From a virus: a stretch of 30,669 nucleotides of DNA. Below the pieces are notes generated by a model. The model searched no databases and had not been told where the DNA came from. It was given only the letters and a program-made list of their open reading frames with translations. The stretch lies in IMG/VR virus record IMGVR_UViG_3300009068_002081, positions 1 to 30,669 of that record. One strand, given 5' to 3'. The position numbers and the translations under genes were made by a program. Shown piece after piece: positions 1-30,669 of this stretch; the stretch's first letter is position 1; the number at the start of each line of letters is the position of its first letter.

Positions 1-2
1 AT

Positions 3-356
3 TCAATGACCGATGCCTGGCTAAGTCAAATTGCCTATTGTATTGATGTGTGGGAACGAATTGAAATTGATGTTGTTCACGATCGAGCCGAATTAACCGG
101 CAACAACAAAGATGATAATTATAAACATAGAGAGCTACTAGAAGGCAATCCCAACAATCCTAGAGATTTCCATCATCCTCGCATGACACTAGATCGAATG
201 AAAGAATGTGATCAACTTTCTAAATACTTGAAAACCCAAGGAAACAATTCCGATTGGTGGGAACGTGTTAAAAATAGCAAACAAGATCCTTGGGAAAAAC
301 TCAAAGTAAACGACATCAATGGGCAAATGCGTCAGTTTCAATTGAAAGCACAATAA
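3..356 (+). CDS. Hypothetical protein, probably the C-terminal part of a gene cut by the window edge
   Basis: The reading frame is open from the first bases of the window, and the first ATG (position 6) has no visible ribosome binding site because the edge is only five bases away. I therefore read it as a probable fragment. The visible 116 residues are hydrophilic, rich in Asn, Asp, Lys and Trp, with no membrane segment and no motif I recognise. It ends two bases before the GTG start of the RmlB-like gene, so it probably belongs to the same transcript. Function unknown. Confidence 0.55.
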   Translation, partial: SMTDAWLSQIAYCIDVWERIEIDVVHDRAELTGNNKDDNYKHRELLEGNPNNPRDFHHPRMTLDRMKECDQLSKYLKTQGNNSDWWERVKNSKQDPWEKLKVNDINGQMRQFQLKAQ

Positions 357-358
357 CT

Positions 359-1309
359 GTGAAAAAAATTGTATATGTGACTGGGTGTCTGGGGTTTATA
401 GGAGTGCATGTCACCCGTCGGTGTTTGGAACAAGGCTGGTATGTGATTGGTGTGGACAAAGGCACCTATGCCAGTAATTTTGATTTCTTAGACGAGTTCC
501 AAAAATACAGCACATTTAAATTCATACACAAAGATATCAATGATCTTGACCGACTGTATGACTGCGATTATATCATAAACACAGCTGCCGAAACTCATGT
601 GGACAATTCAATCATGAGCTCAGATGTTTTTATTCGTAGCAACATCAACGGAGTACATCGCATACTAGAATTAATACAACAACAGCCTGTTCACCGGCAA
701 CCGACCTTGTTGCATTTTTCAACCGACGAGGTTTATGGAGACATTGATTCGGGTGCCCATACCGAAACTGACTTGTTAAAACCCAGTAATCCTTACTCGG
801 CATCCAAGGCAGCAGCTGACATGTTGGTCTTGGCCTGGTCTAGAACATTTGGCATCAAGTATGTGATTGTGCGGCCCACCAACAACTACGGTATTGGTCA
901 ATATGTTGAAAAACTCATACCCAAAAGCGTTAAATTTCTTGAACTGGGCAAATTGATTGATTTACACAATCACGGCAGTCCGGTACGAACCTGGTTGCAT
1001 GCCAAGGACACAGCCAATGCTGTAATATCCATTATTGATTCTGGATGTACCAACGAAATATTCAACATCAGTGGCAATATTGAATTGCCCAATTGCGAAG
1101 TAATTAAAAAAATACTACATCTATATTACAGAGTTGATCATGACAACAACTGGGAAACGTTTACTACACCCAGCAAAAGACAAGGGCAAGATGTTCGCTA
1201 TGCAATTGATGACAGCAAGTTAAAAAAATTAGGTTGGGTACCTGTAGCCGACTTTGACCAAGAACTGGCCAACGTGGTCGAATACTACAGGAATAATTTT
1301 GTATGGTAA
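359..1309 (+). CDS. rfbB: RmlB-like NDP-glucose 4,6-dehydratase (extended SDR)
   Basis: An extended short-chain dehydrogenase/reductase of about 316 aa. The Rossmann motif TGCLGFIG lies at residues 8-15, the NAD-binding Asp is at 33, AAETHVD is at 76-82, STDEVYG is at 121-127 (with the DE pair typical of 4,6-dehydratases), and the catalytic YSASK is at 146-150. The later PTNNYG and EKLIP segments are also typical of RmlB. The likely reaction is NDP-glucose to NDP-4-keto-6-deoxyglucose; dTDP or CDP cannot be decided from sequence. I chose the GTG at 359 because it places the Rossmann motif at the normal distance from the N-terminus and has GAAAG 10 bases upstream; the longer frame from TTG 290 only adds residues overlapping the preceding gene. 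It is about 40 residues shorter than typical RmlB. The next gene overlaps its stop (ATGGTAA). Confidence 0.88.
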   Translation: MKKIVYVTGCLGFIGVHVTRRCLEQGWYVIGVDKGTYASNFDFLDEFQKYSTFKFIHKDINDLDRLYDCDYIINTAAETHVDNSIMSSDVFIRSNINGVHRILELIQQQPVHRQPTLLHFSTDEVYGDIDSGAHTETDLLKPSNPYSASKAAADMLVLAWSRTFGIKYVIVRPTNNYGIGQYVEKLIPKSVKFLELGKLIDLHNHGSPVRTWLHAKDTANAVISIIDSGCTNEIFNISGNIELPNCEVIKKILHLYYRVDHDNNWETFTTPSKRQGQDVRYAIDDSKLKKLGWVPVADFDQELANVVEYYRNNFVW

Positions 1310-2028
1310 AGAACTATCTAGTATGTTCAGTTCGCCCCATATCCGAGAACTGGATGAATCAGGACAGCTCACAACTGCATTTGGACTATCAAGAAATGTA
1401 TCGTTTAAGATTGGCCAGCTTTAAACACTTTGTAAAAGAACCGTTTGAAGCTGTGACATGGACTGACCCTGCTACCAATAGCGATACCTGCACTTACCAA
1501 AATTGGTTGGATATTAAAGAACTGTGGCACAAGGAACCTTGTAACATATTCTGGGCCGGTGCCGACACACTTATGATTCAGCCTACAAACTTGTTTTCTG
1601 ACAGGTTCTCTCAATATCGATTGTTCAATTATACTGACCCAAGGAGTTATGGAGATTTTGCACACTATTTCAATGACGACATACAATATTATCCACATAC
1701 CATGTCAAGTGATGTGTGGAAATTAGGTGAAGAGTGGTTGACTCAAAGAGAAACACACCCAGATCGTAATTGGGGGTTTGATCAGTTAAGACACAATGCC
1801 ATGTTCTGGAGTCAAGATATTCCTGACTCTGACAGACTGCATCCAGAGATGGCCTATCAAGCAATGAATTTAAGAAGCATAAATCCAGATGTAATAGGTC
1901 AACACAACGGGTGGAATTCTTTGTCTATAGAGCAGGCTCATATACTACATTTTCATGGTAGCCGTGGCAGCCAGGCAGTAATAAACATCATGAAAGAAAT
2001 TTGCAATCAACTAGGTATTCAAACATGA
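1303..2028 (+). CDS. Putative glycosyltransferase-like protein
   Basis: 241 aa, soluble, no signal peptide. The one recognisable piece is the segment FWAGADTLMIQPT near residues 83-95, which resembles the AD-containing nucleotide-sugar site of GT-A glycosyltransferases that carry a D-A-D core; here the first Asp is replaced (WAGADT). The protein is rich in aromatic residues. The start overlaps the rfbB stop by seven bases and its own stop overlaps the next start (ATGA), so it is translated within the sugar operon. The glycosyltransferase role is an inference from one motif and from context. Confidence 0.5.
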   Translation: MVKNYLVCSVRPISENWMNQDSSQLHLDYQEMYRLRLASFKHFVKEPFEAVTWTDPATNSDTCTYQNWLDIKELWHKEPCNIFWAGADTLMIQPTNLFSDRFSQYRLFNYTDPRSYGDFAHYFNDDIQYYPHTMSSDVWKLGEEWLTQRETHPDRNWGFDQLRHNAMFWSQDIPDSDRLHPEMAYQAMNLRSINPDVIGQHNGWNSLSIEQAHILHFHGSRGSQAVINIMKEICNQLGIQT

Positions 2029-3344
2029 AACAAATATTAGAAGATATTAAAAAATACATCGATGCTAAACACGCAGACAAGACCTGGGTAGCTGGCAAAG
2101 ATTTTGTTAACTATGCTGGTCCGCATTTTACATCCGACGAGTATGTGGCAGCTGCCGAAGCACTACTAAATGGCTGGCTGGTAATGGGCAACAAGAGTCT
2201 ACGCTTTGAACAAAAGTTCCCCAAAGAATTTGGTAAGACTCGCGGAGTGCTAACAAACTCAGGCAGTAGTGCCAACCTGCTGATGATGGCCGCAATGAAA
2301 AGCAAGCGTGGCCATAACTTTCCATCGGGTACTAAAGTATTGATGCCCATTGCAGGCTTTCCAACCACACTTAATCCAACCTTACAAAATGGATTTACGC
2401 CAGTGTTCTGCGATATTGAAATTGATACCTTGAACATTGATCTAGATCAAGCAGAACAGATACTTGCCGCCGATCCAGACATTAAGATTATAACCTTTGC
2501 ACATGTGTTGGGTAACCCGCCCAATATGGATCGTGTGATGGAATTAGTTAATCGACACAATTTAATTTTGTTAGAAGATTGTTGTGACGGATTGGGTACT
2601 ACCTATGATGGAAAGCCACTAGGTAGTTTTGGTGAGATGGCAAGTTGCAGTTTTTATCCGGCGCATCATATGACCATGGGCGAAGGCGGATTTGTAGCAA
2701 TGAACGATCCACAGCAAGAAATCATTGTGCGTAGTCTACGTGAATGGGGCCGTGGATGTTATTGCGTAGGGCCCGAGGCCAACAAGTTAAAATGTGGCAC
2801 ATGCGGCAAGCGATTTAATGAGTGGATTCCAGAGATGCCAGATCAGATATTTGATCACAAATATGTCTACGACGAGATTGGATATAATCTAAAGCCAATT
2901 GAATTACAAGCCGCAATGGGTCTAGAGCAAATTAAGAAATTGCCAGAGATTCACACTTTACGTCAGCGCAACTACAATCTGTTGTTTGCTATCTATGAAA
3001 AGTACGAAGAGTTCTTCCACTTGCCACGTGCTCGTTACAAAGCAGATGTAAGCTGGTTTGCATTTCCGTTAACAATTCGCGAAGGTGCTCCGTTTACACG
3101 CATGGACATTGTTGACTACTTGGAAGAAAATCTAATTCAAACTCGTCCGTACTTTGCCGGTAACATCATGTTACAACCTGCATATTCACACTTGATGAAT
3201 CCTGCAACAGCACGTGATGACTTTCCTGTTGCTACATTTACAATGAAGAACACCTACTTCCATGGATGCAGTCCGGTTATTACTCCAGAGCAGATTTCCT
3301 ACATTGGAGAGAAAGTTGACGGATTTATGAGTTTATACCTATGA
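2025..3344 (+). CDS. rfbH: RfbH/E1-type NDP-4-keto-6-deoxyglucose 3-dehydrase
   Basis: DegT/DnrJ/EryC1-fold protein of 439 aa. The segment SFYPAHHMTMGEGG puts His214 where aminotransferases carry the PLP lysine, the hallmark of PMP-dependent E1 dehydrases. The iron-sulfur cysteines are present: Cys187 (in LEDCCDG), Cys245 and Cys247 (GRGCYCVG) and Cys260 (GTCGKRF), matching the E1 pattern except for an insertion of about five residues carrying an extra Cys257. The family removes the C3 hydroxyl of CDP-4-keto-6-deoxyglucose to make 3,6-dideoxy sugars, together with a reductase (E3) not seen here. ATG 2025 overlaps the previous stop as ATGA; an upstream TTG at 2001 is less likely. The substrate is inferred from the family. 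Confidence 0.9.
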   Translation: MKQILEDIKKYIDAKHADKTWVAGKDFVNYAGPHFTSDEYVAAAEALLNGWLVMGNKSLRFEQKFPKEFGKTRGVLTNSGSSANLLMMAAMKSKRGHNFPSGTKVLMPIAGFPTTLNPTLQNGFTPVFCDIEIDTLNIDLDQAEQILAADPDIKIITFAHVLGNPPNMDRVMELVNRHNLILLEDCCDGLGTTYDGKPLGSFGEMASCSFYPAHHMTMGEGGFVAMNDPQQEIIVRSLREWGRGCYCVGPEANKLKCGTCGKRFNEWIPEMPDQIFDHKYVYDEIGYNLKPIELQAAMGLEQIKKLPEIHTLRQRNYNLLFAIYEKYEEFFHLPRARYKADVSWFAFPLTIREGAPFTRMDIVDYLEENLIQTRPYFAGNIMLQPAYSHLMNPATARDDFPVATFTMKNTYFHGCSPVITPEQISYIGEKVDGFMSLYL

Positions 3345-4507
3345 AAGGGTTAAGCCAGGTAACGTCTAATATCGACGGACAGCCAATGTTCAAGTATCTA
3401 GACATGGCCAGGGAGTTAGAAGCCAAAGGTCAACATCTTATCCACATGGAGATAGGTGAGCCAGACTTTGACACCCCTAAGAATGTTACCTGGGCAGCCG
3501 TTCAATCTTTATCCAACGGAGAAACACACTACGGTAGTAGTTTTGGTCTACAAGAATTTAGAGAGGCTGTGCAGTTTGCTACAGAACGCAGTAGAGGATT
3601 CCGTCCTGACTTAGATCAAGTACTTATTACTCCAGGTGCCAATATTGCTATCTACTATGCTGTGTTCTGTTTAGTTGATCCAGGCTTTGAAGTTATTGTT
3701 CCAGATCCTGGGTTCAGCACATATTACAGCAACATCAAAATGTGTGGTGCTGTGCCTGTGCGTGTGCCACTGAAAGAAGAAAACGAATTCCGTATGAGCC
3801 CAGACGACATCGAAGCCGCTATTACAGATAAGACACGACTGATTATTATTAACAGTCCGCAAAATCCCACAGGCAGTGTGCTTACCACTGATGAAGTTAA
3901 ACGCATTTATGAAATTGCCAAGAAGCATGACATATACATTTACAGTGATGAGATTTATGCACGTATGAACTATGAGCCAATTGGTTTTGCAAGTCCAAGC
4001 ATTTATGATCACTGTAAGGAACATGTTATCCTTAGCAATGGGTTTAGTAAAGCATTTGCTATGACAGGATGGAGATTAGGAACATTGATTGGACCTGCCA
4101 ATGTCATCGAACGCATGGCGGCACTACTACAAACTACATCAAGTTGTGTCAGTACGTTTGTCCAACGTGCTGGAATTGAAGCTATTCGCGGCAGTCAAGA
4201 AACAGTTACAAATATGATGGCCGAATATCGGGCACGTAGAGACCTGCTGGTCGACGGGTTAAATCGTGTCAACGGCGTTCGCTGTCTCAAGCCAGGTGGC
4301 GCATTTTACGTATTTCCTAATATCACAGGAACAGGACTATCGAGTGACCAAGTTGTTGAAAAGTTAATGGCTGCTGGAGTAGTGACCTTGCCCGGACATT
4401 GTTTCGGAGAACACGGTGAGGACTATATTAGATTGTGTTATGCCACTAGTCGTAAAAACATTCAAGAAGGTCTGAATAGAATTTATAAAGCATTGGGAAC
4501 AAAATGA
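3341..4507 (+). CDS. Class I/II PLP-dependent aminotransferase
   Basis: 388 aa, full length for the aspartate-aminotransferase fold type I family. Visible marks are IGEPDFDTP near residue 38, the NSPQNPTG motif near 170, YSDEIYARM near 200, the PLP lysine Lys237 in SNGFSKAFAMTGWRLG, and a substrate-carboxylate-binding Arg near the C-terminus (YIRLCYAT). Sugar aminotransferases normally belong to the DegT fold, so this enzyme more likely acts on an amino acid or oxo acid. In this operon it could supply the 2-oxo acid donor for the thiamine-diphosphate enzyme encoded directly downstream (inference). ATGA overlaps join it to both neighbours. Confidence 0.9.
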   Translation: MKGLSQVTSNIDGQPMFKYLDMARELEAKGQHLIHMEIGEPDFDTPKNVTWAAVQSLSNGETHYGSSFGLQEFREAVQFATERSRGFRPDLDQVLITPGANIAIYYAVFCLVDPGFEVIVPDPGFSTYYSNIKMCGAVPVRVPLKEENEFRMSPDDIEAAITDKTRLIIINSPQNPTGSVLTTDEVKRIYEIAKKHDIYIYSDEIYARMNYEPIGFASPSIYDHCKEHVILSNGFSKAFAMTGWRLGTLIGPANVIERMAALLQTTSSCVSTFVQRAGIEAIRGSQETVTNMMAEYRARRDLLVDGLNRVNGVRCLKPGGAFYVFPNITGTGLSSDQVVEKLMAAGVVTLPGHCFGEHGEDYIRLCYATSRKNIQEGLNRIYKALGTK

Positions 4508-5511
4508 GAGTATGTGATTGGATCGCTGATTATCTAAAATCAATTGGAGTTGAACGTGTACACGGATTAATGGGCGGTGGCGCAAGTGGACTTAATGATG
4601 GATTCATCAAACAAGGTATGCCCTATATCTGTTATCATCACGAGCAAGGTGCAGGACATTCTGCAATTGGCGAAAGCAAGTTCACTGGCAAAATTGCAGT
4701 AGTTAATCCCACAACAGGTTGTGCAGGTACTAACTGTGCAACATCAGTTTTAAATGCATGGCAAGACAGTGTACCTGTTTTGTTCTTGTCAGGCAATGTT
4801 AGACTACCAACTTGTAGCGGACACATTAACAAAAAGAACAACATCAACATTCGTAAGTATGGTATTCAAGAACACCATGTTGTTGACACCTACAAGTCAA
4901 TGACCAAATTAAGTTGTTTTGTTGACAATGTACAAGACGTAGCATACACAATTCAATATGCAGTACACTTGGCAACAACTGGTCGTCCTGGGCCTGTATG
5001 GATTGATATTCCAGGAGATATTCAAACAGCACAGATGCCCGAGAACTATAAAGAGTATACCGCTACCAAGTTAGTCGAGACGTTATCAAGCTATGATCGT
5101 GTCAAACAAGCAATTGCCCGAGCAAAACGTCCTATTGTGTTAGCGGGTTACGGCATTCGTCAAAGCAACACAGTCGACGACTTTGTTAATTTTATTGAGC
5201 ATTACCAGATTCCTTATGTCAGTACCTACGGAGCAAGAGATTACACAGCCGATGATCACAAATTAAGCATTGGTGCTGTGGGTATCAAAGGAAGTCGTGC
5301 AGGCAACTTTGCTATGCAGAACGCAGACTTGTTGCTTATCTTGGGTAGCAGTCTTGGATCAAGTGTAATTGGATACGATCCTGCACAGTTTAGTCCTGCG
5401 AGTTATAAAATTATTATAGACTTAGATGTTGACGAATTGAAAAAAGATATTGTTAAAATTGATGAAAAGTATCATGTCAATTTAGAAAACTTCTTTAGGA
5501 GCATGGTATGA
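4504..5511 (+). CDS. Acetolactate-synthase-like ThDP enzyme, N-terminal half (PYR and central domains)
   Basis: 335 aa. The N-terminal pyrimidine-binding (PYR) domain includes the catalytic Glu47 in YHHEQGAGHSA, which activates the cofactor, and the GCAGTNCATSV loop. A central dihydrooxoacid-type domain follows from about residue 190 (RAKRPIVLAGYGIR, then LLLILGSSLGSSV). The ThDP-binding PP domain is missing here and is encoded by the next gene. The two products together are 580 aa, the normal length of a fused acetolactate synthase. In sugar operons such enzymes, for example YerE of yersiniose biosynthesis, attach a two-carbon branch from pyruvate to a 4-keto-6-deoxy sugar. Context (RmlB-like plus RfbH) fits this, but the actual reaction is inferred. 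Confidence 0.88.
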   Translation: MRVCDWIADYLKSIGVERVHGLMGGGASGLNDGFIKQGMPYICYHHEQGAGHSAIGESKFTGKIAVVNPTTGCAGTNCATSVLNAWQDSVPVLFLSGNVRLPTCSGHINKKNNINIRKYGIQEHHVVDTYKSMTKLSCFVDNVQDVAYTIQYAVHLATTGRPGPVWIDIPGDIQTAQMPENYKEYTATKLVETLSSYDRVKQAIARAKRPIVLAGYGIRQSNTVDDFVNFIEHYQIPYVSTYGARDYTADDHKLSIGAVGIKGSRAGNFAMQNADLLLILGSSLGSSVIGYDPAQFSPASYKIIIDLDVDELKKDIVKIDEKYHVNLENFFRSMV

Positions 5512-6245
5512 ACCAACAATGGATAGACAAATGCAATTACTGGAAAGCTATCTGGCCTGTAATGCAAGACGAATATTGTGCTAACAACAATGATTACTCA
5601 CTAAACATATATGCTGTGCTGGATGCTATTAACAAACATAGTCGTCCCGAAGACATCTTAATGGGCGATGCTGGTAGTATTAGCTACGCAGGACCTGTTG
5701 CTCTAAATGCCAAGCCAGGTCAACGTTTTATTTTTAGTCCAGCACAGGCAGATATGGGATGGGCATTGCCTGCGGCTATTGGTGTTGCTATGGCCAGTAA
5801 TCAACCTATCATCAGTATCATAGGTGATGGTAGTTTTATGAGCAATATCCAAGAACTTGCTACAGTCAAGCAACATGAACTGAATATTAAATTTGTTATA
5901 CTCAACAATGCAGGTTATTTGAGTATCAAAAACACACAGACCAAGTACTTTCAAGGTCGTGTACACGGTACCAGTTCAGAAACCGGGTTATGGTTTCCTA
6001 ACTTTATGAACATTGCTTCTGCATTTGGCATGGCCTATGCTGATATGCGATTAGCTTCAGACCTAGACAAGTTTCCAGAGATACTTGCTAAACCAGGTCC
6101 TTGTATTATTGACTGCCGTTGCCATGGTGATCAAGAAATTCTTCCAGCGCAGGCATTAAAGGATGGAAAACAAGCAGGCCTACACGACATGACTCCGTTC
6201 CTTAGCGATGAAGAACTTGCTGGTGAAATGATTATTAAAATTTAA
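5508..6245 (+). CDS. Acetolactate-synthase-like ThDP enzyme, C-terminal half (PP domain)
   Basis: 245 aa. This is the pyrophosphate-binding domain of a ThDP-dependent decarboxylase or carboligase: the metal and ThDP motif starts with GDG at residues 106-108 and ends with NN at 133-134. The segment QADMGWALPAAIGVA at 80-94 is typical of this domain. It has its own Shine-Dalgarno AGGAG at 5497-5501, six bases before the ATG, which itself overlaps the preceding stop. The split falls at the boundary between the central and PP domains and lies in a different frame (offset of two), so this looks like a functional gene fission, not decay. The two products should form a complex. Confidence 0.88.
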   Translation: MNQQWIDKCNYWKAIWPVMQDEYCANNNDYSLNIYAVLDAINKHSRPEDILMGDAGSISYAGPVALNAKPGQRFIFSPAQADMGWALPAAIGVAMASNQPIISIIGDGSFMSNIQELATVKQHELNIKFVILNNAGYLSIKNTQTKYFQGRVHGTSSETGLWFPNFMNIASAFGMAYADMRLASDLDKFPEILAKPGPCIIDCRCHGDQEILPAQALKDGKQAGLHDMTPFLSDEELAGEMIIKI

Positions 6246-6250
6246 ACACC

Positions 6251-6934
6251 ATGACAGACAATATTCACAAAACAATTCCAGGTCTAGAAAACTTAGTTGA
6301 ATTAAGAGATAATTCAGAGTTTCTAGAATTAAAAAATCTGTGGTGGCCTCAATACGATCAGGGCATGTGGAATTACATGCATAGACACCGCATAGAACCA
6401 GAATTTTTTGATTTGCTAATGACCCATGTTGATGCTACCAATATCATGGTACAGGCCGGTGGTAACTGTGGACAGTATGTAAAGCAGTTTAGTCAACGAT
6501 TTGATACTGTGTATACATTTGAACCAGATCCATTGAATTTTTTGTGCTTGACTTTAAACTGTGGTAATAACGTGATTAAAACGCAGGCCTGTCTGGGCAA
6601 CGATAACAAATTTGTAAGTATCGATAGAACAAGTGATGCTGGAGCCATTCATGTTACTGGACAAGGTAATGTACCTACTATGCGTATTGATGACATGCAT
6701 TTACCAAGTTGCGATCTTATACAGTTAGACATTGAAGGCTATGAACTATTTGCGTTGCAAGGAGCTCAACGTACCATTGAACAATATCATCCTGTAATCA
6801 TGATAGAATGGTACGAGCCGTGGGCTGAACGATATGGAACCAATCAAAAAATACGCGACGAGTTTTTTAACAATATAGGATACAAAAAAGTGCTAGTCAA
6901 AGATAACGATATAATCTATAAGCGCCTAAAATGA
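6251..6934 (+). CDS. FkbM-family SAM-dependent methyltransferase
   Basis: 227 aa. The SAM-binding glycine-rich segment VQAGGNCGQY is at about 67-76, the acidic EPDP that contacts the adenosine is at 91-94, and the diagnostic FkbM motif LDIEGYE is at 159-165, followed by MIEWYEPW. The family mostly O-methylates sugars and polyketides, so methylation of the sugar or glycan made by this operon is likely. It begins five bases after the ThDP gene stop, with no strong ribosome binding site, and ends in an ATGA overlap with the next gene. The exact acceptor cannot be told from sequence. Confidence 0.87.
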   Translation: MTDNIHKTIPGLENLVELRDNSEFLELKNLWWPQYDQGMWNYMHRHRIEPEFFDLLMTHVDATNIMVQAGGNCGQYVKQFSQRFDTVYTFEPDPLNFLCLTLNCGNNVIKTQACLGNDNKFVSIDRTSDAGAIHVTGQGNVPTMRIDDMHLPSCDLIQLDIEGYELFALQGAQRTIEQYHPVIMIEWYEPWAERYGTNQKIRDEFFNNIGYKKVLVKDNDIIYKRLK

Positions 6935-7869
6935 AAACAGCACTAATTACCGGAGCCAATGGATTTATTGGTCACTACTTAGTAGAAGAATTTTTAAAAG
7001 ATCACCATGTGATCTGCGTAGTACGACCAGGTTCGGTTAATATGGAACGAATCGATCACGTGCTTGATCGTGTTACTATAATTGAACACGACATTAAAAA
7101 TTCTTGTAGGCGCTTGCCAACAGCAGATATTATATTACATGCTGGTGCCAATCCTAGTTCAGCTGACAGCTTGAGTGATCCTACAGCATCCGTCATGGAC
7201 AATGTGCTGGGTACATTAAACTTGTTGGAACATGCCCGTCATACTGGAGTTGAAAGATTTGTATATTATAGTAGTGCTGAAGTATTTGGTCCTATATCTA
7301 TTGGTCAAGACAGTCAAGCAACCGACGCCTACAACAGCAATAGTCCTTATGCAGCCGGCAAAGCCGCTGGAGAAGAACTGTGCCTGGCCTATGCTAACTC
7401 GTTCAATGTTCCTGTGAGCATTATACACATCAACAACACCTTTGGTCTACGTTGCCAAAGCAATCGCTTGCCTGTGATCATTGTACGCAAATTACTCAAC
7501 AATGAAACCCTAGATATACATGTAGGACCCAGTGAGTTAATTGGTGGTCGTCGTTGGTTCTATGCCGGCGATGTGGCCAGTCATACTCGATTTATATTAG
7601 AAACACAATCCGCCCGTTGTGAAAAATGGAACAGTGCTGGATCAAGATTTATCGATAATCTTGAATTTGCTCAAACTATTGCTCGTTTAATGAATTGTGA
7701 ATTGTTATACAAATTGGTTCCTGTTGATCGTCCTGGGCATGACTTATGTTTTAGCGTCGATCCTGGAAAATTATATAAACTAGGGTGGCGAGCACCAAAA
7801 ACGTTCGAAGAACGTTTAACTGAAACAGTTGATTGGTATCAAAATAACCCTGAATGGCTCGCACGATAG
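6931..7869 (+). CDS. NAD-dependent epimerase/dehydratase (extended SDR)
   Basis: 312 aa. The Rossmann motif TGANGFIG is at 7-14, HAGANPSSADS is at 70-80, YSSAEVFG is at 113-120, the catalytic pair YAAGK is at 140-144, and the C-terminal substrate domain ends in GWRAPKTFEERLTETVDWY, a typical sugar-nucleotide epimerase tail. It could act as the C4 or branch ketoreductase (YerF-like role) or as an epimerase; sequence alone does not decide. It is the last gene of the sugar operon: its stop is directly followed by a new promoter at 7870. No terminator is visible between the two units. Confidence 0.87.
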   Translation: MKTALITGANGFIGHYLVEEFLKDHHVICVVRPGSVNMERIDHVLDRVTIIEHDIKNSCRRLPTADIILHAGANPSSADSLSDPTASVMDNVLGTLNLLEHARHTGVERFVYYSSAEVFGPISIGQDSQATDAYNSNSPYAAGKAAGEELCLAYANSFNVPVSIIHINNTFGLRCQSNRLPVIIVRKLLNNETLDIHVGPSELIGGRRWFYAGDVASHTRFILETQSARCEKWNSAGSRFIDNLEFAQTIARLMNCELLYKLVPVDRPGHDLCFSVDPGKLYKLGWRAPKTFEERLTETVDWYQNNPEWLAR

Positions 7870-7899
7870 TTGACAAACTGTGGTGAATTGTTGTACAAT
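7870..7899 (+). promoter_or_regulatory. Sigma-70 type promoter placed for a leaderless mRNA
   Basis: TTGACA (7870-7875), an 18-base spacer and TACAAT (7894-7899). The ATG of the phosphoribosyltransferase starts six bases after the -10 box, so transcription would begin at or next to the start codon. No Shine-Dalgarno is seen. Confidence 0.75.
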
Positions 7900-7904
7900 A
7901 GCAT

Positions 7905-8471
7905 ATGAAGAAAATCTATTATACCTGGCGAGATGTTGAGCGTCAAACACAAGAAATCATACGTCAAATACAGTTAGATGACTGGCGTCCTGACTATGTG
8001 GTAGGACTTACCCGTGGCGGGTTGGTTCCTGGTAATCTTATTAGCCAATACTTAGAAGTTCCAATGGAATGTCTTAAAGTAAGTCTACGTGATGATCATT
8101 CTGAACCCGAAAGCAACTTGTGGATGGCCACAGATGCTTATGGATACGAGTCAGCTGATAAAGATCCTAATGTGTGGATTGAAACATATCCAGGAGGCAA
8201 TAGTATCACTGGTCGCAAAAATATTCTTATTGTAGATGATATTAACGATTCGGGTGCTACATTGAATTATATTAAACAAGACTGGCAATCAAGTTGTTTT
8301 CCTAATGATCCTGTGTGGAATGATATTTGGAGTAACAATGTTCGTGTTGCTACTTTAGTAGATAATGAATCTAGTGCTAGTGAATTAAGTGTTAGTTATA
8401 GTGCCATCGGCCTAAATAAAGCTGAAGAAGATTGTTGGATTGTGTTCCCTTGGGAAGATTGGTGGAAATGA
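7905..8471 (+). CDS. Phosphoribosyltransferase (type I PRTase fold)
   Basis: 188 aa. The PRPP-binding motif NILIVDDINDSGAT is at 106-119, and the early VVGLTRGGLVPGN segment at 32-44 matches the pyrophosphate loop of xanthine/hypoxanthine phosphoribosyltransferases (Gpt-like). A longer, Trp-rich insert of about 40 residues separates the two motifs. The nucleobase is not clear. The gene starts almost at the predicted transcription start and leads an operon that also encodes QueE and NadE, which suggests nucleotide or cofactor metabolism. The next gene overlaps its stop as ATGA. Confidence 0.85.
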   Translation: MKKIYYTWRDVERQTQEIIRQIQLDDWRPDYVVGLTRGGLVPGNLISQYLEVPMECLKVSLRDDHSEPESNLWMATDAYGYESADKDPNVWIETYPGGNSITGRKNILIVDDINDSGATLNYIKQDWQSSCFPNDPVWNDIWSNNVRVATLVDNESSASELSVSYSAIGLNKAEEDCWIVFPWEDWWK

Positions 8472-8674
8472 AAATACATTATAGAGACACTAGCGTATTA
8501 GAAGATATGGACGAAGCCATCTCTGCCAGTATTGGTACCAATCAACGCATTGATTATTTTGAAATCACCGGCATGGAATTTCGTCGTCACTACACTGCAT
8601 TTGACAAAATAGGTCTACCAGGGGGTTCTACACAATATCTATACAAAGGTATTTCAATTAAGGTTATAGAATGA
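8468..8674 (+). CDS. Small hypothetical protein
   Basis: 68 aa. The ATG overlaps the previous stop as ATGA and is preferred to the TTG at 8432, which lies deep in the preceding gene. No membrane segment, and no motif I recognise. It also overlaps the queE start by four bases. Coupling on both sides argues that it is a real gene. Confidence 0.7.
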   Translation: MKIHYRDTSVLEDMDEAISASIGTNQRIDYFEITGMEFRRHYTAFDKIGLPGGSTQYLYKGISIKVIE

Positions 8675-9534
8675 AAATTAAAGTTAGCGAATTGTTTTAT
8701 AGTTTACAAGGCGAAGGTCGCTTTGTAGGTGTTCCTAGTGTGTTCTTAAGAACCTATGGTTGTAACTTTACCTGTGCAGGGTTTGGGTGCAAGCCAGGAG
8801 AAAAGTCAACAGGCGCCGATGACGTGGCCGAGGTTGTTCATATGTATGATAAGTTTACAGACTTGCCGTTAGTGGAAACAGGATGCGACAGTTATGCCAG
8901 TTGGCATCCTGCATTTAAACATCTAAGTCCAAACTATACCACAGAAGACTTAGTCGCTAACATGTTGTTGTTAACTCCAAATGGACAATGGGTGCAGAAC
9001 AATGGTAATGATGTACACTTGGTTATCACAGGTGGTGAGCCCTTGTTGGGATGGCAACGTGCTTATGAAGAATTGTTAAGTCATCCTAACATGGCTGATC
9101 TCAAGAACATCACGTTCGAAACAAATGGCACACAAGCACTGCAAGACGGTTTCAAACACTATGCCTACAACAGACACCTGCTTAAAGGCACAGAGTTCAC
9201 ATTTAGTGTCAGTGCCAAGTTAAGTGCATCAGGTGAGAAAGCTGAAGATGCTATTCGACCCGACATTGTCAAGAGCTATCAAGATTTGAATGTTGGTCCT
9301 GTGTATCTTAAGTTTGTGGTTGAAACTGAAGAACATGTTAACGAAGCAGTGCGAGCTGTGGACCAGTATCGTGCGGCAGGATTTACAGGTCTAGTGTATC
9401 TGATGCCACAGGGCGGAGTAGTTGATCCATATGAAAGCAATAAACTAAACATTGCCAACATCTGCTGTGAACGTGGGTTCAACTATAGCCCACGCTTACA
9501 TGTGGACTTGTGGGGCAATGGCTGGGGCAAATGA
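8671..9534 (+). CDS. queE: 7-carboxy-7-deazaguanine synthase-like radical SAM enzyme
   Basis: 287 aa. Hallmarks are the N-terminal SLQGEG at 11-16, the cluster region C31-x3-C35-x4-C40 (CNFTCAGFGC), the VETGCDSY segment near 68-75, ITGGEPLL at 119-126, FETNGT near 152 and a C-terminal region with HVDLWGNGWGK. QueE converts carboxytetrahydropterin to 7-carboxy-7-deazaguanine, the precursor of queuosine and of 7-deazaguanine DNA modifications made by many phages. The spacing to the third cysteine is one longer than the usual CX3CX2C-like form. No other deazaguanine gene (queC, queD, folE) is in this window, so it may rely on host enzymes or genes elsewhere. Confidence 0.88.
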   Translation: MKIKVSELFYSLQGEGRFVGVPSVFLRTYGCNFTCAGFGCKPGEKSTGADDVAEVVHMYDKFTDLPLVETGCDSYASWHPAFKHLSPNYTTEDLVANMLLLTPNGQWVQNNGNDVHLVITGGEPLLGWQRAYEELLSHPNMADLKNITFETNGTQALQDGFKHYAYNRHLLKGTEFTFSVSAKLSASGEKAEDAIRPDIVKSYQDLNVGPVYLKFVVETEEHVNEAVRAVDQYRAAGFTGLVYLMPQGGVVDPYESNKLNIANICCERGFNYSPRLHVDLWGNGWGK

Positions 9535-9767
9535 TGGGTGCCGGTTACTATTCTCCTGGTGTAGATGCGTACGATCATTTTTATCATAAAGCGTTTTGGC
9601 GACTAAAGTTTTTATGGTGGCCTAAACGTAGTGACATATCCGGACGTTGGTTATGGTTACGTCAAGTTTACGAAGGTACAGCAATGTATCATGGACCAGG
9701 CGAGGCTGTGTTTGAATTTAGATATCACGAGATCAAAGAACATTTAATATGGAAATTAAAACAATGA
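9531..9767 (+). CDS. Small aromatic-rich hypothetical protein
   Basis: 78 aa starting at ATG 9531 (or the adjacent ATG 9534), overlapping the queE stop. Rich in Trp, Tyr and His. It ends with a pattern (VFEFRYHEIKEHLIWKLKQ) that resembles the C-terminal ends of three small proteins at 29473-30181, so it probably belongs to a paralogous small-protein family of this genome. Function unknown. Confidence 0.68.
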   Translation: MMGAGYYSPGVDAYDHFYHKAFWRLKFLWWPKRSDISGRWLWLRQVYEGTAMYHGPGEAVFEFRYHEIKEHLIWKLKQ

Positions 9768-10513
9768 CACCATTACAAGATCGTATCACAGCATGGATCA
9801 AGGACTATGCTCAACAGGCCAATATGAAATCATTGGTAGTAGGTATCAGCGGCGGAATTGATAGTGCTGTGGTCAGTGCCTTATGTGCTCGCACTGGCAT
9901 GAATACGGTTGCTGTAACAATGCCCATCCGTCAACGTCCAGACCTGCATGACCTAAGTATGCGTCAAGGTGCTTGGTTGGCCGAACGCTTTGATAATGTA
10001 CGTCATGAAATTATCGACTTAACTACAACCTTTGATGAGTTTGAAGGTCGACTAGCTACCTATCCAAACTTACTAGGTTTAGCTAATAGTCGCAGTCGAC
10101 TACGCATGGTTACCTTGTATCAAATTGCTCAAACAGTTGGTGGTCTGGTGGTAGGTACTGGCAATAAAGTAGAAGATTTTGGTGTGGGATTTTATACCAA
10201 ATATGGCGACGGTGGTGTGGACATCAGTCCTATTGCTGACTGTTACAAAACAGAAGTATGGCAAATGGGCCGTGAGCTGGGTGTACTGGATGATATTATC
10301 AATGCGGCACCCACAGATGGACTATGGGATGATGGACGCACCGACGAAGATCAACTGGGATTAACTTATGCTGATTTAGAGTTAGCAATGAGTCAAGACG
10401 AAGGTGTAGTACTAGTAAAAAGTGCTTTAGAATTAGAACGTTTAGAAAAATATCAAGAAATACGTGCTCGCAGTCTGCACAAAATGAATCCTATTCCAGT
10501 ATTTAAAAAATAA
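9764..10513 (+). CDS. nadE: NH3-dependent NAD+ synthetase
   Basis: 249 aa, close to the short ammonia-dependent NadE class; no glutaminase domain. The adenylating PP-loop is VGISGGIDSAVVS, with SGGIDS at 29-34, and the NadE signature GTGNKVEDFGVGFYTKYGDGG follows at 131-151. The TDGLWDDGRTDEDQLG segment near 200 also fits the family. It converts nicotinate adenine dinucleotide to NAD+. ATG 9764 forms an ATGA overlap with the preceding stop; an in-frame ATG at 9749 is less likely. Phage NAD+ synthesis may support replication or counter NAD+-depleting host defences (inference). Confidence 0.92.
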   Translation: MTPLQDRITAWIKDYAQQANMKSLVVGISGGIDSAVVSALCARTGMNTVAVTMPIRQRPDLHDLSMRQGAWLAERFDNVRHEIIDLTTTFDEFEGRLATYPNLLGLANSRSRLRMVTLYQIAQTVGGLVVGTGNKVEDFGVGFYTKYGDGGVDISPIADCYKTEVWQMGRELGVLDDIINAAPTDGLWDDGRTDEDQLGLTYADLELAMSQDEGVVLVKSALELERLEKYQEIRARSLHKMNPIPVFKK

Positions 10514-10517
10514 TAGC

Positions 10518-10546
10518 CTGACATTTAAAACCAGATAAATTAGTCT
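10518..10546 (+). promoter_or_regulatory. Possible promoter before the UDP-sugar dehydrogenase gene
   Basis: CTGACA (10518-10523) and, 17 bases later, a weak -10 TAGTCT (10541-10546). The AGATAAAT motif at 10533-10540 could instead be a T4-like late promoter. A good Shine-Dalgarno (AAGGA) precedes the ATG at 10577. Confidence 0.35.
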
Positions 10547-10576
10547 GTAGCATTCAATATTATCTCAAGGACAAAA

Positions 10577-11812
10577 ATGAAAAAAATTGGATTCATCGGC
10601 ATTGGCAAGCTGGGCTTGGACTGTGCAGAAGTGTTTGCTGAAAAGCATGAAGTACGCGGTTACGACATTTACCCAAGAACTAGCGATTCAGTAAAGGTAT
10701 GTGATATTAGTGAAGTAGTCGACAAAAGCGAATGGATTTTTATTGCTGTTCCTACTCCACACACAGAAGGCTACGATGGAAGTGTTCCGTCAAGTCACAT
10801 GACTCCAAAAGACTTTGGACACGATGCTGTTATTGATGCTATTAACAATGTTAACCGGTATGCCACTACATCTAAAAAAGTGGTACTGATTAGCACAGTA
10901 CTACCAGGAACAACTCGCAACAAGTTTGTTCCTTTGCTAGATAAAAAACATCAGTTTGTTTACAATCCTTATTTGATTGCTATGGGGTCAGTCAAGTGGG
11001 ACATGGTTAATCCTGAAATGATTATGTTGGGCACTGAAGATGGTAGCCTAACCGGTATTGCCGGTGAACTTCACGATCTATATGAAACCATCATGCAGAA
11101 CAATCCACGCTATGAAATTGGCACCTGGGACGAGTGCGAAGCTATTAAGATTTTTTACAACACATTTATCAGTGCCAAGGTTGGTCTGGTTAACATGATC
11201 CAGGACTTTGCTATGAAGGTTGGCAACATCAATGTTGATGTTGTGACCAATGCGTTGGCTCGCAGCACAATGCGTATCATGGGTCCTAAATACATGACAG
11301 CTGGCATGGGCGATGCAGGTGCTTGCCATCCTAGAGATAACATTGCTCTACGTTGGTTGGCTGCAGAGTATGACATTGGTTACGACTTATTTGATACAGT
11401 CATGCATGCACGTGAAATCCAAGCAAAAAACTTGGCATTGTTTTTAGTTGAACAAGCCAAGAAACACAACTTGCCTGTTGTGATCCACGGCAAAGCCTAC
11501 AAGCCAGATGTCGAATACTGTATTGGCTCTTACTCTACGCTGGTTGGATTCTATGTTGCTGAGGCTGGTCACCGTTGCTATTATGTTGATCCATTAGCCG
11601 ACGATACAACAGATGTGGTCAACGATTTTAATCAACCAGCGGTGTTTTTATGGGCACACAATCGAAAAATCACATACGAGTATACTGGTAACACACCTGA
11701 CACACAACCCTACTGTGAAATACAGCCAGGCAGTGTCATTGTTGATCCTTGGCGCAAGTTACCGCTTGACATGCAAGATATAACTGTAGTACACTACGGC
11801 AATACCCGATAG
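10577..11812 (+). CDS. UDP-glucose/GDP-mannose dehydrogenase family protein
   Basis: 411 aa. The N-terminal Rossmann motif GIGKLG is at 8-13, VPTPHTEG is near 58-65, a conserved central helix carries Lys191 and Asn195 (EAIKIFYNTFISAK), and the catalytic Cys250 lies in GAGACHPRDN, the equivalent of the GGxCxPKD motif. The C-terminal domain has HGKAYKPDVE, matching the family's GxxFKxxT-type segment. It should oxidise a UDP-sugar C6 alcohol to the carboxylate (uronic acid). It has its own upstream gap and Shine-Dalgarno. With the AsnB-like gene at 17355 it could serve uronamide synthesis (inference). Confidence 0.9.
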   Translation: MKKIGFIGIGKLGLDCAEVFAEKHEVRGYDIYPRTSDSVKVCDISEVVDKSEWIFIAVPTPHTEGYDGSVPSSHMTPKDFGHDAVIDAINNVNRYATTSKKVVLISTVLPGTTRNKFVPLLDKKHQFVYNPYLIAMGSVKWDMVNPEMIMLGTEDGSLTGIAGELHDLYETIMQNNPRYEIGTWDECEAIKIFYNTFISAKVGLVNMIQDFAMKVGNINVDVVTNALARSTMRIMGPKYMTAGMGDAGACHPRDNIALRWLAAEYDIGYDLFDTVMHAREIQAKNLALFLVEQAKKHNLPVVIHGKAYKPDVEYCIGSYSTLVGFYVAEAGHRCYYVDPLADDTTDVVNDFNQPAVFLWAHNRKITYEYTGNTPDTQPYCEIQPGSVIVDPWRKLPLDMQDITVVHYGNTR

Positions 11813-11818
11813 GAAATC

Positions 11819-12202
11819 ATGCTAAAAATATTTGACATTTTTAAAAAGAAAAAAGCAATCACACCCGAGCAACCAACGGCTCTACAAAAAACGGAGAAAG
11901 AGATTGCCAACGAAAAGGGCGAGCCGTATGTCAATATTATTAGCATGGATGTTGATCCTGAGAATATTCAAAATGGTGCCTTTGAATTAGATTGGAACGA
12001 CAAATTTGTGGCCAATCTAGTTCGCGCTGGTTATCAAATGGATCCTAAAGATACTGATGCCGACATTGTGGATCGTTGGTTTACAGCAGTATGTCGTAAC
12101 GTGGTTTTAGAAACCTACGAACAATACCAAGCAATGGATCCTGAACGTGACCGTGTAGTTAAGACTCGCAACATTGGTGATGGTAGATCTGAAGTATCAT
12201 GA
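11819..12202 (+). CDS. Hypothetical protein
   Basis: 127 aa. A short Lys-rich N-terminus (FKKKKA) is followed by an acidic soluble domain from about residue 35. No catalytic motif or membrane helix. It begins six bases after the dehydrogenase stop with GGAAAT upstream, and its end overlaps the next gene as ATGATG. I do not recognise a function. Confidence 0.72.
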   Translation: MLKIFDIFKKKKAITPEQPTALQKTEKEIANEKGEPYVNIISMDVDPENIQNGAFELDWNDKFVANLVRAGYQMDPKDTDADIVDRWFTAVCRNVVLETYEQYQAMDPERDRVVKTRNIGDGRSEVS

Positions 12203-12903
12203 TGCTATATGTCAACGGTGACAGTCATACTGCTGGTGCCGAATCTGTAAACGCACATGCCTTTGCTGAAGACGATCCTGAGTTATTCTATTTAGGTCGT
12301 GCACCGCATCCAGAAAATCTTGCAGTGACTTGGGGTAAGGTATTGAGTCTTGCTTTAAGATCGGGATTTCGATGTGATGCTGAGAGTGCTAGTAGCAACG
12401 CTCGTATCATAAGGACCACACGTGACTGGTTAAGTAATGGTGGCGCTAATCACCCTGATCAGTTGGTCGTTATACAATGGTCAACATGGGAACGCGAAGA
12501 GTGGTTGTACAATGGCACTTACTATCAAGTTGGGGCCAGTGGAACTGATAGTGTACCCCCAGAAGCGGCTGACCGGTATCGTAACTATATAATTGGTCTT
12601 GATTGGCAACAAAAAACTAAAGAAGCATACAACAAAATTTTGGAATTTCACCAAGAACTTGTTGAACAAAACATTCGTCATATTTTTTTCAATGGCAACA
12701 ATGATTTCAGTATTATTAAAGATCAAAAAGATTGGGGAGTTAATTATATTGGCCCTTATGATCCTGCTCAAACGTATGATGCTATAATTCGCTCAACTGG
12801 CATAGAAACAGTCATGCCCAATTCATGGCATTTTGGACGAGATGGCCACTCAAGTTTTGCTCGTTTTATGCTCAATTACATTATATCCAATAAATTTGTT
12901 TGA
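12199..12903 (+). CDS. SGNH-hydrolase-like protein
   Basis: 234 aa. The start has the block I pattern VNGDSHTAG (Ser9 as candidate nucleophile, residues 5-13) and the end has FGRDGHSSFARF, with the Asp215-x-His217 pair typical of block V in GDSL/SGNH hydrolases. FNGNNDF near 164-170 could supply the block III Asn. Such enzymes remove or move acyl groups, often acetyl groups on glycans. Position next to sugar genes is compatible with O-acetyl handling, but this is inference. Its end runs into the promoter of the exonuclease gene. Confidence 0.7.
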   Translation: MMLYVNGDSHTAGAESVNAHAFAEDDPELFYLGRAPHPENLAVTWGKVLSLALRSGFRCDAESASSNARIIRTTRDWLSNGGANHPDQLVVIQWSTWEREEWLYNGTYYQVGASGTDSVPPEAADRYRNYIIGLDWQQKTKEAYNKILEFHQELVEQNIRHIFFNGNNDFSIIKDQKDWGVNYIGPYDPAQTYDAIIRSTGIETVMPNSWHFGRDGHSSFARFMLNYIISNKFV

Positions 12904-12928
12904 CTTTGCTGTGTAGGTATGTTATACT
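12900..12928 (+). promoter_or_regulatory. Sigma-70 type promoter for a leaderless exonuclease mRNA
   Basis: TTGACT (12900-12905), 17 bases, TATACT (12923-12928). Six bases separate the -10 box from the ATG at 12935, so the transcript should start at the start codon. No Shine-Dalgarno is present. Confidence 0.78.
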
Positions 12929-12934
12929 ACTAGT

Positions 12935-13936
12935 ATGAAATATGTACTTATAGATACAGCCAACTTGTTCTTTCGTGCTAGGCATGGAGCATTTCGTGCC
13001 AGCGATACCTGGGAAAAGGTAGGATTTGCCTTGCATGTTACTCTAATGGCTGCTAACAAAATGGCCCGGCGCTTTGAAGCAGACCACGTGGTTTTTGCCC
13101 TAGAAGGACGTAGCTGGCGCAAAGATCATTACAAGCCCTATAAAGCCAACCGTGCTGTAGCTAGGCAAGCTCTAACAGAAGCAGAACAAGAAGAAGATAA
13201 AATGTTCTGGGAAACCTATGATAATTTGACTAAATACTTGAGTGAGAGGACCAACTGTAGTGTACTACGTTGTCCTACCGCAGAAGGCGACGATATCATA
13301 GCTCGCTGGATTGCTTTACACCCCCAAGACGAACATGTAGTAATTTCAAGCGACACAGACTTTGTACAATTGCTTGCTTCCAATGTTAAACAATACAACG
13401 GCATTACCGATGAATTACACACTATAGAAGGAATCTTTGATGCAAAAGGTAAACCAGTTATCGATAAGAAAACAAAAGAGCCTAAGACAATTCCAGATCC
13501 GCAATGGCTTCTCTTTGAGAAGTGTATGCGCGGTGATTCGAGTGATAATGTCTTCTCGGCATTCCCTGGCGTTCGGACGAAAGGCACTAAGAACAAAGTC
13601 GGCCTCCAAGAAGCGTTTGAGGACCGATTAAAACAAGGATATAACTGGAACAACATGATGTTGCAACGCTGGACCGATCCAGACGGTGTTGAGCATAGGG
13701 TATTAGACGATTACGAACGAAATAGATCATTAATTGATTTAACAGCACAACCCGAAGAAGTTAAGGCCACAGTCGATGCCGCCATACGTGAGCAAGTCAG
13801 CCACAAAGACATCGGCCAAGTTGGTGTTAGATTTATGCAGTTTTGTGGCAAGTATGAACTGAACAAGTGTAGTGAAAGTGCAGACAGTTTTGGACGTTGG
13901 TTAAACGAAACATACAAAGGAGTATTAAATGGCTAA
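12935..13936 (+). CDS. 5'-3' exonuclease / flap endonuclease (T4 RNase H type)
   Basis: 333 aa. Metal-binding acids of the FEN family are in order: Asp7 (LIDTANLFFR), an acidic residue at 57 that is Glu (FALEGRSWRK) where Asp is more usual, the substrate motif HYKPYKANR at 65-73, the AEGDDIIA cluster at 116-123, SSDTDF at 138-143, and a GDSSDN segment near 200 followed by PGV (helix-hairpin-helix region). The enzyme should remove RNA primers and 5' flaps during phage DNA replication. It has its own promoter. The next gene overlaps its stop. Confidence 0.9.
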   Translation: MKYVLIDTANLFFRARHGAFRASDTWEKVGFALHVTLMAANKMARRFEADHVVFALEGRSWRKDHYKPYKANRAVARQALTEAEQEEDKMFWETYDNLTKYLSERTNCSVLRCPTAEGDDIIARWIALHPQDEHVVISSDTDFVQLLASNVKQYNGITDELHTIEGIFDAKGKPVIDKKTKEPKTIPDPQWLLFEKCMRGDSSDNVFSAFPGVRTKGTKNKVGLQEAFEDRLKQGYNWNNMMLQRWTDPDGVEHRVLDDYERNRSLIDLTAQPEEVKATVDAAIREQVSHKDIGQVGVRFMQFCGKYELNKCSESADSFGRWLNETYKGVLNG

Positions 13937-14123
13937 AGATTTTTTCTGGACTGCAATAACATTTAGTATTCTATTTGGGTTATTGACCTTGGCATTCTGG
14001 CCCAGCAGTAAAGGCAATGTATTTGTTGTAAAATATGATTGCAGTGTGCTCATCGGTGGATGGCATCCTGATGTACCTGTTAAGATACAGGAAGAATGTA
14101 GGAAAAGGGAGTTAAACAAATGA
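13929..14123 (+). CDS. Small single-pass membrane protein
   Basis: 64 aa. A hydrophobic segment at about residues 6-24 (FWTAITFSILFGLLTLAFW) is followed by a hydrophilic tail with two cysteines. The ATG overlaps the exonuclease stop (ATGGCTAA), and its own end overlaps the next gene as ATGA, preceded by AAAGGGAG. Probably an inner-membrane protein. Function unknown. Confidence 0.68.
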   Translation: MAKDFFWTAITFSILFGLLTLAFWPSSKGNVFVVKYDCSVLIGGWHPDVPVKIQEECRKRELNK

Positions 14124-14572
14124 GCTTAATAGCACTACCAGTGGTAGATAAACAATATTGGATTTTAAAAGAAAACGATCGCAAGGTCGGCAACGTAGAA
14201 GCCTGTGCTGGCGGATATCAAGTCAAGATCAACAATCAGGTTGTACAGTTTAAAACAATTAAATTAGCAGCACGAAATGCAAATATTGAATTTGAACCTG
14301 CGACTAAAATTGTCAAGCCTAAAACAAACATAGATCAGATCTACGGCTACGCTGTTACAGGTCGAGTGTACAATCCCATGTGGAATGTTGCACAACAATT
14401 ACCAGTATACACCAAGACTAGCAAAAGCAAATCGTGGTTTGCCGCAGGTTGGTACAATGTCAAGAAGGGTCGCAAATGGAAAGCGGTCCTGGCACCCAAG
14501 CTAATTACATTACAACGATATCCTTATCAAGGACCGTTTTATACTCAAGAGGAAGCTGACAACAATGACTGA
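14120..14572 (+). CDS. Hypothetical protein
   Basis: 150 aa, basic, with many Lys, Tyr and Trp residues and no membrane helix. The pattern of alternating beta-like segments (YWILKENDRKVGNVEACAGG, then WFAAGWYNVKKGRKW) suggests a small beta-rich fold. Overlaps both neighbours. I recognise no family. Confidence 0.72.
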   Translation: MSLIALPVVDKQYWILKENDRKVGNVEACAGGYQVKINNQVVQFKTIKLAARNANIEFEPATKIVKPKTNIDQIYGYAVTGRVYNPMWNVAQQLPVYTKTSKSKSWFAAGWYNVKKGRKWKAVLAPKLITLQRYPYQGPFYTQEEADNND

Positions 14573-14939
14573 AATGACTAATCCATTTTTGGATCAAGCA
14601 AAATTTATGCGCCTGTGCGGACAAACAGTAGCGGTAGAGAACGTAGACCAATACGCACTTTACTTGAATTTAATCAAGGAAGAAGTTCAAGAGCTCGAAG
14701 ACTCAAGAACTCGCGAAGGCGACTTAGACGCACTCATTGATATTCTTGTGGTCACCATTGGTGCTATTCACAGTGCTGGATTCAACGGTGAGGCGGCATG
14801 GCAGGAAGTGATGCGTACTAACTTTGCCAAGGTTGATCCGGTCACTGGTAAGATTCGCAAGCGTGGCGATGGCAAGATTCTCAAACCCGATGACTGGACT
14901 CCGCCCAATCTTGAGCCATTTGCTCGACTGCCCGAATGA
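14565..14939 (+). CDS. MazG-like NTP pyrophosphohydrolase
   Basis: 124 aa, all-alpha NTP pyrophosphatase fold. The metal-binding motif is seen as EEVQELED (Glu39, Glu40, Glu43) and, one helix later, LDALIDILVV (Asp55, Asp59). The tail KVDPVTGKIRKRGDGKILKPDDW is typical of phage and bacterial MazG-like proteins. It should hydrolyse nucleoside triphosphates to monophosphates, in phages thought to adjust nucleotide pools or alarmone signalling. A Shine-Dalgarno AAGAGGAAG precedes the ATG, which overlaps the previous stop by eight bases. Confidence 0.85.
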   Translation: MTEMTNPFLDQAKFMRLCGQTVAVENVDQYALYLNLIKEEVQELEDSRTREGDLDALIDILVVTIGAIHSAGFNGEAAWQEVMRTNFAKVDPVTGKIRKRGDGKILKPDDWTPPNLEPFARLPE

Positions 14940-15145
14940 GTTTACACCTACAAAAATTTGTTGATCGGGTGCGTGGGCATGAAGCTCGTGGCTCAAAAGA
15001 CTTTGTTATGACTCTAGTTGAGGCCAAAGACATGCATGCCGACATTACTAGACTGCTGTTAGAACTGCATGATCTACGTGAACAAGCCAGTAAATCCCAG
15101 GTAGAAGAAGTAATAACAGTACAGGTAGGTGGCGGCTCATTCTAA
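14936..15145 (+). CDS. Small helical hypothetical protein
   Basis: 69 aa, mainly charged and probably helical (LLLELHDLREQASKSQVEE looks coiled-coil-like at 40-58). ATGA overlap with the MazG-like gene. Function unknown. Confidence 0.66.
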   Translation: MSLHLQKFVDRVRGHEARGSKDFVMTLVEAKDMHADITRLLLELHDLREQASKSQVEEVITVQVGGGSF

Positions 15146-15162
15146 ATATACCTATATTTCTA

Positions 15163-15170
15163 GATAAATA
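15163..15170 (+). promoter_or_regulatory. T4-like late-promoter motif GATAAATA
   Basis: GATAAATA stands alone without a -35 box, 20 bases before the ATG at 15191, with AGGAA in between. It resembles the T4 late consensus TATAAATA. Similar motifs recur before other genes here. Confidence 0.45.
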
Positions 15171-15190
15171 AAACATAGGAATATACTGCT

Positions 15191-15478
15191 ATGAGCCGAC
15201 CCAAACCCAGCGTACTAATTGAACACACCAACAAATCTACCTACAAGACTGAACAAGTTTTGGCCAGCGAAGGTGTATGGGCTGTATTCTACGAGGCCAA
15301 GCCTATCAATCTAAAAACATCAAACATGCTGGTCCAATATCCAGGACCCAAGTACAAAAAAGTTAGTTTCTCAAATCCTGGACATGCCAAAAACTTGGCC
15401 CGCAAACTCAACACACAATTTAAGACCGACAAATTCACAGTGGTCTTGCTTAAAGCTGGTGAGCAGGTCTATCTCTAA
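15191..15478 (+). CDS. Hypothetical protein
   Basis: 95 aa, basic, beta-rich, no membrane helix or signal peptide. It follows a TAAATA-type motif and a weak Shine-Dalgarno (AGGAATA). It ends one base before the GTG start of the next gene. No recognisable family. Confidence 0.72.
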   Translation: MSRPKPSVLIEHTNKSTYKTEQVLASEGVWAVFYEAKPINLKTSNMLVQYPGPKYKKVSFSNPGHAKNLARKLNTQFKTDKFTVVLLKAGEQVYL

Positions 15479-15479
15479 T

Positions 15480-15848
15480 GTGCGTGACAAAAAGAAACTT
15501 ACTGAAACATTAGTTGCTCAGTTAGATCCAGAGCTTGGTATCACGGTTGAGCATGCATGTAATACCTGGTGGTACAACTTACGAAGCACTGGTGGCATGC
15601 GACTTACTGCGAGTGGGTTAGATGCCTTTTGTAATTTGTTAAAACTTGAACACTATGATTATCGCATAGATCCATTCGATCTTAATTCAAAGTTAATCAT
15701 TGCCATGGATCGTAGACTACAACAACCTTATTATATTGTAACCAAAAAGAAGATACCAATTCAAATTATATTTTTTGGTAGTAAAGAGGCAATGATGGCC
15801 AATTTATACGGCGATATTAAAAAATTCATTGACAACTATCGAACATAG
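15480..15848 (+). CDS. Hypothetical protein with a GTG start
   Basis: 122 aa. I take GTG 15480 as start because it lies directly after the previous stop, while the upstream ATG at 15384 would force a 95-base overlap with another gene. GGTGAGCAGG upstream may serve as ribosome binding site. The C-terminal part is hydrophobic-basic (YYIVTKKKIPIQIIFFG at about 83-99) but not a clear membrane helix. Function unknown. Confidence 0.62.
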   Translation: MRDKKKLTETLVAQLDPELGITVEHACNTWWYNLRSTGGMRLTASGLDAFCNLLKLEHYDYRIDPFDLNSKLIIAMDRRLQQPYYIVTKKKIPIQIIFFGSKEAMMANLYGDIKKFIDNYRT

Positions 15849-15857
15849 TGCTATACT
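15829..15857 (+). promoter_or_regulatory. Sigma-70 type promoter
   Basis: TTGACA (15829-15834), exactly 17 bases, TATACT (15852-15857), inside the end of the preceding gene. The ATG at 15869 follows 11 bases after the -10, leaving at most a five-base leader. The TAAATAC within it also looks late-promoter-like. It may also drive the tmRNA. Confidence 0.75.
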
Positions 15858-15868
15858 AAATACTCAAT

Positions 15869-16039
15869 ATGGAACAGAACAAAAAACCCGTTGATAAGTT
15901 TTACTACTCTGAACAAGAGTGGGATCGATTAGGATGCGGTCCGTTACCAGAAGAGCGTGATCGTGCTAAACAACATTTAGACGCTTGTGCAAAAGGTAAT
16001 CCTAAGATTGACGGTAAGAACGTAAAAGGTTATAACTAA
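15869..16039 (+). CDS. Small hypothetical protein
   Basis: 56 aa, hydrophilic, Lys/Asp/Asn-rich with two cysteines. It sits directly behind a near-consensus promoter and begins almost at the transcription start. The frame is free of stops and the codon use resembles neighbouring genes. Function unknown. Confidence 0.65.
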   Translation: MEQNKKPVDKFYYSEQEWDRLGCGPLPEERDRAKQHLDACAKGNPKIDGKNVKGYN

Positions 16040-16067
16040 CTTAGTTTTGCATTTTAGAAAAAAATGC

Positions 16068-16412
16068 ATGGTGGGTCGGACTGTTAGAATCGTAGTAGTA
16101 AAGAATTGTTGTAATTCCTTTGTAGTGAAGGCACTGTGGACCCGGGGGCGGAGCCCGGCATCTCCACCGGAGGGTATTTGTTAAAGTATTCTGCGTTGGG
16201 GATGAATTAGTTTCGACATGGTGAGATAGCGAAAGAGGCAACACGGTAGGCGATGACCGTTAATCAAGCAAAACTCGTAAATGCCAAAGCATCTACAGGC
16301 GAAGTAACTGTTTCTGGTAAGAACGTTAAGTTCTCTGCTCGTACAGCGAAAGCCGAATCTTTCGCAGTTTAATCACCGCGATAGGGTAGGATATACCTCG
16401 TAACAGAAACAA
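16068..16412 (+). ncRNA. ssrA: Circularly permuted two-piece tmRNA
   Basis: The acceptor half lies before the coding half. The acceptor piece ends with a T-arm (CCGGG 16142-16146 / CCCGG 16154-16158, loop GGCGGAG) and CATCTCC (16159-16165), then ACC. The coding piece begins at 16198 with GGGGATG, which pairs perfectly (one G-U) with CATCTCC, followed by the conserved tmRNA segment TTTCGACA. CATGGTG (16217-16223) pairs with CACTGTG (16132-16138), forming helix P2, extended by GCGAA/TTTGT. A pseudoknot-type stem ACGGT/ACCGT follows. The 29 bases between the pieces would be cut out. CCA is not encoded in full (ACCG). Two-piece tmRNAs are known in alpha- and betaproteobacteria and some cyanobacteria. 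It rescues stalled ribosomes. The 5' end is approximate. Confidence 0.85.
16277..16372 (+). other. Proteolysis-tag reading frame of the tmRNA
   Basis: Aligning the CTC just upstream with the usual context of the resume codon gives GTA (16277) as resume codon and a 31-residue tag that begins VNAKASTGEV and ends AKAESFAV before TAA. It is far longer than the usual ten or so residues and ends in Ala-Val, not Ala-Ala. The exact resume codon is uncertain. Confidence 0.55.
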
Positions 16413-16416
16413 CCAG

Positions 16417-16441
16417 AACCCGCTTCGGCGGGTTTCTTTTT
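16417..16441 (+). terminator. Intrinsic terminator of the tmRNA
   Basis: Perfect seven-base-pair stem AACCCGC / GCGGGTT with a TTCG tetraloop, followed by TCTTTTT. Confidence 0.93.
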
Positions 16442-16507
16442 ATGCATAGTTAACTTCTAAAAGTACCAAGAAACCTTGCATTTTTTGCATGCCATTAGTG
16501 TAAACCA

Positions 16508-16515
16508 CTAAATAA
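16508..16515 (+). promoter_or_regulatory. T4-like late-promoter motif CTAAATAA
   Basis: CTAAATAA, 46 bases before the outer-membrane protein start and just after the tmRNA terminator, so a promoter is needed here. No good -35/-10 pair with proper spacing is visible. A strong Shine-Dalgarno (AAAAGGAAA) follows. Confidence 0.45.
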
Positions 16516-16561
16516 TATGTTGGGCATCAATCCAGCATTCTTTTAAAAGGAAATCTCAAGC

Positions 16562-17293
16562 ATGAAAAAATTATTATTAGCATTATTCGCAATGGCTAGC
16601 ATTACCGCGGCTCACGCTCAGGTATCTGGCAATTTAGGTTTGACAAGTGACTACCGTTTCCGCGGCATCAGTCAATCCCAAAATGCTCCTGCTGTCCAAG
16701 GCGGTGTTGACTATGCCCACAGCAGTGGTTTTTACGTTGGTAACTGGAATAGTAGTGTAAGTTCACAAGTTTACACAAATGGTTCTGGTGTAGAGAGTGA
16801 TCTCTATGCAGGATACAAGAAGGACATCTACAAAGGTATTACTATTGATATCGGTACATACAACTACTTCTATCCACGTGCTACTACTTCAGCCAAGACA
16901 GGTTCTAACTATGATACATACGAAGGTTTTGTTGGTGTAAGCTACAAAGACCTAGTGGGTGCCAAGTACAGTCGTACATTGGGTGCTGGTTACTTCGGTA
17001 CTGCTAATGCACAAGGTACAACTTATACACAAGCTGATGCCAAGTTGCCAGTTCCTGCAATCAAGAACTTGAGCGTAGTGGCCCACGCTGGCCGTACCAA
17101 TGTTGCTAATAACGCCACATTAGACTACAGTGATTACAATGCTGGCATTGCTTATGCATTGCCACAAGGTTGGGAAGGTACCGTCAAGTACTATACCAAT
17201 ACAAGCACTGGCACTTTTGAATCCGCTAACACTGTTAACGGTCAGAAACTTTACAGAAACGCTACTGTGTTTACTGTAGCCAAATCATTCTAA
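16562..17293 (+). CDS. Outer-membrane beta-barrel protein, Gcw_chp/TorF-like
   Basis: 243 aa. A classical signal peptide (MKKLLLALFAMASITAAHA, cleavage after residue 19) leads into VSGNLGLTSDYRFRGISQS, the typical start of the Gcw_chp family of proteobacterial outer-membrane proteins. The mature part alternates polar and aromatic residues with repeated Gly/Tyr/Ser segments and ends with a terminal Phe (VAKSF), the usual signal for barrel insertion. It is an independent transcription unit: terminator before, TAAATA motif plus Shine-Dalgarno at the start, strong terminator behind. A barrel in a phage might alter the host surface or block re-infection (inference). Confidence 0.85.
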   Translation: MKKLLLALFAMASITAAHAQVSGNLGLTSDYRFRGISQSQNAPAVQGGVDYAHSSGFYVGNWNSSVSSQVYTNGSGVESDLYAGYKKDIYKGITIDIGTYNYFYPRATTSAKTGSNYDTYEGFVGVSYKDLVGAKYSRTLGAGYFGTANAQGTTYTQADAKLPVPAIKNLSVVAHAGRTNVANNATLDYSDYNAGIAYALPQGWEGTVKYYTNTSTGTFESANTVNGQKLYRNATVFTVAKSF

Positions 17294-17311
17294 TAGTTAA
17301 TTAGAGTTCAC

Positions 17312-17335
17312 AAAAGGACCTTCGGGTCCTTTTTT
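17312..17335 (+). terminator. Intrinsic terminator after the outer-membrane protein gene
   Basis: Stem AAAAGGACC / GGTCCTTTT with TTCG loop and a run of T. The A-rich 5' arm could also make it bidirectional. Confidence 0.93.
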
Positions 17336-17354
17336 CATGACTAAGTATTAACCT

Positions 17355-18830
17355 ATGTGTGGAATCCTTTTAGTTAAAAGTAAAAATACAATAACGATAG
17401 AACAGCACCTAAATGCTTTTTTAAAATTACGTAGCCGTGGACCGGACTTCTGTAGATACCAGTACGAGAATAATATATTTGTTGCACAATCAGTGCTACA
17501 CATTACAGGGTCGGCAGACTACTATCATCAAGAACACCCAAACTTTTTAGCCTACAATGGTGAAATATATAATTTTAAAAAGTTTGGTGCATATAGTAAT
17601 GATATAGAATTTGTGGATGAATGTATCAACAATGATATTTCTAAGTTAGCTGACGGATGGGGTCCGTGGGCATTCGCTTGGACAGACAAACATACTGTGC
17701 TGTATGCTAGCGATCCACAAGGTGAAAAAACTTTATATCAATATCAAGACAACAATATATTAGTTGTGTGTAGTGAGATTGCTCCTATACTTGATTATGT
17801 CAATACACAAAAAGTCTACAACGAATACATTAGTAGACATTGGGCTTTGGTAGATCAAACTCCATATTTAGGTATTACTAGAGTTGTTGCTGGTCAATTA
17901 TATCAAGACGGACACGTTATAAAAAATATTGATAACATATGGGCTTGGATTAAACCCGCAGAATATAAAGATATTAATGAAGCCTATGAAGAGTTTGCCA
18001 ACAAATGGGCTCATGTTACTGAATTAATGACCCCTGCATGTCCAGCGGCTTTAACCTACTCTGGTGGACTTGACAGCAGTATCATACTCAGTCATATAGA
18101 CAATCTTGAATTATACACTACTAACATGCTAGGTAAGGATCCTATTGTGGATCACGTTAATGATTTTCTAACCGATAACGAGTGGCTAAGATTACACAAT
18201 ATCTCAGTTAACAAACAACAATGGGCACAGGCATTTACGGATGTTCTTGCTCGCTCTCAACTGCCTGTACAAAGTTGGAGTTTTGTTGGACAATGGATTG
18301 TTAGTGAACAATGCAAGGAACGAGTATTGTTTACTGGTGTTGGGGCGGATGAGTTATTTGGTGGTTACGACGTTTATCAAAGACTAACCTATACAACGGG
18401 CCAATCGTCTAGCCCGTATAGTCGTGGATGCAGTGCTCTCTTGTGGCAACGTTGTTTGTCTGCGTACGACCAACATGCTGGGCAGGCCACATTATTGGCT
18501 GATTATCTATATCAAATTGCCGGCTGTGATAGCCGAGGTATTGATGTGATTGCTGGATCCTGGGGTATAGAAGCAAGGAATCCGTTTTTGGCTAAACCCG
18601 TTATGCAATTAGCATTAAGTTTACCATTTGAATATAAAGTAGGCACAATCCCCAAACCCTTAATAAGACGTTTGTTTTTAGAACGATGGGCAGAAAAAGA
18701 TATCTTGCCTAAAAAAGGATTTACTGGACATTGTAACGACAGCTTACCGTGGTTAGATGTTGAAATAGAAACAACCAACGATAGAGATCAAGACTGGAAA
18801 CAAATTGTGATCAAGAGTTTTTATAACTAG
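17355..18830 (+). CDS. asnB: Glutamine-hydrolysing asparagine synthase-like amidotransferase
   Basis: 491 aa, two domains. The N-terminal class II glutaminase has the nucleophile Cys2 (MCGI), RSRGPD at 26-31 and YNGEIYN at 67-73. The C-terminal synthetase has the PP-loop TYSGGLDSS (234-242), GVGADELFGGY near 325 and the family's substrate region. It is shorter than bacterial AsnB (about 550 aa). It transfers ammonia from glutamine to a carboxylate activated with ATP; the acceptor could be aspartate or a sugar uronic acid, as in WbpS/WbtH-like O-antigen enzymes. No Shine-Dalgarno is seen before ATG 17355. Its 3' end overlaps the opposing gene by 20 bases. Confidence 0.88.
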   Translation: MCGILLVKSKNTITIEQHLNAFLKLRSRGPDFCRYQYENNIFVAQSVLHITGSADYYHQEHPNFLAYNGEIYNFKKFGAYSNDIEFVDECINNDISKLADGWGPWAFAWTDKHTVLYASDPQGEKTLYQYQDNNILVVCSEIAPILDYVNTQKVYNEYISRHWALVDQTPYLGITRVVAGQLYQDGHVIKNIDNIWAWIKPAEYKDINEAYEEFANKWAHVTELMTPACPAALTYSGGLDSSIILSHIDNLELYTTNMLGKDPIVDHVNDFLTDNEWLRLHNISVNKQQWAQAFTDVLARSQLPVQSWSFVGQWIVSEQCKERVLFTGVGADELFGGYDVYQRLTYTTGQSSSPYSRGCSALLWQRCLSAYDQHAGQATLLADYLYQIAGCDSRGIDVIAGSWGIEARNPFLAKPVMQLALSLPFEYKVGTIPKPLIRRLFLERWAEKDILPKKGFTGHCNDSLPWLDVEIETTNDRDQDWKQIVIKSFYN

Positions 18831-19512
18831 CCCAGTCAACTAAGGTATCAAACCACGCAGGAGTAAATGTAGTGCCAGGATGCTGTTGTAAATAACAGGC
18901 CATAACAGCTACGCAATAATCTTCTCCTGGAGTGATAGCAGAGGTCCGTGAACTATTGTACTCGTACCAATCAATGCCGTACGGTGCTTGGGCATCTGTT
19001 AATCTAAATAAAAATTGCTGACCCAACTCTGCCAGACACAGCTTTGCAAATTGGTCAAAGGTGGTTATTGATTCTAAGTGGGCAAATTGATCTTGATAAT
19101 GTACATGAGTACTGATAAAGGCCGACACAGTGTTTATGGAGTTGATACGTTCAAGGGCTCGCAATCTACTTTCGCCTGTTCCAGACTCCAACAACGGAAG
19201 ACCTATATAATGTAGCAACATGGGCTTGATACTGCCTTGTCTAGGCAAGTCATCTACCCATATGTTTAATTTAACCAAATTAGCAATATCATAATGGTTC
19301 GCCGGGTCTTCAATAAATCCATTAATCCCCTGACTGGCTATATGTATGTTAGCCCAATCACAAAGATCTTGTAAACTTTGATTGGTCCTGATTGCGTTCT
19401 TATCCTGGGCTGGATTATAAAACAAACAATGGGCACCATGGTGAAAACTATCCGCAATTGGATCTTGGGTGCTTGGATAAGTTAAATTGATTGTGGGATT
19501 ATTCCAGTACAT
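18811..19512 (-). CDS. Unknown protein, the only gene on the minus strand
   Basis: 233 aa from the ATG at 19512-19510 (an upstream in-frame Met is possible but would overlap the divergent gene). Soluble, rich in His, Gln and aromatic residues, with the segment HYIGLPLLESGTGESRLR near 124-141. No family recognised. The plus strand has no frame here, so the 700-base space is otherwise empty, and the amino-acid composition looks like a real protein. It runs tail-to-tail into asnB with a 20-base overlap and head-to-head against the glycosyltransferase-like gene, 15 bases apart. A promoter-like -10 sits seven bases before its ATG. Confidence 0.72.
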   Translation of the reverse strand: MYWNNPTINLTYPSTQDPIADSFHHGAHCLFYNPAQDKNAIRTNQSLQDLCDWANIHIASQGINGFIEDPANHYDIANLVKLNIWVDDLPRQGSIKPMLLHYIGLPLLESGTGESRLRALERINSINTVSAFISTHVHYQDQFAHLESITTFDQFAKLCLAELGQQFLFRLTDAQAPYGIDWYEYNSSRTSAITPGEDYCVAVMACYLQQHPGTTFTPAWFDTLVDWASYKNS

Positions 19513-19519
19513 ATAAGTA

Positions 19520-19528
19520 ATTATCACA
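19520..19528 (-). promoter_or_regulatory. Extended -10 promoter of the minus-strand gene
   Basis: Read on the minus strand: TGTGATAAT, an extended -10 (TGn plus GATAAT, 19525-19520), seven bases from the ATG. This again predicts a leaderless mRNA. No good -35 is seen. Confidence 0.45.
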
Positions 19529-20403
19529 TGACCTTTGATCAAAAGAAAATTGCGCAAGAACAAATTTGGAAATATTTGCCATTAGAACAAGCTATCAACC
19601 ATCAGGTACATCAGGCACTTGATCAAAAGAAAAATATAGCATATCGAATTGTTGACAGCGTATTTGCTGAAACTCCCGCAGCCTGGACAGATGCCAAGTT
19701 AATAGTCACCGACAACATACCTACCCGTGCAGTAAGCGGCAAGACACTTCCTCTATATCCAGAGTATTGGCATGTTTATCATTATAAACCTGTATATCAA
19801 CCTAGTCCGGCAAGCTATGGATACAATTGTTTTATGAATAGAATTTCAGAAGATCGAGCACAAACTTTTCAAGAGCTCAAACGTAGAGGATTACTGTCAA
19901 AAGGTCTAGTTAGTTTTAACAATCTCCGGCCTGGGGAGTCAATCAGTACTGTTCAGGATCTACTTGATTACGGAGACCCATATAATAATTTAACCAATAG
20001 CTTAGAACAATCAATTATTGATTCTAATATCAGCGTGGTCTTAGAAACATATATCAGCGATGATCATATTACGTTTAGTGAAAAAATATTTAGAGCATTA
20101 CAGTTGCCAAGACCGTGGCTTCTATATTGTAGTCCTCAATCTGTTAAATATCTTAGATGTCACGGATTTGATGTGTTGGATGATTACGTAGACCATTCGT
20201 ACGATAACGAAATCTCTCACAGCCGCAGATTAATGTCTATTATAGACCAACTTGAACAGTTTGTCGAACGACATTATGACCACAATGACTATGCTAGATT
20301 TGAACAGGCCGTAAAACACAATAGGAACTTGTTATTAAAATTTGCACAGGCATGGCCTGCAAAATTTGATCATGTGCTCAAAGAGATTGCAAAATATGAT
20401 TGA
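19528..20403 (+). CDS. Glycosyltransferase-like protein (copy 1 of a tandem pair)
   Basis: 291 aa. The C-terminal half has VVLETYISDDHITFSEKIF followed by LPRPWLLYCSPQSVKYLRCHGFDVLDDYVDHSYD (about residues 170-230). This layout, an acidic ET/ITEK segment then a G-F-D-x-x-D-D-x-(V/I)-D-x-S-Y element, is seen in GT10-like (fucosyltransferase-type) and related phage or bacterial glycosyltransferases. The next gene shares the same elements. The catalytic N-terminal half is not recognisable. The start lies 15 bases from the divergent minus-strand start, with no Shine-Dalgarno; TATAAG at 19512-19517 could be a -10. The assignment rests on this limited similarity. Confidence 0.62.
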   Translation: MTFDQKKIAQEQIWKYLPLEQAINHQVHQALDQKKNIAYRIVDSVFAETPAAWTDAKLIVTDNIPTRAVSGKTLPLYPEYWHVYHYKPVYQPSPASYGYNCFMNRISEDRAQTFQELKRRGLLSKGLVSFNNLRPGESISTVQDLLDYGDPYNNLTNSLEQSIIDSNISVVLETYISDDHITFSEKIFRALQLPRPWLLYCSPQSVKYLRCHGFDVLDDYVDHSYDNEISHSRRLMSIIDQLEQFVERHYDHNDYARFEQAVKHNRNLLLKFAQAWPAKFDHVLKEIAKYD

Positions 20404-21355
20404 CGTTGTTGGATCTACTTATTGCTATCAAGGAGAACAACTGGTGTCACCAGAGATAATTGTTGTTAGAGATCATCATTACAATGAAGAACAACAATGT
20501 TTTCCTATTAAACAACTATTAGAAAATAGTGTGTGTAATCCCAAAGAACATGCTGTAATATTTGATCATGTGTTACAACACAATGATGTTTTGCAGGATT
20601 ATCAGTTGGTTAGCTTTCCTAGTTTTTTAGCTAGAGAAAATACAGAATTTGTACGGCAACAAATACAGCCCGATTGGTCTAACAAAACAGCTACATTTAA
20701 TTTCATGATTAACAAGCCCAGGCCCCATAGATTTCAATTGTTAGAAATGATCAAAGAATTTAATTTAACTGACTATTGTCACGCATTGGCTTGGCAAACT
20801 AATAGTGTTAACGACATTCCTGTTACTGATTATCGTTTTGGAACAGAAGTTATTATGGAACGCGGCATTAGGAATGGTAGTTTTTGTAATTCCTATACCT
20901 ATCAAGGATTACTACAAAAGAATGTGTTTGAACCCACGTGTGTTTCGTTGATTACTGAGCCGGCGTACTATGAGCGCGAAACCATTATAACCGAAAAAAC
21001 CATAATGTCTATGTATGCTGGAACTATACCTGTTTGGGTCGGAGGATGGCGCATTCCAGACTATTTGAAACAAGCTGGATTTGATACATTCGACGATATT
21101 GTAGATCACAGTTATCAAGACTTAGCCAATCCAGCAGATCGATGCAGGCAAGCTATTGTTCTTAATCAAGACTTGTTACGGTATTTTGATCTAACCAAAC
21201 GAATCAATTGGGAATGTTGGGGTCGTTTGAAGAAAAATGTAGAATTATTAGAAACTAATTATTTTAGGAACGAATGTTTAACTATGATTGATCAATATTC
21301 TGGGCTGGTACAACGCACCCTACGGCAATTGTTGGGGTTGACAAATGATAAATAA
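20396..21355 (+). CDS. Glycosyltransferase-like protein, GT10-type C-terminus (copy 2)
   Basis: 319 aa from ATG 20396, which overlaps the previous stop by eight bases; the upstream alternative start lies deeper inside copy 1. The segment SLITEPAYYERETIITEKTIMSMYAGTIPVWVGG, then AGFDTFDDIVDHSYQD, matches the nucleotide-sugar-binding C-terminal half of alpha-1,3-fucosyltransferase-like (GT10) enzymes. The FDTFDDIVDHSY stretch parallels FDVLDDYVDHSY in copy 1. The gene's last codons contain the -35 box of the next promoter. Confidence 0.72.
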   Translation: MIDVVGSTYCYQGEQLVSPEIIVVRDHHYNEEQQCFPIKQLLENSVCNPKEHAVIFDHVLQHNDVLQDYQLVSFPSFLARENTEFVRQQIQPDWSNKTATFNFMINKPRPHRFQLLEMIKEFNLTDYCHALAWQTNSVNDIPVTDYRFGTEVIMERGIRNGSFCNSYTYQGLLQKNVFEPTCVSLITEPAYYERETIITEKTIMSMYAGTIPVWVGGWRIPDYLKQAGFDTFDDIVDHSYQDLANPADRCRQAIVLNQDLLRYFDLTKRINWECWGRLKKNVELLETNYFRNECLTMIDQYSGLVQRTLRQLLGLTNDK

Positions 21356-21366
21356 CCTAGTATAAT
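21338..21366 (+). promoter_or_regulatory. Consensus sigma-70 promoter
   Basis: TTGACA (21338-21343), exactly 17 bases, TATAAT (21361-21366). This is a perfect match, overlapping the end of the glycosyltransferase-like gene. It points into a short transcript that ends at the terminator at 21501-21536. Confidence 0.9.
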
Positions 21367-21373
21367 ACTTACT

Positions 21374-21536
21374 ATGATGACTAATAACTTATATCTCTCT
21401 TTAGCAAGCCGACTCATTATTGGGCAAGCCAATCTATGGGCAGTGTGCGGAGAAGGTGCAAGGGGTTCTGAATAGAATAAGTTTTAAATTTTTATTTACG
21501 AACCCTGGAATTAAACACTCCGGGGTTTTTTATTTT
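21374..21536 (+). ncRNA. Short transcript of about 160 nt, small RNA or leaderless mini-gene
   Basis: A perfect promoter and a strong terminator enclose this stretch. It begins at ATGATG and could encode a 33-residue peptide (21374-21475) without ribosome binding site, or be a small RNA. ATTGG/CCAAT forms a hairpin with loop GCAAG near the middle. Nothing matches a known RNA family by eye. Confidence 0.55.
21501..21536 (+). terminator. Intrinsic terminator of the short transcript
   Basis: AACCCTGG / CCGGGGTT (one G-T pair, closable further by A-T), loop of 11, then TTTTTTATTTT. Confidence 0.9.
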
Positions 21537-21549
21537 AAGAAAGGATAAT

Positions 21550-21723
21550 ATGACAGATTATAAAAAATTAAACGATCGTATTGTGCGGCAGGCTTGGGAA
21601 GTTAGTAATTTAACACTAACAGAAGAAATGAAAACCCAACTGTTTCAGAATAAGATTCGCAGGGCCGCAGAAGCATTACGAGCTCGTGAGCAAAACCCTG
21701 TGTATTTTCAGATTGAGGATTAA
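21550..21723 (+). CDS. Small hypothetical protein
   Basis: 57 aa, helical and charged (MTDYKKLNDRIVRQAW...), with a Shine-Dalgarno AAGAAAGGA before ATG 21550. It sits just behind a terminator and just ahead of the tRNA genes. Function unknown. Confidence 0.68.
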   Translation: MTDYKKLNDRIVRQAWEVSNLTLTEEMKTQLFQNKIRRAAEALRAREQNPVYFQIED

Positions 21724-21729
21724 TATTTT

Positions 21730-21750
21730 GCTCCCGTCGACGTCGGGAGC
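21730..21750 (+). other. Hairpin before the tRNA cluster
   Basis: Perfect stem GCTCCCG / CGGGAGC with loop TCGACGT, six bases after the preceding gene and 11 before tRNA-Trp. It lacks a T tract, so it may be a processing or pausing hairpin. Confidence 0.6.
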
Positions 21751-21761
21751 GCCAAGTAATT

Positions 21762-21835
21762 GGGTTGCTAGTTTAGTGGCAGAACAGCGGTCTCCAAAAC
21801 CGCGGGTAGAGGTTCGATTCCTTTGCGACCCGCCA
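21762..21835 (+). tRNA. tRNA-Trp (CCA)
   Basis: 74 nt with encoded CCA. Acceptor stem GGGTTGC / GCGACCC, anticodon stem GCGGT / ACCGC, loop CTCCAAA, T-loop TTCGATT. Confidence 0.95.
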
Positions 21836-21842
21836 ATCCTTA

Positions 21843-21916
21843 GCGGGATTCGTATAATGGTATTACCCCAGCCTTCCAAGCTGACGACGAGAGTTCGATT
21901 CTCTTATCCCGCTCCA
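21843..21916 (+). tRNA. tRNA-Gly (TCC)
   Basis: 74 nt with encoded CCA. Acceptor GCGGGAT / ATCCCGC, anticodon loop CTTCCAA, T-loop TTCGATT. Confidence 0.95.
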
Positions 21917-21922
21917 AACAAC

Positions 21923-22000
21923 AGTAAGGTGGCAGAGAGGCCCAATGCAAGGGACTGCAAATCCCTAAAACCGTCGGTTCGAATCCGACCCTTACTTCCA
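21923..22000 (+). tRNA. tRNA-Cys (GCA)
   Basis: 78 nt with encoded CCA. Acceptor AGTAAGG / CCTTACT, anticodon stem AGGGA / TCCCT with loop CTGCAAA, T-loop TTCGAAT. Confidence 0.93.
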
Positions 22001-22022
22001 AACATAAAGAAAGGAGGCATAT

Positions 22023-22613
22023 ATGCCTAGTGTATTTTTAGTAAGCGATACGCACTTTGGTCACAAAGGTGTGTGCCACTTTACCCGTAACGACGGAGTA
22101 ACAAAATTGCGACCATTTGATACTCCAGAAGAAATGGACGAGTTTATGGTCAAGGCGTGGAACGAACGTGTGCGTCCAAACGATAAAGTTTATCACTTAG
22201 GAGATGTGGTTATTAATCGTCGAGCATTAAAGATTATGAGTAGACTCAACGGTGACAAGGTGCTTATCCGTGGTAACCACGACATTTTTCCGGATGTGGA
22301 ATATCGTGAATACTTCCGTGAGCTTAGAGCTTACCATGTAATGAATGGAATGATTCTTAGTCACATTCCCGTACATCCCGAAAGCCTTGGTCGTTTTGGT
22401 GTAAACATTCACGGTCATACCCATGCCAATCGTGTCATGCGTGATCTTGCTGTATGTGGGCGCGACAATGTGATTGATACAAGATACCACTGTGTTTGCG
22501 TTGAGCAAACCGATTTCGCTCCTATCTTGTTCGAAGATGTGATCGAACGGATTCGAGCGGAGGGTGGTGTAATAGGTTTTCAAAACGGTAATGGTACTAC
22601 ACAAGTAACCTAA
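22023..22613 (+). CDS. Calcineurin-like metallophosphoesterase
   Basis: 196 aa. The dinuclear-metal motifs are in order: SDTHFGH (Asp9, His11), LGD (Asp61), RGNHD at 83-87, SHIP near 113 and HGHTH at 130-134. It should hydrolyse phosphomono- or diesters; the substrate is unknown, and phage members of this family vary. A strong Shine-Dalgarno (AAAGGAGG) precedes ATG 22023. It lies inside the tRNA cluster, with tRNAs on both sides, and is likely co-transcribed with them. Confidence 0.9.
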   Translation: MPSVFLVSDTHFGHKGVCHFTRNDGVTKLRPFDTPEEMDEFMVKAWNERVRPNDKVYHLGDVVINRRALKIMSRLNGDKVLIRGNHDIFPDVEYREYFRELRAYHVMNGMILSHIPVHPESLGRFGVNIHGHTHANRVMRDLAVCGRDNVIDTRYHCVCVEQTDFAPILFEDVIERIRAEGGVIGFQNGNGTTQVT

Positions 22614-22619
22614 AGTTTG

Positions 22620-22696
22620 ACCCTGGTAGACAAATTGGTAAAGTCACCGATCCAAGAAATCGGAATATGGAGGTCCGAATCCTCCCCAGGGTACCA
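22620..22696 (+). tRNA. tRNA-like gene, apparent anticodon AAG, unusual loops
   Basis: 77 nt with encoded CCA. Acceptor ACCCTGG / CCAGGGT, D stem GAC / GTC, anticodon stem CCGAT / ATCGG, T stem GGAGG / CCTCC: all stems pair. The anticodon loop is CCAAGAA, with C instead of the universal T33, and the T-loop is TCCGAAT, with C instead of T55. The formal anticodon AAG reads Leu codons, but the short variable loop is not that of a Leu tRNA. It may be a tRNA with altered function. Confidence 0.65.
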
Positions 22697-22725
22697 TTGA
22701 CACAGTAATATTTTTAATGTATAAT
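22697..22725 (+). promoter_or_regulatory. Consensus sigma-70 promoter before the omega-like gene
   Basis: TTGACA (22697-22702), exactly 17 bases, TATAAT (22720-22725), starting one base after the tRNA-like gene. A perfect consensus. The leader is about 17 bases and contains AGGAG. Confidence 0.92.
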
Positions 22726-22748
22726 ATACATTTACAACAGGAGATATC

Positions 22749-22976
22749 ATGAAACCAAGAATCGCAAGTCGTGGCCCAGCAATTGATATGGAACAATGTG
22801 TACGTCAAGCTGGTGGCGGACGATATGACATGGTCTTAATTGGTGCTCAACGCCTACGTGAGCTCAAACGAATTCACCGCGAGGATACTACACGATATGT
22901 TACTTGTGTAGATGCACTCAACGAAATTCAAGCTGGACAAGTTAATCTAGTAGACTACTTGGCAAAGGTAAAATAA
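22749..22976 (+). CDS. rpoZ: RNA polymerase omega subunit-like protein
   Basis: 75 aa, the size of bacterial omega. The helix RYDMVLIGAQRLRELK (25-40) parallels the conserved RFDLVLVAARRARQ of RpoZ, and VTCVDALNEIQAGQV (51-65) parallels the T-x-x-A-L-x-E-I-x-x-G segment that follows it. In bacteria omega wraps the C-terminus of the beta' subunit, assists assembly and contributes to the ppGpp site. Two extra cysteines are present. The strong promoter and good Shine-Dalgarno (AGGAG) suggest high early expression. A phage copy might replace host omega and change polymerase behaviour (inference). The homology is from reading, not from a profile search. Confidence 0.7.
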   Translation: MKPRIASRGPAIDMEQCVRQAGGGRYDMVLIGAQRLRELKRIHREDTTRYVTCVDALNEIQAGQVNLVDYLAKVK

Positions 22977-22977
22977 C

Positions 22978-23139
22978 ATGGCAAAGCCACAACAAACATC
23001 AAGTGAACTAGGTCGCACACTAGCAGGACAATGGACCAAAAGCGAAAAACGCGAGTATGCTAGCCGTAGTATCATGGAGTCCAATCAACGCACCAAAGCT
23101 ATTAACAAAGCTATCAAGCAACAACAATTCATGAAGTAA
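22978..23139 (+). CDS. Small basic hypothetical protein
   Basis: 53 aa, Lys/Gln-rich, helical. It starts one base after the omega-like gene stop, so it is probably co-expressed with it. It ends just before tRNA-Glu. No family recognised; the charge would suit nucleic-acid or polymerase contact, which is only a guess. Confidence 0.62.
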   Translation: MAKPQQTSSELGRTLAGQWTKSEKREYASRSIMESNQRTKAINKAIKQQQFMK

Positions 23140-23146
23140 AGGGTAG

Positions 23147-23221
23147 GCACCCTTCGTCTATCGGTTAGGACTCCAGGTTTTCATCCTGGCAAGAGGAGTT
23201 CGATTCTCCTAGGGTGTACCA
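23147..23221 (+). tRNA. tRNA-Glu (TTC)
   Basis: 75 nt with encoded CCA. Acceptor GCACCCT / AGGGTGT, anticodon stem CCAGG / CCTGG with loop TTTTCAT, T-loop TTCGATT. Confidence 0.94.
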
Positions 23222-23228
23222 AGTTATA

Positions 23229-23321
23229 GGAGAGCTGGCCGAGCGGTCGAAGGCACCCGCCTACTAAGCGGGCATGGATCTAAACAGTCCATCTGGGGTT
23301 CGAATCCCTAGCTCTCCGCCA
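23229..23321 (+). tRNA. tRNA-Ser with anticodon ACT
   Basis: 93 nt, type II with a long variable arm (ATGGA / TCCAT), encoded CCA. Acceptor GGAGAGC / GCTCTCC, anticodon stem CCCGC / GCGGG with loop CTACTAA, anticodon ACT. Bacterial Ser tRNAs for AGY codons normally carry GCT. Confidence 0.92.
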
Positions 23322-23322
23322 A

Positions 23323-23397
23323 GGGCCGTTAGCTTAATGGTAAAGCGTTCGACTCATAATCGAAGGAGTGATAGTTCAATTCTATCACGGCCCACCA
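23323..23397 (+). tRNA. tRNA with CAT anticodon, probably tRNA-Ile2
   Basis: 75 nt with encoded CCA. Acceptor GGGCCGT / ACGGCCC, anticodon stem TTCGA / TCGAA, loop CTCATAA. The CGACTCATAATCG core is typical of tRNA-Ile2, whose C34 is changed to lysidine, and less so of elongator Met. Confidence 0.88.
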
Positions 23398-23452
23398 AAA
23401 ATTTCTTATGTTAGTTGACGCAAATAAGTAAAACACAACACAAGGAAATAAC

Positions 23453-23650
23453 ATGGCAACTAAAAAAACATTACAGCGCAAGAAACCTGGATTTACCAAA
23501 GCTGGCGTAGCTAAAATTGTTAGCATGAGCGTTAAGCAACTTGTTATTGAGTTAGATCGTACACAAAAGAAAAAAGTTAAAGCCAAAATTAATCGTAGGC
23601 TTAGTGATTTAAAATATGTTGCACCCGTAGTAGAAGCAGTAACAGAATAA
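23453..23650 (+). CDS. Small basic hypothetical protein
   Basis: 65 aa with a very Lys/Arg-rich N-terminus (MATKKTLQRKKPG) and a helix around 18-50. A Shine-Dalgarno (CAAGGAAA) precedes ATG 23453, and CAAATAAG about 32 bases upstream resembles the other late-type motifs here. It lies between tRNA-Ile2 and tRNA-Thr. Possibly nucleic-acid binding because of its charge; no family recognised. Confidence 0.68.
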   Translation: MATKKTLQRKKPGFTKAGVAKIVSMSVKQLVIELDRTQKKKVKAKINRRLSDLKYVAPVVEAVTE

Positions 23651-23655
23651 TCTGT

Positions 23656-23731
23656 GCCCCTATAGCTCAGCTGGTAGAGCGCAGCATTTGTAATGCTGAT
23701 GTCCCGTGTTCGAATCATGGTGGGGGCACCA
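23656..23731 (+). tRNA. tRNA-Thr (TGT)
   Basis: 76 nt with encoded CCA. Acceptor GCCCCTA / TGGGGGC (one G-T pair), anticodon stem CAGCA / TGCTG with loop TTTGTAA, T stem CCGTG / CATGG with loop TTCGAAT. Confidence 0.94.
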
Positions 23732-23739
23732 CAGAATAA

Positions 23740-24021
23740 ATGACAAAGAAAAAAGTAGAAAAGCAACCTCGCCCGACTTGGGGTAAGATGTTGACTCAAC
23801 AAGAGTTACTAGCATTACTAGCAAGACTAGACGCAAAGAAAAAGGAACGCGAAATGAGCAAACTTTCAGACACACTGGCCAAAGCATTGGCAAAGAAACA
23901 AGGCCGTACTCACGTGGATGGTAGTGAAGCAAATACCACAGTAGAAAAGAAATCCCGAGTTAAACCTTCAGCTGGTCCTGCTAAAAAACCACCAACTCGT
24001 AGTGCCGGTCGCGGTAGATAA
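23740..24021 (+). CDS. Lys/Arg-rich hypothetical protein
   Basis: 93 aa, strongly basic; a predicted helix near 16-52 with many Leu/Lys/Glu is followed by a flexible basic tail rich in Pro, Ala and Arg (AKKPPTRSAGRGR). The start lies eight bases after tRNA-Thr with no clear ribosome binding site, so a downstream Met is possible. Possibly DNA- or RNA-binding by composition; no family recognised. Confidence 0.6.
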   Translation: MTKKKVEKQPRPTWGKMLTQQELLALLARLDAKKKEREMSKLSDTLAKALAKKQGRTHVDGSEANTTVEKKSRVKPSAGPAKKPPTRSAGRGR

Positions 24022-24027
24022 GTATCC

Positions 24028-24035
24028 TATAAATA
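24028..24035 (+). promoter_or_regulatory. Exact T4 late-promoter consensus TATAAATA
   Basis: TATAAATA with no -35 partner. If used as in T4, transcription would start at 24041, within one base of the ATG at 24040, giving a leaderless or nearly leaderless mRNA. Confidence 0.5.
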
Positions 24036-24039
24036 CGCA

Positions 24040-25626
24040 ATGGCAAATGTAATTTTATTCACAGCTAATGCTCCTCGACAGGTTGTTTATAAAACTCATG
24101 TGTTGCAAATAGAAAACGTTGTATATCCGGCCGGAGCTTTTGCCATTGCCAGTCATCTAAGAAATTTAGGATATTCAGTGTTGGTGATTCCTCACTGTTT
24201 AAGATTAAGTTTAAGCGGTGTTAAGAAAATTATAGAAAATAATAAAAAAGAACTATTGTGGGTAGGTATAAGCACAACCTTGATGTCAATACAAAGCAGT
24301 TCAACCGATTCTTATCGTAACTTGTGGCATACAACTCAAGAAGAAATTTTAGATATTAATCTATTGTTTAATGATGATTTAAACAAGCTAAACAAATCTC
24401 TAGAACCAGCATGGGGCACCAATGAAGTCAATGCTATCGCTAAAGAATTACAATTAAAAAATACACCACTAATGATTGGTGGTGCATGGGTCACGTCAAT
24501 TACCAACGGAAATTATTCCAACCTTGAAAAAAATATTCATTTAGTAACTGGCAACGCTGAAAAACAGTGCGAAGAACTTAGTCGCACATTAAGTCAAGGC
24601 ATGTCTGAATCCCTTCCGTTATTTGTAAGCAACGAGGATTACGACAATGGGCATTTTCGTCAAAGCAAATATGCATGGACTGACAATGATCTAGTAGACG
24701 AAGATGATTGGGTCCCAATAGAAATTTCACGTGGATGTGCATTCAATTGTGCATACTGTAGTTATGATCGTAAATCTACGTTTGATTCTTACAAAGATCC
24801 AGTGGTAATTAGAGAACAGTTAATTGAATTGTATGAAAAATACGGTGTAACTAAATTCTTGCTAGTGGACGATCTATACAACGACTCTAAAAAGAAAGTT
24901 CGCATTATGTACGATCAGGTTTGGAGCAAGTTACCGTTCACCCCAGAATGGACCAGTTATCTTAGACTAGATATGTTTTACAGCGACCCGGAGAGCATAC
25001 AAATAATAAAAGATAGTGGGTGCCGCATAGGGTCGTTTGGTATTGAAACCATGAACGATCGTGCAGGTAGCAAAGTTGGCAAGGGATTAGGCCGAGCTCG
25101 TATTATTAGCACACTAGAAAATCTTAAACGCATATGGGGTGATGACGTATTGGTGGCTGGTATGTTTATTATGGGATTACCGGGCGAATCAGTAGAAAGT
25201 ATGATGGAAACAGCCGAGTGGTTAAAAACTACTGATTTATTATACAGTTACAGTGCCACTCCATTATGGATTACTCCACCAGAACACAAAAAATTCATAC
25301 TTAAACATACCCCAATTGTTGACGACTACAACAAGTATGGTATCACCTGGACCAAAAATGAAGGATGGAAAAACGAGTGTGGAGTAACCTATAAGATAGC
25401 GGACGAAATTGCCAAGTCCTGCGTTACTAATTCTAACATGTTTGCTGTAAGTTTTTCAAACTATCCAGAGTTTAGAACTATGGGGTTTTCACATGAAGAC
25501 TTTAAATTACTTAAACGAGATCCAGATAGTATAATAGAAAAATTAAAGCTGGGGTGCAAACAACTCAATGAGTGGAATATTAAAAGAACTCAAAATTTTT
25601 TAAGCATTGCAGATTGTACAAGTTAA
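24040..25626 (+). CDS. B12-binding-type radical SAM protein
   Basis: 528 aa. The N-terminal part (about 1-200) looks like a cobalamin-binding-type Rossmann domain (PAGAFAIASHLRNLGYSVLVIP at 30-51, then LMIGGAWVTS), without the DxHxxG motif needed for base-off B12. The radical SAM core follows with EISRGCAFNCAYC, the cluster cysteines being 233, 237 and 240, then FLLVDDLYN, GSFGIETMND and MFIMGLPGES, typical of the MiaB/B12-type radical SAM class. The reaction cannot be named. No Shine-Dalgarno. Phage copies of this class are often linked to surface or peptide modification, but nothing here proves it. Confidence 0.85.
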   Translation: MANVILFTANAPRQVVYKTHVLQIENVVYPAGAFAIASHLRNLGYSVLVIPHCLRLSLSGVKKIIENNKKELLWVGISTTLMSIQSSSTDSYRNLWHTTQEEILDINLLFNDDLNKLNKSLEPAWGTNEVNAIAKELQLKNTPLMIGGAWVTSITNGNYSNLEKNIHLVTGNAEKQCEELSRTLSQGMSESLPLFVSNEDYDNGHFRQSKYAWTDNDLVDEDDWVPIEISRGCAFNCAYCSYDRKSTFDSYKDPVVIREQLIELYEKYGVTKFLLVDDLYNDSKKKVRIMYDQVWSKLPFTPEWTSYLRLDMFYSDPESIQIIKDSGCRIGSFGIETMNDRAGSKVGKGLGRARIISTLENLKRIWGDDVLVAGMFIMGLPGESVESMMETAEWLKTTDLLYSYSATPLWITPPEHKKFILKHTPIVDDYNKYGITWTKNEGWKNECGVTYKIADEIAKSCVTNSNMFAVSFSNYPEFRTMGFSHEDFKLLKRDPDSIIEKLKLGCKQLNEWNIKRTQNFLSIADCTS

Positions 25627-25646
25627 CTGCTCAAAACAAAAACTGC

Positions 25647-25654
25647 CTAAATAA
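25647..25654 (+). promoter_or_regulatory. T4-like late-promoter motif CTAAATAA
   Basis: CTAAATAA, 22 bases before a 22-codon ORF with a good Shine-Dalgarno. Confidence 0.4.
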
Positions 25655-25676
25655 ACAACTTTAAGGAATTAACACC

Positions 25677-25745
25677 ATGTTTACCTGGTTACTGTTACCT
25701 CACCTGTCTCATGATCGTGCATTGGTTAATAAGAATCAGTATTGA
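25677..25745 (+). CDS. Possible 22-residue leader peptide
   Basis: The frame runs from ATG 25677 to TGA 25743-25745. AAGGA lies nine bases before the ATG and a TAAATA motif upstream, which together favour translation. The peptide begins MFTWLLLPHL. It precedes the Bug-type receptor gene by about 155 bases. It may be a leader peptide or chance; the rest of 25627-25900 holds a palindrome and a promoter. Confidence 0.35.
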   Translation: MFTWLLLPHLSHDRALVNKNQY

Positions 25746-25782
25746 ATAAATTGTAATAAATATTCCTGCAACGCCGGGTTCT

Positions 25783-25794
25783 TCCGACGTCGGA
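25783..25794. repeat. Perfect 12-base palindrome
   Basis: TCCGACGTCGGA, 12 bases before the -35 box of the next promoter. It could be an operator or a hairpin. A related CGACGTCG core sits in the hairpin at 21730-21750. Confidence 0.5.
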
Positions 25795-25806
25795 TCAAAC
25801 AGACGC

Positions 25807-25835
25807 TTGACATCACCATGTCTTTACTGTATTAT
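25807..25835 (+). promoter_or_regulatory. Sigma-70 promoter of the Bug-type receptor gene
   Basis: TTGACA (25807-25812), exactly 17 bases, TATTAT (25830-25835). The leader of about 60 bases can fold by pairing AGAAC with GTTCT and CTAC with GTAG, then carries TTAGGAAA before ATG 25901. Confidence 0.82.
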
Positions 25836-25900
25836 TAATACAGAACGCCTACCGTAAGTAGAGTTCTTCTACAAGCAATTTCATAAATTATTAGGAAATT

Positions 25901-26857
25901 ATGAATTACTTTATAAAAATTCTCATGGCATCAGTGTTGGTATTTGAAGCGATATCAGCTGGTGCGTCTACACAACAACCAATTGAAATTGTAATACCAA
26001 CCGCACCTGGTGGCACCACCGATTTAATTGGTAGATTTGTAGCAAAAACGTTATCTGATGCTGGTATTCCGACAGTGTCTGTAAACAAACCTGGCGCTCA
26101 AATGATTGTAGCCGGAAAATATGTTACTAGCCTTAAAGGTAAAGAAAAAAACAACACCTTATTAATGCTAACCGCAGGGGGATCGTTGGCTTCGTGGTTA
26201 CCGGACCCTACCCCTTATGATATTTTTAAAGATCTAGATCCAATTACATTGTTGGCCAAGGATAGTATTGTGGTTGTGGTTCCAGCTGAAAGCAAGTTTA
26301 AAAATATAACAGAGTTGGTTCGTGAATTACAAGCTCGCCCAGGGGAGCTGTCTTATGCAACTGGATCAATGAGTCATATCATTGCCGCTAATATTTTTTT
26401 AGAAGCAGTCAAGGCCACTGGCATTAATATTGCGTATCAAGGTCAAACGCCTGCTAATGTGGCTCTAGGAGGAAATCAAGTTGACTTTGCAGTGGTAAGT
26501 TATGCTGACAGTAAAGAACTTGCTATCGCTGGACGTTTTCGAATTATTGGAATTTCAGCCAATCAAAGAATAAACGACGGATTAAATGTGTCTACCTTAA
26601 AAGAACAGGGTATTAATGTGCCAGAACTTAACGTATGGTATGCGTTAATGGCACCAGCTGGAATGGATCCAGCACTAATTAAAAGAATCAACGAATTGGT
26701 TGTTCCTGCTATTGAAAGAGAAAAACAAACCCATGCACGACTTAAGCTATTAAATGCCAATGGTAGCACTCCGGCAGAACTTACAAGGTTTATAAAGTCA
26801 TACTATAGTGTATGGAATCCATATTTAGAAAACTTCCGTAAAAACGAGTCTAAATAA
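25901..26857 (+). CDS. Bug/TctC-family periplasmic solute-binding protein
   Basis: 318 aa. A signal peptide (MNYFIKILMASVLVFEAISAGA, cleavage near 22-23) leads into IEIVIPTAPGGTTDLIGRFVA, the classical start of Bug (Bordetella uptake gene) receptors of tripartite tricarboxylate transporters. LSYATGSMSHIIAANIF and GQTPANVALGGNQVDFAVVS, in the middle third, are also family features. Members bind carboxylates, amino acids or cofactors in the periplasm and are expanded in Burkholderiales. No transporter membrane subunit is nearby, so it would have to feed a host transporter or act as a binding protein. It has its own promoter. The next gene starts immediately after its stop. Confidence 0.88.
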   Translation: MNYFIKILMASVLVFEAISAGASTQQPIEIVIPTAPGGTTDLIGRFVAKTLSDAGIPTVSVNKPGAQMIVAGKYVTSLKGKEKNNTLLMLTAGGSLASWLPDPTPYDIFKDLDPITLLAKDSIVVVVPAESKFKNITELVRELQARPGELSYATGSMSHIIAANIFLEAVKATGINIAYQGQTPANVALGGNQVDFAVVSYADSKELAIAGRFRIIGISANQRINDGLNVSTLKEQGINVPELNVWYALMAPAGMDPALIKRINELVVPAIEREKQTHARLKLLNANGSTPAELTRFIKSYYSVWNPYLENFRKNESK

Positions 26858-27985
26858 ATGCAATCAGGATACTATACAGTAGACGGAATAACCTACAAGG
26901 ACAAAGTTAATGCCTTGTACGCCTCCACCAAGTCCGGAAGTCAAGTATTCTGGCATTGGCATGATCAATTTAATCACGTTAGTTGGAGTTCTGAATCTCC
27001 TTATACTCTTAGAGAAGTGTACAAACGAAGAGCTCAACAATTAAGAGATCAATACAACTGGTTAATTTTAAGTTTTAGTGGTGGATCTGACAGCTTTACT
27101 GTACTACATTCATTTTTACACAATAATATTCATTTAGATGAAATATTTGTGCGATGGCCATTAACGGCCACTCAACAAGTTTATACCCCAACTGCATTAA
27201 ATGTAGATCCATCCAACACTTTAAGTGAATGGGAGTTGACCATTTTACCGCAGTTAGACTATGTACGAACAAACTTTCCTACTACTAAGATTACAATATA
27301 TGATTGTAGTGACGATATATTAACCACCAAGTTCGACGACGATTTATTGGTCGATCAAGGTGATAGATTTAATCCAGGATATTGGGGGAAGTTCGGTAGC
27401 ATGAGCGATTCTGAAAAAGTTATGCTTGATCAAGGGAAAAGTGTTTGCATGATCTTTGGAGTAGACAAGCCACAAATTTGTGTCAAAGAAAATCGTGTCT
27501 ATTGTTATTTTCTTGATATATTAATCAACAGTGCTAGAGCATTGTCAAATCAGTACGACCGAGTAGCAGAACCATTTTTTTGGAGTCCAAACTGTCCTGA
27601 AGTTACCCATACTCAGGCTCGAGTTATTTACAATCATTTATTAAATAATCCCAATTTAGGAAATTTAATAGATTGGGGCACACCGTTCCAAATGAATAGA
27701 AAAATTATTTGGGATCAAGCTATTAGACCCGTAGTCTATCCAGACTACGATGTTCGATGGTTCCAGGCCAGCAAGGAAGCAAATTCTGTTGATTCTAGGC
27801 AAGATAGTTATCTATGGTTGCCTGAAAACAAAACACAAATAGAAAGTTGGAAAAATGCCGTTGACAACGTACTGGGTAGTCTTGATAGAAAATTTATTAA
27901 TTTTGAGCAAGGCAAACCTATTGGGTTTGGAGGATTTACTAGTGAATTTTATTATCTAGGCGATTTACCCGGTGTTATACAATAA
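26858..27985 (+). CDS. PP-loop ATP pyrophosphatase-type protein
   Basis: 375 aa. The PP-loop LILSFSGGSDSFTVLHSF (69-86) marks an N-type ATP pyrophosphatase, the fold of asparagine synthase, NAD synthetase and tRNA or sugar-modifying enzymes. No glutaminase domain is fused, so ammonia, sulfur or another nucleophile would come from elsewhere. The rest is aromatic-rich with no specific signature I recognise. The ATG follows the receptor stop directly (TAAATG). Candidate roles are sugar amidation (PseA/WbpG-like) or nucleobase or protein modification; undecided. Confidence 0.72.
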   Translation: MQSGYYTVDGITYKDKVNALYASTKSGSQVFWHWHDQFNHVSWSSESPYTLREVYKRRAQQLRDQYNWLILSFSGGSDSFTVLHSFLHNNIHLDEIFVRWPLTATQQVYTPTALNVDPSNTLSEWELTILPQLDYVRTNFPTTKITIYDCSDDILTTKFDDDLLVDQGDRFNPGYWGKFGSMSDSEKVMLDQGKSVCMIFGVDKPQICVKENRVYCYFLDILINSARALSNQYDRVAEPFFWSPNCPEVTHTQARVIYNHLLNNPNLGNLIDWGTPFQMNRKIIWDQAIRPVVYPDYDVRWFQASKEANSVDSRQDSYLWLPENKTQIESWKNAVDNVLGSLDRKFINFEQGKPIGFGGFTSEFYYLGDLPGVIQ

Positions 27986-27997
27986 AAATTAACTAGG

Positions 27998-28026
27998 TTG
28001 ACCAGAAATACCTTTTTTGCTATAAT
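27998..28026 (+). promoter_or_regulatory. Sigma-70 promoter, first of two with a shared downstream element
   Basis: TTGACC (27998-28003), 17 bases, TATAAT (28021-28026). The 22 bases from the -10 on recur with two differences at 28269. Confidence 0.85.
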
Positions 28027-28055
28027 AGTCGTATAGTAATTAAAAGGAGTCGTAA

Positions 28056-28265
28056 ATGGCTTATACCGTTTTCCAACATGATACTCGTTTTGGCCCACGT
28101 GCAGGCTTAGAAGGTCCTTTTCATTACCCAAGTGGTGCTGTGTTATACTACGATCCCAAAGCCGGAGAGTATTATGACCCACGCACTGACTTCTATGTTG
28201 ATCGTGCAGATGTTGCAAGTTTACAACAGCAGATTATTGACCGCTTGACACAAAAATCTCGTTAG
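28056..28265 (+). CDS. Small hypothetical protein
   Basis: 69 aa, with a Tyr/Asp/Pro-rich first half (YYDPKAGEYYDPRTDFYVD shows a repeated YYDP unit) and a helical C-terminus. Strong Shine-Dalgarno AAAAGGAG and its own promoter. Function unknown. Its 3' end contains the -35 box of the next promoter. Confidence 0.75.
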   Translation: MAYTVFQHDTRFGPRAGLEGPFHYPSGAVLYYDPKAGEYYDPRTDFYVDRADVASLQQQIIDRLTQKSR

Positions 28266-28274
28266 TAGTATAAT
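28245..28274 (+). promoter_or_regulatory. Sigma-70 promoter of the MoxR-type ATPase gene
   Basis: TTGACA (28245-28250), 18 bases, TATAAT (28269-28274), followed by the shared element GTCGTATAGTA. The leader is about 40 bases and contains TATAGGACA before ATG 28323. Confidence 0.88.
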
Positions 28275-28322
28275 GGTCGTATAGTAGTTAATTTTAATCA
28301 CAATTTATAGGACACAGCCCTT

Positions 28323-29408
28323 ATGTCAGAAACTCGTACAGTCACTTCGGTGCAAGCTCGCAAGAGTCTACTCAAAGCATTCAAAAAACAACGCCCACTA
28401 TTTCTCTGGGGTCCTCCTGGTATTGGCAAGAGTGAGTTGGTAGCAGACATTACTGAAGAACTCGGTGGCGCTATGATCGACCTTCGTTTGGGTCAGATGG
28501 AGCCGACAGATATCCGCGGTATTCCGTTTTATAATAAAGACAATGGTAAAATGGATTGGGCGGCCCCAATTGATTTACCAACAGAAGAATATGCCGCACA
28601 ATATCCAATCGTGGTATTGTTCCTAGATGAGATGAACTCATCAGCGCCTAGTGTACAGGCCGCAGCTTATCAGTTTATTCTAAATCGACGCATTGGCAAA
28701 TACTTTTTGCCTAAGAATGTAGTGCTAGTGGCCGCAGGTAATCGCGAGTCAGACAAAGGCGTTACATATCGTATGCCTACTCCGTTGGCAAATCGTTTTA
28801 TCCACCAAGAAATGCGTGTGGACTTTGCAAGTTATCAAGAGTGGGCAGTAAACAAAAACATCCACAAGGACGTAGTAGGTTACTTGAGTTTTGCTAAACA
28901 GGACTTGTACGACTTTGATGCTAAAAGTGCTAGTCGTGCCTTTGCAACACCACGCTCGTGGACCTTTGTGAGTGAATTGCTAGAAGACGATGATAGCGAT
29001 GATGATACTATCATGAACTTGATCGCTGGTACTGTAGGCGAAGGCCTAGCTGTTAAGTTTATGGCGCACCGCAAAATTGCTGGTCGCATGCCCAAACCCG
29101 AAGACATTTTGTCGGGCAAGGAAAAAGATCTCGATGTTAAAGAAGTATCAGCTATGTACAGTTTAGTAATCAGTATGTGCTATGAGCTCAAAGCGGCTAT
29201 TGAGAAGAAGGTGTCGGATAAACAGTTCCACGAAATGGCTGACAACTTCTTTGCTTACATGATGAAGAACTTTGAGACTGAGTTGGTGGTAATGGGAGCC
29301 CGCATAGCACTCACGACTTATAACTTACCATTCCAGCCTACCAAGCTGAAAAACTTTGATGAGTTCCATCAACGTTACGGCAAGTATATTTTACAGGCAT
29401 CCGCCTAG
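28323..29408 (+). CDS. MoxR-type AAA+ ATPase
   Basis: 361 aa. Walker A WGPPGIGKSE is at 29-38, Walker B IVVLFLDEMN at 96-105, sensor 1 at LVAAGNRESD near 140, and an arginine-finger region at TPLANRF near 157. The segment following the nucleotide site (RLGQMEPTDIRGIP) is typical of MoxR proteins, which act as chaperone-like remodellers usually paired with a von Willebrand A-domain (CoxE-like) partner. No such partner is inside the window, but the region downstream is not complete. It has its own promoter and a long leader. Confidence 0.9.
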   Translation: MSETRTVTSVQARKSLLKAFKKQRPLFLWGPPGIGKSELVADITEELGGAMIDLRLGQMEPTDIRGIPFYNKDNGKMDWAAPIDLPTEEYAAQYPIVVLFLDEMNSSAPSVQAAAYQFILNRRIGKYFLPKNVVLVAAGNRESDKGVTYRMPTPLANRFIHQEMRVDFASYQEWAVNKNIHKDVVGYLSFAKQDLYDFDAKSASRAFATPRSWTFVSELLEDDDSDDDTIMNLIAGTVGEGLAVKFMAHRKIAGRMPKPEDILSGKEKDLDVKEVSAMYSLVISMCYELKAAIEKKVSDKQFHEMADNFFAYMMKNFETELVVMGARIALTTYNLPFQPTKLKNFDEFHQRYGKYILQASA

Positions 29409-29416
29409 TCGTCCAA

Positions 29417-29464
29417 GGAGGGTGGTGTAGTTTTATTACACGGGCTGTGTTCGCACCGCCCTCC
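29417..29464 (+). other. Long structured hairpin between the ATPase gene and the next gene
   Basis: GGAGGGTGGTGT (29417-29428) pairs with GCACCGCCCTCC (29453-29464): 12 pairs including two G-T. The inner loop can form ACAC / GTGT. It ends eight bases before ATG 29473, and the following T run is only four, so it could be a weak terminator or control translation. Confidence 0.7.
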
Positions 29465-29472
29465 AACCTTTT

Positions 29473-29793
29473 ATGAAGACACAATATGACTATTGGAAAG
29501 AAGATCATGATCGGGTTATGGCGGAGATGGCCGATATGCAAGTGAAGTATGTATTAGAATATACCCGGCCAAACGATCATTTCAAGTATCTAATTAGGAT
29601 AGGTAGAATGTTGGAGTTCCATGCAGTAAGGCAATGGCTATCACAGACTTATGGACTTGCTGAACAAGTTGATCGTGATACCATACATAATCCCCATTGG
29701 GGATTTGAAATTAGAATGGGTGCATCTACTGTTTACCTACGTGGTGATGAAGAGCTGAGTTGGTTCAAGATCCGGCACGGTGATCCTGTATGA
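29473..29793 (+). CDS. Hypothetical protein of a small local family
   Basis: 106 aa, aromatic-rich (WKEDHDRVM... WGFEIRMGASTVYLRGDEELSWFKIRHG). The C-terminal portion, alternating strand-like segments ending in W-F-K-I-R, resembles the two following genes. It starts right after a hairpin, with no Shine-Dalgarno. ATGA overlap with the next gene. Function unknown. Confidence 0.7.
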   Translation: MKTQYDYWKEDHDRVMAEMADMQVKYVLEYTRPNDHFKYLIRIGRMLEFHAVRQWLSQTYGLAEQVDRDTIHNPHWGFEIRMGASTVYLRGDEELSWFKIRHGDPV

Positions 29794-29972
29794 GAATAGC
29801 CAGTGTCATTGCACCCTCTACTGGAGATGGGCATGTGGCCTATAGAGGATGGACACCTTGTATTGAATGGTGTGACCAGTACTGCGAAGGCCCTTGGTTG
29901 TTCGTTAGTGAAGGTGTATTTGAGTTTGAATGGGACAGCGACTATACAATGTTTATGTTGAGATGGGGTTAA
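29790..29972 (+). CDS. Small hypothetical protein of the same family
   Basis: 60 aa, overlapping its neighbours on both sides. It ends in VFEFEWDSDYTMFMLRWG, close to the endings of the next gene (VEFEFKDEAWATYFQLKWAK) and of the gene at 9531. Contains two nearby cysteines (IEWCDQYC). Function unknown. Confidence 0.66.
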   Translation: MRIASVIAPSTGDGHVAYRGWTPCIEWCDQYCEGPWLFVSEGVFEFEWDSDYTMFMLRWG

Positions 29973-30181
29973 AGATCACGGTAAAAACAGCCCACGAGGC
30001 TTTCCTATACAATGATCAAATAGGTGATCAAGGCCTGCGTCGTGATCTTGATTACACTTGGAGATTTACTCCGGCAGTAAATACGTGGTTAGGCGATGAT
30101 GTAATAACTCCGGCCACAGTGGAGTTTGAATTTAAAGATGAAGCATGGGCGACTTATTTTCAATTGAAATGGGCTAAATGA
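29963..30181 (+). CDS. Small hypothetical protein of the same family
   Basis: 72 aa from ATG 29963, which overlaps the previous stop by ten bases; an ATG at 29930 would overlap by 43 and is less likely. Ends VEFEFKDEAWATYFQLKWAK. The stop overlaps the GIY-YIG gene as ATGA. Function unknown. Confidence 0.66.
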   Translation: MGLKITVKTAHEAFLYNDQIGDQGLRRDLDYTWRFTPAVNTWLGDDVITPATVEFEFKDEAWATYFQLKWAK

Positions 30182-30483
30182 CAAACAAGCGGACTGGAAA
30201 TTACACTTCTCCTGATAAAACGGATCTTAATAGATGGTATGTTTATACTCACACTGATCCTACAACAGGGGAAATTGTTTATGTAGGCGAAGGCACTGGA
30301 CAAAGATTTGCGGCAGTTAACACTAGAGATGCTCCCCATTCGCAGTTTCTTAAAGAAGTAATACATGATAAAAAATTAAACTGTTTTTCTATAGTTGAGT
30401 CAAGATTAACTAAAGAACAAGCTCGAGAAATTGAAAGAGAGTTAATTGCCAAATACAACCCGCGATTTAATAAGTTAAAATGA
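30178..30483 (+). CDS. GIY-YIG domain protein
   Basis: 101 aa, almost entirely one GIY-YIG fold: YVY at 21-23 replaces GIY, VYVG at 34-37 replaces YIG, followed by the conserved GTGQR (39-43), then Glu87/Glu88 in the EIERELIAKYNPRFNKLK ending with Asn94. These are the nuclease metal and catalytic positions of the family. It could be a small nuclease, as found in phages and mobile introns, or a repair-like enzyme. It is joined by ATGA to the genes before and after, so it is not an obvious free-standing homing insertion. Confidence 0.8.
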   Translation: MTNKRTGNYTSPDKTDLNRWYVYTHTDPTTGEIVYVGEGTGQRFAAVNTRDAPHSQFLKEVIHDKKLNCFSIVESRLTKEQAREIERELIAKYNPRFNKLK

Positions 30484-30669
30484 ATTACTACTACGAAATA
30501 GATCCCAAGTATGACGGCACCGTGTTTGGCGACAAATGGCGGTATTGGTGTATGTACAACTGCTCGCCTGCAGACAATGGTAAAATGTGTTTTAAAACGC
30601 ATGATGACTTTGTAGCCCGAAGCACTCGTGTATGGTTGGAAAATGCCAACGGTGTATATCAGGTGCATC
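30480..30669 (+). CDS. Hypothetical protein, truncated by the window end
   Basis: The frame starts at ATG 30480 (overlapping the GIY-YIG stop) and is still open at the last base, 63 codons seen. Tyr/Trp/Cys-rich: begins MNYYYEIDPKYDG. Function unknown. Confidence 0.65.
   Translation, partial: MNYYYEIDPKYDGTVFGDKWRYWCMYNCSPADNGKMCFKTHDDFVARSTRVWLENANGVYQVH

Follow-up and report, generated by a model that had tools for sequence, protein, structure and literature searches.

The window, that is, the whole 30,669 bases of the virus record IMGVR_UViG_3300009068_002081, itself a fragment, carries a compact sugar operon that, judged from its genes, is probably a phage variant of the route to C4-branched deoxy sugars known for yersiniose and erwiniose. 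This reading is based on the gene set with its intact motifs, purifying selection, a YerE-like phylogeny, conserved linkage and a modular exchange of ThDP genes, all of which we observed. The presumed product is a C4-branched 3,6-dideoxy sugar, probably bound to dTDP and formed with an amino acid-derived keto acid. Bacterial surface polysaccharides and antibiotics are known to contain C-branched deoxy sugars. A phage pathway for branched sugars was not described in the literature searched, which covered few subscription papers; rfbH is named in the viral metabolic gene lists of two surveys. In a 2025 review of tertiary-alcohol-making ThDP enzymes, viruses are only mentioned as unexplored (PMC12247030).

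The source is a large aquatic phage, and the operon occupies positions 359-7869 on the plus strand. The features are:

1-356, plus strand: GT2-type glycosyltransferase, of which the window contains only the C-terminal part (ORF 3-356); by reading, this matches the C-terminal end of a ~276-aa protein encoded in the homologous loci L092 and L082 (cluster 11)
359-1309, plus strand: rmlB-like NDP-hexose 4,6-dehydratase (GTG start; TIGR01181; STDEV, YxxxK)
1303-2028, plus strand: putative glycosyltransferase GTx, GT-A fold (predicted structure)
2025-3344, plus strand: RfbH/E1, Fe-S, PLP/PMP-type 3-dehydrase (ATG start; NF011936; His215 replaces Lys)
3341-4507, plus strand: class-I aminotransferase AT1 (PF00155, 2.7e-70)
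4504-5511, plus strand: ThN, N half (Pyr and middle domain) of a YerE-like ThDP enzyme (PF02776, 5e-26; PF00205, 3e-27)
5508-6245, plus strand: ThC, C half (PP domain) of the YerE-like ThDP enzyme (PF02775, 1.8e-31; GDG...NN)
6251-6934, plus strand: FkbM-family methyltransferase (PF05050, 8.5e-15; TIGR01444 above cut-off)
6931-7869, plus strand: extended SDR, candidate ketoreductase/epimerase (PF01370, 2.5e-38; SSAEV instead of TDEV; YAAGK)
3345-7904, no strand: exchanged segment, delimited by blastn homology breakpoints versus relatives with other ThDP modules

Open reading frames as well as domain and motif searches placed all genes named in the original prediction, including the SDR, the FkbM methyltransferase and the putative glycosyltransferase, in this operon, where according to the ORF list they are coupled mostly by 4-bp stop/start overlaps. 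The prediction had overlooked the complete class-I aminotransferase between rfbH and the ThDP pair, and the active-site His of RfbH, given there as residue 214, is residue 215 when counted from the ATG at 2025. The resulting gene order (rmlB-like, GT-A glycosyltransferase, rfbH, AT1, ThN, ThC, FkbM, SDR) was seen again in dozens of viral contigs. With dN/dS values of about 0.02-0.1, the core genes are under purifying selection. Scores, tree and linkage lent computational support to the proposal that RmlB, RfbH and a YerE-like ThDP enzyme are the central enzymes of a C-branching route of the yersiniose/erwiniose type.

The rmlB-like protein, with STDEV at 121 and YSASK at 146, reached 293 bits with the dTDP-glucose 4,6-dehydratase model TIGR01181, short of the curated equivalog cut-off of 365, versus 70 bits (cut-off 278) with the CDP-glucose 4,6-dehydratase model. 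Its PDB matches are dTDP-glucose dehydratases. By these matches, the window dehydratase is dTDP-like, unlike the CDP type of the classical yersiniose route. The SDR likewise scored below the curated equivalog cut-offs (NCBIfam). RfbH, in contrast, exceeded the cut-off of the curated NCBIfam model NF011936 (436.4 versus 423 bits) and matched E1 (PDB 3bcx) with 323 bits versus 178 bits for ColD. Its site motif SFYPAHHMT places His215 where the PLP-binding Lys would stand, and of the phage RfbH proteins, all 150 that showed the motif have the same His. The cysteine ligands of the Fe-S cluster are retained in EDCC, GRGCYC and, before KRF, CGKRF, although the spacing to this last cysteine is longer than in E1.

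As originally predicted, neither an E3 reductase nor a nucleotidylyltransferase is visible in the window, and the 30.7-kb record, being a fragment, contains no NTP_transferase domain. With this and the low CDP score of the dehydratase, the CDP-glucose route of yersiniose is not matched. One of 17 related virus records harbors an RmlA-like gene, which is below the curated cut-off and lies tens of kb from its RfbH. The E3 domains PF00175 and PF00111 are absent from these 17 records, which are possibly fragments, and no ferredoxin or flavodoxin domains were found in the related virus records. Electron supply is therefore assumed, and the host probably provides the E3 and nucleotidylyltransferase functions that are missing here.

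ThN contains the catalytic Glu47 in an HHEQ motif, and ThC the ThDP motif GDGSFM...NN. When joined, the two halves scored best against PDB 8rph (264 bits), which is the YerE-like enzyme JanthE; the best acetolactate synthase reached 201 bits. In a 120-sequence tree, whose references comprised just one YerE-like enzyme (JanthE) and five acetolactate synthases, the latter were separated from the phage, RfbH-linked bacterial and JanthE sequences with an SH-aLRT support of 99. The window pair grouped with the RfbH-linked bacterial enzymes and JanthE and not with plain acetolactate synthase, which leaves the original reading of the pair standing. Three fused phage ThDP enzymes of the L082 type fell on the acetolactate synthase side, which makes this class a weaker case. 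ThN and ThC are fused into one gene in L057, L063, L065, L066 and L067. The modelled L057 protein matched JanthE with a Z score of 48.2 over 584 residues (about 29% identity in the structural alignment) and acetolactate synthase with 47.2 over 556 residues, which is nearly a tie. In sequence scores and tree, biosynthetic acetolactate synthase is more distant from ThN/ThC than the YerE-like enzymes are. An assembly error cutting one ThDP gene in two was rejected because the split recurs in many contigs while a few relatives are fused. A sulfopyruvate decarboxylase-type pair was set aside because ThN has a middle domain, which these small pairs presumably lack.

From these genes we infer the following catalytic steps, together with donor acid, nucleotide and acceptor. 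The RmlB-like enzyme would convert NDP-glucose, probably dTDP-glucose provided by host RmlA, into a 4-keto-6-deoxy sugar. RfbH, supplied with electrons by ferredoxin/flavodoxin or a reductase of the host, would then strip off the 3-hydroxyl, yielding the 4-keto-3,6-dideoxy sugar. AT1 would turn an amino acid into an alpha-keto acid, and ThN+ThC would decarboxylate this acid and join the acyl unit to the C4 ketone to give a branched tertiary alcohol. The SDR may reduce the branch ketone or act as an epimerase, FkbM may catalyze an O-methylation, and GTx would attach the sugar to its acceptor, for which DNA or a component of the virion is most likely.

AT1 retains the PLP Lys and the position matching the Arg that binds an amino-acid carboxylate in this fold class. 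AT1 genes with >45% identity occur in 50 phage loci, all with ThN/ThC, and genes with 47-62% identity adjoin rfbH and/or the ThDP gene in bacteria. The conservation of AT1 suggests an amino acid as the source of the keto acid that donates the branch, with AT1 as the probable supplier of this keto acid. AT1 is absent from about half of the ThN loci, so not every member needs it.

The closest bacterial relatives (L162 and L168) show the order rfbF-rfbG-rfbH-AT1-ThDP, with curated cut-offs exceeded by rfbF and rfbG in both and by rfbH in L162. The domain PF00175 has one match in the genome of L162, about 740 kb from the RfbH cluster, and none in that of L168. Scanning genomes with the phage ThN profile returned no bacterial relative; these were found only by a broader profile. 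RfbH lies beside the ThDP gene in 30 of 47 well-flanked bacterial relatives. Clusters of the type rfbF-rfbG-rfbH-AT1-ThDP-SDR (Methylophilaceae LSUCC0401, L162) share the rfbH-AT1-ThDP order, the AT1 homology given above and a neighbouring ThDP clade with the phage operon, but have CDP-glucose genes and a one-piece ThDP gene. ErwE of the erwiniose pathway (Pectobacterium) and JanthE (Janthinobacterium), the closest solved structure, are YerE-like and take keto acids longer than pyruvate: ErwE favours 4-hydroxy-2-oxo acids (PMC12247030), and JanthE accepts 4-hydroxy-2-oxovalerate. The window enzyme differs in its ordinary GDG motif, its split gene and its aminotransferase partner; the CDG motif of JanthE also occurs in the phage relatives L112 and L136.

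Rather unlikely, in our view, is a true yersiniose pathway, in which pyruvate serves the ThDP pair as the donor of a two-carbon acetyl branch that is later reduced to hydroxyethyl, with AT1 being unrelated or acting later, e.g., in aminating the branch ketone. Pyruvate is the preferred YerE donor (PMC12247030), transamination is among the later modifications listed in the review, the SDR could reduce an acetyl branch, and the many ThN-type loci lacking AT1 fit as well. However, AT1 sits between rfbH and the ThDP gene in phages and in distant bacteria, and its conserved Arg position would be needless for a sugar ketone. Moreover, the ThDP gene of other clusters is accompanied by acetaldehyde dehydrogenase (AcDH) and hydroxyoxovalerate aldolase (HOA), able to make a keto acid. 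The yersiniose A pathway of Yersinia pseudotuberculosis (rfbF/G, E1/E3, YerE, YerF) shares the 4,6-dehydratase, RfbH/E1 with His and Fe-S ligands, a YerE-like ThDP enzyme and an SDR with the phage operon, which differs by its dTDP-like dehydratase, the ThDP enzyme split into two genes, the extra aminotransferase and FkbM, and the lack of rfbF and E3.

GTx (241 aa) gave no family match in domain and profile searches. Its AlphaFold2 model (pLDDT 92.6) has its best structural matches (Foldseek/VIA) in UGGT, glycogenin and the PBCV-1 capsid glycosyltransferase, with Z scores of 14-15, and GTx is thus a putative GT-A-fold glycosyltransferase. Somewhat less likely still than the pyruvate route is that the sugar remodels host lipopolysaccharide, in seroconversion or superinfection exclusion, rather than virion or phage DNA. 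Yersiniose and erwiniose do occur in bacterial surface polysaccharides, and FkbM proteins and glycosyltransferases are frequent in the corresponding gene clusters. Yet GTx resembles soluble GT-A enzymes, the viral capsid enzyme among them, and no GtrA (PF04138) or Wzx-type (PF01943) flippase was present in 15 related virus records, possibly fragments.

At least 593 viral stretches encode RfbH. At least four different ThDP modules alternate in the slot behind rfbH in aquatic phages, i.e., split YerE-like, split transketolase, split E1-type and fused. The superfamilies represented are the three listed as ketone-accepting and tied to branched sugars (PMC12247030). RfbH lies within 8.5 kb of ThN in 44/44 distinct well-flanked phage genes, and within the same distance of 31/33 transketolase-type, 17/22 E1-type and 39/50 fused phage genes. 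Sampling from RfbH instead, we found a ThDP module in 62 of 72 loci, always on the same strand. The 10 RfbH loci without a ThDP module nearby, and the 11 fused-type genes without RfbH nearby, indicate that RfbH and the ThDP enzyme are not obligate partners. These loci, the latter with rmlB, would fit an action of the two on different molecules, an unbranched 3,6-dideoxy sugar and a separate small molecule. We regard this as improbable, since the window genes are adjacent with overlapping reading frames, the RfbH-type product is a known YerE/ErwE acceptor (PMC12247030), and three ThDP superfamilies converge on one position. Very improbable is an acetolactate synthase or another keto-acid enzyme of amino-acid metabolism beside sugar genes by chance: its fold is common to the homologue of the pair, and the best NCBIfam matches of the N half alone are acetolactate synthase models, but these lie far below cut-off (180 versus 738 and 178 versus 538 bits), transketolase-like and E1-like enzymes replace the pair in the same slot, no ilv genes were seen among the window ORFs, and scores, tree and RfbH linkage led us to reject the plain synthase.

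A tblastn search of INPHARED with ThN returned 37 records, all with <60% identity. Six were opened: three were Salmonella genome contigs, two (named Acinetobacter and Staphylococcus phage) had an ilv-operon layout, and the sixth was without annotation.

At the rfbH stop codon, DNA similarity breaks off sharply. Homology to the window ended at 3345 in blastn comparisons with L245 (transketolase), L293 and L089 (E1), L082 (fused) and likewise L282 (E1). Past the exchanged segment, it restarts at fkbM (~6440) or at a phosphoribosyltransferase gene (~7898-7905). Supply genes go with given modules: AT1 with the split YerE-like family, and AcDH and HOA with JanthE-like phage enzymes. These data suggest that the exchange of a single enzyme module lets phages alter an unusual sugar coat or tag. 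Tentatively, and with slightly less than even confidence, we propose that carboligase cassettes from the three ThDP superfamilies replace one another in a single slot behind rfbH/rmlB and that each brings along its own genes for keto-acid supply (aminotransferase; AcDH and aldolase; HpaI-like, NeuB-like or AroB-like enzymes). Similar phages would thereby display different carbon-branched sugars through virion or DNA glycosylation, a phage counterpart of O-antigen variation. With RfbH in so many viral stretches and carboligases of three superfamilies in one position, branching chemistry would be something that phages exploit and diversify. The question then is which target such sugars mark, and which host defence or receptor they are directed against. 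New candidates for ketone-accepting carboligases are the split YerE-like enzymes and, with a so far hypothetical acceptance of ketones, the transketolases. Two-subunit or split ThDP enzymes proposed to branch keto sugars, as in the phage slot, are known from Streptomyces antibiotic clusters, namely the AviB1/AviB2 and Pau11/Pau12 pairs and the split transketolases of the miharamycin/amipurimycin clusters. The E1-type pair and the split transketolase filling the slot in phage relatives (L102, L106) are, in contrast, short (about 200 + 160-180 aa) and located behind rfbH.

ORF listing and family scans of the entire virus record (30,669 bases) revealed a tightly packed operon at 359-7869 on the plus strand, as the original prediction of a phage sugar operon had claimed. 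Most adjoining genes overlap by 4 bp. The genes, in order and with the partial one that precedes the operon, are:

1-356, apparently the 3' end of a GT2-type glycosyltransferase gene, whole in relatives
operon start at 359 (+), rmlB-like dehydratase
1303-2028 (+), GTx, a 241-aa putative GT-A glycosyltransferase without any match in the family scans
2025-3344 (+), RfbH
3341-4507 (+), AT1, a class-I aminotransferase
4504-5511 (+), ThN, N half of the ThDP enzyme, with the Pyr and middle domains
5508-6245 (+), ThC, C half, with the PP domain
then FkbM methyltransferase (+) and SDR (+), the operon ending at 7869

All genes named in the prediction were present, but AT1 was missing from its list. Comparison of the window with four relatives gave dN/dS values of ~0.02-0.1 for rmlB, rfbH, AT1, ThN, ThC and sdr, and somewhat higher values (0.08-0.2) for fkbM and GTx.

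The RfbH protein exceeded its curated cut-off (436 vs 423 bits). Its best solved relative is E1 of Yersinia (3bcx, 323 bits), whereas ColD scored far lower (178 bits). Counted from the ATG at 2025, the active-site histidine is residue 215, not 214 as first stated. RfbH keeps this histidine as well as cysteines at the positions serving the Fe-S cluster of E1. By score, the dehydratase belongs with the dTDP-glucose enzymes, reaching 293 bits for the dTDP model, under the curated cut-off, and 70 bits for the CDP model; the PDB entries related to it are likewise dTDP-glucose dehydratases.

Joined in silico, ThN and ThC scored 264 bits against 8rph, the characterised YerE-like enzyme JanthE (PMC12188165), and 201 bits against the best acetolactate synthase. 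Because a single gene encodes both halves in five homologous loci (L057, L063, L065, L066, L067), the two proteins are parts of one enzyme. At the fold level, modelling the fused L057 protein (pLDDT 89) gave nearly a tie between JanthE (Z 48.2 over 584 residues) and acetohydroxyacid synthase (Z 47.2 over 556). In a maximum-likelihood tree of 120 sequences, a 99* split separated the five reference acetolactate synthases, together with three L082-type fused phage enzymes, from JanthE, the phage pair and 70 bacterial relatives. Within this tree, a 100* group united the split enzymes of phages with three fused phage enzymes. The phylogeny thus did not place the pair with plain acetolactate synthase, the outcome named beforehand as refuting. 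We conclude that the operon most likely encodes a pathway to a C4-branched 3,6-dideoxy sugar. The YerE-like grouping and the identity of RfbH support the predicted branched-sugar route but do not establish its two-carbon branch.

The phage-specific peptides had no relative in a scan of 84,980 species, and a broader profile retrieved 80 bacterial loci. An Fe-S RfbH lies nearby in 30 of the 47 well-flanked ones. Among the nearest, L159, L160, L162, L168 and L170 combine rfbH, an AT1 homologue (47-60% identity) and a ThDP gene. Both in L162 and in L168, rfbH is preceded by genes scoring above the curated thresholds of glucose-1-phosphate cytidylyltransferase and CDP-glucose 4,6-dehydratase; the RfbH of L162 likewise exceeds its own. 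In L157, L158 and L163, AT1 is replaced by an acylating acetaldehyde dehydrogenase and a 4-hydroxy-2-oxovalerate aldolase. Bacterial-looking ilv operons also occur in the INPHARED phage collection (AFYI01000001/3/4, CAKLQH020000017, MT880872); three of these records are Salmonella genome contigs.

When viral contigs were searched with RfbH alone, a ThDP module lay no more than 8.5 kb from 62 of the 72 distinct RfbH genes that had 6 kb or more of flank in both directions; gene and module shared a strand in every case. These modules were fused ALS/YerE-like (27), split transketolase (14), split E1-type (12), split YerE-like (7) or mixed (2). The two RfbH scans are samples of the best 80 matches per query, with at least 593 confirmed relatives in the second. 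Conversely, RfbH was found near 44/44 ThN, 31/33 transketolase, 17/22 E1 and 39/50 fused genes (distinct and well-flanked), a tally that pools every locus, the ones retrieved with RfbH among them. The alternative pairs carry the Pfam labels Transketolase_N-like plus Transket_pyr and E1_dh plus Transket_pyr. Compared with relatives that carry other modules, the window is homologous at the DNA level up to the rfbH stop codon (3344/3345) and again from fkbM (~6440) in transketolase types or from the phosphoribosyltransferase gene (~7900) in E1 and fused types. This pattern is a clean cassette exchange. At L251 and L252, two distinct split transketolase pairs flank an rmlB-like gene within one cluster; in L281 an E1-type pair adjoins a transketolase-type pair, with RfbH not nearby.

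AT1 homologues (>45% identity) occurred at 50 phage loci, counted by locus with some on one contig, all with ThN/ThC (4 also with an E1-like match) and none with transketolase, E1 or fused modules only. Later data, counted by distinct genes, listed three fused-type genes with AT1 nearby, which we take to be fused members of the ThN family. AT1 retains the PLP lysine and an arginine at the position where related aminotransferases bind the amino-acid carboxylate, which makes an amino acid the favoured substrate. Of 50 fused genes, 30 have an acetaldehyde dehydrogenase-aldolase pair nearby; these are mostly JanthE-like, many with a CDG motif. ErwE prefers 4-hydroxy-2-oxo acids (PMC12247030) and JanthE accepts 4-hydroxy-2-oxovalerate (PMC12188165); the pair can make such acids. 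Further possible keto-acid or donor modules adjoin other ThDP genes:

L379 11291-12781, NeuB-like
L403 8920-9993, NeuB/PseI-like
L373 12402-13403, AroB-related
L352 12054-12764, HpaI-like aldolase

We infer that the ThDP enzymes are each accompanied by the maker of their own keto acid.

E3-type domains (PF00175, PF00111) were absent from 17 related virus records of up to 338 kb, and flavodoxin from 15, all possibly incomplete. Of two bacterial control genomes, L162 has one PF00175 match ~740 kb from the cluster and L168 none; thus, an E3 next to RfbH is no rule in these bacteria either. An LdpA-like Fe-S protein near the ThDP gene in L351 (12205-13362) and L352 (13506-14663; NF045992, 141 bits, under cut-off) might donate electrons to RfbH where a phage lacks E3. 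One related phage record, L392, has an RmlA-like gene adjoining an RmlD-like gene.

Terminase was detected in 10 of 16 large related records, indicating that the cassette resides in real tailed phages. The cassette itself is genuine, under selection and widespread. The confident GTx model (pLDDT 92.6) has a GT-A fold whose closest matches are UGGT, glycogenin and the capsid glycosyltransferase of PBCV-1, and GtrA and Wzx flippase domains were absent from 15 related records. Together, these results favour, with modest confidence, a cytoplasmic acceptor, either DNA or a protein of the virion, rather than host LPS.

Ketone acceptors are known for enzymes of only three ThDP superfamilies, and surprises may lie in viruses (PMC12247030). 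All three superfamilies are present among these phage loci. Two surveys name rfbH among viral metabolic genes; the literature searched did not describe a branched-sugar pathway in any phage. The chemistry is already known, and we found no description there of its occurrence in phages, of a split YerE-like enzyme or of carboligase module exchange.

Elsewhere, the window also contains:

16057-16463 (+), permuted betaproteobacterial-type tmRNA (RF04321 123 bits, RF01850 117 bits, also by ARAGORN)
16562-17293 (+), Gcw_chp outer-membrane-type protein (PF09694, 1.5e-46), immediately 3' of the tmRNA
17355-18830 (+), asparagine synthase-like protein
21762-23731 (+), eight-tRNA array (Trp, Gly, Cys, Leu, Glu, Ser, Met, Thr)
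24040-25626 (+), radical SAM protein
25901-26857 (+), TctC (PF03401, 1.4e-29), substrate-binding receptor of tripartite tricarboxylate transporters
26858-27985 (+), 375-aa protein without Pfam or PHROG match

The tmRNA type points to a betaproteobacterial host. TctC is unusual phage cargo, and the 375-aa protein reads like an N-type ATP pyrophosphatase.

Follow-up and report, generated by a model that had tools for sequence, protein, structure and literature searches.

A 30,669-base IMG/VR virus record with eight tRNAs, hereafter the window, encodes a permuted tmRNA whose 29-residue tag is common to 82 other IMG/VR contigs and ends in Ala-Val. The gene form, the conservation of the tag, the covariation in its RNA, and the mosaicism of the locus are observed. 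On these grounds, we consider it fairly probable that this jumbo-phage tmRNA would carry out trans-translation with host factors and add a weaker degron, with the long-tag module being a recombining allele.

The permuted tmRNA gene and its surroundings

The cmscan search matched RF04321 (tmRNA_permuted) at window positions 16107-16372 (123.3 bits, cut-off 47, E 6e-24) and RF01850 (beta_tmRNA) at 16057-16320 (117 bits, cut-off 84, E 3e-35). ARAGORN, which is independent of cmscan, called a permuted tmRNA (tmRNA*) with a 29-residue tag at 16077-16463. The agreement between the Rfam models and ARAGORN far exceeds chance. The initial annotation had proposed a phage-encoded permuted tmRNA, to be checked by a covariance search with the beta_tmRNA and alpha_tmRNA models, and the proposal is borne out by the RF04321 and RF01850 scores, by the ARAGORN call, and by the phage genes around the locus. 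As it had also stated, the acceptor half is encoded 5' of the coding half; the gene is therefore permuted. The acceptor stem (GGGGATG with CATCTCC) and P2 (CATGGTG with CACTGTG, two wobbles) are both present as it had named them, and only its term "perfect" is a little generous, because both stems contain G-U wobbles.

The acceptor stem includes the G3-U70 alanine identity pair (16200 with 16163), which is kept in 92 of 92 parsed relatives. CCA is only partly encoded, as ACC followed by G (16166-16169), and a tag frame with a resume codon and a stop is present (Table 1). Exactly one tmRNA was found per phage record in 23 of 23 records. A single-strand fold of the precursor fails to recover P2, and a two-piece mature RNA is predicted from the gene form.

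Table 1. Features of the tmRNA locus, in window coordinates
Feature	Position	Strand	Evidence or remark
Promoter-like site TTGACA-17-TATACT	15829-15857	+	11/12 consensus matches plus TG extension; consensus only; upstream of the 56-codon ORF and the tmRNA
56-codon ORF just upstream of tmRNA	15869-16039	+	Several relatives have a similar ORF ahead of their tmRNA
Acceptor half	16107-16168	+	Rfam alignment, sequence, D/T-loop parsing; ends with ACC
P2 3' strand	16132-16138	+	Within acceptor half
T-arm	16142-16158	+	T-loop GGCGGAG at 16147-16153
Acceptor 3' strand	16159-16165	+	Followed by ACC
Intervening segment, expected to be removed	16169-16197	+	Hairpin extending the acceptor stem; fold of 16100-16441, z -2.5
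Coding half start	16198-16240	+	Acceptor 5' strand 16198-16204; D-loop AATTAGTTTCGAC 16205-16217; P2 5' strand 16217-16223
PK1 region and UAAAU element ahead of resume codon	16241-16282	+	RF04321 and RF01850 alignments; module types
Tag reading frame, 29 codons and UAA, AKASTGEVTVSGKNVKFSARTAKAESFAV	16283-16372	+	ARAGORN; 82 relatives
Hairpin within tag reading frame	16316-16339	+	45 relatives: 99.3% of cells paired, two-sided change at one pair
Hairpin with stop codon in loop	16363-16380	+	Codon 27 third base covaries with 3' partner
3' hairpin (16384-16388 with 16394-16398) and candidate pseudoknot, loop with tail to 16414	16384-16414	+	Covariation
Intrinsic terminator GAACCCGCTTCGGCGGGTTTCTTTTT	16416-16441	+	Sequence

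A small hairpin, gcattttagaaaaaaatgc, followed by ATGGTGGGTCGGAC, lies at 16049-16067 and is possibly the 5' end of the precursor; this leader is also present in L042, L059, L079, and L084. The upstream 56-codon ORF has no Pfam or PHROG match. It ends with DGKNVKGYN, and the GKNVK motif recurs in the tag core, which is probably a coincidence. The idea that the C-terminus of this ORF gave rise to the tag core was considered and set aside as a weak lead: the codons do not track at most loci, and short-tag phages share the ORF ending. The segment between the two halves ranges from about 30 to more than 100 nt among relatives. Some of L003, L004, L026, L034, and L076 have apparently structured inserts common to their intervening segments, and Rfam scans of L003 and L034 returned nothing beyond tmRNA and tRNA matches.

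The phage genes in the window comprise those for a 5'-3' exonuclease, a MazG-like protein, an AAA ATPase, and a virion protein. No near relative of the window was found in the cultured-phage collection; the exonuclease and the ATPase share about 51% identity with their counterparts in Pseudomonas jumbo phage PA5oct and its relatives. Among 23 other records (up to 344 kb) in which the exonuclease was sought, 17 carry it at 83-96% identity; the six without it comprise three short-tag phages and three long-tag records that may be fragments. A gene for a Gcw_chp protein (16562-17293) lies directly downstream of the tmRNA, in a region that is matched in relatives too; together with a TctC-type solute-binding protein (25901-26857), it constitutes unusual phage cargo. 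A cluster at 335-7869 encodes a nucleotide-sugar epimerase, two aminotransferases, and a thiamine-pyrophosphate enzyme split across two ORFs (4504-5511 and 5508-6245), and the regions 9749-10513, 17355-18830, and 24040-25626 encode proteins of the NAD synthase, asparagine synthase-like, and radical SAM types.

Distribution and conservation of the long tag

A scan for the exact P2/D core returned 31 viral contigs, in which ARAGORN read either ordinary short tags (ANASNDEVFALAA, ANDEMFALAA, and others) or the long tag. With two degenerate DNA patterns, a total of 82 contigs besides the window were found to carry the long tag in full. The resulting set, including the window, comprises 83 contigs (46 distinct peptides and 56 distinct nucleotide sequences), which is not a tally of independent phages because contigs from separate assemblies may be the same phage. 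Most carriers for which this could be tested belong to a single clade of jumbo phages, with records of up to 344 kb.

The tag frame is intact in all 83 contigs, with a length of 29 residues in 75 and 28 residues in 8. The terminal Ala-Val is invariant (LAV in 56, FAV in 27), and the C-terminal Ala-Ala of the ssrA degron is missing from every long tag. By contrast, all 31 bacterial control tags read by ARAGORN end in -AA; most of these have 10 to 15 residues and the longest has 25. Therefore, length alone is not unheard of, and it is the conserved sequence and the -AV ending that are unusual. The long tag also has no ANDE-type start. Sister phages that carry a short-tag allele at this locus also have tags with an -AA ending. 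Short and long tags start alike (ANASNDEV, ANASTGEV), and the sequences suggest that the long tag arose through a structured segment inserted into a short tag. In a different phage (L029), the tmRNA at 7801-8233 has a 24-residue tag, AKANTFKYMQVDVALNDDAFALAA, with a long-tag-like start and an ALAA end.

No true case of the long tag was found with two DNA patterns in 84,980 species genomes, and 18 relaxed-pattern matches in bacterial genomes were all due to chance. A tblastn search with the 29-residue query, run without a positive control, gave no match among 50,697 records of phages and 72,556 of plasmids. The tag has no Pfam match. Its PDB matches (repeat proteins) were discarded as sums of sub-threshold repeats, in which no single stretch passes. 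A full-text literature search, covering the main texts of a collection with few subscription journals, returned no paper containing the tag core.

The two patterns select for conserved codons, and conservation was therefore measured on codons 9-29 in the upstream-pattern set. There, dN/dS was 0.56 overall and 0.45 without the RTL variants; without these variants, in the set not selected on these codons, it was about 0.24 in codons 9-19 and 0.70 in codons 20-29. Synonymous sites are also conserved, many of them without any variation, so that much of the constraint could act on the RNA and not on the peptide; both kinds of constraint are visible in the sequences and are inseparable with the present data.

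RNA structure and mosaicism of the locus

Forty-five distinct sequences were aligned from the tag start to the 3' tail and tested against a named structure; the alignment was built on sequence and was not fitted to the structure. The cells of the structure were paired in 92.5% of cases versus 86.7% in shuffles, a percentage that is favored because the structure was derived from folds of the same sequences. Two-sided changes affected 8 pairs and 69 cells, against means of 3.9 and 21.6 in shuffles that keep relatedness uncorrected, and sliding the partners lowered pairing to 23-52%. Among the individual elements, (i) the hairpin within the tag is nearly invariant; (ii) in the stop-codon hairpin, the third base of codon 27 and its downstream partner form A-U in 24, C-G in 17, and U-A in 2 sequences, and the codon encodes Phe (UUC, UUU) or Leu (UUA) according to this 3' partner; (iii) the 3' hairpin is 100% paired, with two-sided changes in 3 of 5 pairs; and (iv) the candidate pseudoknot is paired in 68% of cells, can form in about half of the sequences, and does not form in the loop type of the window past the first pair or pairs. 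RNAalifold returned the same three hairpins and suggested that tag codons 9-10 pair with the 3' tail in a closing helix.

A less probable reading of this structure is that the long tag is first of all an RNA element: the inserted codons would build the helices of the coding half, in the service of stability, processing, or ribosome passage, and the peptide would be of little consequence. The conserved hairpin in the reading frame, the Phe/Leu switch of codon 27 along with its partner, and the many synonymous positions that never vary point this way, but a frame kept in 83 of 83 contigs, a dN/dS that is still about 0.24 in codons 9-19, and the invariant terminal Ala-Val argue for a peptide that matters.

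The long-tag genes are mosaic. Simple motif classes divide them into at least five types of acceptor half, four of PK1, and four of tag end, which occur in 21 combinations. These three modules are shuffled among relatives, as is the 3' pseudoknot. In sister phages L004, L005, L007, L013, L017, L020, L023, and L024, genes matching those that flank the window tmRNA surround a tmRNA with a short tag. Compared with the window, G048 is 84% identical in the flanks and only about 57% identical in the 85 nt before the tag, whereas G014 is 72% identical in the flanks and 92% identical in those 85 nt; this discordance is direct evidence for module replacement.

T-loop position 55 and the D-loop co-vary, with 61 U55/GG and 31 G55/AG genes (six ACAAGGTTTCGAC D-loops, read by eye as GG, are counted among the 61). 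A new interaction (G18 with U55 versus A18 with G55) was considered and rejected, since alphaproteobacterial tmRNAs normally show the second state; the covariation marks mosaicism, because A18/G55 is the alphaproteobacterial norm. The window combines its T-loop with an AG D-loop, which is the alphaproteobacterial combination: a GGC T-loop with an AG D-loop occurs in 29 of 29 parsed alphaproteobacterial control tmRNAs. The beta_tmRNA consensus combines the T-loop UUCGAUU with a GG D-loop, a combination that the window does not have; this beta state rests on the Rfam consensus because the class sampled for betaproteobacterial controls held almost no beta_tmRNA. Given alphaproteobacterial controls with AG/G55 and a beta consensus with GG/U55, the window tmRNA, with a beta-like body and AG/G55, looks like an alpha/beta chimera and not a plain beta tmRNA. 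Thus, the origin from a betaproteobacterial host that the initial annotation had favored holds insofar as beta_tmRNA is the best type-specific model, and is opposed by the alphaproteobacterial type of the D- and T-loops, by the alpha-like or unclassified halves in sister phages, and by a tag unmatched in bacterial genomes. The alphaproteobacterial model RF01849 is matched by some sister phages at the same locus. Two genomes from the class of a gammaproteobacterium (L131 and L161) carry a permuted tmRNA above the beta cut-off, with alpha-type D- and T-loops and the tag ANDDNFEVALAA.

Proposed function and comparison with known systems

The tmRNA most likely rescues ribosomes with host SmpB, and its tag would, by analogy, be a weaker-than-usual degron. 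The precursor would be transcribed from the upstream promoter to the terminator, and host tRNA-processing enzymes would excise the 29-nt intervening hairpin, leaving two pieces that the pairing in P2 and in the acceptor stem keeps together. Completion of the ACC end would fall to the host CCA-adding enzyme, and host AlaRS would charge the RNA via G3-U70. No SmpB was found in 49 phage records, among which one may have been missed because many are fragments; the same search found SmpB in 10 of 14 named genomes. Host SmpB would have to serve, delivering the tmRNA to stalled ribosomes, where translation would resume at GCC (16283), add the 29 residues, and stop at UAA. The tagged products would be degraded more slowly than with the standard ssrA tag, because the tag ends in -FAV and not in -LAA. 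GFP is more stable with a tag variant that ends in AAV or ASV than with one that ends in LAA or LVA (PMC9097571, PMC5732988), and the phage degron should be weak by analogy, the tested AAV and ASV endings not being identical to LAV and FAV. The main benefit would be ribosomes freed during infection. Tag length would be set partly by the RNA, because tag codons form coding-half helices, and the long-tag module would be one allele circulating by recombination among these phages.

That the phage might tag proteins in its own way, as had been suggested at the outset, is consistent with the conserved, atypical tag. A stronger form of this idea, which we find rather unlikely, is that the jumbo-phage clade evolved its own 28-29-residue Ala-Val tag via structured RNA, so that rescue products would receive a non-host fate, and that the module is swapped with ordinary degron tags at one locus. 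It is improbable, in our estimate, that the tag is no degron at all and instead directs rescued proteins to another fate, or stabilizes them, within infected cells. Val instead of Ala at the terminus, the missing ANDE-type start, and the restriction of the tag largely to one phage clade are compatible with such a role, but tags ending in AAV or ASV still destabilize reporters, although less so (PMC5732988, PMC9097571).

Simple capture of a host two-piece tmRNA with a standard degron and an unchanged host role is already weakened and seems decidedly unlikely. The good fit of the beta_tmRNA model, the ordinary tags of sister phages at the same locus, and published phages with host-like permuted tmRNAs (PMC9004378) would agree with capture; the absence of the long tag from bacterial genomes (by pattern) and from phage and plasmid records (by tblastn), the -AV ending of all long tags versus -AA in all bacterial controls, and the pairing of alpha-type D- and T-loops with a beta-type body disagree with it. 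Competition with or inhibition of host trans-translation, for which the tag-less tmRNA of phage DS6A, as cited in PMC11915505, is a precedent, is very improbable for a gene whose tag frame is complete and conserved.

The preferred reading, a phage tmRNA that rescues ribosomes and adds a weaker degron, bears on the wider question of what purpose the known phage tmRNAs serve. A tag that is conserved, seemingly restricted to phages, and predicted to act as a weaker degron makes it possible to ask directly whether a phage needs ribosome rescue, proteolysis, or both. Sister phages with a short or a long tag at one locus constitute a natural experiment, and the shuffling of modules bears on how a two-piece RNA tolerates the swapping of parts that must pair.

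A permuted tmRNA in a phage is not new, because such genes have been published for Methylophilales phage Melnitz and other aquatic phages (PMC9004378). Of 133 distinct phage tmRNA genes, 53 are two-piece, and all but three of the 53 come from marine or aquatic samples (PMC9004378), and a 2025 database paper lists 79 phage tmRNAs (PMC11915505). The window shares with Melnitz a permuted tmRNA gene in a large aquatic phage, but the Melnitz tmRNA is SAR11-like and has a linked glutamine riboswitch. The long tag was not found in the cultured-phage collection searched. DS6A likewise encodes a tmRNA, which, as far as its citation in PMC11915505 describes it, is without a tag frame, whereas the window has a full, conserved tag. 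The alphaproteobacterial permuted tmRNA (RF01849) resembles the window in the T-loop GGC and D-loop AG, but the window body fits the beta model, and the bacterial tags read here end in -AA and are mostly short. The closest likeness in layout is to RF04321 and RF01850, whose gene order, acceptor stem, P2, T-arm, PK1 region, and resume site are all recognizable in the window at scores that pass both cut-offs; the window differs from them in its 29-residue -FAV tag, the helices in the tag frame, and the alpha-type D/T-loop pair. In the literature searched, the combination of a conserved long tag, structured coding, an -AV ending, and a recombining locus is a variant that we did not find described.
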